Shown here piece after piece: positions 1 through 64,000 of a DNA stretch of 64,000 bases. The notes below the pieces were generated by a model. It saw only the letters and a program-made list of their open reading frames with translations. It was not told where the DNA came from and did no database searches. The stretch is from positions 1-64,000 of the forward strand of contig NZ_JAUYUS010000024.1 of the NCBI RefSeq assembly GCF_030694575.1, read 5' to 3'. The translations under genes and the position numbers were made by a program. Position 1 is the stretch's first letter; each line of letters opens with the position of its first letter. The stretch comes from Parvibaculum sp. Lineage in GTDB: Bacteria > Pseudomonadota > Alphaproteobacteria > Parvibaculales > Parvibaculaceae.

Positions 1-470
1 CAAGACAGAAGTCATAAAACAGCTGCGCCGGCGCCACCTGCGTTCCCATCATCGCTCTGCCCTCCGATAAGCACAGCACGATGGAATCACGCACCGAAGG
101 CCCGTTCAACCGCCGACTTAATCAACACAATCCGCCAGAAGGGGACACTCAACGCTGATCGAAGAGCGGCACCCACACAGCGCACGCGGCAGCCTGCCAC
201 CCGCCACCCCTGCCCTTACTCGACGCTTCCGTGATGCGACGGGGCGGGAAGCTGAGCGTTCTCGATCTCCACGCCCACCCTGGTGCATCACCGAGCCCAA
301 CAGGCTCAAATGTTCAACAGACTCCGCTTTCCGCTGGGCAAAAGCTGGGACTCAGGGCGACGCTTCCGAGTCCGGTTCCGCGCTCCCTTGAATGGCTCTT
401 TACCTCTCAGATCGGGCATGATACCCAATCTCGAAAAGTTCGGGTATGAGACTCAAACTTGGGCTCGAAG
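1..470. other. Leading stretch without a convincing gene
   Basis: Short open frames on both strands overlap one another here, and none has a recognisable motif or a good ribosome-binding site. The stretch probably holds the promoter of the operon that starts near 471, but I could not pick a convincing -35/-10 pair. A gene lying mostly outside the window to the left cannot be excluded. Confidence 0.4.
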
Positions 471-1007
471 ATGCGTCTGGTCACGACACGGGAAGCGTCC
501 CGCCTTACGGGCCTCTCGACGAACAAGCTTCGCGAGTGGACCAGCAGACGCGCGCTCATTCCCGCCGACGTTCCCCCGAAGAGCCAAGGTTCGCCGGCCC
601 GGTATTCTTGGCAAACGATTCTGCTGCTTCGGATTGCCGTCACGTTGCGCGACCGCTTCCACCTCGAACTGCAAGCCCATCGCCAGGTTCTTACCAGTCT
701 GCACACGAGTCTGCGAACCACGTCCTTCGTGTCTCTCTGGGGTAAGTCGCTCGCCATCGATCCCGATCAATGCTGGTCGTGGATTGACGATGCGGATTTC
801 GGCGCGGTTACGGGCGATGCGATCGTCGTTCGTCTATCGCCTCATCTCGACGCGCTCTCGCAGGATTTCGCCCTGCCCCGACCTTCGAGAATGCCGGGTC
901 AACTCGATCTCTTCCCGGCACGGCCCGTTGCCGGACCGCCACCGCCTACGGCTGCTCCCGCCCCGCATCGGTCGCAAGCAACGCAAAAGCGCCGGAGGTC
1001 GGCGTGA
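471..1007 (+). CDS. MerR-like HTH protein, first gene of a methylase/nuclease operon
   Basis: This is a small protein of about 178 residues. Its N-terminus (VTTREASRLTGLSTNKLREW) is typical of a MerR-like or excisionase-like winged helix, in which Ser-Thr-Asn-Lys starts the recognition helix. The middle is helical and the last 40 residues are rich in Pro, Ala and Arg. I see no metal or drug sensor domain. I chose ATG 471; a TTG at 459 is also in frame. The stop overlaps the GTG of the methylase gene (GTGA at 1004-1007), so translation is probably coupled. It may control the cassette, as C proteins do in restriction systems, or act as a specificity subunit; the sequence does not decide. A decayed copy lies at 22258-22731 on the other strand. 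Confidence 0.72.
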   Translation: MRLVTTREASRLTGLSTNKLREWTSRRALIPADVPPKSQGSPARYSWQTILLLRIAVTLRDRFHLELQAHRQVLTSLHTSLRTTSFVSLWGKSLAIDPDQCWSWIDDADFGAVTGDAIVVRLSPHLDALSQDFALPRPSRMPGQLDLFPARPVAGPPPPTAAPAPHRSQATQKRRRSA

Positions 1008-4000
1008 GCAGCCCAGCATTTAAAAAGGTACTGGAGGCGACGGGCTATCTGACCCCAGCCGGAAAGTCGGTGCCGGGATTGGTCACCGCTGGCGACCCAG
1101 CGTCGGCGAACCTGAAGAAGGTCTTCGCCGATGACCGGGTCGGCTTGAACGCCGACGCCGTGTTCACCGCGCAGAGCTCCGCCACGAGCATCTTCAAGGA
1201 TGCCGGAACGAACGAGCCGAGCGCCACCGATCTGAAGCGATGGCACGAAGCGGCATGGAATGTGGGAGTCGCACCGCTTCTGTGGATCATTACGCCCACG
1301 GAAGTGCGACTCTACGATTGCTACGCATCGCGCGCGGAGCGTCCGGACGACACCGCGCCGAGTCCCCTCGACAACTTCCCGCTCCAGTCCGAGGACCGAC
1401 TGCGTCTCCTCGATTCGATGTGTGGCCGTTTGGCGACCGAGACCGGCGCTTTCTGGTCGAGTGCTATCGGGGCCAAGATCAATCGCCAGCATCGCGTGGA
1501 TCGCGACCTGTTGGAGGAGATCAGCGCCCTTGAGGATCTGCTCACCGGCTCTGCATCGCCATCACGGCCCGGGGGGACCACGGGCGACATGCCGAGGGAG
1601 ATCGCCCAGCGCTTCATCGGCCGGTGCATCTTTACGTGGTATCTGCTCGACCGCGGAATCGCGCAGCCGTTCCTGCCGAAATCGCTTCCTCCGGATTTGA
1701 GCAAGATCTTCGACTCCACGACCACCGCCTTTTCACTGTTCAAATGGCTGCGTAAGACGTTCAACGGCGATCTGTTCCCGATGGACGATCCGGGCGCCGA
1801 GCGCGAACATCTCACAGACCAACATCTCGCGCTGTTTCAGGATTTCATCGAAGGGCGCAGCCTCGTCGCCTCACGCCGAGGCCAGGGACGCCTCTTCAGG
1901 TTCCGGTTCGATGCAATCCCGGTCGACCTCATCAGCTCGATCTACCAGCAGTTTGCACGATCGGCGGCAGAGGACGAGGCCGCTTCCCAAGGACTGCACT
2001 ATACGCCGATCGAACTCGTCCACCTGACCCTCGACCCCGTTTTCGAGCAGCTGCCGGCGAAAGCACGCATCATTGATCCCACCTGCGGCTCCGGCGCCTT
2101 TTTGGTGGAAGCGTTTCGCCGACTCGTTTGGCGTACGACGCAGGGACGCCCGGCCAGTCGAGAAGTCGTCCGGAATATTCTCTATACGCAGCTATTCGGA
2201 ATCGACATCAATCGGTCGGCGCTCGGCATTGCCGCGTTCAGCCTCTATCTCGCCGCGCTCGAACTCGACGAGCAGCCGATCAACGATGTTCGCGATCTAA
2301 AGTTTGACCATCTCATCGACACGACCCTGTTCGAGGCGGACACGATCGGTGAGACGCTCCCGGCGAAGCTGACCGATAGCGCATTCGACGCCGTCGTCGG
2401 CAATCCGCCCTGGACCTTCGTTCGGCGCGCCGACGGATCCCGGCCGCGGCAGTCGGGTCAAACCAAGACGCTGCGTCCGCGGCGCAGCCCCGACCAAGCG
2501 TTCCTGAGCGTCGCCGCCGATCTGGCGGGTGAGAGCGGACGCATCGGCATGGTGATGAAGGCCACGCCGTTTTTTTCCAAAGACGTCCATGCCGTGGCGG
2601 CGCGCTCCGCTCTTCTAGAGCGCCTGGCGCCTGTCGCCCTGGTCAATCTCTCTTTTCTGCGAAAGGAGGGTCTCTTCCCCGATGCGACCGGGCCGGCACT
2701 GCTCTTCTTCGCACGCTGTGCCTTGGCATCGACACCCGATCAGATGCTCGTCGGCTCGATACCCTGGACGCCCGACTTCAAGCGCACTGGCGTTTTCCAT
2801 TTCGGGCCGGCGGAAATACGGGCCGTGCCGTTGGCGCGCGTCCTCAGAACACCAACCGTTCTGAAAGCCGCAACCTTCGGCACCGTTCGCGATGGATGGT
2901 TGATCGACAAACTTGAGCAAGCCCTGCCGACGCTTGCAACCGTTTTGGACCATCTCGGTCGAACCGATGGCGAATTTCGGGGACAAGGTTTTCAGGTCCA
3001 CGGCGACGCCAATGAGCCACCAAAGCACTATCGCTCGCTCAAGGTAATCTCACCTGACGTCTTTACGCCATTCAGGATTGCAGAGGCCACCCTTCCGACT
3101 TTCATTCACAAGGTGCTGCACCGGCCTCGCCGCGAATCCATCTTCCGCGGTCCGTTGCTACTCTGTCCAAAGGGGGGAAACAAATCTGGTGCGGAACGGG
3201 GGCGATACATTGCCGCCGTTCATCCAGAAGATGTCCTCTACACGGAGAGTTTCTTCGGTGTGTCCTTCCGGGGTGCTGACACCACCTTTGCCTATGTTCT
3301 TTCCGGCATCCTAAACTCGAGTATCACGGCCTTCCAGTTCGCCTTTGGCGGCCCGACTTGGGGATTAGAACGTCCCACGGTCGAACCACACGATCTGCTG
3401 TCACTGCGTATTCCCCCCCTGTCCTCCACTGACGGACGACTCCTCAATGCGGTAGTCGATGCCGAGAAACAAGCCGCGACCAATCCCGAGGACAAGGACA
3501 ATCTCCACAAGCTAGATGAGGCTGTGTTCGATCTTTACGACCTTGAAGCCGACGAGCGCATCCTGGTCCGCGACAGCGTTGCGCGAGCGCGATACCTCAT
3601 CTTCGAGAATCGGGCCGAGCGGATCGGCGTGATCAAACCGCCGACGTCCGATCTGTTGAAGGCATATGCCAAACAGGTCGCGTGTTCCGTAGATGCCTAT
3701 CTGCGTACGCGGGGCGAACGTCACCTGGAAGCCATCGTTTACACGAAAGGGCTCACAAAAGGAGACCTGTCCACAGGCGTTCCCGGCATCACCGCCGTAC
3801 GTTTCGTCATGGCCCCTGGAGCCCCGAAGCGAGGCGCCGTCGTTCGCGAGGGCGATCCGGCCGATCTTGAGAGGCTCGCTGGACTGTTGCGCGGCCGCTT
3901 CGATGCCGACGTTCCGCCTTATCTGAACGAAAGACGGCAACTGCGCCTATACGGTCCGGACGATCTGTTCATCCTGAAGCCGACGGAAGCCCGCTATTGG

Positions 4001-4084
4001 ACCACCACCGTCGGGCTCAACGACGCCGACGTCATTCTCGCCGACCATTGGCTCAGAGGGCGAGATGCCGCTTCTTACGCCTGA
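1004..4084 (+). CDS. Eco57I-type N6-adenine DNA methyltransferase (restriction-modification)
   Basis: A 1026-residue protein with the amino-methyltransferase signatures of Eco57I/type IIG enzymes. The SAM-binding motif I is DPTCGSGAFL near residue 358, and the catalytic NPPW box is at about residues 467-470. The roughly 340 residues before motif I contain a stretch (WNVGVAPLLWIITPTEVRLY) like the N-terminal region of large type IIG-like methylases, but I see no clear PD-ExK set there. The 500 residues after NPPW should hold the target-recognition region. The product would methylate adenine in a specific DNA sequence. The GTG start overlaps the upstream stop by 4 bp, and the end overlaps the nuclease-candidate gene by 20 bp. 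Family assignment is firm; use in restriction rather than another defence scheme is inference. Confidence 0.85.
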   Translation: MSSPAFKKVLEATGYLTPAGKSVPGLVTAGDPASANLKKVFADDRVGLNADAVFTAQSSATSIFKDAGTNEPSATDLKRWHEAAWNVGVAPLLWIITPTEVRLYDCYASRAERPDDTAPSPLDNFPLQSEDRLRLLDSMCGRLATETGAFWSSAIGAKINRQHRVDRDLLEEISALEDLLTGSASPSRPGGTTGDMPREIAQRFIGRCIFTWYLLDRGIAQPFLPKSLPPDLSKIFDSTTTAFSLFKWLRKTFNGDLFPMDDPGAEREHLTDQHLALFQDFIEGRSLVASRRGQGRLFRFRFDAIPVDLISSIYQQFARSAAEDEAASQGLHYTPIELVHLTLDPVFEQLPAKARIIDPTCGSGAFLVEAFRRLVWRTTQGRPASREVVRNILYTQLFGIDINRSALGIAAFSLYLAALELDEQPINDVRDLKFDHLIDTTLFEADTIGETLPAKLTDSAFDAVVGNPPWTFVRRADGSRPRQSGQTKTLRPRRSPDQAFLSVAADLAGESGRIGMVMKATPFFSKDVHAVAARSALLERLAPVALVNLSFLRKEGLFPDATGPALLFFARCALASTPDQMLVGSIPWTPDFKRTGVFHFGPAEIRAVPLARVLRTPTVLKAATFGTVRDGWLIDKLEQALPTLATVLDHLGRTDGEFRGQGFQVHGDANEPPKHYRSLKVISPDVFTPFRIAEATLPTFIHKVLHRPRRESIFRGPLLLCPKGGNKSGAERGRYIAAVHPEDVLYTESFFGVSFRGADTTFAYVLSGILNSSITAFQFAFGGPTWGLERPTVEPHDLLSLRIPPLSSTDGRLLNAVVDAEKQAATNPEDKDNLHKLDEAVFDLYDLEADERILVRDSVARARYLIFENRAERIGVIKPPTSDLLKAYAKQVACSVDAYLRTRGERHLEAIVYTKGLTKGDLSTGVPGITAVRFVMAPGAPKRGAVVREGDPADLERLAGLLRGRFDADVPPYLNERRQLRLYGPDDLFILKPTEARYWTTTVGLNDADVILADHWLRGRDAASYA

Positions 4085-4715
4085 TATTCCTTTCGGCCAG
4101 CCCGCCTTCTCGCTTTCGTCGGATCAGATCGCCACGGTCATCGATCTCGTTTGCCGCGGCGCACAGGAAGCCCAGGAGGACATCACGTCTGGAATGCTCG
4201 AAGTCCCGACGACGATGATCGTCCGCAAAGCGATCCGGCGCGTGAAGAAGAGCCTGTCGCTCACCAACCTCGAAATCCGGGGCGAGCACGAACTGGAGGA
4301 TATGGCGACCACGGATGCGTCCATTCTCGGGCGGATCGATATCACCCTCAAGTTCCTGCATCAGTTCGGAAACGAGGACGCCTATGTCGCCGTCGAATGC
4401 AAGCGGGTCGGCGCCGGGCTGTCAGCCCTCAATTCGAGCTACGTCTCCAACGGTGTGGACCGCTTCGTCACGGGTCAATATGCCGCCGGCCACGAATGGG
4501 GGTTCATGCTCGGATACGTGTTGGCCTTGCCCGTTGAGTCCGTGGTCCAAACGATCGACGATCACCTGAAAAAATCCTATGGCGCCCCCGCCAAGCTGAC
4601 GCCGGAAACCGCCCACGCCTTGTCGCTCGCTATCCTCGAAGGTGTACTTATCCAGAAGGGCGGTCATGTAATTAGGATGAAGCACATCTTTGTGAACATG
4701 ACGGTAGCCGCGTAG
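4065..4715 (+). CDS. PD-(D/E)XK nuclease candidate of the methylase operon
   Basis: A 216-residue protein with a plausible PD-(D/E)XK core: an Asp in GRIDITLKF followed about 18 residues later by AYVAVECKRV, which supplies the E-x-K pair. This arrangement is usual for restriction endonucleases and small DNA-repair nucleases. An N-terminal helical region has several basic residues. It starts inside the end of the methylase gene, so the two are co-translated and presumably act on the same DNA. I did not recognise a named family. It could be the restriction subunit of the cassette or an accessory nuclease. Confidence 0.62.
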   Translation: MPLLTPDIPFGQPAFSLSSDQIATVIDLVCRGAQEAQEDITSGMLEVPTTMIVRKAIRRVKKSLSLTNLEIRGEHELEDMATTDASILGRIDITLKFLHQFGNEDAYVAVECKRVGAGLSALNSSYVSNGVDRFVTGQYAAGHEWGFMLGYVLALPVESVVQTIDDHLKKSYGAPAKLTPETAHALSLAILEGVLIQKGGHVIRMKHIFVNMTVAA

Positions 4716-5066
4716 ATGTTCTTCCCCAAGATTGGGAGCGGACACTTTGGAGCATTGCCGGTTGTCGATATGCAGATTTGAAGCGTTTGATTGAACTCTT
4801 AAGTGGTTGACCAGTCCCGGGAAACTGGACCGTTTTGAAGCTGCAAAATTCCAGTTTCGCATCGTCGTCTTGGCAGAGGACAAAACAATCAACCCATCAG
4901 TTCTGCTCTACTAAGGAGCCTGCGGGAACATGAAGATATCAACCCAGGGATAGCGGTCTGTTTCCCTCCCTATGACCGCTTCTGGCGCTTATGCGCCAAA
5001 AGCGAATGTGGAACTTGCTTCAAGTCCGAAAAGGTGAGCGGGCTTTAGATTATCGATCATGTGATG
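4716..5066. other. Intergenic stretch between convergent genes
   Basis: About 350 bp between the end of the nuclease candidate and the end of the acyl-CoA dehydrogenase, which converge. There is an imperfect inverted repeat near 4811-4828 (CCAGT to ACTGG around TCCCGGGA), which might serve in termination but lacks a T-tract. No supported gene or RNA is visible. Confidence 0.4.
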
Positions 5067-6245
5067 TCAGCGACGAGTTCCCAGAATTCGGCGCGCGACA
5101 ACCCATTTGTGGACTTCCGTCGGGCCGTCATAGATCCGCATTGTGCGCAGTTTTGCGGCCATTAGATGCAAGGGTAGCTCTTTGGTAACGCCCATTGCGC
5201 CGAACGTCTGTATGGCGTGGTCGACAATGGTCCATGCGATCTCCGTCGCATATGCCTTGATCATGGATATTTCCACCCTCACATCACGGCCCGCATCAAG
5301 CTTCCAGGCGCAGTCATAGGTCATCAGCCGTGCGGCATGGATTTGCGTGGCCGCATCTGCGACCCACCATTGAATCGCTTGGCGCTCGGAGAGAGGCAGG
5401 CCAAACGTTTTCCGCTGCGGCGCATATTCAATAATCATGTCAAGCGCCCGCTGAGCCATGCCGATCGACCACGCCGCCATCTCGATGCGTCGTGTCCCCA
5501 GCCGCAATTGCATAGGCGCGAAGCCGTTGCCCTCGCGTCCCAGCAGTTTCCAGGACGGCACACGACAGTCATCCAAAGCGATCTCGTAGGTCGCCGCGCC
5601 GCCGATCATTGGAATCTTGCGGATCACGTTGAAGCCCGGTGAGTCATTGTCTACGAGGAAGGCGGAAATGCCGCCATGCGCACGCTTTTCTTTGTCGGTG
5701 ACCGCCATCAGGATCGTGAAGTCTGCCTCGGCCGCGCGGCTGATCCAAATTTTCCGGCCATTGATGATCCAGTCGTCTCCGTCGCGCACTGCCGTCGTTG
5801 ACATGGCTGCGGGATCTGCTCCGGCCCCCGGTTCGGAAATGCCTATGGCTGAAATGGTTTCACCTCGTACGTAGGGCTCGAGATAAGTCGTACGCTGACG
5901 GTCATTCACTGTGGCCATCATCATGCGCAGATTTGGGGAGTCGGGCGGGAGCGTATAAGGGGTTATAGTCCGCCCCAGTTCTTCGTTGACACCGACCATC
6001 GCGACGGCGGGAAGGTCGGAGCCTCCTATGTCGGTTGGAGCGTCCAGCCCCCAGAGCCCGAGCTCCCTCGAGACCTCATCCACCTCCTTCAGAACGGCCG
6101 GTTCGATGCCGAGACCTCGGCCCTCGGCTTCGCATTGCAACGTATTGCCCTCCAGCGGGATCAGTTGGTCGTCAACAAACCGGCGTACGAGATCCTTCAG
6201 CATCCGGTGCTCTTCGGCGAGTTCGAACTGCATATCCCTCCTCAT
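5067..6245 (-). CDS. Acyl-CoA dehydrogenase, ACAD10/11-like subtype
   Basis: A full-length FAD-dependent acyl-CoA dehydrogenase of 392 residues. It carries the usual GISEPGAGADPAAM flavin/substrate motif, WIINGRKIWIS, and the C-terminal QTFGAMGVTKELPL region. The position that is normally a catalytic Glu (Y-E-G) reads IYDGPTEVH. This Asp-containing form is characteristic of the ACAD10/ACAD11-like group, often linked to unusual acyl chains. It would introduce an alpha-beta double bond into an acyl-CoA, passing electrons to ETF. It is transcribed alone on the minus strand, opposite to the rest of the catabolic cluster. About 100 bp upstream of its start lies a 20-bp motif shared with two other cluster units, so co-regulation is likely. 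Confidence 0.88.
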   Translation of the reverse strand: MRRDMQFELAEEHRMLKDLVRRFVDDQLIPLEGNTLQCEAEGRGLGIEPAVLKEVDEVSRELGLWGLDAPTDIGGSDLPAVAMVGVNEELGRTITPYTLPPDSPNLRMMMATVNDRQRTTYLEPYVRGETISAIGISEPGAGADPAAMSTTAVRDGDDWIINGRKIWISRAAEADFTILMAVTDKEKRAHGGISAFLVDNDSPGFNVIRKIPMIGGAATYEIALDDCRVPSWKLLGREGNGFAPMQLRLGTRRIEMAAWSIGMAQRALDMIIEYAPQRKTFGLPLSERQAIQWWVADAATQIHAARLMTYDCAWKLDAGRDVRVEISMIKAYATEIAWTIVDHAIQTFGAMGVTKELPLHLMAAKLRTMRIYDGPTEVHKWVVARRILGTRR

Positions 6246-6341
6246 GCGCTGCTGAAACCTTGCCGGATAGCGCCCGCATTGTGACGGCTGGAGCCTGAGA
6301 CCGGCGCGTTGGCGAGACCAAGTGAAGCAAAATGAACATCA

Positions 6342-6361
6342 AGTCAATGACTGTTGACTCA
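6342..6361. promoter_or_regulatory. Candidate TetR operator, copy A
   Basis: The sequence AGTCAATGACTGTTGACTCA contains a perfect 11-bp palindrome (AGTCA-A-TGACT) followed by TGACTCA. The same 20-bp arrangement occurs at 15468 and 19369, in each case before the first gene of a unit in this cluster. Here it lies upstream of the minus-strand acyl-CoA dehydrogenase, and between it and the divergent Ycf48-like gene. The local TetR protein encoded near 18580 is the obvious candidate ligand; that link is inference. Confidence 0.55.
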
Positions 6362-6695
6362 GAAATCATTAGCACATAACATCCGCATCATTGAGGGAGA
6401 TGGCGTAACGGTTTGGCCCCGATTTACCCGCTCGGAAGATCGGGAGATTCCGCGAGGTGGGTATGGCCCGATTCCACGGGCTGAATGAAATGACGGGCTG
6501 CCGCCAAGGCCGCTCAGTCAGGCATCCCGGGTAACCAGCCGCGATGCCGAGAGATGGCAGGCGCGAATCGCTGCAAAGGACGGAGCCATTCTGGGGCTGC
6601 GCAAAACAATGCGCCCCACGAAGGGCGCGACTGAGAAAGCGGCGTCGCCGCTCAAAAAGAAACGACGTGGAAGCGCGAAGGGGAGGGTAAAGACA

Positions 6696-7745
6696 ATGGC
6701 GGCAGAGAACGCCACTCTGAGAGGGCGTGCGCAGGGATCGAAAGTCGGACTTCTCCGGCGAGGATTATCTGCCGTAAGCATCGTCTTTCCTGTTCTCGTT
6801 ATCTCGGGACTCTTTTACGCGGCCTTCTTCGTGAAGCCCGTCGCGCGAATTGTCGTGACGCCGACGCCCGTCATCGAGACGCGCGACCTCTTCTACAGCA
6901 CGGTCGCGGCGGGAGATGGTGTGCTCTGGGCGGCAGGCAGCCACGGCAAAATCATTCGCAGTGAAGATGCTGGCGCGTCGTGGCGGGCGCAGGCAAGCAA
7001 TGTGAATGTTCATCTAAAGGGATTGGCCGCATGGGATGAGAAAATGGCCATCGCGGTCGGCAACGAATACACGATCGTACGCACAGTTGACGGAGGGCAT
7101 ACATGGGAGAAGGTGGCCCTTCCTGACAACATGCTCGACGTTAAACTCCTCAAGGCGCGGACGGGAAATAAGCCGGGCAATGGCGTCGCCATCGGCGAGT
7201 TCGGCACCGTTCTCGCGACGTCGGACTTCGGGCAGACATGGACCCTGGCGTCCACTGGCGCCGACGTCTCGTGGAACGACGCGGCGATGCTATCCGAAAG
7301 CAAATGGGTTCTCGTCGGAGAGTTCGGTCAAATTCTTCGTACGGAAAACGCGGGTGAAAGCTGGGAAAAGCTGGAAAGCCCCGTCGAGTCGAGCCTGAAC
7401 GCGGTTTATTTCCGCGACACCGAAAACGGCGTCACTGTTGGAACCGAAGGCGTAATCCTCGTCACGAACGACAGTGGAAGAACATGGCGCGCTACGACAG
7501 GCGTAAACCGCACGCACATCTATGACGTGGCTTGGGACGGACGGCGATGGATCGCCGTCGGAGACAGGGGCCTGTTGCTGACCGCGGAAACGAGTGGTCT
7601 GCGCTGGAACGACAAGTCCATGGCGACTAGCGCCGGCTGGCGAAGCCACATCGCATTCGACGGTGGGCGCTACGTCCTTTCCGGGCGCGGCATCGAGCTC
7701 GCCGATATCCCCTCTGAAACGACGAATGTCGGAGCCAAGCGATAA
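6696..7745 (+). CDS. Ycf48-like beta-propeller protein, membrane anchored
   Basis: A 349-residue protein with one membrane segment near residues 16-38 (VFPVLVISGLFYAAFFV), followed by repeated BNR/Ycf48-type blades such as GKIIRSEDAGASW, GHTWEKV, GTVLATSDFGQTW, GQILRTENAGESW and GVILVTNDSGRTW. Such propellers are scaffolds. In bacteria this type sits beside MMPL/RND, DUF1302 and DUF1329 genes, exactly as here. I chose ATG 6696 because GGGAGGG precedes it by 8 bases; an upstream ATG at 6609 would add 29 basic residues. The stop overlaps the RND gene start (TAATG), so translation is coupled. It probably stabilises or assembles the envelope transport module in the periplasm. Confidence 0.8.
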   Translation: MAAENATLRGRAQGSKVGLLRRGLSAVSIVFPVLVISGLFYAAFFVKPVARIVVTPTPVIETRDLFYSTVAAGDGVLWAAGSHGKIIRSEDAGASWRAQASNVNVHLKGLAAWDEKMAIAVGNEYTIVRTVDGGHTWEKVALPDNMLDVKLLKARTGNKPGNGVAIGEFGTVLATSDFGQTWTLASTGADVSWNDAAMLSESKWVLVGEFGQILRTENAGESWEKLESPVESSLNAVYFRDTENGVTVGTEGVILVTNDSGRTWRATTGVNRTHIYDVAWDGRRWIAVGDRGLLLTAETSGLRWNDKSMATSAGWRSHIAFDGGRYVLSGRGIELADIPSETTNVGAKR

Positions 7746-10105
7746 TGGATTCACTTCTTGAATGGAGCATCCGCCGCCGCAAGACGATCCTCGCCTTTCT
7801 GGCGCTCATAACTCTTGTGATGCTCTTCTTCGCACTGCGCGTCGAAGTCAAAACGGTGTTTGAGGATCTGTTGCCTACGGACCACGCCTATGTCCAGGTG
7901 AACGACAAGTTCAAGCAGGATTATGGCGGCTCGAACGTTGTCAGCATCATGGTCGAGGTGGATGAGGGCGACATTCTTCGTCCGGAAATCCTGAAGAAGA
8001 TTAAATCGATCACCGAGCAGGCGGCCCTGATTCCGGGTGCCGACCCCTTCCAGGTGACATCGCTCGCCACCAAGAAGCTGAAATCCATTACAGCCTCAAC
8101 ATCCGGCATCGAAACCAAGCCGCTGATGTGGCCCGATCTTCCGGCCAATCAAAAAGAGATCGACGAGCTGCGGCAGAACATCGTCAACAGCCCGCTGACC
8201 TACGGCGCCTATGTGGCGCATGACTTCAAGTCAGCGCTCATCACCGTGGACTTCTTCGACAATCTTCTGGATTATCGCGTCTTCTTTGACCATATCACGA
8301 AGATCATAAATGAGCATAAGGAGCCGGGCTTCACAATCCGCGTGGTTGGCGAGCCAATGCTCTACGGCTGGGTGAGTTACCATCTCGCCGAAACAGGACT
8401 TCTATTCCTTGGCACCATCTTCGGACTTTTCGTTGCCCTGCTGCTCATTGCGCGCACATGGCACGGCACTATCATTCCGTTGATTTCGGCCGGTGTGAGC
8501 GCCATATGGGCGATGGGCTTCGCCGGAATGCTGGGTCTGACTCTTGATCCACTGGTCGTTGTCATTGCGTTGTTGATCTCGGCCGTCGCGGTCTCGAATT
8601 CGGTGCAGGTCATCCAGAAGTTCGACCGTGAGCAGATGACCGATCCCATCGGTCGCGACGGCAAGAACGCTGCCCTCCTTGCCCTGAAAGACCTTCTTCG
8701 TCCGGCGAGCCTTGGCATACTCATCGGTGGCGGCTGCATTCTGGTCGTCGCCAGGACGCCCATACCGCTTCTTGAAATGATCGCAATTGTTGGCGGTTTC
8801 TGGATCTTTTCCCAGATTGTGTGTGCCTTCCTTCTCCCCGGCCTTCTCGCCTCATGGACGAGGGGTGGTGTCAAGGCAGTGCACCCGCTCAATTTACATC
8901 CTGTTCTTCTCAGTGTGCTGGGTGTCTTCAGCTACCTCGCTATTTCAAAATGGCGCTATGGCGTCATTGGCATGGCTGCCGTCATTCTGATCGTGTCGGG
9001 ATACTACGCCTTCGGACTTAAAGTCGGCGATGCAAATCCCGGGTCGCCGATCCTTCATGCCGAATCGTCCTTCAATCGCGACGCCGCACGCCTCAACGCC
9101 GTTTTCCAGGGTGCGGACCGCATGTTCGTCGTAATTGACGGAAAAGAGCGCGATGCGATCAAGCAACCCGAAATGCTCGACACCATGGAACGCTTCATGC
9201 GCTACATGGAGGCGCAGCCGGAAATAGGTGGCAGCACGTCCATTGTCGACATTCTGCCGAGCATCAATCGCGTGCTCCATGAGGGGAACCCGCGCTACGA
9301 GGAACTTGGCGCCGACGCCGTGGTGAATGGCGAATTGGCCTACCTCTTCATATCGGGCTCCGATCCCGGAGATCTGCAACGCTACGTCGCACCGGACTTC
9401 TCCAACGCATCCATCACGTTGTTCTTCCGCGACCATCAGGGAGACACGATTCGAAATGCCCTGGAGCGTGTGGAGCGCTTCATCGCGGAAAACCCGCTGC
9501 CAAACGGAGGCGAATACCTTCTGGCGGGTGGCTTGATCGGAGTGCTTGCGGCGGTGAACGACGTGATCCTTGCCGGCCAAATCCAGGCAATAGCGCTTGC
9601 GCTCCTCGTCGTTACCCTGCTCGGAACGGTCATCTATCGGTCATTCGTGGCTGGGACATTCCTGATGATCCCGATCATCATCTCGAACACCCTGACCTTC
9701 AGCTACATGGCCTATAACGACATCGGAATGACGATCAACACGCTGCCCATCGTCGCGCTCGGCATCGGTTGCGGCATTGACTACACGATCTTTGTGCTCG
9801 ACGCGATTCGCCAGCAGATGCGCAAGTATGGCGATTTGAAACAGGCGATTGCCTATGCACTTGAGACCGCCGGTATGGCCGTTCTCATTACAGTGTTCAC
9901 GCTGGTCGTGAGCGTCAGCCTGTGGTCGATTTCATCGTTGCGCCTTCAGTCCGAGATGGCGTTGCTGATCTCGATCTGGCTTTCAATATCTGCCTTCGCC
10001 GCATTGATCGTGATACCGGCGCTGGTCTACGTCATCAAACCAGCATTCATCGTTGGAAAGAAAGAGGAACCGGCAGCGGGCACGGTATTCGCCGCTGCCG
10101 AATGA
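7745..10105 (+). CDS. RND/MMPL-family transporter of the DUF1302/DUF1329 module
   Basis: A 786-residue inner-membrane protein with RND/MMPL topology. There is one N-terminal helix, a large periplasmic loop, a cluster of five helices (about residues 210-370), more helices near residue 400, a second periplasmic loop and a final helix cluster (about 600-760). The segment GIGCGIDYTIFVLDAIRQQM is the conserved helix-4-type motif of the second half, with an Asp expected to take part in proton relay. Unlike drug-efflux RND pumps of about 1000 residues, it is of the shorter Patched/MMPL/HpnN size that moves lipids and other hydrophobic molecules. It is cotranscribed with the Ycf48-like gene and followed by the DUF1302 and DUF1329 genes. 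The substrate is unknown; a lipid-like growth substrate is inferred from the surrounding catabolic genes. Confidence 0.85.
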   Translation: MDSLLEWSIRRRKTILAFLALITLVMLFFALRVEVKTVFEDLLPTDHAYVQVNDKFKQDYGGSNVVSIMVEVDEGDILRPEILKKIKSITEQAALIPGADPFQVTSLATKKLKSITASTSGIETKPLMWPDLPANQKEIDELRQNIVNSPLTYGAYVAHDFKSALITVDFFDNLLDYRVFFDHITKIINEHKEPGFTIRVVGEPMLYGWVSYHLAETGLLFLGTIFGLFVALLLIARTWHGTIIPLISAGVSAIWAMGFAGMLGLTLDPLVVVIALLISAVAVSNSVQVIQKFDREQMTDPIGRDGKNAALLALKDLLRPASLGILIGGGCILVVARTPIPLLEMIAIVGGFWIFSQIVCAFLLPGLLASWTRGGVKAVHPLNLHPVLLSVLGVFSYLAISKWRYGVIGMAAVILIVSGYYAFGLKVGDANPGSPILHAESSFNRDAARLNAVFQGADRMFVVIDGKERDAIKQPEMLDTMERFMRYMEAQPEIGGSTSIVDILPSINRVLHEGNPRYEELGADAVVNGELAYLFISGSDPGDLQRYVAPDFSNASITLFFRDHQGDTIRNALERVERFIAENPLPNGGEYLLAGGLIGVLAAVNDVILAGQIQAIALALLVVTLLGTVIYRSFVAGTFLMIPIIISNTLTFSYMAYNDIGMTINTLPIVALGIGCGIDYTIFVLDAIRQQMRKYGDLKQAIAYALETAGMAVLITVFTLVVSVSLWSISSLRLQSEMALLISIWLSISAFAALIVIPALVYVIKPAFIVGKKEEPAAGTVFAAAE

Positions 10106-10184
10106 GAGTGCTCGCGTGAGGAAAAGTTGAAGCTTGCGCCGTCCTAACTAATGTGGCGGCACTGGAAAAGGGGAGGTTTACAGA

Positions 10185-11789
10185 GTGATTTATCGCAGAA
10201 AGAAACTCGGGCGGCGCCTTGTGGCAGGTGCCATGATGACGGCGATGTCGATGCCGATCGCGGGGGCCGCGTTCGCCGACGACATCATCGATAATTTTCG
10301 AATGGGCGGCTATCTACGCACCTGGGCGTCCTTCAACCTGAATGATATTCCCGACACGCCGGAGAACGACAGGGGCGATCTTTCGATGCTCCGTGCGTCG
10401 CTGCTTGTCGACACGGATTTTTCTACGGGTCCGGTCGGCTGGAAGATGATTTTCCGCGCTGATCGCGAATACAAAACCGATTATGTGAAGCGTCTCGAGA
10501 ACCTGACGCGTAATAAGTTCGGCGGCGCATTCGCAGGCGGCCCCGGCAGCGACGTCATGGAACAGTATGACCAGACGGAATTGCGTGAGTTCTACGCGGA
10601 CTTCGACGTCGGCGGGCGCACAAAGCTGCGTCTCGGCAAGCAGCAAGTTGTCTGGGGTGAAACCGACTTCTTCCGCGCAATGGACGTGGTGCATGGTTAC
10701 GACATGCGCTGGCGCTCGTTCCTTGAGCCTGAAAATGAGGAACTGCGGAAACCGCTTATCCTGGCCAACGCCACTATCCAGGTGCCCGAAGCGCAGGGCG
10801 CGCTACAGATCATTCTGCGTCCGGGCTGGGACAGAAAGCGCGATATAGGTAACTCATACGACATGTACGGCGGACGCTGGACGCCGCAAACATTTACCGG
10901 CGCCGACTTCCTCGCCGGCGGTATGACCATGGCCTACGACTACAATCATCCGGATGGCGACGAGAACGACGTAACCGGCGGTATCCGTTGGAAGGCGCAG
11001 GCAGGACCCATCACCTACTCACTTGCCTACCTAAAGACCTTCAACCCAGATCCAATCGTTAACTCCGCCTTTGCGCCCTACATGAAAGCGCCAAGCAATC
11101 CTTTCGGCGACTGGATTTATCCGGAGATCGATCTGGTCGGCGTCACGGCGAGCGGCTTTGTGGAGCCCATCGATTCAATTCTGAGTACGGAAATCGTGCT
11201 GTTTATGGATGCGCCATACAACGTTGGCCTTGATGTGCCGGGCAGCAAATTCAGCACCTGTCCAGGGGGCTGCCCGCTCGGAAGCCCGAATACGCTTCCC
11301 GGCTTCGGCGGTGTCATCAAGAAAGACACACTGCTGACTATGTTCCGTGTGGATAAGCCACTCAACCTGAGGTCGATGCTGAATACCAGCAGCGATTCGT
11401 TCCTGTCGTTTCAGGTCTTCGACAAGTGGATTCTTGACTACAAGAAGTCTGACGAGATCGTAGACTTGGCGGGATACAACGCGGCGAGAGACGAGCACAC
11501 GACTGTCATTACAGGCATCCTCGCTATGAACTTCAAGAGTGACACGATCAATCCGACGCTCGCAGTCGGCGTTGATCCATGGAACGCCGGGGGCTTCGTC
11601 ATTCCTTCCGTCGATGTCGTGCTTGGCGACAACTGGCGCCTGAGGGTCGAGGCCGACCTGTTCTTCTCCAAGGACAAGAGAACGCCGTCGGCTGCCTCTG
11701 TGAACGGTCTGTCCGAAGGCGACACCAGGCTTTTCGGCTACTTCAACAACCGCGACCAACTTCTGTTCCGCGTCACGAGACAGTTCTGA
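10185..11789 (+). CDS. DUF1302 outer-membrane beta-barrel protein
   Basis: A 534-residue secreted protein. A signal peptide (LVAGAMMTAMSMPIAGAAFA, then a probable Ala-Phe-Ala cleavage site) leads into a mature chain with many alternating short hydrophobic strands. It ends in FRVTRQF, whose terminal aromatic residue is typical of outer-membrane barrels. The segment GKQQVVWGETDFFRAMDVV is characteristic of DUF1302. The start is GTG 10185, with GGGGAGG about 8 bases upstream. DUF1302 proteins are repeatedly encoded next to DUF1329, Ycf48-like and MMPL genes, and are thought to form the outer-membrane part of a lipid-type transport route. A small Cys-Pro-Gly-Gly-Cys segment near residue 362 may form a disulphide. 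Confidence 0.85.
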   Translation: MIYRRKKLGRRLVAGAMMTAMSMPIAGAAFADDIIDNFRMGGYLRTWASFNLNDIPDTPENDRGDLSMLRASLLVDTDFSTGPVGWKMIFRADREYKTDYVKRLENLTRNKFGGAFAGGPGSDVMEQYDQTELREFYADFDVGGRTKLRLGKQQVVWGETDFFRAMDVVHGYDMRWRSFLEPENEELRKPLILANATIQVPEAQGALQIILRPGWDRKRDIGNSYDMYGGRWTPQTFTGADFLAGGMTMAYDYNHPDGDENDVTGGIRWKAQAGPITYSLAYLKTFNPDPIVNSAFAPYMKAPSNPFGDWIYPEIDLVGVTASGFVEPIDSILSTEIVLFMDAPYNVGLDVPGSKFSTCPGGCPLGSPNTLPGFGGVIKKDTLLTMFRVDKPLNLRSMLNTSSDSFLSFQVFDKWILDYKKSDEIVDLAGYNAARDEHTTVITGILAMNFKSDTINPTLAVGVDPWNAGGFVIPSVDVVLGDNWRLRVEADLFFSKDKRTPSAASVNGLSEGDTRLFGYFNNRDQLLFRVTRQF

Positions 11790-11824
11790 TGCAGGGCGTC
11801 ATGGTTAAACTTGGGAGGAAAAAA

Positions 11825-13090
11825 GTGAAGTATATCAAGAGAAAAGTGCCGGCAGTCTTGCTCGCATGTGCTTCGGTGCTAATGTTTTCACCGTCGCAGG
11901 CAGCCGAGCTCAATGCGGGTGACATCATCAGCGCCGCCAATATCGACCAGGTGATGAACGACACTTTCGAAGGCCACACCATCCGTGAACTCGTGACGGA
12001 CAAGGTCGAGTACATGATCCGCAATCACGGATTGAAAATTCCGCTGAAGAACTCGGAAGTGATTGAGTTTCCGGAAATCGACCGTGAGAACACGCAGAAG
12101 TACGCCGGTGACGTGAAAATCGACCCCAACACGTTGGAGGTGACCGGCTACAAGTCGGGTACGCCTTTCCCGGAAATCGATGTGAACGATCCGCTCGGTG
12201 GTCACAAGGCGCTCTGGAACTATTATTACCAGAACACCTACGGCAACATGTTCGAGGGGAACTATACGTTCCTTTTCATAAACACGAACCGTGGCGTGGA
12301 ACGCACCCAGCGCTGGTACACGCTTTCTCTGAAGATGAAGGGACGGCGTACCGGCGAGCCGGTTCTTGGCGATGGGAGCCTTGTGAAGAAGCAGCTTCTA
12401 TATGCAACCGAACCCTACGATATCCGTGGCATCGGCATTTATACGCAGCGCTACGACAGCCCAAAGCTGGAAGACAATTGGGCCTATGTGAAATCGGTTC
12501 GCCGTACGCGTCAGCTTTCCGGCAGTTCCTGGATGGACAATCTCGCCGGTGGTGTGCAGCTCAACGACGAGTATGACGGGTTCAGCGGTCGTCCGAGCTG
12601 GTATCCGGAGTCGAAGATCGTGCGTAAGCGTTGGGTGCTTGCCGTTGCGCATCTCCCGGCTCCGCTTGTGGTGGAAGGCGCGTCGAACATTGACGAGCGT
12701 TATCCAACATTGGACCTTCAGAACGCGCCGTACGCCATGCCGACCACCAATGTGAAGTGGGAGCCGCGCGAGGTCTATGAGATCGAGCTGAAGATGCCGC
12801 CCGAGCATCCCTACAGCAAGCGCGTGATGTACATGGAAACGCAATTCCCGCGGATCTACAATGTGGAGCACTACGGCAAAGGCGGCGATTTCGCGAAGAT
12901 CTCCTTCGTGTTTTCCAGGCCCATCATCGGCGGCGAGGGAACGCTTGGCATGTTGCCCGACCAGGGCATCTGCTTCGACATCAACCGCCAGGAAGCATTT
13001 GTCTATCTGGTTGAGGACGGTGTGACGGATCGTCCCAACGTCGGTCCTCAGGATGTGACGCTAGGCCAGCTCGAGGCCGCTGCACAATAA
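11825..13090 (+). CDS. DUF1329 periplasmic/outer-membrane protein
   Basis: A protein of 421 residues with a clear signal peptide (YIKRKVPAVLLACASVLMFS, cleaved around SQA-AEL). The mature part has the DUF1329 hallmarks: an ...ITGxPFPEID-like segment (TGYKSGTPFPEIDVNDP), KMKGRRTGEPVLGDGS and PYDIRGIGIYTQRYD. I placed the start at GTG 11825, since GGGAGGA ends 5 bases before it and the signal peptide begins immediately; open frame further upstream overlaps the DUF1302 gene. DUF1329 resembles the LolB/LolA-type fold that carries lipids, and it accompanies DUF1302 proteins, so the pair probably handles a hydrophobic compound at the outer membrane. The last residues of the gene are 30 bp before the acyl-CoA ligase. 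Confidence 0.85.
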   Translation: MKYIKRKVPAVLLACASVLMFSPSQAAELNAGDIISAANIDQVMNDTFEGHTIRELVTDKVEYMIRNHGLKIPLKNSEVIEFPEIDRENTQKYAGDVKIDPNTLEVTGYKSGTPFPEIDVNDPLGGHKALWNYYYQNTYGNMFEGNYTFLFINTNRGVERTQRWYTLSLKMKGRRTGEPVLGDGSLVKKQLLYATEPYDIRGIGIYTQRYDSPKLEDNWAYVKSVRRTRQLSGSSWMDNLAGGVQLNDEYDGFSGRPSWYPESKIVRKRWVLAVAHLPAPLVVEGASNIDERYPTLDLQNAPYAMPTTNVKWEPREVYEIELKMPPEHPYSKRVMYMETQFPRIYNVEHYGKGGDFAKISFVFSRPIIGGEGTLGMLPDQGICFDINRQEAFVYLVEDGVTDRPNVGPQDVTLGQLEAAAQ

Positions 13091-13121
13091 GTCTGACACG
13101 TCAAGACCTGTAACAGAGCAG

Positions 13122-14867
13122 GTGGGGGCGGACGTTGCACATATGCTGTCCCCACCAGTTTTCCCCAAGAACCCGGATACTGGCGAACCCGAAATGCAGA
13201 TCGATATGACCGGTTGGAAAACAAGGCTGGATGCAGAAACCATCGCCCGTTTCACGCAAAGCGGTGAGTGGAGCAACATAACGCTTGCTCACAATGCGGC
13301 GGACAAGGCAATCCGTAAGGATAGGGACGTTGCGGTTGTCGATGGCGACCGAACACACACATTCGCCGAGATGGCCGAGGAAGCTTTCGCGCTCACAAAC
13401 TGGCTCCGTTCTGAAGGGCTGAAGCCGGGCGATGTCATCAGCTTCCAGCTCCCTAACTGGTATGAAACAGCCACAATAAACTTGGCGGCCTGTATTGGGC
13501 GTTTCGTGGTAAACCCCATTATCCCGATCTATCGAGACGCGGAAGTTGGCTACATCCTGAAGAATTCAAAGAGCCGCGTCTTCTTCATTCCCGAGTCCTT
13601 CCGCAGCATCGACTATGTGGAAATGGTCGAGAAGCTGCGTCCCTCCCTTCCCAATCTGCAGCATGTGGTGACTGTGCGCGGCGAGAAGGTGAGAGAAGGA
13701 TTCACGCGCTTCGGTGATTGGGATACGCCGAAGGCGCCTTCATCGGCGGATGAACTCGCCAAAGAGATCGATCAGATCGATCCGAACACCGTGAAAATGC
13801 TGCTCTACACTTCGGGCACGACGGGCAATCCGAAGGGCGTACTCCATAGTCACAACACGATTCAATCCGAAATTGACGCGGTGAAGAAGCTCTGGGGCCT
13901 GTCGCAGGACGACATCATTCTGATGCCCTCCCCGGTCACGCATATCACAGGCTACATTTACGGCATCGAGATGATGTTCGATCTCGGCAACAAGCTTGTC
14001 TATATGGACAAGTGGGATGCGGACCAGGCGGTCGATCTCGTTGCGAAGCATGGCGTCACATTCAGCATCGGTGCCACGCCGTTTCTTGTGGAGCTTGTGT
14101 CAGCGCTGGAAAAGCGCGGCGAGACGCTCCCCTCTCTCCGTCTTTTTGCCTGTGGTGGTGCGCCGGTTCCGCCCGAAATCATTCGCCGCGCGAAGACCGT
14201 GCTGCCGAACTGCCTTGCCTTCCGCGTCTATGGAAGCAGCGAGGCGCCCACCATCACGGCAGGCGTTGCGCCCGGCGACCCGGATGAACTCGGCGCCACC
14301 ACGGATGGCTGCATCCTGAACCACGAGGTGAAGATCGTCGATCCGGAGACGGGCGCGGTGCTGCCGGACGGGCAAGAAGGCGAAATCCTGACGCGTGGCC
14401 CTGAACTCATGCTCGGATATACGGAATGGAAAGACACGCTCGACGCGTTTGACGATGAGGGTTACTTCCGCACCGGCGATCTCGGCTTCATCAGCCACGA
14501 ACGCTACATAACGATCAGTGGACGGAAGAAAGACCTCATCATCCGTGGTGGCGAAAATATCAGCGCCAAGGAAGTCGAGGATATTCTCCACGCCCATCCC
14601 GCCATCGCCGAAGCCGCCGTCGTGGCCATGCCGCATGAACGAATGGGCGAAACGCCCGTCGCCTATGTGGTGTTCAAGGAAGGCAAGGCCGTCGATTTCG
14701 AAGGCATGAAGAGCTTCCTCGAGGAAGCGCGACTTGCACGGCAGAAGTTCCCGGAGCGGCTGTTCGTGCTCGAGCAAATGCCGAGAACGGCGTCGGGCAA
14801 GGTGCTGAAGCATGTGCTGAGAGCGCGTTGCCGCAGCGGATCAGACAATCCGGAGATTGCAGCATGA
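13122..14867 (+). CDS. AMP-dependent acyl-CoA synthetase/ligase
   Basis: A member of the ANL superfamily, up to 581 residues. It has the P-loop LLYTSGTTGNPKGV, the VYGSSEAPT motif A5 region, GYFRTGDLG, and the hinge/ligase segment GRKKDLIIRGGENISAKEVED. The catalytic Lys near the C-terminus lies in PRTASGKVLKHVL. It should activate a carboxylic acid to the acyl-adenylate and then the CoA thioester, feeding the acyl-CoA dehydrogenases and hydratase of this cluster. The N-terminus is uncertain: GTG 13122, ATG 13143 and ATG 13194 are all in frame, with a purine-rich GGTGGGGG just after the first. It follows the DUF1329 gene closely and ends before a strong terminator, so transport module and ligase may form one operon. 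Confidence 0.88.
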   Translation: MGADVAHMLSPPVFPKNPDTGEPEMQIDMTGWKTRLDAETIARFTQSGEWSNITLAHNAADKAIRKDRDVAVVDGDRTHTFAEMAEEAFALTNWLRSEGLKPGDVISFQLPNWYETATINLAACIGRFVVNPIIPIYRDAEVGYILKNSKSRVFFIPESFRSIDYVEMVEKLRPSLPNLQHVVTVRGEKVREGFTRFGDWDTPKAPSSADELAKEIDQIDPNTVKMLLYTSGTTGNPKGVLHSHNTIQSEIDAVKKLWGLSQDDIILMPSPVTHITGYIYGIEMMFDLGNKLVYMDKWDADQAVDLVAKHGVTFSIGATPFLVELVSALEKRGETLPSLRLFACGGAPVPPEIIRRAKTVLPNCLAFRVYGSSEAPTITAGVAPGDPDELGATTDGCILNHEVKIVDPETGAVLPDGQEGEILTRGPELMLGYTEWKDTLDAFDDEGYFRTGDLGFISHERYITISGRKKDLIIRGGENISAKEVEDILHAHPAIAEAAVVAMPHERMGETPVAYVVFKEGKAVDFEGMKSFLEEARLARQKFPERLFVLEQMPRTASGKVLKHVLRARCRSGSDNPEIAA

Positions 14868-14985
14868 GGAACGCTGCCGTGATTTCCGTTTATGAGATTA
14901 GGCCGAACAAAGGCCTGATAGTGAACGCCGTAGTCCCCCCGACTTACACGGCGTCGCTGCCCTGAAAGGGCGTCCCCTCCCAACT

Positions 14986-15023
14986 CCCCGCTGATGCTCC
15001 CTTCGCATCAGCGGGGCTCTTTT
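14986..15023 (+). terminator. Intrinsic terminator after the acyl-CoA ligase
   Basis: A perfect 12-bp stem (CCCCGCTGATGC with GCATCAGCGGGG) around a 7-base loop is followed by CTCTTTT. It closes the transcription unit that ends with the acyl-CoA ligase, about 120 bp after its stop codon. Confidence 0.9.
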
Positions 15024-15087
15024 GGGAAACAGAAATCGGGATCGCGCGGGAATTTCCCGACGCGGCCGGCGAAAACGGAGAGAAAAA

Positions 15088-15375
15088 ATGACCGCCTATA
15101 TCATATTTACGCGTGAACGAACGATCGATGAGAATGAGTTGGAGGTCTATCGTCCGAAAGCCCGCGCTTCAATGGAAGGCAGGCCTGTCACGAAGCTTGT
15201 CGCATATGGAAAACAGGAAATGCTGGAGGGCAAGCCGGTAGAGGGCGTTGTAGTCCTGTCGTTCCCGAGCTTCGAAGAAGCAAAGGACTGGTATCACAGC
15301 AAGGCCTACCAGGATGCTTGCGCACACCGGTTCAAGGGCGCTGAATATCGTGTTGTGATCGTCGAGGGTGCGTGA
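15088..15375 (+). CDS. DUF1330 family protein
   Basis: A 95-residue protein with the dimeric alpha-beta barrel pattern of DUF1330: an N-terminal strand (AYIIFTRERT), a central GVVVLSFPSFEEAKDWYHS segment and a final strand before the C-terminus (EYRVVIVEG). The YHSKAYQDACAHR helix is typical. ATG 15088 follows ACGGAGAG. Members are small, often found in catabolic clusters, and may act as monooxygenase-like or chaperone subunits; no reaction is established. It stands alone between a terminator and the hydrolase gene. Confidence 0.8.
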   Translation: MTAYIIFTRERTIDENELEVYRPKARASMEGRPVTKLVAYGKQEMLEGKPVEGVVVLSFPSFEEAKDWYHSKAYQDACAHRFKGAEYRVVIVEGA

Positions 15376-15467
15376 CGGTCAAAGGTTTGCCGGATGGAGA
15401 CATCCGGCGAAGCGGCGGTGCTGAGCAGTGCGGAAAAGCGCATAGCTGTATCCGCATGTGAACGTTC

Positions 15468-15487
15468 AGTCAGTGAGCAATTAGTCA
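15468..15487. promoter_or_regulatory. Candidate TetR operator, copy B
   Basis: AGTCAGTGAGCAATTAGTCA aligns base for base with the sites at 6342 and 19369 (consensus AGTCA-R-TGA, a short spacer, then T-x-A-x-TCA). It is the least symmetrical of the three. It lies about 50 bp upstream of the start of the HSL-type hydrolase gene at 15539, in the place expected of an operator overlapping a promoter. Confidence 0.5.
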
Positions 15488-15538
15488 CAAATGAGGATGC
15501 GGACGGTGATCCGCATCAGAAATGGGAGGAAACAGAAC

Positions 15539-16447
15539 ATGGCCAGCATTCAGTCCGATGACATCATCGCCCTCTACAAGGGCTGGGTTAGTGAGATGAC
15601 GAAGAACCCGGGGATGTCGGTGGAGGATCTTCGCAGGCTCTTCGATCATTGGGGAGACGTCACTCACGAGCCTGGCGAAGTCGACTACCTTGAAGTGGAC
15701 GCCGGCGGTATTCCCGCCATGTGGGCCAATCCGAAGGGTGCGGCACAGGATCGCGTGCTTCTCTGCGCACACGGAGGTGGCTATGTGGTCGGCTCGATGT
15801 ACAGCCATCGCAAGATGTTTGGGCATATCGCAAAGGCGACCGGCGTACGCGCGCTCATTGTGAACTACAAACGATCGCCGGAAAATCCACACCCCGGCCC
15901 CGTCAATGACATGGTTACGGCATATCAGTGGCTGCTCAAAAGCGAAAAGGTCAAGCCCGAACACATCGTCTTCACCGGAGACTCGGCCGGCGGTGCACTT
16001 GCCCTGACGGCGATAGCGGCCGCAAAGGAGAAGGGCCTGCCTCTCCCCGTGGCATCGATGCCCATGTCCCCGTGGGCCGGGATGGATACCAGCGGCACCA
16101 CTTACGACACGAACAAGGACAAGGACGCGCTTGTGTCGCGAGAAACGACGACGGCGCTCGCTTCCTTATTTATCGGCGAGTGCGATCCGAAGCACCCGCT
16201 CGCGAACCCTCTTTACACTGACTACAGCGGATTTCCGCCTATCTACATCCAAGTGGGCGGTGACGAAAGCCTTCTCGATGACAGCCGGCGCATCGCTGAC
16301 AGCGCCAAAGCAGCCGGATGCGAAGTGCGCATCGATATTTTTCCGGAAATGCAGCACGTCTTTCAGGCTCTGGCGGGTAATGCGCCCGAAGCGGATGATG
16401 CTGTTCAACGCATGGCGGAGTGGGCGCGTCCAAAGATCGGCCTCTAG
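15539..16447 (+). CDS. HSL-family alpha/beta hydrolase (esterase/lactonase candidate)
   Basis: A 302-residue hydrolase with all marks of the hormone-sensitive-lipase family: the oxyanion HGGGYVVGS motif, the nucleophile elbow GDSAGGAL, an acidic residue in VGGDESLLDDS and the catalytic His in FPEMQHVFQ. ATG 15539 is preceded by GGGAGGAAA. Baeyer-Villiger oxidation yields esters or lactones, and a monooxygenase gene follows, so cleaving that product is a natural proposal, though unproven. It carries an operator-like motif shared with other genes in the cluster. A perfect 9-bp inverted repeat follows the stop codon. Confidence 0.86.
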   Translation: MASIQSDDIIALYKGWVSEMTKNPGMSVEDLRRLFDHWGDVTHEPGEVDYLEVDAGGIPAMWANPKGAAQDRVLLCAHGGGYVVGSMYSHRKMFGHIAKATGVRALIVNYKRSPENPHPGPVNDMVTAYQWLLKSEKVKPEHIVFTGDSAGGALALTAIAAAKEKGLPLPVASMPMSPWAGMDTSGTTYDTNKDKDALVSRETTTALASLFIGECDPKHPLANPLYTDYSGFPPIYIQVGGDESLLDDSRRIADSAKAAGCEVRIDIFPEMQHVFQALAGNAPEADDAVQRMAEWARPKIGL

Positions 16448-16464
16448 AACGACGCAGCGTGCCT

Positions 16465-16491
16465 GGAAGCGATGCGACGTGGATCGCTTCC
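16465..16491. repeat. 9-bp perfect inverted repeat after the hydrolase gene
   Basis: GGAAGCGAT and ATCGCTTCC are separated by 9 bases, about 20 bp downstream of the hydrolase stop. There is no T-tract, so a simple intrinsic terminator is unlikely. It may moderate read-through into the monooxygenase gene or stabilise the upstream message. Confidence 0.5.
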
Positions 16492-16654
16492 GTGGCAACG
16501 ACCGAAGAGCACGCCTCCAGCTTGACGGAAACGAACAGAGGAAATGGATCGAAGCCTGTCGGCAGGGCAGGGGAGGAGGAGACCGATCCACCACATTCGA
16601 GCAGTCCGTTTCAACTGTTCCGGATGTGGGAAATGACAGACAAGGATAGCTGAA

Positions 16655-18301
16655 ATGAAGCCGAAAAATGAAAGTAACGCCGATCTCGATGTCATAGTGG
16701 TGGGCGCCGGTTTCTCCGGAATGCACATCCTGCACGAGTTTCTGAAACGCGACTACAATGTGCACCTTTTCGACGATGGAGAAGGGGTTGGGGGCACATG
16801 GGATAAAAACAATTACCCCGGTGCGCGAGTGGATTCCGAAGTATGGATCTACCAGTTCACGGATCCGCAGATCTGGCAGAACTATACGTTCACAGAGAAG
16901 TTCCCGACCTGGCGCGAATTGAAGCCCTATTTCAATTTCGTGGCGGACCAATGGGGCTTGCGCCCGCATATGACGTTCAAGACCCGCCTCGAAGGGGCGT
17001 CCTTCGACGAGAACGAGTGCGTGTGGCACGCCAAATTCAATGACGGCGTGACCCGGCGCGCGCGCCATCTTGTCTTGGCTATGGGGTCGACAACGACGCC
17101 GGTCATGCCGAAGTTTGCCGGTATCGAAAGCTTCAAGGGCGAATCCTATCATAGCGCTCGCTGGCCAAAGCAGGAGGTCTCGTTCAGCGGCAAACGTGTG
17201 GCCGTGATTGGCACCGGTGCCTCGGGCGTTCAGGTCATTCAAGAAGCCTCCAAGACGGCAGACCATCTAACGGTTTATCAGCGTACCCCCAATCTAGCTC
17301 TGCCTATGGGGCAGGAGAGATATACTAGGGACGAATACGCCAAGATGAAGCCGCTGATCTACCCCGCAATGGCATATAGCCGGCAAACCTTTGGTGGCTT
17401 TCCCTACGATCTGATCAATCGCCGATGGAACGATCTGAACGAAAGCGAGAGAAACCAGATGATGCGTCAGAACTGGGAGCAGAAGGGCTTCCGTTTCTGG
17501 TTGGGAGCGCCGGCCGATCTCTTCTTCGACGAGGAATGCAATCGAGCGCACTACAATTTCTGGCGTGATGAGACCCGCAAGCGGATCAAGAAGGAGCACT
17601 TGATCGAAATCCTCGCGCCGACGGAACCACCGCACCCCTTTGGTGCAAAGCGCCCCTGCCTTGAGCAGTGGTATTTCGATCTCTACAACCAGGACAATGT
17701 GGATTTGATCGATACGAATACGAGCCAGATCGAGCGCATTACCGAGAACGGGATTGTTGCAGGCGCCGTCGAGCGAGAGTTTGATTGCATTGTCTATGCA
17801 ACCGGTTTCGACAATTGCACCGGCGCGATTGGGGCTCTCGACATCAGGGATGGAACGGGACGGACCATTGGAGATGTCTGGGACGAGAAATACCTTACCT
17901 ATCTGGGCAAGATGGTTCCGGGCTTTCCCAACCTTCTCTTCACCTATGCGCTACAGAGCCCGTCGGCATTTCTCAATGGCCCCACAGCCGCCGAACTTGA
18001 AGGCGACTGGGTGGTGAATGTCGTCGAGGACATGAGCGCAAAAGGGATCCGGCGCTACGATGCCAAGCCGGATGCTGCCCACAAATGGGCGGAGAGATGC
18101 AACGACGTGGCCAATATGAGCCTGCTGCCCAAGGCGAAATCATGGTACATGGGCGCGAACGTGCCGGGCAAGCGCCCGGAAATACAGCCGTTCATCGGCG
18201 GCCAGGTCGCATACAGGGCTGCGCTGAACGAGGAAATCGAAATGGGCTACCCGAATCTGGTGCTCGAGAGGGCCTCGTCAGCCACCGCTGCGGCCGAGTA
18301 G
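16655..18301 (+). CDS. Flavin-dependent Baeyer-Villiger monooxygenase
   Basis: A 548-residue class B flavoprotein monooxygenase. The FAD Rossmann motif VVGAGFSGM is at residues 15-23, GGTW and YPGARVDSE follow, and the fingerprint F-x-G-x-x-x-H-x-x-x-W-P is met exactly by FKGESYHSARWP at residues 160-171. The NADPH motif is VIGTGASG at about 184. The active-site block YATGFDNCTGAIGALDI and the C-terminal WYMGANVPGK are also typical. It would insert oxygen next to a ketone, giving an ester or lactone. The segment after GGTW (DKNNYPGARVDSE) departs from the common YWNRYPGARCD pattern, suggesting a distinct subgroup. It follows the HSL-type hydrolase, which may open the lactone. Confidence 0.9.
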   Translation: MKPKNESNADLDVIVVGAGFSGMHILHEFLKRDYNVHLFDDGEGVGGTWDKNNYPGARVDSEVWIYQFTDPQIWQNYTFTEKFPTWRELKPYFNFVADQWGLRPHMTFKTRLEGASFDENECVWHAKFNDGVTRRARHLVLAMGSTTTPVMPKFAGIESFKGESYHSARWPKQEVSFSGKRVAVIGTGASGVQVIQEASKTADHLTVYQRTPNLALPMGQERYTRDEYAKMKPLIYPAMAYSRQTFGGFPYDLINRRWNDLNESERNQMMRQNWEQKGFRFWLGAPADLFFDEECNRAHYNFWRDETRKRIKKEHLIEILAPTEPPHPFGAKRPCLEQWYFDLYNQDNVDLIDTNTSQIERITENGIVAGAVEREFDCIVYATGFDNCTGAIGALDIRDGTGRTIGDVWDEKYLTYLGKMVPGFPNLLFTYALQSPSAFLNGPTAAELEGDWVVNVVEDMSAKGIRRYDAKPDAAHKWAERCNDVANMSLLPKAKSWYMGANVPGKRPEIQPFIGGQVAYRAALNEEIEMGYPNLVLERASSATAAAE

Positions 18302-18450
18302 CAAGTCGGGTCAGGTCGGAGTTGTAACAAGGGCGTGTAACATCGTGAGGTAAGGGCTTTCACACGTGCGAGGCGGTGCCGGATTTGGATCACTCCGACG
18401 GCACCGCCTTCGGAAGTTTCGACGAGTCGAATGGTCCTTCTTCCGAATAT

Positions 18451-18461
18451 AATCATTGACG
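18451..18461. promoter_or_regulatory. Weak operator-like site before the TetR gene
   Basis: AATCATTGACG matches the palindromic half of the cluster motif (AGTCA-R-TGACT) at 8 of its 10 arm positions. It lies about 120 bp upstream of the TetR gene, consistent with autoregulation. The second half of the 20-bp motif is not conserved, so this is only suggestive. Confidence 0.25.
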
Positions 18462-18579
18462 TAAAGTGAAGTATTGGCGGCAATAGGTAAATGGAGAAGT
18501 CAAGCCGGAAGCGTGTAAATCCAGTGCAGGATGGCAAGACCTCGATTTACTGAAATGGGGATGTCTGAGAAGGGATAGC

Positions 18580-19236
18580 TTGGTGGGAAGAACAGCCAAA
18601 GCGACAGAAAAACTGCCTTCCAAAGGCACAATACGTCCGCGCAAGCGGCTCACACGAGAAGAGCGCTCCGCTGATGTCCGCGAAGCTATATTCCAGGCTG
18701 CCGCGAAAGTCGTCGGGGAGTATGGATATGCAAATGCGTCGATTTCCAAGATCACGGAATTGGCCGGCTTTGCTCAGGGCACCTTCTATCTCTACTTCGA
18801 GTCGAGGCAGGAACTTTTCGATGAGTTGCTGCCCCATGTGGGCGCCGACATGTTGAGATATATCCGCCCGCGTGTCGCTGGCGCCAAGGACATCTATGAG
18901 ATGGAAGAGCGGGGCATCCGAGCTTTCTTCGATTATTTGAACGAGAATCCAGGTTTCATCCGTGTCCTGAACGAAGCCGAAACCGCCGCTCCGATCGCCC
19001 ACAGGAAGCACTATCAGGTGCTGGCGACAAAATATGTCGCTGCGTTGGAAAGGGCGGCGCGTGCGGGCGAAATCAAGAACTTCGATCGGGAAGAGCTTGA
19101 AACGGTCTCTTATATGATGATGTCTGCCCGCAGCTACCTCTATATGCGCTACTTCAAGAACAGGGATCAGGCAAAAAAACAATCCGAGAAGGTGATCAAA
19201 GCCTACATGAAAGTCGTGAAAAGCGGACTCAACTAA
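18580..19236 (+). CDS. TetR-family transcriptional regulator
   Basis: A 218-residue regulator. The N-terminal HTH is clear: VREAIFQAAAKVVGEYGYANASISKITELAGFAQGTFYLYFESRQELFDEL covers helices 1-4, with the GTFYLYF recognition-helix motif. The C-terminal ligand domain has no residues that identify an effector; similar proteins bind acyl-CoAs or hydrophobic substrates. The start is either TTG 18580 or GTG 18583, both after AGAAGGGA. About 30 basic residues precede the HTH. It sits in the centre of the catabolic cluster, with operator-like 20-bp motifs before three neighbouring units, and is the best candidate for their repressor. Confidence 0.88.
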   Translation: MVGRTAKATEKLPSKGTIRPRKRLTREERSADVREAIFQAAAKVVGEYGYANASISKITELAGFAQGTFYLYFESRQELFDELLPHVGADMLRYIRPRVAGAKDIYEMEERGIRAFFDYLNENPGFIRVLNEAETAAPIAHRKHYQVLATKYVAALERAARAGEIKNFDREELETVSYMMMSARSYLYMRYFKNRDQAKKQSEKVIKAYMKVVKSGLN

Positions 19237-19260
19237 TCTTGCACGGGTGCCGATCGGCAT

Positions 19261-19285
19261 GGGATGCGGCCCGATCCCCTTTTTT
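19261..19285 (+). terminator. Intrinsic terminator after the TetR gene
   Basis: GGGAT and ATCCC form a short stem around 8 bases, followed by C and six T residues, about 25 bp after the TetR stop codon. An overlapping longer pairing (GATCGG with CCGATC) could strengthen it. Confidence 0.6.
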
Positions 19286-19368
19286 CCAGCTGACTGACTC
19301 TCTCTAGAGAACAAATATGTGCAGCGGAAAAGTTGCCTATCGACGCGCGCGAGTTTTTATGAATATAT

Positions 19369-19388
19369 AGTCAGTGACTAATGAATCA
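19369..19388. promoter_or_regulatory. Candidate TetR operator, copy C
   Basis: AGTCAGTGACTAATGAATCA has a perfect palindromic half (AGTCA-G-TGACT, extended by T and A on the outside) and the second half TGAATCA. It lies about 95 bp upstream of the enoyl-CoA hydratase gene, first of a three-gene operon. The surrounding 40 bp are AT-rich and suit a promoter. Confidence 0.55.
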
Positions 19389-19480
19389 TCATTTATTGCC
19401 GGGCGGCGATTCTCGACATCGAGCCCCGATCCTTACGCTTCCTCCGGATCTCGCGCAGAAGACAACAAAAAGGAGTAATC

Positions 19481-20281
19481 ATGCGATTTGCCAATTATCA
19501 GACCCTCGAATTCGCCTATAGGGGCCGAGTTCTTAACATCACGCTCAACCGCCCCGAGAAGCTGAATGCTGTGGATGCCGTCATGCACGAGGAACTGGCG
19601 CGGGTGTTCGTGGACGCGTCCAGCGACCCCGACAGCGACATCGTGGTGCTGACCGGCGCCGGACGCGCTTTTTCCTCAGGCGGCGACATTGGCTGGATGC
19701 AGGAAATGATCGACGATCCGGCGCGGTTCGAGAAAACGGCGCGGGAAGGTAAGCAGATCGTCTATACGCTCCTGGATTGCGAAAAGCCGGTGATTGCGAA
19801 GCTCAATGGGCACGCGACCGGCCTTGGTGCGACCATCGCGCTCTTTTGCGATGTGATCTTCGCGGCCGAGAACGCCAAGATCGGCGACCCGCATGTGAGT
19901 GTCGGGTTCGTGGCGGGCGATGGCGGTGCGGTGATCTGGCCGCAACTCATCGGCTTTGCGCGCGCAAAAGAATATCTCATGACGGGCGACCTCCTGTCCG
20001 CGTCGCGGGCTGCGGAGATCGGTCTCATCAACCACGCCGTGCCGGCGGATGATCTCGACGCGCGCGTCGATGCATTCGCAGACAAGCTCGCTGCGGGCGC
20101 AACCAAGGCGATCTTGTGGAGCAAGATGTCGGTGAATATAGCCCTGAAGAAACTCGCACACTCCATGATGGATGCCTCGCTTGCCTATGAGGCGCTTTCC
20201 AATATCAGTCCGGACCATCAGGAAGCCGTGAACGCGTTCCGCGAGAAGCGTCAACCTGTCTTCGGCGCGAAGCGAGGCTGA
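19481..20281 (+). CDS. Enoyl-CoA hydratase/isomerase family protein
   Basis: A 266-residue crotonase-fold protein. The CoA-binding and oxyanion motif GAGRAFSSGGDIGWM and the second oxyanion region NGHATGLGATIALFCD are present. In the catalytic area GDPHVSVGFVAGDGGAVIWP, the first Glu of classical hydratases is replaced by His and the second by Asp, so the chemistry may differ from simple hydration (isomerase or a specialised hydratase). ATG 19481 follows AAAAGGAG. It starts an operon with an acyl-CoA dehydrogenase (1 bp apart) and an SDR, the expected set for beta-oxidation steps, under an operator-like motif. Confidence 0.87.
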   Translation: MRFANYQTLEFAYRGRVLNITLNRPEKLNAVDAVMHEELARVFVDASSDPDSDIVVLTGAGRAFSSGGDIGWMQEMIDDPARFEKTAREGKQIVYTLLDCEKPVIAKLNGHATGLGATIALFCDVIFAAENAKIGDPHVSVGFVAGDGGAVIWPQLIGFARAKEYLMTGDLLSASRAAEIGLINHAVPADDLDARVDAFADKLAAGATKAILWSKMSVNIALKKLAHSMMDASLAYEALSNISPDHQEAVNAFREKRQPVFGAKRG

Positions 20282-20282
20282 A

Positions 20283-21443
20283 ATGGATTTCTCAGAACCG
20301 GAGCACCTACGCCACCTGCGCGACATGCTTCAGCGTTTCGTCGAAAAGGAAATGCCGCGAAGCGCCGCCCGCGAATGGGACAAGAACAACCATTTTCCGC
20401 GTGAGATATTCAAGAAGCTCGCAGACCTTGGTGTTATGGGGCTCACAGTTCCGGAGGAATATGGCGGCGCTGGTCGTGATATCCTTGCGACTATGGTTGT
20501 GGTCGAAGAGCTCTCCCGCCGCAGTCTCGCCGTGTCGGTGCCTTATCTGATGGCGACCTGCTACGCGGGGATGAATATCGAGGAGTGCGCCACGCCTGAG
20601 CAGAAGAAGAGACTTCTGCCGAGGGTAGTGGATGGATCGCTTATCTTTGCCTATGGCTGGACGGAGCCGGATACGGGTGCGGATCTCGCCAATGTGAAGA
20701 CGCGGGCGGAGCGTCACGGCGATGTGGTGCGCATCAACGGTGCGAAGCGTTTCTGCTCCGGCGCGGAAATCGCCGACTATATCTATACCCTTGTCCGCAC
20801 CGGTCCCGAGAACGAGCGCTATGGCAACCTTTCTCTCGTCATGGTTCCTCCGACTACACCGGGCGTATCGATTACCCGGATCGAAGGAATGGGCATGAAG
20901 GGAGCCGCCACCACCGACATCGCCTTCGATGACGTGCAGGTGCCCTTCGAGAATGTCATGGGCGGTGAGGAAGGCTGGAACAAGGGGTGGTCGATGATTG
21001 TCGGTTCCGGCCTCGATGTCGAAAAGCTGGAAGTGGCGGCGATTGCGGTCGGTGTCGCCCAGGCGGCGCTCGACGACGCATGGCTGTATACGCGCGAAAG
21101 AAGGCAGTTCGGCAAGGCAATCGGCGACTTCCAGTCGGTGCAGCACAAGCTTGCCGACATGAAGACGCAGCTACATGCCGCCCGCCTGATGCTCTACCAC
21201 TCGTGCTGGCTTGCGAACAACAAGACGAGATGTGGTGTCGAAACCTCAATGACCAAGCTTTTCGCGACTGAGGTCGCCAAGAACGTGGCGATCGAGAGCC
21301 AAACGATTTTCGGTGCCTACGGTTATGTGAAGGACTTCGACACCGAGCGCTACGTACGCGACGCACTGCTTCTTCCGATCATTGGCGGATCGTCCGCTAT
21401 CCAGCGAAACAACATATACAAATGGTCAAACAAGAACATTTGA
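20283..21443 (+). CDS. Acyl-CoA dehydrogenase with altered catalytic position
   Basis: A 386-residue acyl-CoA dehydrogenase with a YGWTEPDTGADLANV flavin motif, a middle beta domain (MGMKGAATTDIAFDDVQVP) and the C-terminal helical domain with ARLMLYHSCWLANN. Where most members have Y-E-G-T-S-E, this one reads IIGGSSAIQRNNIYKW, so the usual catalytic Glu is absent. Some subfamilies, such as isovaleryl-CoA dehydrogenase, take the base from another helix, so it may still be active. It lies between the hydratase and SDR genes in one operon, with a 1-bp gap on each side. Confidence 0.87.
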   Translation: MDFSEPEHLRHLRDMLQRFVEKEMPRSAAREWDKNNHFPREIFKKLADLGVMGLTVPEEYGGAGRDILATMVVVEELSRRSLAVSVPYLMATCYAGMNIEECATPEQKKRLLPRVVDGSLIFAYGWTEPDTGADLANVKTRAERHGDVVRINGAKRFCSGAEIADYIYTLVRTGPENERYGNLSLVMVPPTTPGVSITRIEGMGMKGAATTDIAFDDVQVPFENVMGGEEGWNKGWSMIVGSGLDVEKLEVAAIAVGVAQAALDDAWLYTRERRQFGKAIGDFQSVQHKLADMKTQLHAARLMLYHSCWLANNKTRCGVETSMTKLFATEVAKNVAIESQTIFGAYGYVKDFDTERYVRDALLLPIIGGSSAIQRNNIYKWSNKNI

Positions 21444-21444
21444 T

Positions 21445-22200
21445 ATGAGCAAGCAACAGCATCAGAAGAAAAGAGTGCTGGTCACCGGAGGTGCAAGCGG
21501 AATTGGCGCCGCCGTGGTCAACTTTTTCGACGAGATTGGGGAAATTGTCTGCAGCGCAGACATCACACAGCCTTCGATGTCCACCAAGGCCGCCGGCATG
21601 CACCTTCAGGGGGACGTGTCTTCCAAGGAAGATGTGGCCCGCATCACCAGCATGGCGATAGACAAGATGGGAGGGATCGATGTTCTCGTGAACAGCGCGG
21701 GCATCGCTGATACGATCGCGCCAACAGCAGACCAAGACATCGAAACCTGGCGAAAAATCATCGAAATAAATCTTACCGGCACCTACCTTATGTGCCGAGA
21801 AGTTGGAATGCATATGCTGCAGGAAGGGAGGGGGAGCGTCGTGAATATCGCTTCAGTCGCCGGCATATCCGGTTTCCCGTGGCGCAATGCCTACAGCTCT
21901 TCCAAGGCGGCGGTCATCAATCTCACCCGTTCGCTGGCCTGCGAATGGGGGGACAGGGGAGTCCGCGTGAATTGCGTTGCACCCGGATATATCCGCACCC
22001 CGCTTGTGGACCAACTTGAGTCGGCCGGAAAGATCGACACTGGGCATATCAATGGGTGCACTCCGCTCGGCCGCCTCGGGCGCCCCTCGGAAATTGCCCA
22101 TGCGGTTGCTTATCTGTCGTCGGAATGGTCGTCCTATGTCACGGGCGCAATCATTCCTATTGACGGAGGCTGGACCGCCTTTGGCGGTCGGGAGAGGTAA
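21445..22200 (+). CDS. Short-chain dehydrogenase/reductase
   Basis: A 251-residue classical SDR: cofactor motif TGGASGIG, the NSAG motif, catalytic Ser in NIASVAG, and the Y-x-x-x-K motif in NAYSSSKAAV. PGYIRTP and the C-terminal TGAIIPIDGGW are also usual. The start ATG 21445 is one base after the dehydrogenase stop. In this operon it may oxidise a hydroxyacyl-CoA or a cyclic alcohol to the ketone that the Baeyer-Villiger enzyme needs. It is the last gene before the island that begins near 22.2 kb. Confidence 0.88.
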   Translation: MSKQQHQKKRVLVTGGASGIGAAVVNFFDEIGEIVCSADITQPSMSTKAAGMHLQGDVSSKEDVARITSMAIDKMGGIDVLVNSAGIADTIAPTADQDIETWRKIIEINLTGTYLMCREVGMHMLQEGRGSVVNIASVAGISGFPWRNAYSSSKAAVINLTRSLACEWGDRGVRVNCVAPGYIRTPLVDQLESAGKIDTGHINGCTPLGRLGRPSEIAHAVAYLSSEWSSYVTGAIIPIDGGWTAFGGRER

Positions 22201-22257
22201 CTAGCTTCTGACTACGGATTGATCGCGCAGGGCGCGGTGCGGTCCTGGCACCGATCT

Positions 22258-22731
22258 TCAGGCGAAGGTCAGATCGTCTGTTGCCTCCAAGCCTTTCTCG
22301 AATGCGGGCTGCTCACGCCACTTCCGGAGGGTTTGCATATCTTGTGACCGATGCCATGCACCAATGGCTGTGCAGGGAAAAAATTGAATTAGCCCGGCAT
22401 TCTCGACGGCCGGGCGGGGAAAAATTTCGCGAGTGGGCGACGATATGAGGCGACAGACGAATGCGGAACGCATCTTTCGCGAGCACGCCGTAATCCGCAT
22501 GGTCGATCCATGTGCAGCATTAACCCAGAAAGAAACGCATGACGCGGCGTGCAGACTCTGATGCAGGCTCGCAAAGACCTGACAATGGAGCTGCGATTCA
22601 GGGTGTAATCCATCGCGTAAGGTCACCGCAATCCTGAGGGGCGGGATTGTTTGCCAAGGATACCGTGTCGCCGAACCCTGCATCTGGGGAGGACTCAAAC
22701 TTCTCATCCCGTCGCACCACGGAAGTGTCAA
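22258..22731 (-). pseudogene. Decayed copy of the MerR-like gene and the start of the methylase gene
   Basis: On the minus strand, frame fragments match the operon at 0.5-1.1 kb. RYPWQTIPPLRIAVTLRD corresponds to RYSWQTILLLRIAVTLRD of the intact HTH protein, PRPAVENAGLIQFFP to its PRPSRMPGQLDLFP, and EQPAFEKGLEATDDLT to the methylase N-terminus SSPAFKKVLEATGYLT. The last match lies past a gene boundary, so this relic preserves the gene order. The matches shift frame, the N-terminal HTH is not preserved in frame, and the rest of the methylase and the nuclease are missing. The copy stops at about 22258, 60 bp after the SDR gene. Confidence 0.8.
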
Positions 22732-22748
22732 ACATGGTTACAGATGGC

Positions 22749-22758
22749 GGGGGGGGGG
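22749..22758. repeat. Run of ten G residues
   Basis: A homopolymer of ten G (C on the other strand) between the decayed cassette and the recombinase remnant. Such tracts slip easily in replication and sequencing, so the frame of anything across it is unreliable. No gene that would use it for phase variation is evident. Confidence 0.7.
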
Positions 22759-22892
22759 CGGGCTGCCTAGAGGCCCCTTCTTTGACCAACATTGAGTGGC
22801 CGCTCCTGGCGTAGAGCAGCCCTTCGAAGGGAAGAGGGAACTTGTTCGTTTAGCTAGGGTTTCATCTTCAACTACTGAGGCTTGATTCCGTT

Positions 22893-23552
22893 GTGCATGC
22901 CATCATCCAAATCGGCCTGTATTCCGGCTTGCGTCAGAAGAACCTGCGCCAGCTCCTGATCTGTAACCGTAGCGAGGTTCCGCTATCGGAACGACGGCTC
23001 ACGGAACTCAAGCGAGGTCAGCTGCGATGGAACGGCCGCATGTCAGGCTGGGAGCTGTTCATTCCATCGGCCGCTTTCAAGAACGCAAATTCTTCCTACT
23101 TCGGCAACAAGCCGTTTCAACTGGTGCTGCCGGATCTCGGCGGATTGTATGAAGCGATAGACGCCTATGTCCGTCGTGGCAGGCCGCGGCTTCTTCATGG
23201 TGCGCCGGATCCTGCCACATTCTTCGTCAAGACCGTGAAGGCCAGCTCGGCAATTGCTGCCTATGACCAGACGACCTTCTATGAGGCCTGGCGGCTCACG
23301 ATACAGCGGCACGGCATCTACAATCCCTATACCCGTCGAGGGGCGATCGAAGGGTTGCTGCCGCATGGGCCCCATAATGTCCGCGACGTGCTCGCGACCC
23401 ATATCCTGAAAAAGACCGGCTCCTATGAGCAGGCGAGCTACGCCATTCAGGACACGCCCGATATGGTCGCAAAGCACTACGGCCGGTTCCTGCCGCAGGA
23501 CAAGGCGGCGCTCGCTGCACAAGTTCTCAACAAGGTCTGGGAGGCGTCATAG
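22893..23552 (+). pseudogene. Tyrosine recombinase, catalytic half only
   Basis: The 219 residues resemble the C-terminal catalytic domain of tyrosine site-specific recombinases. The first catalytic Arg lies in YSGLRQKNLRQLL, the H-x-x-R pair in HGPHNVRDVLATHIL, and the final Tyr in MVAKHYGRFLP. The N-terminal core-binding domain is missing: an in-frame stop stands at 22851 just upstream, and the GTG start is only a convenient codon inside the catalytic domain. I therefore take it as a truncated integrase marking an older integration event in this island. A domain-sized protein acting with a partner cannot be excluded. Confidence 0.7.
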
Positions 23553-23671
23553 GCGAGCAGGCAGAGGCGGGATGCAGAAGTCCCGGTCCCTTCCGATATC
23601 AACTTGATCGGCAGTGCTGAAACCGCGAAGCTCCATATGCTGTGGGTTCTGCCTCCAATGGGAGATTGGCC

Positions 23672-24106
23672 ATGACAGACCGGAACACGAAATCTGAAAA
23701 GCGGTCCTTTACCGGTGATATCGACGCGCAGGCGTCGGTCAAGGTGAAGAGGAATGACCGGTCTGTTGCGTTGAGGCTGACAAAGACCCTGATGAAGAAA
23801 ATCGGGTTGCGCGGAAATCGGTTGTTCGCCGCCGCAGTCGAACTCGAGCCGGGGCATTCGATCCTTCTGATGATGGACGAGCAGACTGCGTCAGGGCATC
23901 TAAATGTACTGCGCACCGGAGAGGGCCGGCTTGAGCTTGTTCTCCAAAGCGAAGGTGAGGTCGAGGTCGACGATCTGACGGAAGCCTTTCTCACTATCAA
24001 ACGTGCCCAGCTGGAGAAGGGTGACTTGCGTCTTTCGGGGCCGATGTCGGCCGATGATTGGGCGAGGCATGCGCAGCTTGCCTACAACACCGACGCAAAG
24101 ACATAG
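23672..24106 (+). CDS. Hypothetical protein of the island
   Basis: A 144-residue protein I do not recognise. It starts at ATG 23672, about 120 bp after the recombinase remnant. The chain is mixed charged, with a basic N-terminal third (VKVKRNDRSVALRLTKTLMKK), then short beta-like stretches (LFAAAVELEPG, SILLMMDEQ) and an acidic run EGEVEVDD. There are no membrane segments, Cys pairs or nuclease motifs. It could be an accessory gene of the older mobile element. Confidence 0.5.
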   Translation: MTDRNTKSEKRSFTGDIDAQASVKVKRNDRSVALRLTKTLMKKIGLRGNRLFAAAVELEPGHSILLMMDEQTASGHLNVLRTGEGRLELVLQSEGEVEVDDLTEAFLTIKRAQLEKGDLRLSGPMSADDWARHAQLAYNTDAKT

Positions 24107-24872
24107 CAAGCGCGGTCGATGCGTCGGGATAGCGGGGCTGCTTTCTGTCAGTTCGGCTGTGTAGGCCTGCGTGGCGAGAAACAGACGCTGGCTTGACTGC
24201 CCAGGCTGTTTGGACAGGGTTTCAGGGTTAAGTCGTTGATAGATAACGGTTTGCCCCTCAAACTGGTAAAAGCCGCATTTTCTGGGGCAAACACAACAGA
24301 TTCAATGGGTTCGCAGTTTTCCGGCGTCCCGCCGCGGACGGCACCGGCAGTGATCGCTCGTGGTGAAGAGAAGCGCGGGTGGGTTGGTCTTTGTCAGGCC
24401 AAGACCCTGGCCACTTGGAACCTGCGCCCTCACCGCCTCCGTCTCGCGCCTGCTCTCAAAGGGAGCGTGTCACTGGGCACCCGGTGATCGGCACAACGAC
24501 CGCGATTACATCGGACTTGCGTGCCTTTGCGCCTGATCTCGGCTAAGCGAGCCCAACCTCACGCTATTACAGACTCGAACGATCTGGCGATTTGTGATCG
24601 CAGATCATTTTCTGGGCGCCGGCCCGCCAGCTCCGATCATATTTACCAGAGCCGACGGGCTGTATTCAGCGCCGCCGTAAATCGAAAAACAACGCTGGAA
24701 AAAGGAAAACAAGGCTTTAAAATAGAAAAATAGGTGGATTCAAGTAATCGATTTTTCGGAAAAAGACATATTTTCGAATTTCTAGATGTTATCTCATTTG
24801 ATACTATAGACACCCTAGCTTGTTTCGACGATGACTTGACAACAGCCCCGATTCTGCTTCACAAAAACAAAA
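24107..24872. other. Non-coding stretch upstream of the Tn7-like operon
   Basis: About 770 bp with no supported gene. It contains a 9-bp inverted repeat GTTTGCCCC/GGGGCAAAC at 24249-24292 and becomes strongly AT-rich from about 24680 to 24830. It holds a pair of 20-bp tandem repeats (annotated separately). A perfect -35 box TTGACA lies at 24836-24841; a poorly matched -10 (TCACAA) follows at 17 bp, which would start plus-strand transcription just at the hairpin array. One end of the Tn7-like element is expected here, but no terminal TGT with a matching 5-bp duplication could be paired with the other side. Confidence 0.5.
24684..24723 (+). repeat. Two tandem 20-bp repeats, possible TnsB-binding sites
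   Basis: GAAAAACAACGCTGGAAAAA at 24684 and GGAAAACAAGGCTTTAAAAT at 24704 agree at 15 of 20 positions and abut each other. Tandem binding sites of about 20-22 bp for TnsB are the hallmark of Tn7-like ends, and the expected place is upstream of tnsA. A related core, CAAACGTTGT (reverse complement ACAACGTTTG), occurs at 30696-30705 beyond tniQ in opposite orientation. The AT-richness makes chance similarity possible. Confidence 0.4.
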
Positions 24873-24900
24873 CCGCCCGGCAGCTGTAACTGCCAGGCGG
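24873..24900 (-). terminator. Minus-strand intrinsic terminator (hairpin H1)
   Basis: Read on the minus strand, a fully paired 11-bp stem (CCGCCTGGCAG with CTGCCGGGCGG, one T-G pair) around a 6-base loop runs directly into TTTTGTTTTTG. No protein gene on this strand ends nearby, which suggests that a short non-coding transcript is what it ends. The T-tract occupies about 24862-24872. Confidence 0.65.
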
Positions 24901-25075
24901 CTTGACCCCTTCAAGGGTCAAACACGTGCGCTTCTACTACAAGCGACGTGACTGGGTGTGATTCTACCCAGTCCTGGATGCGCACGCAATTGGATTGCGC
25001 GCGCCCCGGAGGAGCCGGGGAACGCCTTGGGCGTCGGCTCCGCCGTGAGCGTTCGTTTTGAAAAGGAAACGAACG
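24873..25075 (-). ncRNA. Array of nine consecutive hairpins: candidate structured or antisense RNA
   Basis: The interval is almost entirely hairpins: H1 24873-24900 (11-pair stem), H2 24902-24921 (TTGACCC/GGGTCAA), H3 24923-24950, H4 24951-24972 (ACTGGGT/ACCCAGT), H5 24980-25004 (11-pair stem), H6 25004-25020 (CCCCGG/CCGGGG), H7 25022-25034 (ACGCC/GGCGT), H8 25035-25045 (CGGC/GCCG) and H9 25050-25075 (CGTTCGTTT/AAACGAACG). Only H1 and H5 contain a mismatch. On the plus strand these are C-A and A-C; on the minus strand both become U-G or G-U pairs, and H1 is then followed by TTTTGTTTTTG, as in an intrinsic terminator. A minus-strand transcript is therefore favoured. It would be antisense to the tnsA leader, and the putative tnsA ribosome-binding site (AAAAGG) lies in the H9 loop. 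The alternative is a plus-strand 5' leader. No promoter was identified with confidence. Confidence 0.6.
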
Positions 25076-25975
25076 ATGAAGCACAGGACTGTGGGAGATT
25101 TGCTGCCTCCCGAAATGCAGCGCTCGACCGGATATCAAGCGAGGTTTCAGTCGGACGAAGAGGCATCGGAAGGAGCCTCCTGTCTCGATCCTCGATGTGA
25201 GCCCGCCCTTGGCGGGTGCCGCGAGATAGCACATGAAAAAGCCCAAGCGCGAAACATTGGGTCTTATGAACCTTGGTCCATTTGGCCGGACGGAGGACAT
25301 CTGACTGACGAACCGACCCCAGAGCTTATTGCACAGGTGAAGAAAATCGCTCCCGGTCGAGATGTCGTCAAAAAGCAAAGATGGGGGCGGGTTCGCATCG
25401 TTCCGAACATGAAGCCGGGAACGGAATTTGTGGCGGAATCGTCTCTGGAACGAAACTTCTATCTTCACATGCTGCTCGACAGAGATGTCGAAGAACTCGG
25501 AGGCCAACCGGAGACTTTGGAGTTCTGGGTGGATGACCGCAAGGTTCGCTACACGCCCGACTTCTGGGTCAGTCGTAGGGGCGTGCTTTTCTACATCGAA
25601 GTCAAGCCCGCCCACGCGCTCGCGAAGCGGGATATTTCGGTAAAGCTCGAGGCGGCTGCGAAACTTCTGAAAGCGCGCGGAATACGCTTCGAAATCATCA
25701 CCGACAGGCGGATTCTCGAAGACGTTCCCCTCAGGAACGCGGACCTGGTCTATCGATACCGTCGGTGTCCCCTCGAGCATTACATCATTGATCGGATCGC
25801 CACTTGTCTCGGCGCCGGACGACATGTCTTCAAGGAAACTGAAAACGCACTCGGAGGGCCAAGCTTTCGACCATACATCATGCGATCCATTCTGGCCGGA
25901 CACATTGGATATGCACCACGCATCCCGATCTCCGAACATTCTCTCATCTGGTGGCATAGGGAGAACAGACCATGA
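25076..25975 (+). CDS. tnsA: TnsA-like transposon endonuclease
   Basis: About 299 residues. The catalytic core is that of TnsA, a restriction-enzyme-like nuclease which cuts the 5' ends of the element: Glu in AESSLERNFY (near residues 121-125), Asp in RYTPDFWV (162) and E-V-K in FYIEVKPA (175-177). The first 110 residues do not resemble anything I know and include Cys-containing turns. ATG 25076 is chosen because AAAAGG lies 9 bases upstream; TTG 25058 is also in frame. That ribosome-binding site lies in the loop of hairpin H9, whose stem ends at the start codon, which is unusual and suggests control of translation. Further short inverted repeats continue into the gene (25093-25111, 25202-25216). 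The stop overlaps tnsB by 4 bp. Confidence 0.85.
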   Translation: MKHRTVGDLLPPEMQRSTGYQARFQSDEEASEGASCLDPRCEPALGGCREIAHEKAQARNIGSYEPWSIWPDGGHLTDEPTPELIAQVKKIAPGRDVVKKQRWGRVRIVPNMKPGTEFVAESSLERNFYLHMLLDRDVEELGGQPETLEFWVDDRKVRYTPDFWVSRRGVLFYIEVKPAHALAKRDISVKLEAAAKLLKARGIRFEIITDRRILEDVPLRNADLVYRYRRCPLEHYIIDRIATCLGAGRHVFKETENALGGPSFRPYIMRSILAGHIGYAPRIPISEHSLIWWHRENRP

Positions 25976-27927
25976 CTGGAAAGCTCCTCGCTCCGAGTGA
26001 GAAGGTTGAGCTCCGCGGAAAAAGCTGGGTGGTCGTCGATGTAAACGAAGACGGAGACACGATTCTCCAATCGAGTGAGAATGGACGATACCTTGCAGTC
26101 TCTGAACTGGAGCTCAAGATTGCCTACAAGAACGGTGACTTGAAGCCGACGCCCGGCGGCCGGGGTTCGAACAAGAAAACTACGGACCTCCTCGATCTTC
26201 CGCAAAAATATCAGGAAGAGCTTCAGCGCCGGCGTGACTATCTACGCTTGTTGCAGGCTCGTACGAAGAACCCTGGTCGAGATGAACTCGAGCGCAACAT
26301 CAAGATCGTTGGAAGTGTGTTGGGAGACCCCAAGTCGCCATCCGTTTCAACTATCTACAGGTGGAAAAAGGATGAGGCGACGGCGAAGTCGATGGGCGAT
26401 CATCCGATTCCGGGATACCGCCGAAGAGGAAACAGAAACGTCAGAATCACCAAGAGCGTTCAGGATATCATCCGGACAAAGATCAACGAAGATTACATGA
26501 ACGGCAGGCGCCTGTCGTTAAAAAGCACCTGGAAACACATCGTCCAGATCGTTGACAGCGAAAACAGTAAGTTGCCCAAGGAAGAGCAGCACACTCTCCC
26601 CGGGATAGGCGCAGTTCGGCGTGTTCTTCACAGAACATTCTCCCCATATGAGATCTGTCGAAAAAGAGAAGGCCCCATTGCTGCAGACCGGAAGTTTCGG
26701 ATTTCGGGAAAGTCGCTCGAGCCAGACTATCCAATGCAGCTCGTGCAGATAGATCACACTGTGGCGGATCAGATTGGCTTAGACGAAGATCTGGTTGCCA
26801 TACTAGGACGTCTCAATGTATCGGCAGCGAGTGACGTTTACTCCGGTATGATCGTCGGGCTGCAGGTCGGATTCGAGCCACCAAGCACAGCATCCCTTTT
26901 CAGCTTGATCAGAAACATGATCCTTCCGAAAGCCTATGTGCAGGAGCGATGGCCGGAAATTCAAACCATTTGGGAGTGCGATGGGCCAGCCGACATACTC
27001 ACTATCGATCGGGGTAGAGAACTACTCAGCAAGGCGCACGTTGCCTTGTGTGGAGATTTTGAAATGGAGGTCGATATTTGCGGTGCAAGACGCCCGTACC
27101 AGAAGGGGGTGATCGAGAATTTCTTTGGACTTCTCTCCCACAATTTCTCCAGGAGAATTCCAGGGGCGACTTTTTCCAACCCTCGTGAGCGGGGAGAGTA
27201 CGACTCAGTTAAGCAGGCGTGCCTTGCCTATACTGACATTGTCAGACTACTTCACCAGTGGGTCATCGAAGTACACGCAAATCAGCCACGGAATGAAGGT
27301 GAGGGGCGCACGAGGCGGGAGATATGGAACGAGGGAATGGCTAAGCGTCCTCATGTCCCGATCCGGCCAATTACAGACTTCGGAGTGTTCATGGCAGGAC
27401 GTGCCGAGCCTATGCTCAACGGCAAAGGCGTACGAGTCTCCAATGAATTCTATAGGTCGCCTGATCTCGAGCTCTTGCGAAGACGGACAGGCGACAAGAA
27501 GGTCCGGGTCCGCTTCGATCCGGCAGACATGAGTGAGGTTCATGTCTTTGATGCGCAGTATGACCAGTGGTTGACAGCCTACAATGTCGATCCATTGCAC
27601 CACGGCCAGTCGCTTTACCAACTCCGTTTGGAGCGCAAGGCGCGCCTTGGGCCCGAGTCTGCTGCGGAGCGCGCCCTAAGATCTGCAAAACACGAGGCCA
27701 GATTTCAAGAGGATCTGGACGCAGCAATAAAGCGCTCCAAGCGGCAGGGCGCCAAGCGTCCCAAGATCAATGCGCGTGCAAACGGTGTCGGCATTCAGGC
27801 CCATTCAAACATCGGCCAATTTGCAACGCACAAAAAATCGTCTCTCCCGATCGTTCAAAAGCGTGCTCAAGATTATGTCGGTGATGATGTCGATTTTGGA
27901 GAATTCCGCAATGACGACACCAAATGA
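25972..27927 (+). CDS. tnsB: TnsB-like DDE transposase
   Basis: A 651-residue transposase of the Mu/Tn7/TniA group. An N-terminal region with likely HTH segments (about residues 60-240) should bind the repeats at the element ends. The RNase H-like catalytic domain has Asp261 (VQIDHTVAD), Asp346 (LTIDRGREL) and Glu382 (QKGVIENFF), the D-D-35-E spacing. A Mu-type C-terminal beta barrel and a basic tail (KRSKRQGAKRPK) follow; the tail probably contacts TnsC. It catalyses 3' end cleavage and strand transfer. Its start overlaps tnsA (ATGA) and its end overlaps tnsC by 17 bp. Confidence 0.92.
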   Translation: MTGKLLAPSEKVELRGKSWVVVDVNEDGDTILQSSENGRYLAVSELELKIAYKNGDLKPTPGGRGSNKKTTDLLDLPQKYQEELQRRRDYLRLLQARTKNPGRDELERNIKIVGSVLGDPKSPSVSTIYRWKKDEATAKSMGDHPIPGYRRRGNRNVRITKSVQDIIRTKINEDYMNGRRLSLKSTWKHIVQIVDSENSKLPKEEQHTLPGIGAVRRVLHRTFSPYEICRKREGPIAADRKFRISGKSLEPDYPMQLVQIDHTVADQIGLDEDLVAILGRLNVSAASDVYSGMIVGLQVGFEPPSTASLFSLIRNMILPKAYVQERWPEIQTIWECDGPADILTIDRGRELLSKAHVALCGDFEMEVDICGARRPYQKGVIENFFGLLSHNFSRRIPGATFSNPRERGEYDSVKQACLAYTDIVRLLHQWVIEVHANQPRNEGEGRTRREIWNEGMAKRPHVPIRPITDFGVFMAGRAEPMLNGKGVRVSNEFYRSPDLELLRRRTGDKKVRVRFDPADMSEVHVFDAQYDQWLTAYNVDPLHHGQSLYQLRLERKARLGPESAAERALRSAKHEARFQEDLDAAIKRSKRQGAKRPKINARANGVGIQAHSNIGQFATHKKSSLPIVQKRAQDYVGDDVDFGEFRNDDTK

Positions 27928-28888
27928 AATCCGACAAGACAGATTCACTCGTATGCGCGACGAGGCAATTGAGGGCGCGGTTCGGCACAAGACCTTTACC
28001 AGGTGTCTTGATCGGTTGGCCCGATTCCACCAATCGTCACTCTCCGAGTCAAAGTGTCGCTGTGCGTTCGTTACCGGTGAGACTGGAGCTGGAAAGAGCA
28101 CTCTCATTGAATACTACGCTTCGCAACATCCGAGAGTGTCGGGGCGGAACGTTGATTGTGCGCCGGTTGTATGCGTCCGAGCTCCAGGGCGGAGCACGGT
28201 CAAGGGTCTCGGCAGCGCAATTCTCATCAAGTTGGGAAGTCCGTCGCCCGCTTCATGGTCGGATTTCGAGATCACAAATCATGTCATCAAGCTGATCCGT
28301 GCAATGGATGTCCAGCTTCTGATCATCGATGAGGTCCAGGACCTACTCGAATGGAAACGGAATTCTTCTCTGTTCCCAACGCTGGTAGCTAACTTCGTTC
28401 AGTCGATAATCGATACTACGGCCACGGGTGTGGTGCTGGTTGGACTGCCAAACATAGAGACGATTGCTGACCAGGAAAGGCAGCTCGCTGGTAGGACTGG
28501 CGCCTATATCAGAATGACGGGACTGCGCCCGACGAGTCCCACTGAGAGAGCGGATTTTAAGCTGCTGATGGAAGCATTAGGGATGCGCTCTCATCTTCCG
28601 TTTTTTGCCCCCTTGGATTCGCCATTGATTGCGCTCCGGATTCAGATTGCCTCAGCAGGATATATCGGCGAGGCCAGACGACTGGTTCGATTTGCAGTCA
28701 ATTGCGCAGAAGACGAAGGAAGTGCTCTGGTACGGCTGGAAGATTTCAGCGCCGCATTGAGGGACATGACGCCGGGGGATTCCGTCCGTGTCGATCCGTT
28801 CAAGATGTCAGATGTTGATTTGATGGCATGGATCGAGATTGATCCCAAGAAGGCGATAAAGGATGCGGGGCCAAAATGGATAGAATAG
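27911..28888 (+). CDS. tnsC: TnsC/TniB-like AAA+ ATPase
   Basis: A 325-residue ATPase. The Walker A is GETGAGKST at residues 56-64 and the Walker B is LLIIDEVQD at about 136-144. A sensor-like Asn and Arg follow (GLPNIETI, LAGRTGAYIRM). This is the adaptor that, when bound to ATP, joins the target selector TniQ to the transposase and gives target immunity. ATG 27911 has GGAG about 9 bases upstream. The longer open frame starting at 27770 lies inside tnsB and is ignored. The stop overlaps tniQ by 13 bp. Confidence 0.9.
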   Translation: MTTPNEIRQDRFTRMRDEAIEGAVRHKTFTRCLDRLARFHQSSLSESKCRCAFVTGETGAGKSTLIEYYASQHPRVSGRNVDCAPVVCVRAPGRSTVKGLGSAILIKLGSPSPASWSDFEITNHVIKLIRAMDVQLLIIDEVQDLLEWKRNSSLFPTLVANFVQSIIDTTATGVVLVGLPNIETIADQERQLAGRTGAYIRMTGLRPTSPTERADFKLLMEALGMRSHLPFFAPLDSPLIALRIQIASAGYIGEARRLVRFAVNCAEDEGSALVRLEDFSAALRDMTPGDSVRVDPFKMSDVDLMAWIEIDPKKAIKDAGPKWIE

Positions 28889-30516
28889 CTTCCATCGAGG
28901 GGCTTTATTTTCCGCTACGCCCGCCGCCTGAACCTGATGAAAGTTATTTGGGATATGTGCTGCGGCTTGTTGCAGAGAACGGGGTCAAGCTTCGGCGTGG
29001 CTACTCGGCGAGAATATTCGGTGCTGACTTGCCACGGCTCCCGATAGATCAGAAGTGCATTGCCGAAGCAGTGCGACTTAGCGGCACTCACGGTGCCTGG
29101 CTGAAGCAGGCGGCCTATCACGCCGGAAGACACAGCCGACCAGGAAAAGAGCTTGTGTCATTTCGAGGCCAATTTGTGAGGCGCAATTGGCTTGCGTTGG
29201 GAAATCCGAGAGTATGCCTCCAATGTTTGAGGGAGGGTGGCGAGCATCATCGATTCCTCTGGGATTTTCGCCTTTTCAGGCGGTGCCTCATTCATGGAGC
29301 CGTCCTCACAAGCAAATGCAGGAACTGTGGCGACGAGCTTACATGGTCAAGGTGGCTTGATCTGCAGACAGAGGATTTTCGATGTATTTGTGGATATCGA
29401 CTTCTGGATCTGGATGGTGAGGTAAAGAGCAACCCTCTGTCGAGTGGGCGACATTGTAGGGCTGGAAGACTTCTCGCCAATCGTATTGCACCTGAGGTGT
29501 ACCCTGCTTGGCATAGGGACCTACATCCGGATATCGCCCGGTTGCCGCTCGAAGCGATTGTGGAGCTCTGCCTCTATCTCGGCGCAATTGCCGATCAGGC
29601 GAGCGCCAGAAAGCGAGGCCGTTTTTCTCCAACCAGTGCGGGATACGTCGAGAACAGGGTCTCACTGGGTGTGAAAATTGTATCAGGGTGGCCGACGGCT
29701 TTTCACCGAACTCTTAGACAGCTGGTCGAGAAGAACATTCGCCGTGGACGGACGTCAGTGAAGACCGTTTTGGGATCCTGCGCGCAAGAGAACTTGCTGG
29801 AGGATTTGGGGGCCGCGGAACGACTTGTTCGAGCGGAGCTGGTGAAGTTCCAGGAATCGTCATTTTTTGTCGATGAGGTTCTGTGTCGGAAGCGCCCCGC
29901 AAGAGGAACTTATATTCGTCTCTCGGGAACTATCAGCTCTTCGCAGGCGCTTGACGTCCTGAAGCTAAGTCCATCCTCATTACGATGTCTCCTGCGAATA
30001 GCAAAGAGAGAGGGGGTGGAGCATAGCCTCCACGCGGGACAGTGGTGGTTCAATGCCGACCAGGTTCATGCTGTGGCAAAAACTTATAGTGTTCTTGTGG
30101 ACTTAAAGCAGATTGGGGAGATAATCGGCGTCGGTCCTCATATGCTCTCAGAACTAAGGCGATCTTTTCACCTGCGCCTGGTAATGCGTTCAGTAAACGG
30201 CCGAAGAGCGCTGACCTGTGAGGCAGAAGAATTCGAGAGACTGATTGAAAAGGTTGGGTACATTTCACAGAACGTTGTAGCGCGTGGAGGTTACCTTCAG
30301 GGAAAAGAAGCGGCTCGCGTGTTTTCCAGGCGGGGCTTGTCGTGTGCGGATCTTGTCGATGCAATCATGGACGACATGTTGCCGGCGGTAAGGATTGTCG
30401 GTTCAGACCCGAATACGGGTCGGCTCTACTTCGAGAAAAGGGCAGTTCATGAGGTGGCCCGGCAACTCTCGGCGCGGTCAACTGACGAACCTAGGTGGGA
30501 CGATAATGGCTATTAA
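28876..30516 (+). CDS. tniQ: TniQ/TnsD-like target selector
   Basis: A 546-residue protein. The N-terminus (PPPEPDESYLGYVLRLVAENG) is the standard TniQ opening, followed by Cys pairs (VCLQC, RCLIHG, KCRNCG, RCICG) that would hold zinc. At this length it is TnsD-like rather than a minimal TniQ of about 400 residues. The C-terminal half contains several HTH-like segments (ALDVLKLSPSSLRCLLR, LKQIGEIIGVGPHMLSELRR, KEAARVFSRRGLSCADLVD), which suggests recognition of a fixed DNA target. The identity of that site is not visible here: no glmS or tRNA gene lies within the window near the element. Confidence 0.88.
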   Translation: MDRIASIEGLYFPLRPPPEPDESYLGYVLRLVAENGVKLRRGYSARIFGADLPRLPIDQKCIAEAVRLSGTHGAWLKQAAYHAGRHSRPGKELVSFRGQFVRRNWLALGNPRVCLQCLREGGEHHRFLWDFRLFRRCLIHGAVLTSKCRNCGDELTWSRWLDLQTEDFRCICGYRLLDLDGEVKSNPLSSGRHCRAGRLLANRIAPEVYPAWHRDLHPDIARLPLEAIVELCLYLGAIADQASARKRGRFSPTSAGYVENRVSLGVKIVSGWPTAFHRTLRQLVEKNIRRGRTSVKTVLGSCAQENLLEDLGAAERLVRAELVKFQESSFFVDEVLCRKRPARGTYIRLSGTISSSQALDVLKLSPSSLRCLLRIAKREGVEHSLHAGQWWFNADQVHAVAKTYSVLVDLKQIGEIIGVGPHMLSELRRSFHLRLVMRSVNGRRALTCEAEEFERLIEKVGYISQNVVARGGYLQGKEAARVFSRRGLSCADLVDAIMDDMLPAVRIVGSDPNTGRLYFEKRAVHEVARQLSARSTDEPRWDDNGY

Positions 30517-30895
30517 ATCGAGACTCCGACTTTCATGAGTTCGATACCACCGGGCGGTTGGCTTTATCAGCTGGGGAGCAGCCCGTGGTGGAGATAGTAT
30601 GTATTGTGAGTGCGCGCTTCCACTTAGACACACAGACCTATACTGGTCGGCCAAGCTATTTGCCGCTGATGACGTATTCTCGCTTTTTGCGCGCACAAAC
30701 GTTGTTATTCTCACGTTATAGCCATTGCGGGCATCATCGTACGCAGTAGCTTGAAAAGCTAACCCATTGATTTGATGACAGACGGAGTCCTACTTTATGC
30801 TATCCGTCGCACCGGGCCGCGAACCCTCCTCTTCCCTTGTGCCCGCCAAGACGCGGGCTAAGATCGATCAACAAGAAAATCGGGAGGATGGCGTC
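30517..30895. other. Non-coding stretch after tniQ
   Basis: About 380 bp with no gene. The second end of the Tn7-like element is expected here. The interval holds a possible inverted TnsB-site core at 30696-30705 and a run TTTGATGACA ending at 30780, which has the terminal ACA expected of such ends, but no 5-bp duplication matches the left side. The last 100 bp are GC-rich, host-like, and contain the ribosome-binding site of the monooxygenase gene. Confidence 0.4.
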
Positions 30896-32527
30896 ATGGC
30901 TCGTGAAGCGAGTGCGTCCGCGCAGGCGGATATGAAGGAATTCGATGCGGTGGTGGTCGGCGCCGGTTTCGCCGGAATGTACATGCTGCACCGGCTGCGG
31001 GGCCTCGGCCTCACCGCCCGCGTTTTCGAGGCGGGCGACGGCGTCGGCGGCACCTGGTACTGGAACCGCTATCCCGGCGCGCGCTGCGACGTCGAAAGCC
31101 TCGAATACCAATACGGCTTTTCCGACGAGATTCAGCGCGGCTGGACCTGGACGGAGCGATACGCCGCCCAGCCCGAAATCCTGCGCTACCAGAATTACGT
31201 CGCCGACCGGCTCGACCTGCGCCGCGACATCCAGTTCGAGACGCGCGTGACTGCCGCCACCTATGACGAGCGCGCGGGCCTGTGGACCGTCGAAACCGAT
31301 CGGGGCGACCGCGTGACCGCGCGCTTCTGCGTCATGGCGACGGGCTGCCTCTCCGCCGCCCGCGTGCCGGACTTTCCGGGCCTCGGCGACTACGAGGGCG
31401 AGTGGTATCACACGGGCGACTGGCCGCATGCAGGCGTGGACTTCACCGGCAAGCGCGTCGGCGTCGTCGGCACCGGCTCGTCCGGCATCCAGAGCATTCC
31501 GCTGATCGCCGAACAGGCCTCTCATCTCACCGTCTTCCAGCGCACCGCGAATTTCACGCTGCCGGCCGGCAACCGGCCGCTGGCGCGCGAAGAGATCGAG
31601 AAGTCGAAGGAGACCTTGCTGGACGACCGCGCGCATGCCCGCACGACGCCCGGCGGCATCATCTGCTTCGAATACAACGAAACGCTGGCCGCCGACATGA
31701 CGCCGGAGGAACGCTACCGCGAGCTCGATAAGCGGTGGCACCAGGGCGGCTTCGCTTTTCTGGGCGCCTTTGGCGATCTGATGGCGTCACCGGAAGCCAA
31801 CGACGTCGCGGCAGATTATGCGCGCGCCGAAATGCGCAAGGTCATCAGGAACCCCGCCGTCGTCGATATTCTCCTGCCCGACGATCATCCGGTCGGCGTG
31901 AAGCGACTCTGCCTCGACACGCATTATCTTGAGACGTTCAACGAACCGCATGTCGACATCGTGGACGTCAGGGCGGCACCCATCGAACGGATCACGCCGA
32001 AGGGGATCGTCAGCGGCGGAAAGGAATATGAAGTCGACTGCATCGTCTTCGCGACCGGCTTCGACGCCATGACGGGCGCGCTGAACAGCATCGACATTAC
32101 CGGCCGTAACGGCACGAAGCTTCGCGAAAAATGGGCGGCCGGACCGCGCACCTATCTCGGCCTCGGCTCGGCGGGCTTCCCGAACCTCTTCTTCATCACC
32201 GGCCCCGGCAGCCCCTCCGTTCTGAGCAACATGATCGTTTCCATCGAGCAGCATGTCGACTGGATCAGCGACTGCATCCGCAAGCTGACGGCGGGAAATA
32301 TCCGCTCGATCGAGGCGCGGCCCGATGCCGAGGACCAGTGGGTCGAACATGTCAACGAACTGGCGAGCGCCACGCTCTACCCGCAGGCGAACTCCTGGTA
32401 CATGGGCGCCAATATTCCCGGCAAGCCCCGCGTCTTCATGCCCTACACCGGCGGCGTAGGCGTCTATGGAGAGAAACTCGCGGAGGTGGCCGCTGCCGAC
32501 TACGAGGGCTTCACGCTCGGGTCGTAG
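30896..32527 (+). CDS. Flavin-dependent Baeyer-Villiger monooxygenase, second copy
   Basis: A 543-residue class B monooxygenase: VVGAGFAGM FAD motif at residues 21-29, GGTWYWNRYPGARCD at 51-65, and the NADPH motif VVGTGSSG near 190. The fingerprint reads YEGEWYHTGDWP at 166-177, with Tyr in place of the first Phe but His172 and Trp176 kept. It is closer to classical cyclohexanone/cyclopentanone monooxygenases than the copy at 16655. ATG 30896 has GGGAGGA 7 bases upstream; open frame before it is ignored. It directly follows the transposon and may belong with the catabolic cluster on the other side, now separated by the island. Confidence 0.88.
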   Translation: MAREASASAQADMKEFDAVVVGAGFAGMYMLHRLRGLGLTARVFEAGDGVGGTWYWNRYPGARCDVESLEYQYGFSDEIQRGWTWTERYAAQPEILRYQNYVADRLDLRRDIQFETRVTAATYDERAGLWTVETDRGDRVTARFCVMATGCLSAARVPDFPGLGDYEGEWYHTGDWPHAGVDFTGKRVGVVGTGSSGIQSIPLIAEQASHLTVFQRTANFTLPAGNRPLAREEIEKSKETLLDDRAHARTTPGGIICFEYNETLAADMTPEERYRELDKRWHQGGFAFLGAFGDLMASPEANDVAADYARAEMRKVIRNPAVVDILLPDDHPVGVKRLCLDTHYLETFNEPHVDIVDVRAAPIERITPKGIVSGGKEYEVDCIVFATGFDAMTGALNSIDITGRNGTKLREKWAAGPRTYLGLGSAGFPNLFFITGPGSPSVLSNMIVSIEQHVDWISDCIRKLTAGNIRSIEARPDAEDQWVEHVNELASATLYPQANSWYMGANIPGKPRVFMPYTGGVGVYGEKLAEVAAADYEGFTLGS

Positions 32528-32554
32528 CGGCTGCAGGACAGAAAGGGCGGGCGA

Positions 32555-32568
32555 TTGATCGACATCAA
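32555..32568. promoter_or_regulatory. FNR/FixK box
   Basis: TTGATCGACATCAA is a perfect TTGAT-N4-ATCAA site. It lies about 115 bp before the start of the erythromycin-esterase-family gene, which allows a transcription start near 32603 at the usual 41-42 bp from the centre. A FixK-like regulator without Fe-S cysteines is encoded at 39856 and would be its natural ligand. Confidence 0.75.
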
Positions 32569-32676
32569 TGCCCGCCGGACAAGTGCGACTAGCCTTCATG
32601 TACCGCGGCCCGTTGAAAACGGCGGTCGATGCGGTACTTCCCCTGGCGTCGAAAAGCCATGTGGACGAGGGTGGAT

Positions 32677-34020
32677 ATGGCCGACTACCGCACTGCGCAT
32701 GAACACAGAAAATCGCATCAGCCGGCGCTGACCGGCATGCTGCGCGCACATGCGGAACCTTTGCCGCCGCCCCTGAAGGCAGAAGAATTCGGCGGATTCT
32801 TTGCGCGGTTTGCCGACGCTCGCGTCGTGTTGCTCGGCGAGGCCTCGCACGGCACCGCCGAGTTCTACAATGCGCGGGCCGCCATCACGCGCGAACTCAT
32901 CCAGCATCATGGCTTCAACATCGTCGCCGTCGAGGCGGATTGGCCGGATGCGGCACATATAGACCGCTATGTGCGCCACCAGGCGGCGCGGCCGGGCCGG
33001 GGCGAAGCCTTTTCCCGCTTTCCGACATGGATGTGGCGCAACAGGGAAGTCGTGGCTTTCGCCGACTGGCTGCGCGCTCACAACGAAGCTCTGCCGCCTG
33101 CCGCGCGGGTTTCCTTCAATGGCCTCGACGTCTACAGCCTCGACGAATCCATCCACGCCGTTCTCACCTATCTCGACCGCGTCGATCCCGAAGCGGCGGG
33201 TCTTGCGCGGCGGCGGTATGGATGTCTGACCCCATGGCAGGAAGAGCCGGCGCAATATGGCCGCGCGGTTCTCTACCGGGGCAAGGAGACCTGTGAGGGG
33301 GAAGTCGTCAGGCAGCTCAACGACATGCTCGCGCGCCGGCTCGACTACATACGCGAAGACGGTGAAGACTGGTTCGATGCGGCGCAGAACGCACGCGTCG
33401 TGAGAGCGGCGGAACACTACTACCGGATCATGTATCGCGGCTCGACGGAATCCTGGAACCTGCGAGACCGGCATATGTTCGACACGTTGACGGCACTTCT
33501 CGCCGCGCGAGGTCCTGATGCCCGCGCCGTGGTATGGGCGCACAATTCGCATATCGGCAACGCGGCGGCGACCTCCATGGGCTGGCAGGGCGAGTTCAAT
33601 ATCGGAGAACTCTGCCGCACGACATTCGGAGACGGCGCGGTCGCGATCGGATTCGGAACGGATCGCGGAACCGTGGCTGCCGCCAGCGATTGGGGCGGCA
33701 CGATGGAATTCAAATCGGTCCTCCCTGCGCGAGCCGACAGCTACGAGTATGCATTCCGGAAGACAGGCATCTCCCGTTCGCTGACGGATTGGCGTGGCCC
33801 CGCCCGCAGCGAGCTTGCCGAGGCCCTGCGCGAGTCGATGCTCGAGCGTGCGATCGGCGTCATCTACCGGCCGGAAACGGAATTCCTCAGCCATTATTTC
33901 GAAGCCGTGCTTGCCGATCAGTTCGATGCCTATGTCTGGTTCGAGGAAACGACGGCGGTGACGCCGCTTGCCGCCGGGCGTCCGCATGGCGCGCCCGACA
34001 CTTATCCGTTTGGACTCTGA
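32677..34020 (+). CDS. Erythromycin-esterase family protein
   Basis: A protein of 447 residues of the EreA-like fold: LLGEASHGTAEFYNAR holds the conserved His, FNIVAVEADWPDA and SRFPTWMWRNREVVAF follow, and AVVWAHNSHIGNA carries the second conserved His. Most chromosomal members are not resistance enzymes and their substrate is unknown. ATG 32677 follows GAGGG; upstream in-frame ATGs (32629, 32659) are possible. It opens a tight run with an alpha/beta hydrolase (3 bp gap) and a phosphoribosyltransferase (1 bp gap), behind a perfect FixK box, so it is likely induced when oxygen is low. Confidence 0.85.
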   Translation: MADYRTAHEHRKSHQPALTGMLRAHAEPLPPPLKAEEFGGFFARFADARVVLLGEASHGTAEFYNARAAITRELIQHHGFNIVAVEADWPDAAHIDRYVRHQAARPGRGEAFSRFPTWMWRNREVVAFADWLRAHNEALPPAARVSFNGLDVYSLDESIHAVLTYLDRVDPEAAGLARRRYGCLTPWQEEPAQYGRAVLYRGKETCEGEVVRQLNDMLARRLDYIREDGEDWFDAAQNARVVRAAEHYYRIMYRGSTESWNLRDRHMFDTLTALLAARGPDARAVVWAHNSHIGNAAATSMGWQGEFNIGELCRTTFGDGAVAIGFGTDRGTVAAASDWGGTMEFKSVLPARADSYEYAFRKTGISRSLTDWRGPARSELAEALRESMLERAIGVIYRPETEFLSHYFEAVLADQFDAYVWFEETTAVTPLAAGRPHGAPDTYPFGL

Positions 34021-34023
34021 AAA

Positions 34024-34677
34024 ATGGTCGTCATTCACGAACCCTTTGCCGTCGAGATAGGCCCGCAGAAACTCCAGGCATATCTCGCCCTGCCGGACGA
34101 CCCGAAAGGTCTCGTGATCTTCGCGCATGGCAGCGGCAGCGGCCGCATGAGCCCGCGCAACAACTATGTCGCCGCCGCCTTGCGAAAGGCGGGGTTCGCG
34201 ACATTGCTTCTCGATCTGCTTACGCCGCTTGAAGAGAAAGACAGAAGCAATGTCTTCGATATCGCGCTGCTGGCGAGTCGGCTTTCGCTCGCAACATCGT
34301 GGGCGGCGGAGCGCGCCGACACCGGCAGCTTGAATGTCGGCTATTTCGGTGCCAGCACAGGTGGGGGCGCGGCACTGATGGCGGCAGCGGAGCCGGATGC
34401 CCGGGTCGCGGCAGTTGTGTCGCGTGGCGGACGACCGGATCTTGCGGGTCCGGCACTCGCCCGCGTGCACGCACCGGTGCTGCTCATCGTCGGCGGCCTG
34501 GACGGTCCGGTCATCGGCATGAACCGCGACGCTTTCGCGCAACTGCGTGGGGAGAAAGAACTCGTCATCATTCCCGGCGCGGGGCATCTGTTCGAAGAAC
34601 CGGGCACGCTCGACCAGGTCGTGCATCACGCGGTCCGGTGGTTCCTGGCCCACCTGCCGAAACCCGGGGAATGCTGA
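34024..34677 (+). CDS. Alpha/beta hydrolase, dienelactone-hydrolase-like
   Basis: A 217-residue hydrolase. The N-terminal strand region and FAHGSGSG oxyanion-type loop are typical; the nucleophile position reads GYFGASTGGGAAL, with Ser in G-A-S-T-G. The Asp and His are in VGGLDGPV and GAGHLFEEPG. It is encoded 3 bp after the erythromycin-esterase-family gene and just before the phosphoribosyltransferase. In several bacteria this trio is found together as a stress set. Substrate unknown. Confidence 0.85.
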   Translation: MVVIHEPFAVEIGPQKLQAYLALPDDPKGLVIFAHGSGSGRMSPRNNYVAAALRKAGFATLLLDLLTPLEEKDRSNVFDIALLASRLSLATSWAAERADTGSLNVGYFGASTGGGAALMAAAEPDARVAAVVSRGGRPDLAGPALARVHAPVLLIVGGLDGPVIGMNRDAFAQLRGEKELVIIPGAGHLFEEPGTLDQVVHHAVRWFLAHLPKPGEC

Positions 34678-34678
34678 C

Positions 34679-35365
34679 ATGGCGAAGACGCAAACGGGCT
34701 CCACAGACCGCATGTTTCTGGACCGCCACGATGCGGGGCGGCAGCTTGCCGCCGCCTTGCGTGGATATACAAAGGACAATCCCGTTATCCTTGCGCTGCC
34801 GCGCGGCGGCGTGCCGGTCGCCTTCGAGGTCGCGAAGGCGTTGGGCGCGGAACTCGATCTCCTGTTCGTGCGCAAGATCGGTGCGCCGGGCCATGACGAA
34901 CTCGGCATTGGCGCGGTGGTGGACGGGCTGCATCCGCAGCTCGTGCTGAACGAGAATCTGGCGCGCCGCACCGGCGCCGGAAGGGATTATGTAGAAGCAA
35001 GAATGGCGCGCGAACTGGACGAAATAGAGCGGAGACGCGAAGCCTACAAGAAGGGTGAACCGCCGGTCGATCTCGGCGGACGCGTCGTCATCCTGGTCGA
35101 TGACGGTATCGCGACAGGCGGCACCGTGAAGGCGGCGCTTCGCGGCATAAGCCGCAACAGTCCCGCGCGGCTCGTACTCGCCGTACCGGTCGCGCCCGAG
35201 GAAGCGATAGAGGAAATGAACGCGCTGGCCGACGAGGTGATCTGTCTTGCGACGCCTGAGCCCTTCCAGGCGGTCGGCCTTCACTACAGGGATTTTACCC
35301 AGACATCGGACGGCGAGGTGGTGCTCCTGCTGGAACTGGCGAAGGCGTGGCGCTCGCCTTCATGA
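34679..35365 (+). CDS. Phosphoribosyltransferase family protein
   Basis: A 228-residue protein. The PRPP-binding motif VVILVDDGIATGGT is near residues 139-152, and PRGGVPVAFEVAKAL, RKIGAPGHDELGIGAV are the marks of the group sometimes annotated as predicted phosphoribosyltransferase. The substrate base is unknown. It follows the hydrolase by one base and probably shares the FixK-controlled transcript. It converges on the PAS_5-like gene, 3 bp away. Confidence 0.87.
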   Translation: MAKTQTGSTDRMFLDRHDAGRQLAAALRGYTKDNPVILALPRGGVPVAFEVAKALGAELDLLFVRKIGAPGHDELGIGAVVDGLHPQLVLNENLARRTGAGRDYVEARMARELDEIERRREAYKKGEPPVDLGGRVVILVDDGIATGGTVKAALRGISRNSPARLVLAVPVAPEEAIEEMNALADEVICLATPEPFQAVGLHYRDFTQTSDGEVVLLLELAKAWRSPS

Positions 35366-35368
35366 TGG

Positions 35369-35851
35369 CTAAACCCGCGCGATGGCGCAGAGCAGCATGC
35401 TGATTTCGCCTTCGCCCCAAAGCGGCAGGACGAGACGCGCATAGTCCTTTGCCTTGTAGTAGGTCGGCGCGCGGCCCTCGACGGTTGCGCTCGCTTGCGC
35501 GCGGAAAAAATCGAGCGGCGGTTTCACGTCGACCTCATCGACGAAGCGGCCGGCAAGTCCCCCATTGTGGGAAGCGGAGATATCCTTGCCCACGATCTCG
35601 AAGCGAAAGCGCTCCGGTTTGGTGAAAGCCGCGACCAGCATCAGCCGGTCGGCAAGCGCCGGAAGCGCCGAGAGATTCACATCGTCCCAGTAAGGCATGT
35701 CGCTCGCCTTGCCGCGTATCAGGCCACGCCAATAGGCATGAACCGTTGCGAGATCGGCTTCGAGCGTTGGCGGCAGGGCGTAGGGTGTCGGGAAATCTGT
35801 CATTTGAATTCGCGGCTTTCCGTCTTTCGGCGTCGCAAGGAAGGCCGCCAA
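35369..35851 (-). CDS. PAS_5-like (DUF1457-type) sensory protein
   Basis: Up to 160 residues; from the internal ATG at 35803 it is 144. The segments VHAYWRGLIRGKASDMPYWDDVN and FRFEIVGKDISASHNGGLAGRFVDE follow the single-domain PAS_5 pattern common in alphaproteobacteria. Start choice: TTG 35851 has GGAG 5 bases upstream, ATG 35803 has a weaker site. No output domain is present. A FixK-like box stands between this gene and the divergent membrane-protein gene. Confidence 0.65.
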   Translation of the reverse strand: MAAFLATPKDGKPRIQMTDFPTPYALPPTLEADLATVHAYWRGLIRGKASDMPYWDDVNLSALPALADRLMLVAAFTKPERFRFEIVGKDISASHNGGLAGRFVDEVDVKPPLDFFRAQASATVEGRAPTYYKAKDYARLVLPLWGEGEISMLLCAIARV

Positions 35852-35935
35852 AGTTACTCCGCCTCGCTTTTAGCGACAACTTCTTTGGCCGCGGCGAAGC
35901 CGGCCTCCGATGAACTGCCTGCAAAAAATTCGAAT

Positions 35936-35949
35936 ATGACCTGAATCAA
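35936..35949. promoter_or_regulatory. Probable FixK-type box
   Basis: Read on the minus strand, TTGATTCAGGTCAT matches the FixK consensus TTGAY-N4-RTCAA at 9 of 10 positions. It lies between two divergent genes, about 85 bp from each start, and could serve either. Confidence 0.5.
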
Positions 35950-36024
35950 GGAAATCTCCTGCAGCGTTCGGCAAACTAAATAAATTGGATGGCCATGGTG
36001 CCTCCGAAGCACAGGAGGATCGAC

Positions 36025-36309
36025 ATGAACGCGCGCTTGACCGCTTTTCTTCCCGCCTCTGCCTTCGGCAGCGTCACGGGTTTCGCCTCCCGAGAAAATT
36101 CTCATGCAACGGCTGAGCGCAAGTCGGGAGAGGCTGCGCCGCCGGTTCTGGTTCCCTTGTGGGTTGCCATGGGTATCGCCGGCGCGGCGGCGTTGCTGCC
36201 GTTCTACGGCGCCGCCTTGTGGGCGCTGCCGGCACTTGCTTTCCTGGTGGCCTGTCCACTGCTTGTTGCCGGCGTGGTTTTGATGGAGGGCAGCGCGCCC
36301 GCCGACTAG
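36025..36309 (+). CDS. Small membrane protein of the oxygen-response block
   Basis: A 94-residue protein with a soluble basic N-terminal half and two hydrophobic segments near residues 43-62 and 64-86 (LWVAMGIAGAAALLPFYG, LWALPALAFLVACPLLVAGV). ATG 36025 follows AGGAGG. I do not recognise the family. The FixK-type box upstream and the neighbours suggest a role in low-oxygen adaptation. Confidence 0.65.
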   Translation: MNARLTAFLPASAFGSVTGFASRENSHATAERKSGEAAPPVLVPLWVAMGIAGAAALLPFYGAALWALPALAFLVACPLLVAGVVLMEGSAPAD

Positions 36310-36336
36310 TCGCGACGCGGTTGCGGAGAGACGAAG

Positions 36337-36741
36337 ATGCTCACCATCAACCCCGAGAAAGTCTGCCACGTCGTCGTCAAAGCGCGGGTGCTCGACGCGA
36401 AGGAGAGTGTCAGCGATCCGTCGTCGGGCTCCAATCCCACGGACGATGGCGGCACCGACATTCTGGAGGATTTCGCAGACGATCCGACGCGCCAGGAACT
36501 CATCGAGTTTATTCGAGCCCTGGACGAGGACGAACAGGTCGAACTCGTGGCGCTCTCATGGCTCGGACGCGGCACTTATGAATTCGACGAATGGGAGGAG
36601 GCGCTTGAGGAAGCACACGCCGCGCATAATGAGCGCACGGCTGAATATCTGACCGGACTGCCGTTGCTTGGCGACTACCTGGAGGAAGGACTCGCCGCAT
36701 TCGGCGAGAGTTGCGAGGACTTCGAGAAAAACAGGTTGTGA
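36337..36741 (+). CDS. DUF3775 family protein
   Basis: A 134-residue acidic protein. The opening LTINPEKVCHVVVKAR, the central ILEDFADDPTRQELIEFIRALDEDEQ and LVALSWLGRGTYEFDEWEEAL fit DUF3775, a family widespread in alphaproteobacteria and of unknown function. It is probably cotranscribed with the membrane protein before it and the CBS gene after it. Confidence 0.8.
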   Translation: MLTINPEKVCHVVVKARVLDAKESVSDPSSGSNPTDDGGTDILEDFADDPTRQELIEFIRALDEDEQVELVALSWLGRGTYEFDEWEEALEEAHAAHNERTAEYLTGLPLLGDYLEEGLAAFGESCEDFEKNRL

Positions 36742-36810
36742 TCGCGCTGCGGAGACAGTTGCTTTTCGGTGCGCGGAATTCACCGCTCACCAAAATCAGG
36801 GAGACCGGAC

Positions 36811-37230
36811 ATGAAAGTCAAAGACATCATGCACAGCAAGGTGACCTGGGTGGGCCCCGACGAGACCCTTTCCCGGATTGCCACGAAAATGCGCGACGAC
36901 GATATCGGTGCGATACCGGTGGGCGAGAACGATCGTCTGGTCGGCATGGTCACCGACCGGGACATCACCTGCCGTGCGGTCGCCGGGAGCGGCGACATGA
37001 AAAAACTGAAGGCACGCGACGTGATGACGAAGAATGTCGTCTGGTGTCACGATACCGACGATATCGCGGAAGCGGCTCATCTGATGGAAAGCAAGAAGAT
37101 CCGCCGCCTTCCCGTCATCGACCGAAACAAGCGGATGGTCGGCATGTTGAGCCTCGGCGACTTCGCGGGCCGCGCGCCGAAGAGTCTTTCCGGCGAAATC
37201 GTTGCGGCGGTCGCTGCCCATCACGGTTGA
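36811..37230 (+). CDS. CBS-domain pair protein
   Basis: A 139-residue protein made of two CBS domains in tandem: KVKDIMHSKVTWVGPDETLS...GAIPVGENDRLVGMVTDRDI and KARDVMTKNVVWC...IRRLPVIDRNKRMVGMLSLGD. Such stand-alone pairs bind adenine nucleotides and act as energy sensors. ATG 36811 follows AGGGAG. In an oxygen-response block it may sense the fall in ATP or in charge. Confidence 0.88.
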   Translation: MKVKDIMHSKVTWVGPDETLSRIATKMRDDDIGAIPVGENDRLVGMVTDRDITCRAVAGSGDMKKLKARDVMTKNVVWCHDTDDIAEAAHLMESKKIRRLPVIDRNKRMVGMLSLGDFAGRAPKSLSGEIVAAVAAHHG

Positions 37231-37474
37231 CGTGCCGGCAGAGCCGGGATCGAAACAGTCCAATACAGGAGAATGACCCTCGAAGGGTGTTCCGAAGGTC
37301 GAGGTGCCGAAACTGGCCAAAGCGAAGAAAGCCAGCGGGAAAATCGAAGTCAAAAGTGCCTGAGTCCCGCGAGATAGCGCGGGCAAACGGGAAGCCCGGG
37401 TGCCCGCGCATCATTCAACAAAATTTCTCGTGATTTTGGGTGGCCGCCCCGCGAGCCGCAGGGTATCTTGAAAG
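37231..37474. other. Intergenic stretch before fixL
   Basis: About 240 bp. It contains a hairpin at 37366-37383 (CCCGCG/CGCGGG) and a possible tiny frame at about 37275-37364 ending KASGKIEVKSA, which lacks a good in-frame start. No FixK-type box is visible. Confidence 0.4.
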
Positions 37475-38635
37475 TTGGCTTTCACTATCCGGGTGGCGGG
37501 GATGGGTACCGGCGCGAACACGCCGTTCAAGGACGCGGAAAACGCGGCGCTCTTTCGTATGCTTGTTGCGACAGCGGTGGACGGCATCATCGTCATCGAT
37601 GCCCTGGGAACCGTGCGGCTCTACAATAGTGCATGCGAAAGTCTCTTCGGCTATGGGCCGGAGGAGGTGTTGGGCCGCAATATCAGGATGCTGATGCCCG
37701 CGCCTTATCGCGAAGAGCATGACGGTTACATCGATGCCTATCACAGGACCGGTGAGCGCAAGATCATCGGCATCGGCCGCGAGGTGTTCGGTCAGAACAA
37801 GGATGGCTCGACCTTTCCGATGTATCTGTCCGTCGGCGAGGGCATGTTCGAGAACGAGCGGGTCTTCGTGGGCATCATTCACGATACCACGGAACGGCAT
37901 GTTGCAGCCGCGCGCCTGCGGGAAGTGCAGGGGGAGCTTGTCCATGTTTCGCGGATGAACGAAATGGGCCAGATGACCTCGGCCCTCGCGCATGAACTGA
38001 ACCAGCCGCTCACAGCGATCATGAATTATATCCGCGCGGCGCAGCGGACCATTGCCGCGCTCGACGATCCGGCGGTCGTCCGCGCGAGGGACCTGATGGA
38101 GAAGGCTGCCGACCAGACGGGCCGGGCGGGGCAGATCATCAAACGGTTGCGGGATTTCGTCGAAAAGCGGGAGGCGATCCGCGCCGAGGAGGATCTGAAC
38201 AGGACGATCGAGGAAGCGATAGCGCTTGCACTTGTCGGCGCCTCGGATACGAACGTCAAGGTCGTCGTCGATTTCGACCGGGGCATCCCGCCTGTCGTCA
38301 TGGACCGGATACAGATACAGCAGGTGATCCTCAATCTGGTGCGGAACGCGGTCGAGGCCTTGCAGGACGTAGCCCGGCGAGAGCTGACAATCGCAACGAG
38401 GTCCGACGAACCGGACTACGTCCACGCGTCTTTTGCCGATACCGGGCCGGGACTGCCGGACGAAGTATCGAGCCGGTTGTTCCAACCCTTCGTCACGACC
38501 AAGGAGAAGGGCATGGGCATAGGTCTCTCGATTTGCCAATCCATTGTCGAAGCTCACGGAGGCAGACTCTGGGCGGTGCCGAATGAGGGTGGCGGCACCG
38601 TCTTTCATTTTCGCTTGCCCATAGCGGGTCTGTAG
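37475..38635 (+). CDS. fixL: FixL-like heme oxygen-sensor histidine kinase
   Basis: A 386-residue kinase. The PAS domain (about 25-140) matches FixL: the heme-ligand His is His82 in PYREEHDGYI, and the oxygen-contacting Arg is Arg102 in IIGIGREV, exactly 20 residues later as in Bradyrhizobium FixL (His200, Arg220). The phospho-acceptor is His173 in SALAHELNQPLT. N, G1 and G2 boxes follow (ILNLVRNAVEAL, FADTGPGLPDEV, GMGIGLSICQS). There are no membrane segments, so it is a soluble sensor. With no oxygen it should phosphorylate FixJ, encoded 5 bp downstream. The start may be TTG 37475, GTG 37493 or ATG 37502. Confidence 0.92.
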   Translation: MAFTIRVAGMGTGANTPFKDAENAALFRMLVATAVDGIIVIDALGTVRLYNSACESLFGYGPEEVLGRNIRMLMPAPYREEHDGYIDAYHRTGERKIIGIGREVFGQNKDGSTFPMYLSVGEGMFENERVFVGIIHDTTERHVAAARLREVQGELVHVSRMNEMGQMTSALAHELNQPLTAIMNYIRAAQRTIAALDDPAVVRARDLMEKAADQTGRAGQIIKRLRDFVEKREAIRAEEDLNRTIEEAIALALVGASDTNVKVVVDFDRGIPPVVMDRIQIQQVILNLVRNAVEALQDVARRELTIATRSDEPDYVHASFADTGPGLPDEVSSRLFQPFVTTKEKGMGIGLSICQSIVEAHGGRLWAVPNEGGGTVFHFRLPIAGL

Positions 38636-38640
38636 AAACG

Positions 38641-39267
38641 ATGAGGACCGAAGAGACAGTTTTCATCGTCGACGATGATACGGCGGTTCGCGAGTCGCTC
38701 CGCGCCCTGCTGGAATCGGCGGCGCTCAATGTGGATGACTTTTCTTCCGCGGCCGCCTTTCTGGGCTCTTATGTACCGCACCGGCCGGGCTGCCTTGTCG
38801 TCGATATCCGGATGCCGGACATGGATGGGCTGGAACTTCAGGAGGAGCTCGTTCGCCGCAGCATTGAATTGCCGGTCATCGTCGTCACCGGCCATGCGGA
38901 TGTTCCCCTCGCCGTGCGGGCGATGAAAGCCGGCGCTGTGGACTTCATCGAGAAGCCCTTTGACGACAATTTGCTGCTCGACGGGATCGGCCGCGCTCTT
39001 GAGGCGGGCCGGCAGCGGCGGAGCCATGCCGATTTCTCGCAAGCCGCCAGGACCCGCATCGCCGGCCTCACCCAGCGCGAAAGAGAAGTGCTGGAGCACC
39101 TGGTTTCCGGCCAGTCCAACAAGGTGATCGCCTACGAACTCGACATATCCCCCAGGACCGTCGAGGTGCATCGCGCGAACCTGATGGAGAAGATGCGGGC
39201 TCGTACACTCTCCGATCTCGTGCGCATGGCGCTGGAAGCGGGCGTCGGCCACGGAGACAAAACCTAG
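38641..39267 (+). CDS. fixJ: FixJ-like response regulator
   Basis: A 208-residue regulator. The receiver has the acidic pair DDD at 11-13, the phosphorylated Asp55 (CLVVDIRMPD), the Thr in VVTGHAD and the Lys in FIEKPFDD. A LuxR-type HTH follows (LTQREREVLEHLVSGQSNKVIAYEL, ISPRTVEVHRANLMEKM). It should activate fixK-type genes when phosphorylated by FixL. It lies 5 bp after fixL. Confidence 0.92.
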   Translation: MRTEETVFIVDDDTAVRESLRALLESAALNVDDFSSAAAFLGSYVPHRPGCLVVDIRMPDMDGLELQEELVRRSIELPVIVVTGHADVPLAVRAMKAGAVDFIEKPFDDNLLLDGIGRALEAGRQRRSHADFSQAARTRIAGLTQREREVLEHLVSGQSNKVIAYELDISPRTVEVHRANLMEKMRARTLSDLVRMALEAGVGHGDKT

Positions 39268-39271
39268 TTAA

Positions 39272-39279
39272 ACTACGTA
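39272..39279. promoter_or_regulatory. Possible FixJ site before the lone receiver gene
   Basis: The sequence ACTACGTA, within an AT-rich stretch ending in TATATAG, occurs a few bases after fixJ and about 65 bp before the receiver gene. A related ACTACGGGTATCTACGG lies before the fixK-like gene. FixJ sites in rhizobia contain ACGTA-type cores, but I give this as a weak suggestion. Confidence 0.3.
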
Positions 39280-39343
39280 TATAGCGCCACGTGCCGCCGC
39301 TCTATTGTCCACAATGGGCAGGGTTGGTCGTTTGGAGGCGGCA

Positions 39344-39742
39344 GTGAAGTATACGAGTACCTCGACAATCTACATCGTGGACGACGACGATGCTGTGCGC
39401 GATTCGATGCGCGCGCTCCTCGAGTCGCATGGCCTGACGGTCCGCGAGTACTCATCCGCGCATCGTTTTCTCGACGATGAAGAGCCTCATGGGCGCGATG
39501 GATTCCCCCGGTGTTTGCTGCTCGATCTGCATATGCCGGGCATGGGCGGCGCCGAACTTCTGGAACGGCTGAAAGAAAAAGGCAGCTTCATACCCGTCAT
39601 CGTCCTTACCGGGCGGGCCGATGTCCCATTGCGGGAACGGGTAGTTCGCGCGGGTGCCCGCGTATTGCTCGAGAAGCCGGTCGACCACGACGATCTGATG
39701 CGGGAGATAACACTCTCGCTCGCAGACAAAGCTGCCGACTGA
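39344..39742 (+). CDS. Stand-alone FixJ-type receiver domain
   Basis: A 132-residue single receiver without output domain: IYIVDDDDAVRDSMRALLESHG at the start, the phospho-Asp in CLLLDLHMPGM, Thr in VLTGRAD and Lys in LLEKPVDH. It is a close relative of the FixJ receiver. GTG 39344 is chosen because GGAGG lies 5 bases upstream; TTG 39305 and ATG 39314 are in frame further up. Lying between fixJ and fixK, it could compete for phosphate from FixL or serve as a phosphate sink. Confidence 0.85.
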   Translation: MKYTSTSTIYIVDDDDAVRDSMRALLESHGLTVREYSSAHRFLDDEEPHGRDGFPRCLLLDLHMPGMGGAELLERLKEKGSFIPVIVLTGRADVPLRERVVRAGARVLLEKPVDHDDLMREITLSLADKAAD

Positions 39743-39747
39743 CTGCG

Positions 39748-39765
39748 ACTACGGGTATCTACGGA
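39748..39765. promoter_or_regulatory. Possible FixJ site before the fixK-like gene
   Basis: ACTACGGGTATCTACGGA holds two direct copies of CTACGG spaced by 10 bp, that is one helical turn, about 90 bp upstream of the fixK-like start. It shares ACTACG with the stretch before the lone receiver gene. The role as a FixJ site is inferred from location. Confidence 0.3.
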
Positions 39766-39855
39766 TTTTTCCTCCTCTCCCTGCGTGACATGGTTGTTCC
39801 GCTGCAGAAGCTAAAAAGCCGCAGCGCTTGAACGCGATGTAAGAGGGGTCTCCGA

Positions 39856-40605
39856 ATGTCCGCCACGCTCGATGCAACCCATTCAATCCGTCCGCGCTAC
39901 ATTCCTGGCTATGCCATCCGCGACGACGTTTCGGCCGAGAGCCGCAGGAAGGGCTTCGCCGACGTTGAGGGCTGGGGCAATGTTTCGGTGCTGCAAAATG
40001 CCGGGACGACGCTGAAGGTCGAGCGGGGCAAGACGATTTTTCGCGATGGCGATCTTGCGGAATTTTCCTACCGGGTCATTGGTGGTGCAGTGCGGCTGTG
40101 CAAACTGTTTCCTGACGGCCGCCGGCAAATTGTGGATTTCTGTCTTCCCGGAGATTTTTTCGGCTTCGGATCGCCCGACGAATATGCGCTGACCGCCGAA
40201 GCGGTAAGCGACGCGACCGTCATCCGTTATTCGCGGAAGCATATCGAACACCTCGGACGAGTGTCGCCGGACTTTCGCGATCATCTGATGGCGCTTCTCC
40301 ACCGCGGCCTCTCTTCCGCCCAAAACCATCTCTTCATGCTCGGCCGCCAGACGGTCAAGGAACGCGTGACATCGTTTCTGCTGATGATGCTGGATCGTCA
40401 GGGACGTGCGGGCGAGAACGGCGACCGGCTGGACCTCCCGATGGGACGCCAGGACATAGCCGACTATCTCGGCCTCACGATCGAGACTGTATGCCGCGCG
40501 CTCAGCGACCTGAAGCGCAACGGTGCCATCAAGGCACCCGGTACGAGAGAAATTGTCGTGACGAATGCCACGCTGCTACGGGCGACCGCCGAAGGCGACG
40601 CATAG
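39856..40605 (+). CDS. fixK: FixK-like Crp/Fnr transcription factor
   Basis: A 249-residue Crp/Fnr-family protein. A cyclic-nucleotide-like beta roll (about 50-150) is followed by a dimer helix and the HTH LPMGRQDIADYLGLTIETVCRALSDLKRNG. The E-x-x-x-R pattern in the recognition helix (ETVCRAL) is that of proteins binding TTGAT-N4-ATCAA. The N-terminal Cys cluster of FNR is absent, so it does not sense oxygen through an iron-sulphur centre, which fits FixK acting below FixLJ. The perfect box at 32555 and the near-perfect one at 35936 are likely targets. A strong terminator follows. Confidence 0.87.
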   Translation: MSATLDATHSIRPRYIPGYAIRDDVSAESRRKGFADVEGWGNVSVLQNAGTTLKVERGKTIFRDGDLAEFSYRVIGGAVRLCKLFPDGRRQIVDFCLPGDFFGFGSPDEYALTAEAVSDATVIRYSRKHIEHLGRVSPDFRDHLMALLHRGLSSAQNHLFMLGRQTVKERVTSFLLMMLDRQGRAGENGDRLDLPMGRQDIADYLGLTIETVCRALSDLKRNGAIKAPGTREIVVTNATLLRATAEGDA

Positions 40606-40670
40606 GAATCCGAACCGGACGGCATCTCGATCGCCGCTGCCTTCCCCACCCCCGGCCCTCAGCGGTGATG

Positions 40671-40711
40671 GAGGGGAGTTCCGCGCAACCGGAACTCCCC
40701 TCACATTTTTT
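40671..40711 (+). terminator. Intrinsic terminator after the fixK-like gene
   Basis: A perfect 13-bp stem (GAGGGGAGTTCCG with CGGAACTCCCCTC) around a 6-base loop, followed by ACATTTTTT. Confidence 0.92.
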
Positions 40712-40723
40712 GGCCGCGTACTC

Positions 40724-41122
40724 TCAGCCCGGCTCGCCGGTCGGCAGATCGTCAACCGGTCCGATTGCCGACCGGTCGCGACGGAACAGCGGCTTCGATT
40801 GCATGTAAAGCACGAGCAGGCGCGCGAGGGCTTCCAGCGAGTCGAGATGAACCCGTTCATATCCGTGCGACGCATCCAGACCGAAGCAGAGCAGGGCGGT
40901 GCGGATGTCGTTGCCGGCTTCCAGCGCTGCCGCGGCGTCGCTGCGATAGTAGCGGAACACGTCGCGCGAATGCTCGATATCGTGCTCCGCGCAAAGGTCG
41001 AGAAGGCTCCGCGTTCTCGCCGCGCATTTTTTTAACGCGCGGCAATCCGTAAAGTTCCATACATCGAGGGAGGCTTCAGATTTAGTCGGCGCTGGCCGCT
41101 GCGTCTTGCACTTGCAGCTCAT
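40724..41122 (-). pseudogene. C-terminal remnant of an M42-family peptidase (osmoprotectant type)
   Basis: The minus-strand frame ends in a run of about 85 residues typical of the C-terminus of M42 metallopeptidases. HDIEHSRDVFRYYRSDAA, ALEAGNDIRTALLCFGLD and ASHGYERVHLDSLEALARLL include the last metal-binding His of the family. The form FRYYRSD...ASHGYERVHL is that of the peptidases found with the N-acetylglutaminylglutamine amide osmoprotectant genes. A full enzyme has about 350 residues; the N-terminal two thirds are absent, and the frame upstream runs into the end of the ABC transporter gene. No companion osmoprotectant genes are nearby. The frame's nominal start has no meaning. Confidence 0.75.
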
Positions 41123-42968
41123 ACAGCGTCTTGTAGACGCCGCCCTTGGCGATCAGCTCGTCATGGCTGCCGATCTCGCGCACTTCGCCGCCGGCAAGCA
41201 CGACGATGCGGTCCGCCTCGCGGATCGTCTGCAGCCGGTGCGCGATGATGATGGAGGTGCGCCCCTGCGTGACTTTGGTAAGCGCGTCCTGGATGACGAG
41301 TTCGGTTTCCGTGTCGATGCTCGCCGTCGCCTCGTCGAGGATCAGCACTTCCGGGTTCATCGCCAGTACACGGGCGAAGGCCAGAAGTTGCCGCTGACCG
41401 TGGCTGAGATTGCGCCCCCGCTCGGTCAGCACCGTGTCGTAACCCTGCGGCAGCGTGCGGATGAAGGGATCGGCATGGACGAGCTTTGCCGCCTCGCGCG
41501 CCTTCTCCCGCGTGATGGCGGGATTTCCGAGCGCGATATTGTCGTAAACCGTACCGGAGAAAATGTGGAAGTCCTGCAGCACCACGCCGACACGCCTCCG
41601 GATTTCGGAAGGCTCCACATCCATGATGTCGATGCCGTCGATCAGGATCGAGTTCGCGGGCACGTCGTAGAAGCGGCAAAGCAGGCGGATGAGGCTCGTC
41701 TTGCCGGAGCCCGTCGGCCCGACGATCGCGATACGTTCGCCCGGCGCGATGTCGAAGCTCACATCGTTGAGGATCGTCGTCCCCGGCGTATAGCCGAAGG
41801 TGAGATGGTTGAAGGTGACGCGGCCTGTCAGGTCCTTCGGCAAGGACTTCGGTTCCGCCGGTTCCTGCAGGGCCTCATCCCAATCGAGCGCCTGGAAGAT
41901 GCGTTCGCAACTCGCCATCGCGCGGAAAACGACGTTCCACTGCTCGCCCATTGCGACGATGGGCCGAAACATCATGTCCGCAAACTGCGCGAACAGAATG
42001 ACGCTGCCGAGTGTGGCCGCCCCGGCGAACACATGCTGCCCGCCGAACCAGACGATGGCCGCCATGGCGAGAAACGCCATGCTGTCCATCGCCGGGCCGT
42101 AATAGCTCTCGATCCGGACCGCGAGATTTTCCTGCGCCCGGTTCTCTTCATTAATGCCGGTATAGCGCTCGAAGTTGATCTGCTCGCGGCCGTAAAGCTG
42201 CACCACTTCTATCCCCGACAGGTTCTCCTGCAGGTTCTCGTTGAGTCGCGACATGGTGGAGCGGATACCGCGATAGACCTGCCGCGAAACGATGCGGAAA
42301 ACCCAGGTCGCCAGCGCGGCAACAGGCAGGAGCAGCATCAGCTCGAATGTAAGCGTCGGATTGAGCGCCAGCATGATCGAGACGGCGACGAAGAAGGGGA
42401 CGAATTCGCCGAGCAGCACCCCGAAGCCGGCAAGCAGTTCGAACAGCGTCTCGATGTCGTTCGTGAGGCGCGTCATGACGCGGCCGACGGCGACGCGGTC
42501 GTAGAAGCTCGACGGCCGCGTTTCGAGATGCGCGAAGAGATCGCGGCGGAGGTCGCGCAGCCCGTTGAGAACCGTGCGCGCCAGCATGACGCGGAAGCCG
42601 TGGCCGAATGCCGCCCAGAGCACTGTCCACAATCCGTAAAGAATGCAGGCCGCGACGATCGGATGAAGCGCGAGGAGATCGGCAAGAAATCCGTTGAGCG
42701 CCTTCTGACCGAAATCCGGCGCGCCGATATCGGCTGTCGGCAGCAGGATGCCGTCCACGACCACACGGCTGACGACGACCGGCGCGAGCACGGCGGCGCT
42801 CGCCGCAAGCAGAACGAAAACGAGGGCAATGATGCCTTGCCGGCGGTAGGGCCGCATCCAGTGCATCAGCCGGACGATGAGGCCGAAATCGAAGCCGCGC
42901 GTCTCCATCTCCGCGTCGAAGACGGAATGGTCGCGGGCTTTCGGTTCTGTGGGCGGCAAATCGCTCAT
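41082..42968 (-). CDS. ABC exporter half, MdlB/BmrD-like
   Basis: A 628-residue half-transporter: six membrane helices (about 40-330) followed by an ATPase domain with Walker A GPTGSGKTS, signature LSHGQRQL (not LSGGQ) and Walker B VLILDEATASID with the catalytic Glu. The non-standard signature and normal Walker B are those of MdlB/BmrD in heterodimeric exporters. Its partner is encoded directly upstream, the genes overlapping by 4 bp. The pair would export drugs, lipids or peptides. The gene end abuts the M42 remnant. Confidence 0.9.
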   Translation of the reverse strand: MSDLPPTEPKARDHSVFDAEMETRGFDFGLIVRLMHWMRPYRRQGIIALVFVLLAASAAVLAPVVVSRVVVDGILLPTADIGAPDFGQKALNGFLADLLALHPIVAACILYGLWTVLWAAFGHGFRVMLARTVLNGLRDLRRDLFAHLETRPSSFYDRVAVGRVMTRLTNDIETLFELLAGFGVLLGEFVPFFVAVSIMLALNPTLTFELMLLLPVAALATWVFRIVSRQVYRGIRSTMSRLNENLQENLSGIEVVQLYGREQINFERYTGINEENRAQENLAVRIESYYGPAMDSMAFLAMAAIVWFGGQHVFAGAATLGSVILFAQFADMMFRPIVAMGEQWNVVFRAMASCERIFQALDWDEALQEPAEPKSLPKDLTGRVTFNHLTFGYTPGTTILNDVSFDIAPGERIAIVGPTGSGKTSLIRLLCRFYDVPANSILIDGIDIMDVEPSEIRRRVGVVLQDFHIFSGTVYDNIALGNPAITREKAREAAKLVHADPFIRTLPQGYDTVLTERGRNLSHGQRQLLAFARVLAMNPEVLILDEATASIDTETELVIQDALTKVTQGRTSIIIAHRLQTIREADRIVVLAGGEVREIGSHDELIAKGGVYKTLYELQVQDAAASAD

Positions 42969-44785
42969 GCCTCGCCTCCCGCATTCTCCGCCAGCGTCTG
43001 CGCGAGTTCCTCGCGGCGTCCCTGCTGGCGCTCCAGCGTGGCGTAAAGCCCGCCCTTGGCGATCAGCTCCTTGTGGGTGCCGATCTCCGCCACCCGTCCT
43101 TCGTCCAGCACGACGATACGGTCGGCATGGCGCGCCGTCGAAACGCGGTGCGAGACCATGACGGTGGTGCGCCCCTGCCGCAGCGTCTTGAGCCGCGACA
43201 GGATGAATTCCTCCGTCTCCGTGTCCACGGAAGAGAAGCAGTCGTCGAGCAGCAGCACCGGCGTTTCGCGTATGAGACCGCGCGCGAGGCTCGCACGCTG
43301 CTTCTGTCCGCCGGAAAGCGTGACGCCGCGTTCCCCCACCATGGTTTCGAGCCGGTCGGGAAAGCGCCGGATCGTCGCCTCGAGATCCGCGCTCTCCGCC
43401 GCGCGCCAGACTTCATCCGTCGCGCGATCCGGATTGTCATAGGAAATATTCTGCGCGATATGCGTCGCGAACAGGAACGGGTCCTGCGGCACCAGCGCCA
43501 CCTCGCTGCGCACCTGGGCGAGCGGCAGCATGCGGATGTCGCGCCCGTCGAGATAGACGGTGCCGGGCGGCGGATCGAGCAGCCGCACGATGAGCCGCAG
43601 CAAGGTCGACTTGCCGGAGCCGACGCGGCCGAGCAGCGCGATCATCTCGCCCTTGCCGATTTCGAGGGACACGTCGTTGAGCGCCGGCCAGCCGCCTTCG
43701 CCGCTGCTCGCCGGATGCACATATGAAAGATGATTGAGCGTGATCGATCCGCCGATTTCGTCGAGCGGTGCCGCATCCGGCGCGTCGCCGATCTCCGGCT
43801 CGTGGTCGAGGATTTCGAATATGCGCGCCGCCGCCGAGCCGCCGCGCTGGAACAGCGTTACCATCACGCCGCCTTCCTTGATCGGCGCCAGCATCATGTT
43901 GAGATAGAAAATGAAGGCCGTGAACGTGCCGAGTGTGATCGCGCCCTCGACGACCTGCATGCCGCCATAGCCGACCACGATCAACGTGGTGAAGCCCGTC
44001 GCCACGAGCATCGCGGAGGTGAGGCCCGAATTGAGGAACATCAGCTTGTAGTAGCTGCCCGCATACTGATCGGATGCCGCCTCGAAGCGCGCCACTTCGC
44101 GGTCCTCCTGGGCATGAGTCTGGATCGTGCGGATACCGTTGAGGTTTTCCTGCACCTGCGCGGAAAGCGAGGAGAAGCCCTCCTGAACCTGCGTCGACTG
44201 CATGAAGATTTTCTTCGCCAGCACCCAACCGATCACCGCGAAGACGGGCAGCGCAGGAAGCAGCAGCAGCGTCAGCGACGGCGACTGGTGAAACATGAAG
44301 ATGAAGGCGATGATGCCCGAAAAGCCGAGCACGAACAGAAGCCGCGTGCCCATGCCGATCAACTGGCGGATGAGCATGATGTCGTTGATCGCCCGCGCCA
44401 TCAGGTCGCCGGTCGTATAGCGCGCGAAAAAACGCGGGCCCTGCAACTCCAGATGCCAATAGAGCCGCTGGCGCAGATCGAAAGCCGCGTCGACGCCGAC
44501 CTCGCGCACATAGCGCCGTCCGAGGTTGAACGCCCAGTAACGGAAGACCATCAGGCCGAGAATTGCGAGGGCGGGAAGTGCGAGCCGCATGTCGCCGGCC
44601 GCGATCCGGTCGATGCCCATCTTGAGATAAAGCGGCATGAAAGCTTCGAGCAGGCGCCCGGCATTGATGAGCGACATGCCGCCCCAGAAGCGCCATTTGT
44701 GGCGCTGGACGAGGGGCACCAGGCGCCACAAGGGGCTGGCACGGGAGGTGCTGTCCGTCGGCAACGTGCGCGCGCGCGATTCCAC
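42965..44785 (-). CDS. ABC exporter half, MdlA/BmrC-like, with degenerate ATP site
   Basis: A 606-residue half-transporter with six helices and an ATPase domain: Walker A GRVGSGKST, canonical signature LSGGQKQR, and Walker B LLLDDCFSSVD. The residue after Walker B is Asp instead of the catalytic Glu. With the partner's altered signature this gives one weak and one competent ATP site, as in MdlAB and BmrCD. The start is GTG 44785. It is divergent from btaA, with about 280 bp between. Confidence 0.9.
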   Translation of the reverse strand: MESRARTLPTDSTSRASPLWRLVPLVQRHKWRFWGGMSLINAGRLLEAFMPLYLKMGIDRIAAGDMRLALPALAILGLMVFRYWAFNLGRRYVREVGVDAAFDLRQRLYWHLELQGPRFFARYTTGDLMARAINDIMLIRQLIGMGTRLLFVLGFSGIIAFIFMFHQSPSLTLLLLPALPVFAVIGWVLAKKIFMQSTQVQEGFSSLSAQVQENLNGIRTIQTHAQEDREVARFEAASDQYAGSYYKLMFLNSGLTSAMLVATGFTTLIVVGYGGMQVVEGAITLGTFTAFIFYLNMMLAPIKEGGVMVTLFQRGGSAAARIFEILDHEPEIGDAPDAAPLDEIGGSITLNHLSYVHPASSGEGGWPALNDVSLEIGKGEMIALLGRVGSGKSTLLRLIVRLLDPPPGTVYLDGRDIRMLPLAQVRSEVALVPQDPFLFATHIAQNISYDNPDRATDEVWRAAESADLEATIRRFPDRLETMVGERGVTLSGGQKQRASLARGLIRETPVLLLDDCFSSVDTETEEFILSRLKTLRQGRTTVMVSHRVSTARHADRIVVLDEGRVAEIGTHKELIAKGGLYATLERQQGRREELAQTLAENAGGEA

Positions 44786-45066
44786 GGCTGAAAGTCCGGG
44801 GCTTGGCGCGGCTGCGGCCGCGCCGTCATGGGCTGATATCGCCCGGCCTCATGTCCCGGGCAAAGCCGCCGGGGCGGGGCAGGGAGACGATGTTTCCTGG
44901 GGTTTTAGCGATCTTGCTCCGACTATACGCCTCTCCATCCGATTCGGAAGCGGCCTTGTCACGCCCCAGTCACACGGGCTTCACACAATCCCTGTAGCAG
45001 CACTTCAAGCGGCAGGCCTCCGCCAAGGCGGAAGCCCTCGCGATTCGCGAACGGAGAATAGAGACC

Positions 45067-46359
45067 TTGTCCGACACCGCAGCCGACGTCCCTTCCGATG
45101 CCGTCATCGACAGCGTGATCCCCGCGAGTGGCCGGCACCATGTCCGCCGCCGCCTCGCCGCCGCGGTCCATCGCCACAAGCCGGTGTCGAAGGAGGGCCT
45201 CACCGAACGCCTCTTCACCTGGCTCTTCACCGGCCTCGTCTATCCGCAGATATGGGAGGACCCGGCCGTCGACATCGAAGCCATGGCGCTGACCGCGGAC
45301 ACGGCCCCGGACACGCGCATCGTGGCCATCGCCTCCGGCGGCTGCAACGCACTGTCCTACGCCACCGTCTCGCCCGCGCGCATCACGGCACTCGATCTCA
45401 ACCCGGCTCACGTAGCCCTGGTCAGGCTGAAACTCGCCGGTGCGGCCCATATGCCCGGCTACGATCATTTCTTCCGCTTTTTCGGCCGCGCCGACACGCG
45501 CGAGAATCTGGACATCTACAAGCGCTTCCTGAAGGACCGCCTCGACGAGACGACGCGGGCATATTGGGACAAGCGCCCCTTCCACTTCCGCCGCCGTATC
45601 GCGCTCTTCGCGCGCGGCTTCTACCGCCACGGGCTGCTCGGCCATTTCATCGGTGCGGCGCATCTGGCCGCGAGGCTCTATGGCGTCTCCTTCCGCGCCC
45701 TGCTCGCCGCGCCGACGCTGGAAAGCCAGCGCCGCTTCTTCGACGAAAAGCTTGCGCCTCTCTTCGAGCGCAAGACCATTGCCTGGTTGACGGACAAACC
45801 CTCGACTCTTTACGGCCTCGGTATTCCGCCGGCGCAGTATGAAGCGCTCGCGGGCGGCCGCGAAATGCGGCTCGTGCTGCGGGAGCGGCTCGAACGTCTC
45901 ACCTGCGGCTTTCCCCTGAGCGAAAACTATTTCGCCTGGCAGGCTTTCGCCCGCGCCTATGCGCCGGATGGCAACGGCCCGTTGCCGCCCTACCTGCAAC
46001 GCGAGAATTTCGCGGCGCTTCAGGCCCATGCCGGCCGCGTGGAGGTGCTGAACGCTTCCTTCGCCGACTATTTGCGCGACGAGGACGAGGCGAGCGCCGA
46101 CCGCTACGTCCTTCTCGACGCACAGGACTGGATGACCGACGAACAGTTGAACGACCTCTGGTCGCAAATCACCCGCACGGCGCGGCCGGGCGCCCGCGTC
46201 ATCTTCCGCACCGCCGCCGAACCGTCGCTGCTGCCGGGCCGCGTGGACGAGGCAATTCTCGCGCGCTGGGAATACCGTGCCGAAGAGTCGCTCGCCTTCA
46301 CCGCCCGTGACCGCTCCTCGATCTATGGCGGCTTCCATCTCTATGTATTGAAGGATTGA
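45067..46359 (+). CDS. btaA: BtaA: SAM:diacylglycerol 3-amino-3-carboxypropyltransferase
   Basis: A 430-residue protein of the DUF3419/BtaA family. Key stretches are TGLVYPQIWEDP, IASGGCNALSYA (the SAM-binding loop), ALDLNPAHVALVRLKL, and the late YVLLDAQDWM with FRTAAEPSLLP. It transfers the 3-amino-3-carboxypropyl group of SAM to diacylglycerol, the first step to the betaine lipid DGTS. The start is TTG 45067 with GGAGA upstream. btaB follows after 5 bp. DGTS replaces phospholipids in many alphaproteobacteria when phosphate is scarce; no Pho box was evident to me. Confidence 0.9.
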   Translation: MSDTAADVPSDAVIDSVIPASGRHHVRRRLAAAVHRHKPVSKEGLTERLFTWLFTGLVYPQIWEDPAVDIEAMALTADTAPDTRIVAIASGGCNALSYATVSPARITALDLNPAHVALVRLKLAGAAHMPGYDHFFRFFGRADTRENLDIYKRFLKDRLDETTRAYWDKRPFHFRRRIALFARGFYRHGLLGHFIGAAHLAARLYGVSFRALLAAPTLESQRRFFDEKLAPLFERKTIAWLTDKPSTLYGLGIPPAQYEALAGGREMRLVLRERLERLTCGFPLSENYFAWQAFARAYAPDGNGPLPPYLQRENFAALQAHAGRVEVLNASFADYLRDEDEASADRYVLLDAQDWMTDEQLNDLWSQITRTARPGARVIFRTAAEPSLLPGRVDEAILARWEYRAEESLAFTARDRSSIYGGFHLYVLKD

Positions 46360-46364
46360 GCGGC

Positions 46365-47036
46365 ATGAGCGCCGTCGGACATGGCGAACAGGATCACGGC
46401 CGGTTGATGGACCGGGTCTACCGCCGGCAGCGCCATTTCTACGATCTGACGCGCCGCTACTATCTGCTCGGCCGCGACCGCCTGATTGCCGGCCTCGCGC
46501 CCTCGCCCGGCGGCACCGTGCTTGAAGTCGGCTGTGGCACGGGGCGCAACCTCGTCCAGGCGGCGAGGCTCCATCCGCAGGCCGAACTTTACGGCATGGA
46601 TATTTCGCACGAGATGCTCGCCAGCGCCCACCGCGCCGCGACGCGGGCGAACGCCTCCGCCGTTATCCGCCTCGCTTGGGGCGACGCCACGCGCTTCAAT
46701 CCCTACGCATCCTTCGGTGTCAGCCGCTTCGACCGCATCTACATGTCCTACACGCTGTCGATGATCCCGGATTGGCAGGCGACGCTGGCACAGGCGATCT
46801 GCAATCTCGCACCGGGCGGCAGTCTTCATATCGTGGATTTCGGCCAGCAGGAGCGACTGCCGCGCTGGTTCCGGGCGGTCCTCCGCGCATGGCTCGCGAA
46901 ATTTCATGTCAGCCCGCGCGGCGAACTCGACCGCGTCCTCCACGCTCTCGCGCAGAAGCTCGGCGCGGAACTGGATTTCCGCCCCCTCTACCGGGGCTAC
47001 GCCTGGTACGCGGTGCTGAAACTGCCCGGCGCCTGA
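46365..47036 (+). CDS. btaB: BtaB: betaine-lipid N-methyltransferase
   Basis: A 223-residue class I methyltransferase: VLEVGCGTGRNLVQAAR is motif I, YGMDISHEML the acidic motif, and RIYMSYTLSMIPDW and HIVDFGQQERLP later motifs. The N-terminal YDLTRRYYLLGRDRLI is typical of BtaB. It adds three methyl groups to diacylglycerylhomoserine to give DGTS. The gene is 5 bp after btaA. ATG 46365 is used; TTG 46356 is in frame. Confidence 0.9.
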   Translation: MSAVGHGEQDHGRLMDRVYRRQRHFYDLTRRYYLLGRDRLIAGLAPSPGGTVLEVGCGTGRNLVQAARLHPQAELYGMDISHEMLASAHRAATRANASAVIRLAWGDATRFNPYASFGVSRFDRIYMSYTLSMIPDWQATLAQAICNLAPGGSLHIVDFGQQERLPRWFRAVLRAWLAKFHVSPRGELDRVLHALAQKLGAELDFRPLYRGYAWYAVLKLPGA

Positions 47037-47133
47037 TCGCCTGCGGCGACGATGCCTCTCGCCATCCCTGCTCCTTCCGATTACATCTGGAAAAGATGAG
47101 GGCTCCGCGCCCGTCGTCGGAAGGTGAGGCGTC

Positions 47134-48702
47134 GTGACCAATCGGCAAGGCAGGCAGGGAGGACAGTGGCTTGCGATGATCGCGGGCGGATTGCTCGCCG
47201 TCTTGGCCGCTTTGGCGCCGGGCCGCGCGGAAGCCCGATGCGAAGACCCGCTCGCGCGCCTTGAGAGTGTTGGGCCTCTCCTTGACGGCATTGGCGACAT
47301 CGCGGGTTTGAAAGAATTGTACGGCCTGTGGGGGCCGGAATGCGCATGGAATGCCGAGGCGGCATCGGTGCTGACCGCTATTTTGCGCCGCGTGGACGAA
47401 CACGGTCTTCCGCCCTCCGCTTTTCTCATGGACCGGCTGGAGCGCGGGCAGCGCACAGACGACGTAGAGCGCGACCTGCTGCTCACCGCCGCCGCCTTGC
47501 GCTATGCCCAGGTCATGCGCTCGGGCCGCATCGACCTTGCGCGTCTCTATGGCGACGTCGCCATTCATCGCTGGAGCGTCGGCGGGGCGCCGGAACTGGC
47601 GGCGGCATTGCGAAGCGGCAACCTGCGGCACTGGCTGGAAGCTCTGCCGCCCGCGCAGCCGGAATACGGAGGGCTGGTGCAAGGCCTGGCATCCTATCGC
47701 GCCCTCGCGGCGCGCGGCGGCTGGCCCATGCTGAGCTTGCCGGACGGCAAGAGATCGCTGAAGCCGGACGAAACAAGCCCGCTCGTGCCGGAATTGCGCG
47801 CCCGGCTGCTTATCGCCGGCGATATCGAATCCGCCGATGGGACCGAGACGTTCGACGCTGACACTGTGGCCGCAGTTCGCCGCTTCCAGGCGCGCCACGG
47901 GCTGCTTGTCGACGGTATTGTCGGCCGCGACACGCTGGCGGCGTTGAATGTATCCGCCGCCGTCCGCGCGGAACAGATCGCGCTCAACATGGAGCGCTGG
48001 CGCTTCATGTCTCATGCCATGCCGCCCACGCGGATTGAAGTCAACAGCGCGGCTGCGGATGCGGTCGTGATGAGGGACGGTGAGGTTCTCTTCCGCATGA
48101 AGACGATCGTCGGCACGAAGGTCACGCCGACGCCGATGCTCGCCAGCGCCATCATGCGTGTCATCGTCAATCCGCCCTGGGTCGTGCCCCATTCGATCTA
48201 TCGCGGCGAGATTGCGCCCGCCATCGCGCGCGATCCGGATTATCTCCGCAAGCACGACATGGCCTGGCAGGGCGCTCATGTTGTGCAGGCGCCAGGACCG
48301 GGAAATGCGCTGGGCCGGCTGAAATTCGAATTCCCGAGTCCCTTTGCGGTCTACCTGCACGACACAAACGCACCATCGCTCTTTGCCACCGAAAACCGCT
48401 TCCGCAGCCATGGCTGCATCAGGGTCGAGAGGCCGACGGAGCTTGCACTTCATCTGCTCGCGCCCTCCGGCTGGTCGCGCGAAAGACTCGAGACGCTGAT
48501 CGCGGCGGAAGAGACGGTCGCTGTGCCTGTTGGACCGCCGATGCCGGTCGTCGTCGCCTATTGGACGGCCTTCGTCCAGCCCGACGGTACGGTCGAGTTC
48601 CGCGACGACATCTACGGCCGGGACGCGGCGTTAAAGGCGGCACTGGAGAGCGCGGCCCCGCGGCCTCCTGTTTTCGAAGCTTCGGGTGACTGTGGAGCGT
48701 GA
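47134..48702 (+). CDS. YcbB-type L,D-transpeptidase
   Basis: A 522-residue secreted enzyme. A signal peptide (MIAGGLLAVLAALAPGRAEA) is followed by an N-terminal scaffold region, a peptidoglycan-binding domain (DADTVAAVRRFQARHGLLVDGIVG) and the YkuD catalytic domain with FRSHGCIRVERP, whose Cys is at about residue 428. It would form 3-3 crosslinks in peptidoglycan, as E. coli LdtD does. A DUF882 endopeptidase-like gene follows, as in the E. coli ycbB-ycbK order. Confidence 0.9.
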   Translation: MTNRQGRQGGQWLAMIAGGLLAVLAALAPGRAEARCEDPLARLESVGPLLDGIGDIAGLKELYGLWGPECAWNAEAASVLTAILRRVDEHGLPPSAFLMDRLERGQRTDDVERDLLLTAAALRYAQVMRSGRIDLARLYGDVAIHRWSVGGAPELAAALRSGNLRHWLEALPPAQPEYGGLVQGLASYRALAARGGWPMLSLPDGKRSLKPDETSPLVPELRARLLIAGDIESADGTETFDADTVAAVRRFQARHGLLVDGIVGRDTLAALNVSAAVRAEQIALNMERWRFMSHAMPPTRIEVNSAAADAVVMRDGEVLFRMKTIVGTKVTPTPMLASAIMRVIVNPPWVVPHSIYRGEIAPAIARDPDYLRKHDMAWQGAHVVQAPGPGNALGRLKFEFPSPFAVYLHDTNAPSLFATENRFRSHGCIRVERPTELALHLLAPSGWSRERLETLIAAEETVAVPVGPPMPVVVAYWTAFVQPDGTVEFRDDIYGRDAALKAALESAAPRPPVFEASGDCGA

Positions 48703-48799
48703 TCCGCTCTTTCCATAATAGTTCATGAAGATCAATAACTTGACCTTCTTCGCATGATCCTCAGAATGCCGGAGTTCTACAGTTTTCAAGAGGGGAATT

Positions 48800-49408
48800 A
48801 TGGTATCTCAAGTAACGCGGCGCGGCCTGCTTGGGCTCGGCGTCGCCGCGGCGGCTGCCGCCTTGGCCGAGCCTGTCCTCGCGTCGCCGCGCCTGCCGCT
48901 CCTGCGGCCAGATCCGGCGAAAGCCGTATCCGGCGTGCAGCTTCGCGGCGGCGCCCGTGAACTCCGCCTCGTCAATACGCATACGGATGAAAGCCTGAAG
49001 ATCGTCTACTGGGCGGATGGCCGCTTCGAGCCCGAAGCGCTGAAGGAAATAAGCCGGCTGATGCGCGACCATCGCTCGGGGGAAGCGCATGAGATCGACG
49101 CCGCGCTGCTCGACACGCTTTACGCCTTGCGGTTGAAGCTCGATACGAACGAGAACTTCCAGATTATTTCGGGCTATCGCTCGCCCGCGACCAACGCAAG
49201 CATGCGCGAGGCGAACGCCGGTGTCGCGAAGAAGAGCTATCACATGCGCGGCATGGCGGTAGATATCCGCGTGCCGGGCCGCGAACTGCCGCGGTTGCGC
49301 AATGCCGCGCTCGACATCGGTCATGGCGGCGTCGGGTATTATCCGCGCTCGGATTTCATTCACATCGACGTGGGCCCTGTCCGCCAGTGGGGGACGCGCA
49401 GCGCCTGA
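48800..49408 (+). CDS. DUF882/YcbK-type murein peptidase (M15 family)
   Basis: A 202-residue protein with a twin-arginine-like leader (VTRRGLLGLGVAAAAAALA) and the M15-type zinc site: SGYRSPATNASMR, SYHMRGMAVDIRV (His-x6-Asp) and SDFIHIDVGPVR. YcbK in E. coli is MepK, which cuts 3-3 crosslinks made by L,D-transpeptidases, so its place after the transpeptidase gene makes sense. ATG 48800 follows GAGGGG. Confidence 0.88.
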   Translation: MVSQVTRRGLLGLGVAAAAAALAEPVLASPRLPLLRPDPAKAVSGVQLRGGARELRLVNTHTDESLKIVYWADGRFEPEALKEISRLMRDHRSGEAHEIDAALLDTLYALRLKLDTNENFQIISGYRSPATNASMREANAGVAKKSYHMRGMAVDIRVPGRELPRLRNAALDIGHGGVGYYPRSDFIHIDVGPVRQWGTRSA

Positions 49409-49526
49409 ATCCATTGCGGATGAAGGTGCAAATGAGTAGCGGCGCGTCTGCGACAAGATGCAGGATGGCCACGTCTCATGCGGGACGAGCATATTCGAAC
49501 CGGGGTTCGAATATGGTTGGTTTCAA

Positions 49527-50090
49527 ATGTCGGTGTTTCACAGGATTCGGCTCTATCACGCTGCGCTCGCCATTCTCGTCGCCGCGGCTTATCTCACGGG
49601 CGACGAACTTGACGACCTGCATATCTGGCTCGGATATGCCGTCGCCGCCGTCATCCTGTTTCGGGTTCTCTGGGCGGCAATCGGTCCGCGGCAGCTCGGC
49701 ATCTCCCGGCTCTTTCCCGATCTGACGGAGCTTGCGAAAGTCCGGCGCCTCAATCATCCGATGATAAGCCGGACGCTTCTCGCCGGTATCGTCATCAATC
49801 TTCTGCTGGCGACTGGAACGGGGCTCCTGATGGAACCGTCGCCAATCGGACAACTTGCGGCTGAGATGTCGATCGCACCGGCCTTCGCGGATGACGACCG
49901 GGAGCGCGAGCACGACCGGGACGGCAAGAAGAACGAAGCGCTCGAGGAAGTTCACGAGACGACAGCGAACCTTCTGGTTCTCTTCGTCGCCTTGCACGTG
50001 GCTTATCTTCTCGCCTTCAAGCGGCCCATGGCGCTGTTCATGCTCTTCCTGCGCGAGGCAGGCGCACCCGTCGCTCAGAAGAAAGCCTGA
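49527..50090 (+). CDS. Cytochrome b561-type membrane protein
   Basis: From ATG 49527 about 187 residues with four membrane helices. Candidate heme-ligand His residues lie in [31 protein letters not shown] and [10 protein letters not shown]. An acidic, charged loop ([20 protein letters not shown]) lies between helices 3 and 4. It would carry electrons from quinol to a periplasmic partner. The start is uncertain, with no strong ribosome-binding site. Its end overlaps that of the convergent glutaryl-CoA dehydrogenase gene by 16 bp. Confidence 0.82.
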
Positions 50091-51304
50091 ATGCCCGTCT
50101 GCTCGCGGCCGAGGATCAGCGCATGGACATCATGCGTGCCCTCATAGGTGTTCACCGCTTCGAGGTTCATGACGTGGCGGATGACGTGATACTCGTCCGA
50201 AACGCCATTGCCGCCATGCATGTCGCGAGCGACGCGGGCGATGTCCAGCGCCTTGCCGCAATTGTTGCGCTTCATCAGGGAGATGGAGGCGGGCGCTGCC
50301 GTCCCGGCGTCGAACATCCGGCCGAGTTGCAGGCAACCCTGCAGCCCGAGCGTGATTTCCGTCTGCATGTCGGCGAGCTTCTTCTGGACGAGCTGGTTCG
50401 CGGCGAGCGGCCGGCCGAATTGCTTGCGGTCGAGCGTATATTGCCTGGCCGCATGCCAGCAGAATTCCGCCGCGCCCATCGCGCCCCAGGCGATGCCGTA
50501 GCGCGCCCGGTTGAGGCAGCCGAAGGGACCGGCAAGCCCGCGCACATTCGGCAGCAGGTTCTCGTCCGGCACGAAGACATCCTGCAATGAAATCTCGCCG
50601 GTGATCGACGCGCGCAAGCTGAACTTGCCCTCGATCTTCGGCGTCTCGAAACCCTTGAAGCCGCGCTCGACCACAAAGCCTCGGATCACATCGTCTTCCG
50701 TCTTCGCCCAGACGACCGCGAGATCGGAAATCGGAGCATTGGTGATCCACATCTTTGCGCCGTTCAGCACATAGCCGCCATCGACCTTCTTCGCCCGCGT
50801 CTTCATGGAGCCCGGATCGGAGCCGTGATCGGGCTCGGTCAGGCCGAAACAGCCGACCCATTCGCCGGTCGCGAGCTTCGGCAGATATTTTTCGCGCTGC
50901 GCTTCGGTGCCATAGGCATAGATCGGGTGCATGACGAGCGAGGATTGCACGCTCATCGCCGAGCGATAGCCGCTGTCGACGCGCTCCACCTCTCGCGCGG
51001 CGAGCCCGTAGCAGACATAGGAGAGCCCCGCGCAACCGTATTTCTCCGGCAGCGTCAGCCCGAGCATGCCCTGCGCGCCCATCTCGTTCATGATCTCGCG
51101 ATGGAAAATCTCGTGCCGGTTCGCTTCCTTCACCCGCGTGAAAAGCTTCTCCTCGCAATAGGCGCGCGCGCTGTCGCGCACCATGCGTTCTTCCTCGGTG
51201 AGCTGTTCGTCCAGCAGCAACGGGTCCTGCCAGTTGAAGGAGGCGAGCGGCGGATTGGGCTTCTCGCCGGATTTCGCGGGGCTGGCTTCGGCGGCTTTGC
51301 TCAT
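50075..51304 (-). CDS. gcdH: Glutaryl-CoA dehydrogenase
   Basis: A 409-residue acyl-CoA dehydrogenase of the glutaryl-CoA type. It has [18 protein letters not shown] at the N-terminus, [38 protein letters not shown] and the catalytic Glu in [17 protein letters not shown]. It oxidises and decarboxylates glutaryl-CoA to crotonyl-CoA in lysine and aromatic breakdown. ATG 51304 follows GAGGAC; seven further residues from 51325 are possible. A LysR regulator gene lies next to it on the same strand. Confidence 0.9.
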
Positions 51305-51378
51305 GGGGAAGTCCTCGGGACGCAAGGGAAGGCTGGTTCGCGATTGATATAGCAGGGCAGGGCCCGGCGGGCGATAGC

Positions 51379-52308
51379 CTACTTGGCCGCCGCTTTTTTC
51401 GCGGGTTCCCGCATGCCGTGCCGGACATAGGCGCTCATTTCCTCGGCCAGATGGTCGAACATCAGCCGCATCCGCCGGCTCGTCTTCAAATCCTCATGCA
51501 TGGCGATCCAGACATCGAGCTCGAACTCGATCGCCCCCGGCAGCACCGGTACGAGATCGGGATAGCGGAGCGCGAGCGGGTACTGGCACATGCCGAAACC
51601 CACCCCGGCCCTGAGCGCCGCAAACTGCCCGACATCGCTGTCGCAGCGGAACGCGAACAGCTCGCGGCTGAGCGGAAAGCCGCCGAGGTCCTTCAGCCGC
51701 CGGATCGAGGATTCCCGGTCGAAACCGATGATCGGGTATTGCGTGAGGTCCTCGACCGATTGGGGCATGCCGAAGCGCTGGATCAGGTTCCTGTGGGCAT
51801 GGAGACCGAGCCCGATCGTGCCGCATTTCCGCGCCACGAGGGAGGATTGCGTCGGCCGGATCATGCGAATGGCGATGTCGGCGTCGCGGCGGATGAGGTC
51901 GTCCGTCCGGTTCGACAGCACGAGCTCGATGGCGATGCGCGGATGCTTCTCGCAAAAGGCGGCGAGGATCGGCGGCAGCACCTCGGTGCCGATCATCTCG
52001 CTTGCGGTGATGCGGACCGTCCCCCGGTCTTCCTCCGCCTGGCCGGAAGCCGCCCGCTGCAGCGCCTCCGCCGCCATCGACATGGCCTCGGCATGAGGCA
52101 CCAGCGACAGGGCCGCTTCCGTCGGCGCGAGGCCGCCCTGCGAGCGGGTGAAGAGGCCGACGCCGAGCGCCTCTTCCAGCGCATCCACATGCCGCCCCAC
52201 GGTCGGCTGCGTCAGGCCAAGCTGCCGCGCCGCGCCCGAAAGGCTCCCCTCCCGCACGACCGCAAGGAAGGACCGGTAAAGCTCCCAGCCGGGTTGTTCG
52301 TTGTTCAT
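51379..52308 (-). CDS. LysR-family regulator
   Basis: A 309-residue regulator: [45 protein letters not shown] at residues 14-56, then the periplasmic-binding-like effector domain ([21 protein letters not shown]). It lies divergent from an NAD-dependent epimerase-like gene, with 97 bp between that contain a symmetrical ATTCA-N4-TGAAT, the classic LysR arrangement. It probably controls that gene. Confidence 0.88.
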
Positions 52309-52342
52309 ACAAAAACGTATATCAGATAGGAATATTTAGGCA

Positions 52343-52362
52343 ATTCATATTCATACGTGAAT
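52343..52362. promoter_or_regulatory. Candidate LysR operator
   Basis: ATTCATATTCATACGTGAAT holds two direct ATTCA copies (52343, 52349) and one TGAAT (52358), giving both ATTCA-N4-TGAAT and ATTCA-N10-TGAAT pairings. It stands between the divergent LysR and epimerase-like genes. Confidence 0.45.
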
Positions 52363-52405
52363 ACACCATTCTCCAGCCAACGAAACGGCGAACCGGAGAA
52401 AGACA

Positions 52406-53428
52406 ATGACCTCCACGGCCCTCATCCTCGGCGCGACAGGCGGCTTCGGCGGCGAAACGGCGCTGGCGCTCCACCGCCACGGCTGGCAGATCCGCGCCCT
52501 TCACCGCAATCCGAAAGCCGCCGCCCGCGCCCTGTCCGACATGCCCTTCATCGACTGGGTGAAGGGTGACGCCATGAACGCCGGAGACGTCCGCGCCGCC
52601 GCCGTGAATGTTGATGTGATCGTCCATGCCGTGAACCCGCCCGGCTACCGCAACTGGGGCGGTACCGTCCTCCCCATGATCGGCAACACGATCGCCGCTG
52701 CGAAAGAAGCGGGCGCCCGCATCGTCTTCCCCGGCACCGTCTATAATTTCGGGCCGGATGTCTTCCCGCTTCTCGCCGAAACCTCGCCGCAAAATCCGAA
52801 GACGCGCAAAGGCGCCCTCCGCGTCGAGATGGAACGCCGCCTTCGCGCCGCCTCGGAAGAGGGCGTGCCCGTGCTGATCCTGCGCGGCGGCGATTTCTTC
52901 GGCGGCCGCAATGCCGCCAACAACTGGTTCGCGCAGGGCCTCGTGACGCCCGGCAAGCGGCTGCGTTCCGTCACCTATCCGGGCCCGCATCGTGTCGGCC
53001 ACAACTGGGCTTATCTGCCGGACATGGCGGAGACGGTGGCGCGGCTGCTGTTGTGCGCGGATGAGCTGAAACCCTTCGAGGTCTTCCACTTCGGCGGCCA
53101 TTGGCTTGAGCAAGGCATCGAGATGGCGGACGCCGTCCGCTTCGCCGCCCGCAAGCCGGACCTCCCCGTGAAGCGTCTCCCCTGGTTCGCGCTCACGCTT
53201 CTCTCGCCCTTCGTCGAGACGTTCCGCGAGATGCGCGAGATGCGTTACCTCTGGAAAAAATCCGTGAAGCTCGATAATGCGAAACTCGTCGCCTTTCTCG
53301 GCCACGAGCCCCACACGCCTCTCGACATCGCCGTCCGCGCGACGCTCGCCGGCCTCGGCTGCATCGATATGGCGGACCCCTCCTCCCGTCCCGCAACCCT
53401 CTCCCTCACAGAAGGAACGATCCGATGA
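52406..53428 (+). CDS. NAD-dependent epimerase/dehydratase-like protein
   Basis: A 340-residue extended SDR-type protein: LILGATGGFGGETALAL is the nucleotide-binding loop, then HAVNPPGYRNWG and FPGTVYNFGPD. The usual Y-x-x-x-K is not plain; KTRKGALRVEMERRL stands at its place, so it may be an atypical NmrA-like protein. ATG 52406 follows CGGAGAAAG. A 36-codon membrane peptide gene overlaps its stop. Confidence 0.8.
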   Translation: MTSTALILGATGGFGGETALALHRHGWQIRALHRNPKAAARALSDMPFIDWVKGDAMNAGDVRAAAVNVDVIVHAVNPPGYRNWGGTVLPMIGNTIAAAKEAGARIVFPGTVYNFGPDVFPLLAETSPQNPKTRKGALRVEMERRLRAASEEGVPVLILRGGDFFGGRNAANNWFAQGLVTPGKRLRSVTYPGPHRVGHNWAYLPDMAETVARLLLCADELKPFEVFHFGGHWLEQGIEMADAVRFAARKPDLPVKRLPWFALTLLSPFVETFREMREMRYLWKKSVKLDNAKLVAFLGHEPHTPLDIAVRATLAGLGCIDMADPSSRPATLSLTEGTIR

Positions 53429-53535
53429 CCCGCATGAACCGCATCGAACGCATGTTCAACGTCCTCGTCCTCACCACTCTCGCGCTCTACGTCATGAGCT
53501 TCCTGCACGAGACGGCCGGGCAATACCTGGTCTGA
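53425..53535 (+). CDS. Small single-helix membrane peptide
   Basis: A 36-residue frame that starts at the ATGA overlap with the epimerase-like gene. It contains a hydrophobic stretch FNVLVLTTLALYVMSFL after a basic start (TRMNRIERM), the pattern of a small single-helix membrane protein. The overlap favours coupled translation. No homologue is known to me. Confidence 0.5.
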   Translation: MTRMNRIERMFNVLVLTTLALYVMSFLHETAGQYLV

Positions 53536-53537
53536 GG

Positions 53538-53873
53538 CTATTGGAAGTAGCGTGCCAGATCGTCGGGGATCGGCATGGGTTTCACGGGGCTCACATTCGC
53601 ACGGCCTGTATTGCCGAGCGGCACGGCACCCACCAGAGATCCCGCCGAACCGGCGATCCTGACGATCTGGCCTCTGACTTCCTTCCGGTCGCCCTTGCGC
53701 CAGCCCGCCTTCAGCATCCAGTAGTGGCTGACGACATGCGGAATATAGTTGCGCTGCCCGAGTATATGCGCGCGTTCGAGGCGCGAGAGGCAGCCGTCAT
53801 AATCGCCCGCCCGATAGAGACGCTTCGCCGCCGCCATTTCGGTCTCGTAAGCCGCGCGCAGTTCCTTCCGCAT
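53538..53873 (-). CDS. DUF3703 family protein
   Basis: A 111-residue protein starting at ATG 53873: KELRAAYETEMAAAKRLYRAGDY, AHILGQRNYIPHVVSHYWML and GNTGRANVSPVKPMPIPDDL are DUF3703 hallmarks. The function is unknown. It is encoded 30 bp after the AraC-type regulator gene on the same strand and may be under its control. Confidence 0.85.
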   Translation of the reverse strand: MRKELRAAYETEMAAAKRLYRAGDYDGCLSRLERAHILGQRNYIPHVVSHYWMLKAGWRKGDRKEVRGQIVRIAGSAGSLVGAVPLGNTGRANVSPVKPMPIPDDLARYFQ

Positions 53874-53902
53874 ATCGTGCCCTTTCCGGTTGCGGATGAA
53901 AC

Positions 53903-54685
53903 CTAGGCGCCGCCGCCTTTCGGTACTTGAACAAACCGGCTGTGGCGGACGACGGCGAAGGGATTGATGCCGAACATTTTCTGACAGGTCCGGCTGAGAT
54001 GGGCGGAATCGGAAAAGCCCGCCGCATGGGCCGCCTCGGTGAGCGTCGCGCCTGCCATCGCCCTGTCCATCGCATCGTTGAGCCGCAGCCACAGCAGATA
54101 ACGCCGGATCGGCACGCCGGTCTGCTCCTTGAAGATATGCGTCAGACGGCTGTCCGAAAGCCCCACCTCCTTCGCCAGTTCGCGGAGCGTCACCCGCTTT
54201 TCCGGCAATGCGCGCAGGTGGTCGAGAAGCGCCGCGATCCGCACGTCCATCGGTGGCAAAGGCTCCATGTCCGGCACGAGCTCCCGCGCGAGATCGCCCA
54301 GGATCGAGGCTGGTTCATCAGGGGCGGGCCGGGCAAGCAGCGCCCTTGCGGCGCCGGCAATATGCGGGGGCAGGGTGACGAAAGCGCTGTTCTCCAGCCA
54401 GCGCATCCCGATCCGTCGCGCGTGGACCTCTTCGGGTTCGAGAAGAAGCACGGCCACTTCCATGCCTCTGCTGTCCAGCCGGTGGAGAATATCGGATCCC
54501 GCCACAACGCCTTCCGCCCGAACGGATCGCCCGTCGCATTCGAAATCGAAAGCGCCGTCGAGCCCGATGGAAATTTGAAGCGCGTGGTGGCGATGCGGCG
54601 CAACGTCGATCGTCTCGCCCCGAATGAGGATCGACATGTCCCGTCTGGACACACGCAGTCCGGAAATCGCGCGGCGTTCACCCAT
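53903..54685 (-). CDS. AraC-family regulator
   Basis: A 260-residue regulator with an N-terminal cupin-like part (PHRHHALQISIGLDGAFDF) and a C-terminal double HTH: VTLRELAKEVGLSDSRLTHIFKEQTGVPIRRYLLWLRL and TLTEAAHAAGFSDSAHLSRTCQKMFG. Start may also be ATG 54637. It precedes a DUF3703 gene. Confidence 0.85.
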   Translation of the reverse strand: MGERRAISGLRVSRRDMSILIRGETIDVAPHRHHALQISIGLDGAFDFECDGRSVRAEGVVAGSDILHRLDSRGMEVAVLLLEPEEVHARRIGMRWLENSAFVTLPPHIAGAARALLARPAPDEPASILGDLARELVPDMEPLPPMDVRIAALLDHLRALPEKRVTLRELAKEVGLSDSRLTHIFKEQTGVPIRRYLLWLRLNDAMDRAMAGATLTEAAHAAGFSDSAHLSRTCQKMFGINPFAVVRHSRFVQVPKGGGA

Positions 54686-54779
54686 GCCTTATTGATCGCG
54701 ATGGGGAGTGAAATGGCAAGGCTGTGAAAACGGCGGCGGAATCCGTTCCGCCGCCGTCCTGTGCCGAAAAGCCGGAGCT

Positions 54780-55787
54780 TTACTCTGCTGCCGCCCTCGA
54801 AGCCGTCAGCGCTTCCGCCGGCATCCGCTCCGCGAATTCGCGGCAGGCCTGCACATATTCGCGCTTCAGCCGGTCCACGAGTTCCTGCACGGGCGGCGCG
54901 TCGACGATCTGGCCGATGCCCTGGCCGGAGCCCCAGATGTCCTTCCACGCCTTCTGCTTCATGTTGCCGCCCGAGCCGAAATTCATCTTCGACTTGTCGG
55001 CTTCCGGCAAATTGTGGGGATCGAGCCCCGCCGCCGCGACGGACGGCGCGAGATAATTGCCGTGCACGCCGGTAAAGAGGTTCGTGTAGACGATATCCTC
55101 TGCCGCATACTGGACAAGATGATCCTTGTACGCCTGATCGGCGTTCGCCTCGGCCGTGGCCACGAACCGCGTGCCCATATAGGCGAGGTCGGCACCCATC
55201 GCGAGCGCGCCCGCGATGCCCCAGCCGTCGCTGAGTGCGCCGGACAGGATCACGGTTCCCTTGAACCACTGCTTCACCTCGCGCACCAGCGCGAAGGGCG
55301 ACAGCGTGCCCGCATGTCCGCCCGCACCCGCGCAGACGAGGATCAGCCCGTCCACGCCCTGTTCCGCCGCCTTCTTCGCATGCTTCACATTGATGACGTC
55401 GTGGAAGACCTTGCCGCCATAGGTATGCGCCGCGTCGATCACCTCGGCCGGCGGGCGGAGCGACGTGATGATGATCGGCACTTCGAGCTTCGTGCAGACG
55501 TCGATGTCATGTGCCAGCCGGTCGTTCGAGGCATGGCAGATCTGGTTGACCGCGAAAGGCGCAACCTTCTTCTCGGGATGCTTCGCCTGGTATTCGCCAA
55601 GCTCGCCCTTGATCCGCGTGATCCACTCTTCCAGTACATGTGCCGGCCGCGCATTGAGCGCCGGGAACGAGCCGACGATGCCCGCCTTGCACTGCGCGAT
55701 CACCAGCTCCGGGCCGGAAACGATGAAGAGCGGAGACCCGATGACGGGTATCTCCAGGCTGTTTTTCAGAATGTCGGGTAGCGCCAT
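54780..55787 (-). CDS. Nitronate monooxygenase-family flavin oxidoreductase
   Basis: A 335-residue FMN TIM barrel: SPLFIVSGPELVIAQCKAGIVGSFPALNAR, the catalytic-type AGAGGHAGTLSPFALV, and ILSGALSDGWGIAGALAMGADLAYMGTRFVAT, which binds the phosphate of FMN. Members oxidise nitronates or act as enoyl or quinone reductases. ATG 55787 follows GGAGGAC. A second, divergent member is at 57018. Confidence 0.88.
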   Translation of the reverse strand: MALPDILKNSLEIPVIGSPLFIVSGPELVIAQCKAGIVGSFPALNARPAHVLEEWITRIKGELGEYQAKHPEKKVAPFAVNQICHASNDRLAHDIDVCTKLEVPIIITSLRPPAEVIDAAHTYGGKVFHDVINVKHAKKAAEQGVDGLILVCAGAGGHAGTLSPFALVREVKQWFKGTVILSGALSDGWGIAGALAMGADLAYMGTRFVATAEANADQAYKDHLVQYAAEDIVYTNLFTGVHGNYLAPSVAAAGLDPHNLPEADKSKMNFGSGGNMKQKAWKDIWGSGQGIGQIVDAPPVQELVDRLKREYVQACREFAERMPAEALTASRAAAE

Positions 55788-55880
55788 GTCGGTGTCCTCC
55801 GCAAATTCACTGTGCTCAATATGGACCGGATCACGCTGTTATGCCTGTTCAGCGCTGAATGCCGGGGTGTTCGGATACGT

Positions 55881-56792
55881 TCAGGTAATATTGCGTCCCG
55901 CCAGCCGGTCGCGGTCCACCTTCGCCTTCTCGCCGAGGAAATCGATGACGGCGCGCACGGGCGCGGTATCGCGCAGGTCGGGATGCGCGAGCAGCCACAT
56001 CTCCGTGCCGTTGGCGAGCTTCTGCGGCGCGATGCGGATGAGGTCGTCATAATGGTCGCCGGTCAGGCAGACCAGCGTCGAGATGCCGACACCCGCCCTG
56101 ACCGCTTGTACGAGATCGGCGTCCGAGAAACAGCGCAGCGCCACCCGCGCGCCCTGCGTCACATGCGCGAGCCAGTCGGCGAGTTCCACTTCCGCCGCCC
56201 GTCCGCCGAAGCCGATGATCCGGTGCTCTTTCCATTCCTCGCGCTTCGAGGGCAGGCCAAAGCGTTCCGCATAGGAGCGCGACGCATAGAAGCCGACGCC
56301 GATGCGGCCGATCTTGCGGCCCACCACGTTCTCGCGCCCCGGCCCATAGGGCCGGATCACGATGTCGGCGTCGCGCCGCTTCACCGAAACCTGCGTCACC
56401 TCGTTCACGATCTCGATTTCGATGCCGGGGTGCCGCGCCGCGAATTCGTCGAGATAGGGCATGAACCAGTAGGAAGCGATGCTGTGCGGAATGGCGACGC
56501 GCACCAGCCCCTGCGCCTGGCCGTCCTCGCTCGATGCCGCATGCAGCGCGCGCTCGGCGGCAAGCGACATCGGCTCCACTTCCGCGCGCAATCGCTCGCC
56601 CGCGCCCGTCAGCGCATAGCCGGTCGGCTCCCGCACGAAAAGCTTGGTACCGAGCCGCTTCTCCAGCGTCGCGATGTGGCGGCCGACGGTGGCGTGGCTG
56701 AGCTTCAGCCGCCGGCCCGCGCCGGAAAGGCTCTGCGTATCCACCACCGCGAGGAAAATGCGATAGGCGTCCCAATTGGCGTCGTTGTTCAT
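55881..56792 (-). CDS. LysR-family regulator
   Basis: About 303 residues: NNDANWDAYRIFLAVVDTQ, then HTH SLSGAGRRLKLSHATVGRHIATLEKRLGTKLF and an effector domain (GLVRVAIPHSIASYWFMPYL). ATG 56792 is taken; ATG 56807 would add 5 residues. It lies between two nitronate-monooxygenase-family genes, same strand as the first and divergent from the second, and may control either. Confidence 0.85.
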   Translation of the reverse strand: MNNDANWDAYRIFLAVVDTQSLSGAGRRLKLSHATVGRHIATLEKRLGTKLFVREPTGYALTGAGERLRAEVEPMSLAAERALHAASSEDGQAQGLVRVAIPHSIASYWFMPYLDEFAARHPGIEIEIVNEVTQVSVKRRDADIVIRPYGPGRENVVGRKIGRIGVGFYASRSYAERFGLPSKREEWKEHRIIGFGGRAAEVELADWLAHVTQGARVALRCFSDADLVQAVRAGVGISTLVCLTGDHYDDLIRIAPQKLANGTEMWLLAHPDLRDTAPVRAVIDFLGEKAKVDRDRLAGRNIT

Positions 56793-56972
56793 GGCTGAAC
56801 AATCCATTGTCCGATCTTGTCGCGGCAGACTGCGCCGGTTTTTCGCTCTTTTCAAGAACTTGCGAAGCCTTGGGAGACGCTGCGGCAACGTGTTTTTGCC
56901 GTCGTCCCCGCCGATTCCCGGCGTGCAATGCCGATCCGCCTTCTGCTAAAACAGCGCCATACAAGGAATTAG

Positions 56973-58016
<1,044 letters not shown>

Positions 58017-58036
58017 TCCGCCTCCACGAAACAAAA

Positions 58037-58065
58037 GCCCGCGCCGGAAACGGCGCGGGCTTTTT
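58037..58065. terminator. Bidirectional intrinsic terminator
   Basis: A 9-bp perfect stem (GCCCGCGCC/GGCGCGGGC) with a 6-base loop, five T after it and an A-rich tract before it. It serves both the flavin oxidoreductase gene and the convergent Crp/Fnr gene, whose stop codon touches it. Confidence 0.92.
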
Positions 58066-58769
58066 CATGGGCGCTCCGCCGCCGCCAACCGCCTCAACGC
58101 CGCCGCATCGCGAATACCGATCTCCCGGTAGCCAAGCGCGACCACCCCCCGCCTCTCGAAATCCCTCAATATGAGATTGACTGTCTTCCGCGACAGGCCG
58201 GCCATTTCGGCAAGCTCATCCTGGCGTATCGGCAGCGTGGCGGTGCCGTCTTCATTGGCCCATACGGCCGCATAGGCCTGCAGCCGCGATGCAACCTGCG
58301 TCTGCGGCGGCAGGCGCGATCGTTCCGCGAGCACCTTCACCGCCCATGTGAGCTGCTCGGTCGCCAGTTCCGCGAAATGCAGCCAGAGCGACGGCAGGTC
58401 GCGGGCAATCGCCGCCAGTGCCTGCTGCGGAATGAAAATGATCTCCGAGCGTTCATGCGCCACCGCCGTGGTGACGCGCCGCCCGCCGAGTACCTGCGCG
58501 GCATAGCCGAAGATTGAACTGGGCCCGGAAATATTGACGGGCACGTCCTCGCCATTGTCGAGCGCCACATAGGTCGTCACGGAGCCGCTGAGCACGCCAT
58601 AGAGACCGTGCGCCTCGTCGCCCGCATCGTAGATCCAATGCCCCGCTTCCACCGTCGAAACCTGCGCATGGGCGACAAGCTTGCGCCGCAGTTCGGCCGG
58701 ACGCCGCGCGAACCAGTAGTTCCGCCCGAGCATGGCCGCCACGCGTTCGGAGGTTGGGGTCTTTTCCAT
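58065..58769 (-). CDS. Crp/Fnr-family regulator
   Basis: A 234-residue regulator: beta-roll sensor (about 10-125), long dimer helix, and HTH LPIRQDELAEMAGLSRKTVNLILRDFERRG. It has no Cys cluster. The recognition helix SRKTVNLILRD lacks the E-x-x-x-R of FNR/FixK, so it should read another half-site. The perfect TTGTTAC-N4-GTAACAA palindrome 14 bp upstream of its start is the likely own operator and may also control the divergent TauD-type gene. Confidence 0.85.
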   Translation of the reverse strand: MEKTPTSERVAAMLGRNYWFARRPAELRRKLVAHAQVSTVEAGHWIYDAGDEAHGLYGVLSGSVTTYVALDNGEDVPVNISGPSSIFGYAAQVLGGRRVTTAVAHERSEIIFIPQQALAAIARDLPSLWLHFAELATEQLTWAVKVLAERSRLPPQTQVASRLQAYAAVWANEDGTATLPIRQDELAEMAGLSRKTVNLILRDFERRGVVALGYREIGIRDAAALRRLAAAERP

Positions 58770-58782
58770 GATCTAAGCCCTA

Positions 58783-58802
58783 ATTGTTACTTCCGTAACA
58801 AT
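58783..58802. promoter_or_regulatory. Perfect 20-bp palindromic operator
   Basis: ATTGTTACTTCCGTAACAAT is an inverted repeat with 8-bp arms and a 4-bp spacer, the geometry of Crp/Fnr sites but with TGTTAC half-sites instead of TTGAT. It is 14 bp from the Crp/Fnr-type gene and about 70 bp before the TauD-type gene. Confidence 0.8.
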
Positions 58803-58869
58803 CTATACTCCGCACAGGCTTAGCCTCAACCCCATGACCGGCAAACCGGCGCTTCACGTGGAGGAAATC

Positions 58870-59700
58870 ATGGGTGCGATCGAAGTACGGAAAATGACGG
58901 GCGGCTGCGGCGCCGAAGTGCTTGGCGTCGATCTGGCGAAGCTTGGCAACTCGGACATGGAGGCCGTGCGGCAGGCCTATGTCGACTACGGCGTCGTCTT
59001 CTTCCGCGACCAGAACCTCACACCCGAGGATCACATCGCCTTCGCGCGCCGCTGGGGCGAGATCGACATCAACAAGTTCTTCACGCCGACGCAAAATCCG
59101 CTCATCGCCGAGGTGCGGAAGGAGAAGGATCAGACCGTCAATATCGGCGGCGGCTGGCACACGGATCATTCCTACGACATCGAACCCGCAATGGGCTCCG
59201 TGCTCGTGGCGCGCGAACTCCCGGACGAGGGCGGCGACACACTGTTCGCCAGCATGTATGCCGCTTACGACGCGCTGACGCCGGGCCTGAAGAAAACGCT
59301 GGAGGGCCTGCGCGCCGTCCATTCCAACGCGCATGTGTTCGGCGCCGCCGGCTTCTACAAGAACAGCGATCAGGGCAAGGGCTTCAAGGGCGAAAATCTC
59401 GTCAGCGAGGCGGTTCACCCCGTCGTCGTCACGCATCCGCTGAGCGGCAAGAAGGCGCTCTACGTCAATCCCGCTTTCACCACCCATTTCGAGGGCTGGA
59501 GCTGGCTGGAGAGCAAGCCGCTCCTCGACTATCTCTTCGCCCATGCGGTGCGGCCCGAATTCACCTGCCGCTTCCAGTGGCGCGACGGTTCGGTCGCCTT
59601 CTGGGACAACCGGGCCACCTGGCACTACGCCGTCAACGACTATCACGGCGACAAGCGCCTGATGCACCGCATCACCATCGCGGGCGCGCCGCTGCAATAG
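58870..59700 (+). CDS. TauD/TfdA-type Fe(II)/2-oxoglutarate dioxygenase
   Basis: From ATG 58870 (GGAGGA 5 bases upstream) 276 residues; ATG 58834 is also in frame. The iron ligands are His and Asp in GGWHTDHSYD and a late His in ATWHYAVND; the 2-oxoglutarate Arg is in LMHRITIAG. The enzyme oxidises a substrate while decarboxylating 2-oxoglutarate; members attack taurine, alkyl sulfates, 2,4-D and carnitine precursors. A second copy follows 80 bp downstream. Confidence 0.88.
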   Translation: MGAIEVRKMTGGCGAEVLGVDLAKLGNSDMEAVRQAYVDYGVVFFRDQNLTPEDHIAFARRWGEIDINKFFTPTQNPLIAEVRKEKDQTVNIGGGWHTDHSYDIEPAMGSVLVARELPDEGGDTLFASMYAAYDALTPGLKKTLEGLRAVHSNAHVFGAAGFYKNSDQGKGFKGENLVSEAVHPVVVTHPLSGKKALYVNPAFTTHFEGWSWLESKPLLDYLFAHAVRPEFTCRFQWRDGSVAFWDNRATWHYAVNDYHGDKRLMHRITIAGAPLQ

Positions 59701-59782
59701 GTCCCCTGCAATAGGTTTTGCCGGGCGAGCCGATGTGGCAATCTCTCCCGAAAGCTCCACGAAGGGAGCAGGGGAGGGAACC

Positions 59783-60652
59783 ATGTCGCAAGCCGCCGCG
59801 AAACCGCGCAACATCCATGTGACGCCGAACGCCACCGGCTTCGGCGCCGAAATCACCGGCCTCGATCTTTCGCGGCCGCTGCCGCCCGAGGTGCTGGCGG
59901 AAGTGAAACAGGCATGGGCGGACCACGCCGTCGTCTGGTTTCCCGATCAGCCGCTCACGCATGATGAGCTCGAAGCCTTCACGCTCCAGATCGGCCCCTT
60001 CGGCCACGATCCCTTCATCGCGCCGATGGAAGGCCGTCCGCATATCCTGGAGCTTCGCCGCGAGCCGGATGAGAAGGCGCGGAATTTCGGCGCCGGCTGG
60101 CATTCCGACTGGAGCTTCCAGCACGAGCCGCCCGCCGCGACCCTCCTTCATTCCAAGGTGACGCCCCCCGTCGGCGGCGACACGCTCTATGCGGATTGCA
60201 CGCGCGCATACGACGCACTCTCGGACGTGATGAAGAAGATGCTCGCCGGCCTCACCGCCATTCACAGTGCAGCGCTTCCCTACGGCACCAAGGGCATCTT
60301 CGCGCAGGAAAAAGAACAACGGACAATGAAAATCATTGTCAGCAAGGAAGCGGAAAAGACCTGCCCGCATCCGCTCATCCGCACGCATCCCGTGACGGGC
60401 CGCAAGGCGCTTTACGTCAGCCCCGTCTATACCGTCGGCATCGAAGGCATGACGCATGAGGAGTCCGCCGCCATTCTCGGTTTCCTTTACACCCACATGA
60501 CGAAGGACGAATTCGTCTACCGCCACAAATGGCGCGAGAACATGCTCACCATGTGGGACAACCGCTGCACGCTGCATTTCGCCGACGGCGGCTATGACGG
60601 TCATCTGCGTGTCATGCACCGCACGACTGTCGCTGGTGATGTTCCGCATTAA
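59783..60652 (+). CDS. TauD/TfdA-type dioxygenase, second copy
   Basis: A 289-residue relative of the previous gene: GFGAEITGLDLSRPL, iron ligands in AGWHSDWSFQ and a late His in CTLHFADGGYDG, Arg in VMHRTTVAGD. ATG 59783 follows GGGAGGGAA. The two probably form one unit under the palindromic operator. They differ enough to have different substrates. Confidence 0.88.
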   Translation: MSQAAAKPRNIHVTPNATGFGAEITGLDLSRPLPPEVLAEVKQAWADHAVVWFPDQPLTHDELEAFTLQIGPFGHDPFIAPMEGRPHILELRREPDEKARNFGAGWHSDWSFQHEPPAATLLHSKVTPPVGGDTLYADCTRAYDALSDVMKKMLAGLTAIHSAALPYGTKGIFAQEKEQRTMKIIVSKEAEKTCPHPLIRTHPVTGRKALYVSPVYTVGIEGMTHEESAAILGFLYTHMTKDEFVYRHKWRENMLTMWDNRCTLHFADGGYDGHLRVMHRTTVAGDVPH

Positions 60653-61064
60653 TTGATTGCGGCGGGAAACTGCCCATTTTCAGGGCACCTGTCCCGCTGC
60701 GGGACAGGCAGTAGAATCATGCGTCTACGGACGAATCTGCTTTCAATAAAAACCGCCCTGCACTAATCTCGGTCCGTCGGTGATCGCCCGGCGACACTGC
60801 CCCCAGCCCCGACGGGCGGGACCCGATAGCTGTTCCATGCTGAACTGTTGAGTGCATACGCGGAAGCCGATGCGGATCTGCCTTCCGTCCGCTCCGGTCT
60901 CCGATGAACGACGCGTTGGCGCGCGCCCCGAGCGCACCGGCGCGGCGGATGCGGAAAGTGTTGCCGGCGACCCCTTGCCCCCCCAACGCCGCGGCAGCAT
61001 GCAATCGCCATCCGCTATCGCTCCCCGGGGTTCGGCGCGAGCCGGGCTCCGGGGCTGCGATGTC
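60653..61064. other. Intergenic stretch between convergent genes
   Basis: About 410 bp. It has a 9-bp perfect hairpin CCTGTCCCG/CGGGACAGG at 60687-60707 that may end the TauD unit, though no T-tract follows. Overlapping short frames on both strands look spurious. Confidence 0.45.
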
Positions 61065-61970
61065 TCAGCGAACGAAAATCAGCAACAGGATGCCGCCGAT
61101 CACCAGCGCGATGCCGGTGAGTTCCAGCGCGTTCGTCTTTTCCCGGAACAGGAAATGCGACGAGGCGAAAGTGAACACGAGCTCGATCTGCCCGAGCGCG
61201 CGCACATAGGCCGCGTTCTGGATCGTCATCGCCGTGAACCAGCCCATCGAGGCGAGCGCGCCCGCAACGCCGACAAGCGAGCTCACTTTCCAGGTCCGGA
61301 ACGCCGCCGCAAGCTCGGCCGGATGCCGCCACCGCAGCCACACGGTCATGACCACCGTCTGGATAATGAGAACGGCAACCAGCGTATAGGCGGCGGCGAC
61401 CAGAAAGTCCGGCCGCTCCAGCGAGAGCGACGCCGCCCGGTAGCAGACCGCCGCAATGCCGTAGCAGGCGCCGGAACCGATCCCCATCAAGGTCGGCTTC
61501 TCGCCGAGCGACCGCCAGAAGGCCCCGGCGGTCAGCTTCGATTGCGCGATGGAAATGGCGATGACGCCCGCAAGGCTGATGAGAATGGCCGCGAAGGCGC
61601 CGAGGCTCAGATGATCTCCCAGCACGATGATACCGAAGAGAGCGGTCTGGATCGTCTCCGTCTTGGAATAGGTCGTGCCCACCGCGAAGTTGCGATAGGC
61701 GAACAGCGCCACCAGCAGCACCGTCCCCCATATCTGTGCGAGCCCCCCCACCGCCGCATAGACGAGAAAAAGAAGGTTCGCCTCCGGCAACTCAACGCCG
61801 GTGAAAGCGACCAATCCCCAAAGATAGACCAGCGCCACCGGCAGCCCGTAGGCGAAGCGCACATAGGTCGCGCCCAGTGCCGACATCTCGCCCGTCAATT
61901 GCTTCTGCAATGTCGAGCGCAGGTTCTGCAGGAACGCGGCTGCGATGGTAAGCGGAATCCAGAGCGGCAT
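61065..61970 (-). CDS. DMT/EamA-type transporter
   Basis: A 301-residue protein with about ten membrane helices arranged as two EamA-like halves. The segment VGTTYSKTETIQTALFGIIVLGD is typical of the end of the first half, and FLFREKTNALELTGIALVIGGILLL of the second. It would move a small metabolite across the inner membrane. It is encoded downstream of, and on the same strand as, a serine hydrolase gene. Confidence 0.88.
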   Translation of the reverse strand: MPLWIPLTIAAAFLQNLRSTLQKQLTGEMSALGATYVRFAYGLPVALVYLWGLVAFTGVELPEANLLFLVYAAVGGLAQIWGTVLLVALFAYRNFAVGTTYSKTETIQTALFGIIVLGDHLSLGAFAAILISLAGVIAISIAQSKLTAGAFWRSLGEKPTLMGIGSGACYGIAAVCYRAASLSLERPDFLVAAAYTLVAVLIIQTVVMTVWLRWRHPAELAAAFRTWKVSSLVGVAGALASMGWFTAMTIQNAAYVRALGQIELVFTFASSHFLFREKTNALELTGIALVIGGILLLIFVR

Positions 61971-61991
61971 GATAGCGGACGTGCCGCTTCC

Positions 61992-63233
61992 TCAATCGAT
62001 GATGGCGCCGTAGACGAGCTGCTGCAGTTGCGGCCGCAGCGGATAGGTGGAGGAGGGATAGAGCTGCGTCATCAGGATGGCGATCAGGTCTTCCTCCGGG
62101 TCGATCCAGAAATAGGTCGAGGCCGCTCCGCCCCACGAGAAATTCCCCGCCGAGCCGATCGCCTGCGTCACCGCCGGGTCCAGCACCACCTGGAAACCGA
62201 GCCCGAAGCCAGCGCCCTCCGCCGCCAGTTCGCTGAAGGCGGAGATCGACATTTCCTTCATTTCCTTGCCGCGCGGCAGGTGGTTCATCGTCATGAACTC
62301 GATCGTCTTCGGCGAACAGATGCGCACGCCGTCGAGCTCGCCGCCATTGAGCAGCATCTGGCAGAAGCGCCAGTAATCCGTCATCGTCGAGGTGAGCCCG
62401 CCGCCGCCCGAGAGAAACTTCGGCGGCTGGGCATAGCTGCTCGTCTCGTCGCCGACATCCATGATGCCGGATTTGCCCGTCTTCGGATTTTTGAAATAGT
62501 TGGTCGCGAAGCGCCCGAGCTTTTCCTTCGGCACGAAGAAGGCGGTGTCCACCATGCCGAGCGGCGCGAAGATGCGCGAGGTCAGGAATTCGTCGAGCGG
62601 CCGGCCCGACAGCACCTCCACGAGATGGCCGCAGACATCCGTCGAAACCGAATAGTTCCAGTGCTCGCCGGGCGAGAACAGCAGCGGGATTTCCGCCACC
62701 GCCTCCACCATCTCCTTCAGCGTCAGGTCGACCGTGTTCGCGCCCTCGATACCCGCGTCGCGGTAGAGCTGGTCCACGGGATGCTCATACATGAAGCCGT
62801 ATGTGAGGCCCGACGTATGGGTGAGCAGATCGCGGATCGTCATTTCGCGTTCGCAAGGGCGCGTATCGTATTTCTGCGCCGTCCCGCTCGCCCACACGCG
62901 CAGCTTCTTGAACGAAGGGATGTAGCGCGACACCGCGTGGTTGAGCTGGAAGTGCCCTTCCTCGTAAAGCATCATCAGCGCGAGGCTGGTGATCGGCTTC
63001 GTCATGGAATAGATGCGGAAGATCGTGTCTTTCTCCATCGGCAGCCCGCGCTCGCGGTCGCGCATGCCCGCCGTCTCGAAATGCGCGATCTCGCCGCCGC
63101 GCGAAACGAGCGTGGAAAATCCAGCGACCTTGCCCCGGTCCACATAGGACTGGAAATAATTGGTGATGTTGGCCAGCCGCGCCGGATCGAAGCCGGCATC
63201 TTCTGGTTTGGCGATGCGGGGCATGACGTTCAT
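61992..63233 (-). CDS. Beta-lactamase-family serine hydrolase
   Basis: A 413-residue enzyme of the class C beta-lactamase/esterase fold: catalytic S-x-x-K in YSMTKPITS, the Tyr motif in HWNYSVSTDV, and the ending FSWGGAASTYFWIDP. Such chromosomal forms are esterases or peptidases rather than resistance enzymes. No signal peptide is seen, so it is cytoplasmic. ATG 63233 follows GGAGG. It is 21 bp from the transporter gene. Confidence 0.88.
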   Translation of the reverse strand: MNVMPRIAKPEDAGFDPARLANITNYFQSYVDRGKVAGFSTLVSRGGEIAHFETAGMRDRERGLPMEKDTIFRIYSMTKPITSLALMMLYEEGHFQLNHAVSRYIPSFKKLRVWASGTAQKYDTRPCEREMTIRDLLTHTSGLTYGFMYEHPVDQLYRDAGIEGANTVDLTLKEMVEAVAEIPLLFSPGEHWNYSVSTDVCGHLVEVLSGRPLDEFLTSRIFAPLGMVDTAFFVPKEKLGRFATNYFKNPKTGKSGIMDVGDETSSYAQPPKFLSGGGGLTSTMTDYWRFCQMLLNGGELDGVRICSPKTIEFMTMNHLPRGKEMKEMSISAFSELAAEGAGFGLGFQVVLDPAVTQAIGSAGNFSWGGAASTYFWIDPEEDLIAILMTQLYPSSTYPLRPQLQQLVYGAIID

Positions 63234-63267
63234 GGGGCAGTTCCTCCGGATGGTTTCTTTGCGGTTT

Positions 63268-63606
63268 TCATGTCTGTTCGGGCGGCCGGCCGAGCGCGCG
63301 GAAAAGCTCTTCGGCGCTCCGGGCGCGTGCCGCCACCGAGCCGGCATCGTCCGTCCCGAACGCGATGGCTTCCCAGCCTTCGGGCGTCTTGCGCAGGCGG
63401 AAGCTGGGCCTCAGTTGCCCGCAGCGCGTGAGATAGGGAGCGAGAACGCCTTGGCCGTTGGTGCGGAATTCGAGATCGAACGGGGACCCCTCGGCGGCCG
63501 ATGTCAGTCGCCGCCGGTCATGCTCCGTGATGAGATCGCCGGGAAATCGGACGATGCTTCCCAAGTGCCGTGCCCCTGTTCCGAGTGCAGGCAGCAGTCT
63601 ACACAC
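63268..63606 (-). CDS. Hypothetical protein
   Basis: A possible 112-residue protein between two serine hydrolase genes on the same strand. The middle part (SIVRFPGDLITEHDRRRLTSAAEG and SFRLRKTPEGWEAIAFG) has a normal amino acid mix, but I do not recognise it. The first 15 residues may not be part of it. It could be a real small gene or a chance frame. Confidence 0.45.
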   Translation of the reverse strand: MCRLLPALGTGARHLGSIVRFPGDLITEHDRRRLTSAAEGSPFDLEFRTNGQGVLAPYLTRCGQLRPSFRLRKTPEGWEAIAFGTDDAGSVAARARSAEELFRALGRPPEQT

Positions 63607-63669
63607 AGCGCGTGGCTTTTGGCTCCTGTAATTCGCCGCGAATGGCGGTGCGGGCTGTCCCGGTCCGGC

Positions 63670-64000
63670 TCACGCGCCCCTGAAACAATCCACGATTTCG
63701 GCGATCCACGCCTTCTGGTTGAGTTTCATTTCGAGCGACGTCTTGCCGTGGCGCACCACCACCATGTCGAGCTCCGGCACGACGACGGTGTATTGCCCCT
63801 CGAAGCCATTGGCCGAAAAGCTCCCCGGCCCCGCAAGGCCGAGCCACCAATGCGCGCCATAGGCCCCTTCGGCGCCCATCTGCTGCCAGGTCGGCGTCCG
63901 CGCATAATCCACCCAGCCCTCCGGCAGGAGGCGCTGTCCCTCCCACACGCCGTCGCGCAGATAAAGCAGCCCGAAGCGCGCGAAGTCTCGTGGCGTGCAG
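63670..64000 (-). CDS. Beta-lactamase-family serine hydrolase, 3' part (cut by window end)
   Basis: The frame runs off the window. Visible is the C-terminal 110 residues: FARFGLLYLRDGVWEGQRLL, PEGWVDYARTPTWQQ, YGAHWWLG and SANGFEGQYTVVVPELDMVVVRHGK. The last corresponds to the third catalytic-region motif of class C-type serine hydrolases. The active-site Ser lies outside. Confidence 0.85.
   Translation of the reverse strand, partial: CTPRDFARFGLLYLRDGVWEGQRLLPEGWVDYARTPTWQQMGAEGAYGAHWWLGLAGPGSFSANGFEGQYTVVVPELDMVVVRHGKTSLEMKLNQKAWIAEIVDCFRGA

What the first reader, a model, noticed from the sequence alone, without database searches (positions are those of the whole stretch)
471..4715. Compact three-gene cassette: MerR-like HTH, Eco57I-type methylase, PD-(D/E)XK candidate
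All three overlap, so they work as one unit. The HTH-methylase-small nuclease set does not match the standard type I, II, III, BREX or DISARM layouts I know. Presence of a decayed copy supports a mobile defence role. The HTH protein with a MerR-type fold at the front could be a regulator or a recognition subunit.
Basis: partly seen in the sequence, partly recalled or inferred. Interest (0 to 1): 0.5.

Follow-up and report, generated by a model that had tools for sequence, protein, structure and literature searches.

The report
Self-regulated restriction-modification cassette with split nuclease
Three overlapping genes appear to form a mobile DNA-defence unit that marks the cell's own DNA, cuts unmarked DNA with a small separate enzyme, and is controlled by its own switch protein acting on a matching pair of DNA sites just upstream.

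Summary
The three genes are real: HTH 471-1007, N6-adenine methylase 1004-4084, 216-aa protein 4065-4715. The 216-aa protein is very probably a PD-(D/E)XK nuclease: E46, D92, E111, K113 are invariant in 34 aligned sequences, the predicted topology fits, and BamHI/OkrAI head a middling fold comparison. Methylase and nuclease are a steady pair: 25 of 25 close loci, and the same 7 of 398 sampled phylum genomes. The methylase matches families that PADLOC labels Type IIG, but the E of EXK is missing at the corresponding place of its N-terminal domain in 33 of 33 aligned methylases, so the nuclease probably sits in the next gene. Against the closest relative (93% identical elsewhere) only the presumed target-recognition region is replaced (44%). 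New: a tandem 23-bp dyad just upstream of the HTH gene; it recurs before related HTH genes, not before unrelated first genes of similar cassettes. The HTH is best read as an autoregulatory controller, not a recognition subunit. The 'decayed copy' is real but partial: most of the HTH gene, about 75 nt of methylase, some upstream DNA. Verdict: a Type II restriction-modification system of unusual split architecture with a MerR-like controller; no activity tested.

The parts
409..431 (+). operator dyad 1 (AGATCGGGCATGATACCCAATCT)
   Evidence: matrix trained without the window scores 31.7; best other site in 64 kb apart from dyad 2 is 9.8; maximum of 50 Markov sequences 18.2; only place in the 3.8-Mb genome within 3 mismatches of its pattern (that pattern does not reach dyad 2)
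437..459 (+). operator dyad 2 (AGTTCGGGTATGAGACTCAAACT), centre 28 bp from dyad 1
   Evidence: matrix score 28.0
471..1007 (+). MerR-like HTH protein (178 aa), presumed autoregulatory controller
   Evidence: Pfam MerR_1 2.1e-5, 25 bits against cut-off 21.6 (scanned from 459); adjacent in 22 of 24 assessable close loci, in one of them (L032) split between two frames
1004..4084 (+). N6-adenine DNA methylase, 1026 aa, Type IIG-like architecture
   Evidence: N6_Mtase 1.5e-19, Eco57I 2.6e-10, MmeI_Mtase 3e-9; PADLOC REase_MTase_IIG 8e-31; structure matches M subunits, BpuSI, DrdV, MmeI, BrxX
1004..1318 (+). methylase N-terminal domain (aa 1-105): PD-(D/E)XK-like element order, E of EXK absent
   Evidence: helix/strand order; D51, I/L/V63, F64, K/M65 in 24 close rows and no E at column 63 in 33 of 33; profile comparison with intact Type IIG N-termini gave no support
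2075..2095 (+). AdoMet motif DPTCGSG (aa 358-364)
   Evidence: D358, G362, G364 invariant in 32 rows
2402..2413 (+). catalytic motif NPPW (aa 467-470)
   Evidence: N467 and P469 invariant, P468 and W470 at least 90% in 32 rows
2891..3283 (+). presumed target-recognition region (aa 630-760)
   Evidence: 44% identity at aa 630-700 and 70% at 700-760 against 93% elsewhere in the window/L022 pair; DNA 40-73% at 2881-3240
4065..4715 (+). 216-aa PD-(D/E)XK nuclease; E46 (4200-4202), D92 (4338-4340), E111 (4395-4397), K113 (4401-4403)
   Evidence: invariant in 34 of 34 rows, window included; AlphaFold2 pLDDT 82, pTM 0.83; VIA-align Z 7.8 BamHI, 7.6 OkrAI
22243..22811 (-). decayed partial copy: upstream flank, HTH remnant, first ~75 nt of methylase
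   Evidence: no operator left there (best matrix score -1.6)

Best explanation
A mobile Type II restriction-modification system with gene order controller - methylase - nuclease. Inferred working: (1) on entry into a new cell the methylase is made and marks adenines at its target, chosen by the exchangeable region near aa 630-760; (2) the MerR-like HTH protein accumulates, binds the two tandem dyads at 409-459 and sets expression of the operon (autogenous control, as C proteins do at two-site C-boxes); (3) the 216-aa PD-(D/E)XK protein, whose start lies inside the methylase gene, cuts unmarked incoming DNA. The methylase has a Type IIG-like shape, but its N-terminal domain lacks the E of EXK, so cutting is assigned to the separate protein. 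Shown by sequence: gene structure, steady pairing, catalytic residues, replacement of the presumed target region, operator. Inferred: DNA binding, methylation, cleavage, timing, phage protection. Undecided: whether the nuclease reads DNA itself or is directed by the methylase.
For: Methylase families and motifs. Nuclease next to the methylase in 25 of 25 loci; the same 7 of 398 sampled phylum genomes hold a methylase match over most of the model and the nuclease, adjacent in all 7. E46/D92/E111/K113 invariant in 34 rows of 18-88% identity to the window, fitting topology, restriction endonucleases the largest group among the best structural matches. Target-region replacement with the rest intact. 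Operator: 21 of 21 training loci have a site scoring above 20 just upstream and 14 of 21 have two sites above 10. Held-out test: 5 of 5 plasmid loci with a related HTH have a site 22-61 bp before the HTH match (best site of the 10-kb locus in 4, second best in 1; scores 3.3-31.2); in 0 of 9 cassettes with another first gene does either of the two best sites lie within 150 bp before that gene. Some neighbours are defence genes: DpdF models match 2 of 94 flank proteins, PsyrT 2, a DISARM DrmD-type protein in L034, a full-length Type IIG protein in L023; integrases 5, resolvases 3, relaxases 2.
Against: No activity data. Foldseek found no PDB match to the nuclease at E<=1e-3, and unrelated Rep15 rows (Z 7.2) tie with BamHI, so motif conservation carries more weight than the fold match. 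No sigma-70-like promoter was found in 250-5060, so overlap of operator and promoter is unproven. Nuclease divergence co-varies weakly with target-region divergence (partial r 0.27, permutation p 0.003), which leaves the source of nuclease specificity open. Two held-out operator scores are low (L051 3.3, L048 6.2), and HTH-less L002 has an isolated site of 15.4 about 5 kb from the methylase. In the phylum search only the best 2 methylase and 7 nuclease candidates per genome were scored, so absence is not proven genome by genome.
Confidence: 0.8

Rival explanations
1. Split Type IIG enzyme: the nuclease has no specificity of its own, docks on the methylase (perhaps on its N-terminal domain) and cuts where the methylase's target-recognition region binds. 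This is a narrower form of the best explanation, not an alternative to restriction-modification.
For: Type IIG-like architecture; nuclease aa 1-144 differs by 6% in the pair whose target region differs by 44%; in the 11 closest pairs the nuclease N-part shows no partial correlation with the target region (-0.01). A split Type IIG pair was proposed for Haloferax HVO_A0006/HVO_A0237 (PMC4389544, passages).
Against: Nuclease aa 145-216 does co-vary with the target region in those 11 pairs (partial r 0.53) and differs by 24% in the window/L022 pair; the correlation fades with more pairs (0.29 in 18, 0.11 in 30), and over all 231 pairs the N-part correlates more (0.28) than the C-part (0.14) (pairs not independent). 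BamHI-like size and fold suit an autonomous dimer.
Confidence: 0.35
2. The HTH protein is a DNA-recognition subunit of the enzyme rather than a regulator.
For: Adjacent in 22 of 24 assessable close loci, mostly with a 4-nt overlap.
Against: A related HTH in only 3 of 7 phylum-sample cassettes; other, weakly HTH-like or unassigned small first genes in distant cassettes; missing or a remnant in L042 and L029; its operator travels with it; the methylase has its own variable region.
Confidence: 0.05
3. Solitary epigenetic methylase with a non-restricting accessory protein (for example a nuclease-fold protein acting in methylation-linked gene control).
For: No cleavage has been shown; PD-(D/E)XK folds occur in non-restriction roles (recalled).
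Against: Intact catalytic set in 34 of 34 rows; mobility and some defence neighbours; steady pairing.
Confidence: 0.08

Closest known systems
Type IIG restriction-modification enzymes (BpuSI, DrdV, MmeI; PADLOC REase_MTase_IIG PDLC03603 and PDLC03623)
   Same: Size, N-domain + helical connector + gamma-class N6 methylase + recognition region; relative L014 matches PDLC03623 with 831 bits, protein 5-1021 to profile 5-1014 of 1022.
   Different: Type IIG is defined by nuclease and methylase in one chain (PMC4081073, passages). Here the N-domain lacks the EXK glutamate and a separate nuclease gene stands next to it.
Type II systems with controller (C) proteins (Kpn2I, EcoRV and others)
   Same: Small HTH gene in the operon, two tandem binding sites just upstream; a C-box holds two dimer sites partly overlapping a promoter (PMC6237814, passages).
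   Different: The HTH is MerR-like, not XRE; the controller precedes the methylase, whereas C genes typically precede the nuclease gene (same paper).
Split Type IIG candidate HVO_A0006/HVO_A0237 of Haloferax volcanii
   Same: Separate PD-(D/E)XK protein and Type IIG-like methylase on one replicon, proposed as one possible pairing (PMC4389544, passages).
   Different: There the nuclease is a detached Type IIG N-terminus in another gene neighbourhood; here the methylase keeps an N-domain and the nuclease is an adjacent gene that did not match the Type IIG-like N-domain.
Type IIH (AhdI)
   Same: Gamma-class methylase with a separate Type II nuclease (PMC4081073, passages).
   Different: AhdI has a separate S subunit; none here.
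BREX PglX/BrxX and MADS mad1/mad2
   Same: Related methylase core; HTH resembles mad1 weakly (1.8e-4).
   Different: Scores far below curated cut-offs (59 against 400; 24 against 720), and the three overlapping genes leave no room for the other system genes.

Membership tests
Type II restriction-modification system | DNA methylase paired with a nuclease | tested here: met
   25 of 25 loci and 7 of 7 phylum-sample genomes
Type II restriction-modification system | cleaves unmethylated DNA at or near the methylase's site | not testable with these tools
   needs enzyme assays; shared specificity not tested
Type IIG | N6 methylase core with IIG-type architecture | tested here: met
Type IIG | PD-(D/E)XK motif in the same chain, at the N-terminus | tested here: not met
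   no E at aligned column 63 in 33 of 33 rows; a loose D...(E/Q)xK pattern matches 3 of 33 but at other places; L005 and L006 have a nearby E without the K
Type IIG | N-terminal domain homologous to a IIG nuclease domain | tested here: inconclusive
   hhalign probability 0.2% against five intact IIG N-termini; DrdV alignment spans the domain but at rmsd 11.6-11.8
Type IIH (AhdI-like) | separate specificity (S) subunit | tested here: not met
   no S gene in the cassette; variable region inside the methylase
C-protein-controlled systems | tandem operator sites upstream of the controller gene | tested here: met
   binding itself not tested
C-protein family | XRE-type HTH protein | tested here: not met
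   best family MerR_1
BREX | PglX above cut-off together with the other BREX genes | tested here: not met
   59 bits against 400; three genes only
MADS | MAD2 above cut-off together with the other mad genes | tested here: not met
   24 bits against 720
Type I / Type III | HsdR or Res helicase-nuclease gene in the unit | tested here: not met
   overlapping genes leave no room for one; helicase domains do occur among flanking proteins, assigned there to DISARM/Dpd-type models where looked at

The most novel reading that the evidence does not exclude
A distinct split class of Type IIG-derived restriction system: the methylase keeps a dead nuclease-like N-domain as a docking platform, a separate BamHI-sized nuclease is recruited to it and takes its specificity from the methylase, so a swap of one methylase segment changes both activities at once, and the operon is timed by a MerR-type controller on a two-site operator. 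PADLOC, and possibly other catalogues, would then be filing half of the enzyme as a complete Type IIG protein.
Probability: 0.25. Interest if true: 0.65.

Novelty: new variant of a known kind. Interest (0 to 1): 0.5.

Why it matters
PADLOC labels the matching methylase models as single-chain Type IIG enzymes, which hides a separate nuclease gene; that nuclease matched no Pfam or PADLOC model at E<=1. If confirmed, the cassette is a compact restriction system whose specificity may change by exchanging one methylase segment, with a MerR-like controller on a defined operator, unlike the XRE-type C proteins described in the passages seen. The operator makes the control directly testable.

Tried and rejected
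Viral contigs: neither nuclease nor methylase found a relative; phage records: none for the nuclease. Within the window's order only its own genome holds the nuclease (1 of 40). Single-sequence search of 385 genomes of the class: 8 matches, window included; 3 strong, 5 weak. The genome-contig scan rests on six short peptide patterns and reaches close relatives only. PDB sequence search with the nuclease profile: one irrelevant match; NCBIfam: one irrelevant match, E 0.053. N-domain profile against intact Type IIG N-termini and against the nuclease: no support; against PDB sequences: two irrelevant weak matches; the window's N-domain alone: no PADLOC match. The reading of the N-domain as a dead nuclease therefore rests on element order and overall architecture only. 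Fold tables: families not listed are not excluded. The methylase model is of moderate quality (pLDDT 67.9, pTM 0.43). Two nuclease matches were flagged with an internal TGA; both lie at or beyond the end of otherwise open frames of 331 and 254 aa that keep ECK (one search read the wrong strand and says nothing).

Literature: searches found no paper describing this cassette in their listings; the library holds only CC0/CC BY/CC BY-SA papers, and REBASE was not available.

Rows dropped: L011, L012, L036, L002, L003, L042 from methylase column counts (truncated, fragmentary or frameshifted); also L037 and L040 (near-identical to L023 and L025) from the co-variation and operator tests. Flank scan: 94 chosen open frames of 200 aa or more, out of 216 frames of 130 aa or more in 23 loci; only the 25 commonest of 81 PADLOC and 79 Pfam families were shown. 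DrmD, DrmA and BrxH models can hit one and the same protein (L034), so family counts are not gene counts.
Full report
Observation. The window carries, on the + strand, an HTH gene (471-1007), a 1026-aa N6-adenine methylase gene (GTG, 1004-4084) and a 216-aa gene (4065-4715). They overlap by 4 and 20 nt. In 24 cassettes measured (window plus 23 loci), the methylase/nuclease overlap is 20, 17 or 11 nt, and the HTH/methylase overlap is 4 nt in 18. The window begins at base 1 of its contig, so only 470 bp upstream are known.

Distribution. A genome-contig scan gave 25 loci, methylase identity 56-88%; from the organism names these are alpha-, beta- and gammaproteobacteria (my assignment). All 25 hold the 216-aa protein next to the methylase. 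The HTH gene is adjacent in 22 of 24 assessable loci (L036 starts inside the methylase; L029 has a 26-aa remnant; L042 has none; in L032 it is split between two frames). In plasmids the methylase matches 108 records. I looked at 18 plasmid loci: 13 of 18 show small first gene - methylase - small third gene (in L006, L048 and L050 the first gene is not annotated but an open frame or HTH match is there); the other 5 are truncated (L002, L003), a fragment (L012), or have a divided or extra gene (L011, L051). In an even sample of 398 genomes of the phylum, 7, window included, have a methylase match over most of the model and exactly these 7 have the nuclease, adjacent in all; 7 further genomes match only the central methylase core and have no nuclease match (only the best 2 and 7 candidates per genome were scored).

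Mobility. Against the closest relative L022 (titled a Rhodospirillaceae MAG) DNA identity is high from about 421 to 4740 and at background outside. Among 94 flanking proteins of 23 close loci, PADLOC models of DpdF match 2, PsyrT 2; a DrmD-type DISARM protein lies in L034 and a full-length Type IIG protein in L023; Pfam finds phage integrases (5), resolvases (3) and relaxases (2).

The nuclease. Pfam and PADLOC give no family at E<=1 and NCBIfam only an irrelevant weak one. In 34 rows of 18-88% identity to the window, E46, T50, D92, E111, K113, F134, M148 and H207 are invariant. AlphaFold2 (24 rows; pLDDT 82.2, pTM 0.83) gives two helices, strands 69-72, 93-97 and 108-115, helix 120-135, strand 145-152, helix 157-172, strands 189-196 and 202-211: D92 precedes one strand and E111-x-K113 lies in the next, as in PD-(D/E)XK enzymes (motif as described in PMC4389544). 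VIA-align puts BamHI (Z 7.8, rmsd 4.1, 138 aligned), OkrAI (7.6), BstYI (6.6), McrC (6.6) and SwaI (6.0) high, but unrelated Rep15 at 7.2 ties, and Foldseek gave nothing at E<=1e-3. The residue pattern is the stronger evidence.

The methylase. Best families are N6_Mtase, Eco57I, MmeI_Mtase and PADLOC Type IIG models. The model (pLDDT 67.9) matches Type I M subunits, BsaXI, CamA, DrdV, MmeI, BpuSI and BrxX. Residues 1-105 show a PD-(D/E)XK-like order of elements, but the column where E of EXK would stand is I, L or V in the 24 close rows and never E in 33 rows; in distant L005 and L006 an E stands close by without the K. A canonical Type IIG protein exists elsewhere in the same genome (contig C91, L066, 1064 aa, with D...FELK); profile comparison of the N-domain with it and four relatives did not support homology. 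I therefore call the N-domain 'nuclease-like, lacking the glutamate', no more.

Specificity. Between window and L022 the methylase is 93% identical outside aa 630-760 and 44% inside aa 630-700, with DNA identity 40-65% at 2881-3180. That is what exchange of a target-recognition domain looks like. Across 22 proteins the nuclease co-varies weakly with this region once the core is accounted for (partial r 0.27, p 0.003; aa 1-144 0.28, aa 145-216 0.14, p 0.09; methylase C-terminus 0.51). In the 11 closest pairs the order is reversed: aa 145-216 co-varies (0.53) and aa 1-144 does not (-0.01), fading to 0.29 in 18 pairs and 0.11 in 30. Pairs are not independent and numbers are small. Whether the nuclease reads DNA itself stays open.

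The controller. Upstream of the HTH gene there are two 23-bp dyads, consensus AGATCGGGTATgATACCCGATCT, 27-32 bp centre to centre where both score above 10 (14 of 21 loci plus the window). A matrix trained without the window scores its two sites 31.7 and 28.0; the next site in 64 kb scores 9.8 and the best of 50 Markov sequences 18.2. The seed consensus had been read from a table that included the window. In the whole 3.8-Mb genome the dyad-1 pattern with up to 3 mismatches occurs only at 409-431; this test is strict, as it does not find dyad 2 either. In five plasmid loci with a related HTH gene, not used for training, a site lies 22-61 bp before the HTH match in 5 of 5 (best in locus in 4, second in 1; scores 31.2 down to 3.3), while in 0 of 9 cassettes with another first gene does one of the two best sites lie within 150 bp before that gene. 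HTH-less L002 has an unrelated site of 15.4 elsewhere, and L029 keeps one of 11.2 beside its HTH remnant. L014 is telling: its methylase is only about 27% identical over the aligned part, yet HTH (53%) and operator (29.1; a training locus) are conserved. HTH and operator move together and apart from the enzyme, as a regulator would. No sigma-70-like promoter was recognised, so repression versus activation is unknown.

Decayed copy. At 22243-22811 (- strand) lie remnants matching window 133-251 and 572-1078 (66.7% and 65.5%), with the operator and HTH start missing and a stop inside. It supports an earlier copy in this genome but not a full second cassette.

Comparison. It works like a controller-bearing Type II restriction-modification system (C-box: PMC6237814, passages; C proteins: PMC4081073, and PMC12707154, passages). 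It is not a Type IIG enzyme by the single-chain definition (PMC4081073), nor Type IIH, BREX, MADS, Type I or III on the features tested. The nearest published idea found is the split Type IIG pair proposed for Haloferax (PMC4389544, passages). PMC6158711 and PMC11997821 were seen in passages only and concern other architectures. Searches listed no account of this cassette.

Verdict. An ordinary kind of defence (restriction-modification) in an unusual, widely spread and apparently mislabelled form, with a well-supported operator-controller pair. Interest 0.5.

Noticed in passing
L066 (G000 contig C91, core 18298-18984; frame 193-3387 of L066): The window's genome also carries a canonical single-chain Type IIG-like protein (1064 aa) with a D...FELK N-terminal motif, about 72% identical to plasmid copies in Rhodobacterales.
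   Followed up: partly
window 133-251 and 22700-22811 (-): DNA upstream of the cassette, including CTTCCGTGATGCGACGGGGCGGGAAG at 226-251, recurs next to the decayed copy; 2 matches in the window, none expected.
   Followed up: partly
L014 4330-8797: A cassette with a related HTH and operator but a methylase only about 27% identical: controller plus operator move independently of the enzyme.
   Followed up: yes
L002 and L003 6792-9687; L042 7989-11750: Relatives that are truncated (two Agrobacterium plasmids lack the HTH and methylase N-terminus) or frameshifted (Verminephrobacter), as expected of decaying mobile cassettes.
   Followed up: no
L023 15949-18783 (-): A full-length Type IIG protein (PDLC03598, 944 bits) lies about 4 kb downstream of the cassette in Bradyrhizobium iriomotense.
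   Followed up: yes
L034 3861-7022 (-): A DISARM DrmD-type protein (PDLC02621, 940 bits) ends the gene stretch just upstream of the cassette.
   Followed up: yes
L050 8718-10444: On a Paracoccus plasmid a sul2 gene predicted by PLSDB lies about 0.7 kb downstream of the cassette.
   Followed up: no
upstream of the HTH genes of L022, L025, L026, L034, L035, L044: A GTTTAC hexamer stands 13 nt before the -10-like core (TATGAT, TCTGAT, TGTGAT or CGTGAT) of the first dyad (read); the spacing is not that of a usual sigma-70 promoter.
   Followed up: no

Follow-up and report, generated by a model that had tools for sequence, protein, structure and literature searches.

RNA-OUT of IS10/Tn10 is reported to mediate antisense-dependent repression of the IS10 transposase (PMC5006887), and the transcript of IS200 tnpA, by one account, also yields a small RNA that acts on other genes (PMC12594629). 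Together with the plasmid ctRNAs, which are short stem-loop RNAs with an intrinsic terminator, these are the described systems closest to the locus considered here. When we searched full texts for antisense RNA with Tn7-like tnsA, titles and abstracts revealed no described example of RNA control of a Tn7-like transposon, and indicated that the matches had CRISPR or genome editing as their subjects. The stretch of DNA that we analyzed (64,000 nucleotides, hereafter the window) contains four consecutive plus-strand genes of a Tn7-like transposon: tnsA (25076..25975), encoding a TnsA-like endonuclease (Pfam PF08722, E 4.5e-11; E121, D162, E175 and K177 conserved), tnsB (25972..27927), encoding a DDE transposase (Mu-transpos_C, E 3.4e-9; D261, D346 and E382 conserved), tnsC (27770..28888), encoding a TniB-like ATPase (PF05621, E 1.2e-26), and tnsD (28876..30516), encoding a TniQ-like protein (PF06527, E 1.5e-11). 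A search for the repeats, inverted or direct, that would mark the transposon ends gave nothing convincing, and the exact ends were not located. A profile search of a species-representative collection returned TnsB relatives that were mostly 24–29% identical and at most 32%, over a short segment, and close relatives of TnsA, TnsB or TnsC were absent from the genome, viral and plasmid collections; judged by these sequence comparisons, the transposon is isolated from its known relatives. At its N terminus the TnsA protein also carries about 90 additional residues (window 25076-25360), which most of the distant homologues in our TnsA alignment lack.

Directly upstream of tnsA lies the densest hairpin stretch of the window as found by short-range folding (24873-25075), at only moderate G+C. 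A preliminary description had placed nine local hairpins in these 203 bp, and all nine are present, with the last of them (H9) ending at 25075 and abutting the tnsA ATG at 25076. Compared with dinucleotide shuffles, none of which was equally stable on either strand, the array folded at -104 kcal/mol on the plus strand (z -6.6) and at -115 kcal/mol on the minus strand (z -9.2), the more stable of the two. A longer hairpin around H7 uses bases of both H6 and H8, competing with them, and is favored over separate H6, H7 and H8 by 2.6 (plus) to 4.3 (minus) kcal/mol. Because this competing hairpin is more stable, the minimum-energy fold does not contain all nine hairpins at once, and nine is the number of possible local hairpins rather than the number in that fold. 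The mismatches in H1 and H5 are, as had been described, C-A and A-C on the plus strand, and therefore become U-G and G-U pairs on the minus strand. The T-rich tract following H1 on the minus strand could likewise be read directly as the U-tract TTTTGTTTTTG and was seen in a terminator scan.

When relatives were searched at the DNA level, part of the array was found again (L156) in a different species of the genus (G015), with 77% identity over window 24860-24987, and a finer alignment stretched this similarity to about 24998. The similarity is confined to the stretch running from a -35-like box through a -10-like box, H3, H2 and H1 to the U-tract. By this comparison the array is composite, in that H1–H3 form a conserved minus-strand unit and H4–H9 are without counterpart in L156. 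On the minus strand, the -35-like box TTGCGT (24984..24989; TCGCGT in L156) lies in H5, 17 bp from the -10-like box TAGAAT (24961..24966; TACAAT in L156), which sits centrally in H4. The spacing is conserved, the boxes of the window and L156 (TNGCGTGCGCAT) are 11/12 conserved, and both are putative promoter elements. The -35-like box is a weak match to the consensus and was missed by our promoter scan of 24500-25500, which reported no minus-strand promoter. Downstream of the boxes is the block homologous to L156, which we propose as a small RNA (sRNA) of about 90 nt (24862..24953), its start placed by the -10-like box. Within it, H3 (24924..24949) has one bulged base and nine invariant pairs, with a loop that differs in L156, and H2 (24902..24921) has five invariant central pairs, with a shorter loop in L156. 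H1 (24873..24900) is the terminator stem-loop, detected on the minus strand by the terminator scan with 15 pairs and folding at -23.9 kcal/mol there versus -18.5 kcal/mol on the plus strand, and it is followed by the U-tract (24862..24872), which reads TTTGTTTTTTG in L156. Both copies thus have a terminator hairpin and then a U-tract on the RNA strand, as a bacterial sRNA gene would.

On the window's minus strand, 25/25 pairs of H1–H3 hold in both copies, whereas only 24 (window) and 23 (L156) hold on the opposite strand. Three substitutions fall in paired columns, all of them in H1, and they preserve pairing through G-U on the minus strand only. With gaps counted, changes affected 3 of 50 paired columns versus 15 of 45 unpaired columns (Fisher p 0.0012). 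The L156 copy folds with z -5.1 on the RNA strand and z -2.1 on the other, and the sequence upstream of the RNA is unstructured there (z +1.6). The structure is preserved in an independent homologue, as expected of an sRNA gene. Strict covariation is absent between the two copies because no pair is altered on both sides, the changes being three one-sided G-U changes and no two-sided ones. Overall, we take the comparison of the two copies to support a minus-strand RNA well.

These observations suggest that the tnsA-distal third of the array is probably a stand-alone minus-strand sRNA gene of about 90 nt, divergent from tnsA. We read it as a complete gene because the unit of putative promoter, RNA and terminator recurs in a related bacterium that lacks this transposon, and the likely RNA as about 90 nt (H3-H2-H1) because conservation starts at the promoter-like boxes inside H4/H5. 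A promoter in the H4/H5 region would start the RNA near 24953 and direct transcription away from tnsA, the RNA would fold into H3, H2 and H1 as three back-to-back stem-loops, and it would end at the H1 intrinsic terminator. H4 and H5 would be partly promoter sequence, and H6–H9 would be a distinct element, a structured leader of tnsA in which the ribosome-binding site is partly masked. The idea of a structured minus-strand RNA that ends at the H1 terminator is well supported, given a homologue that keeps all H1–H3 pairs through G-U-tolerated changes; the length of about 200 nt and the nine hairpins originally attributed to that RNA are not supported.

The unit is narrowly distributed. The RNA model scored 119 and 110 bits for the window and L156, the copies from which it was built, and at most 33.5 bits for everything else; 18 of the other matches, at about 21-33 bits, were inspected and proved to be ordinary terminators after unrelated sequence. 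Samples of 385 genomes from the class and 398 from the phylum, searched with stricter filters, yielded no third copy, and plasmid, phage and viral searches with L156 gave no matches, so that the genomes sampled contain two copies only. DNA matches in phages were due to chance. No Rfam family exceeded its gathering score in the window, the best sub-threshold match being to ctRNA_pGA1 (22.4 bits versus a gathering score of 45). This weak match, far below the gathering score, is one likeness to plasmid ctRNAs, as are the short stem-loop form with its intrinsic terminator and the setting of the L156 copy, which is flanked by iteron-like repeats and has genes for ParA and HTH_13 proteins nearby. 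Unlike a ctRNA, the L156 copy is co-directional with the putative replication gene rather than antisense to it.

In its content the L156 contig resembles a plasmid or an integrative element, with genes for ParA, an HTH_13 protein and a topoisomerase-domain protein, and the proteins of this stretch have no relatives in the window. Eight iteron-like repeats (CATAAACTGCGACTGG and its reverse) surround the RNA in opposite orientations, three on one side (L156:1341-1416) and five on the other (L156:1799-1955). They stand upstream of the HTH_13 and ParA genes and probably mark a plasmid replication origin. The array itself was also considered as a set of TnsB sites or iterons, and this was rejected for lack of any iteron copy in the window and of end repeats. 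Divergent from the sRNA copy is an ORF of 450 aa (L161:6619-7968) without a Pfam or PADLOC match, which ends near an RNSVMH motif that we take to resemble a HEPN nuclease motif.

Base pairing through its loops is the most likely way in which such an sRNA would regulate. It may quite possibly pair with a target encoded elsewhere. Pairing of the loops, as antisense, with a plus-strand transcript that crosses the sRNA gene, for example a long tnsA leader, is a somewhat more doubtful prospect. Action elsewhere is slightly likelier because the homologue keeps its promoter-RNA-terminator unit in a different genetic setting. No target or function was found, and predicting targets from duplex energies at translation starts was not informative. 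The RNA may act as antisense to the tnsA leader, which needs a tnsA transcription start upstream of the sRNA gene, where the promoter scan placed one promoter-like site (24696-24723). The candidate could work in the manner of RNA-OUT or of the IS200 leader RNA. Like RNA-OUT, it is a small structured RNA encoded opposite to a transposase gene, at that gene's beginning; unlike RNA-OUT, its start probably falls outside tnsA coding sequence, it is conserved at a locus without this transposon, and it overlaps the tnsA transcript only putatively. The IS200 tnpA leader, with art200, is similar in being a structured transposase leader, but the IS200 sRNA comes from the sense leader, whereas the sRNA here is encoded antisense to tnsA and has a terminator of its own.

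Control of Tn7-like transposition had been proposed as the role of the array, and the comparisons do not support this link. The G015 genome, host of L156, has no match to the window's TnsA or TnsC at E<=0.001. In a survey of 61 records of sequence upstream of tnsA, four were the window locus, and the 57 others, a few of them duplicated and all distant relatives, contained no comparable hairpin array (0/57); the best of them reached z -6.0, but its hairpins did not follow one another directly. The sRNA unit thus shows no RNA-OUT-type linkage to the transposon in related elements, and the evidence does not support labeling the array as an RNA that belongs to Tn7-like transposons. We think it unlikely that an antisense sRNA and a hairpin-masked ribosome-binding site together control the transposon and set transposition frequency, with a plasmid using the same module. 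Were the antisense reading true, the sRNA would pair with a long structured tnsA leader and the unit would be a portable control cassette of mobile elements. If expressed, the sRNA would be an undescribed, narrowly distributed one common to two mobile-element settings of one genus, and would offer a compact and concrete case in which to test whether RNA controls a Tn7-like transposon.

Some of the array may act on the plus strand instead, as a tnsA leader in which stacked hairpins block access to the ribosome-binding site or protect the gene from read-through transcription. H6–H9 (H6 25004-25020; H7 25022-25034; H8 25035-25045; H9 25050-25075) would make up such a leader (25004..25075), with z -3.8 on the plus strand for 25005-25075 and no equivalent in L156. 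H9, touching the ATG, contains the likely ribosome-binding site AAAAGGAAA, H4–H9 together reach z -4.2 on the plus strand, and the promoter scan placed a promoter-like site upstream, at 24696-24723. As an account of the whole array this reading is rather unlikely, given that H1 is more stable on the minus strand, that the L156 changes keep pairing only there, and that the 57 other tnsA records have nothing comparable. For H6–H9 it is compatible with the sRNA gene, and the two can coexist.

More improbable is a minus-strand RNA of about 200 nt that starts inside tnsA, contains all nine hairpins and represses tnsA in cis, like RNA-OUT of IS10. Such an RNA would account for a continuous array whose halves each exceed chance folding on the minus strand, would end at the terminator at the array's edge, and would span the tnsA ribosome-binding site. 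H4 (24950-24973) and H5 (24980-25004), the palindromes over the putative sRNA promoter, are indeed structured (z -5.6 minus, -3.2 plus), but the matching stretch of L156 is not, conservation begins only at the boxes inside these hairpins, the promoter scan reported no minus-strand promoter, and the homologue is not linked to such a transposon. A role of the palindromes at the DNA level, for instance as recombination sites or as operators bound by dimeric repressors, and not as RNA, would fit the centering of the H4 palindrome on the -10-like box and the H3 stem sequence that is invariant between the copies, but is very improbable, as the G-U-type changes tolerated in H1 break DNA dyad symmetry, the H1 U-tract is on one side only, and half-sites vary among the hairpins.

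Upstream of the transposon, window 22911-24383 is 94% identical to a sequence in another genome (G016:C22) that there lies near a different Tn7-like tnsA. It encodes a small ORF and what we take to be a tyrosine recombinase's C-terminal portion (HNVRDVLATH..HYGRF; no Pfam match), and it is possibly an insertion hotspot. Downstream, G+C rises from about 53% to 63-69% at about 30750-30830, and from 30828 onward the sequence resembles the orthologous loci of the genus; this region is probably the edge of an imported segment. In G013, the gene for a Baeyer-Villiger-like monooxygenase (window 30797-32527) directly precedes sequence matching window 40730-41014, and therefore about 8 kb (window 32523-40730) was either inserted in the window or lost in G013.
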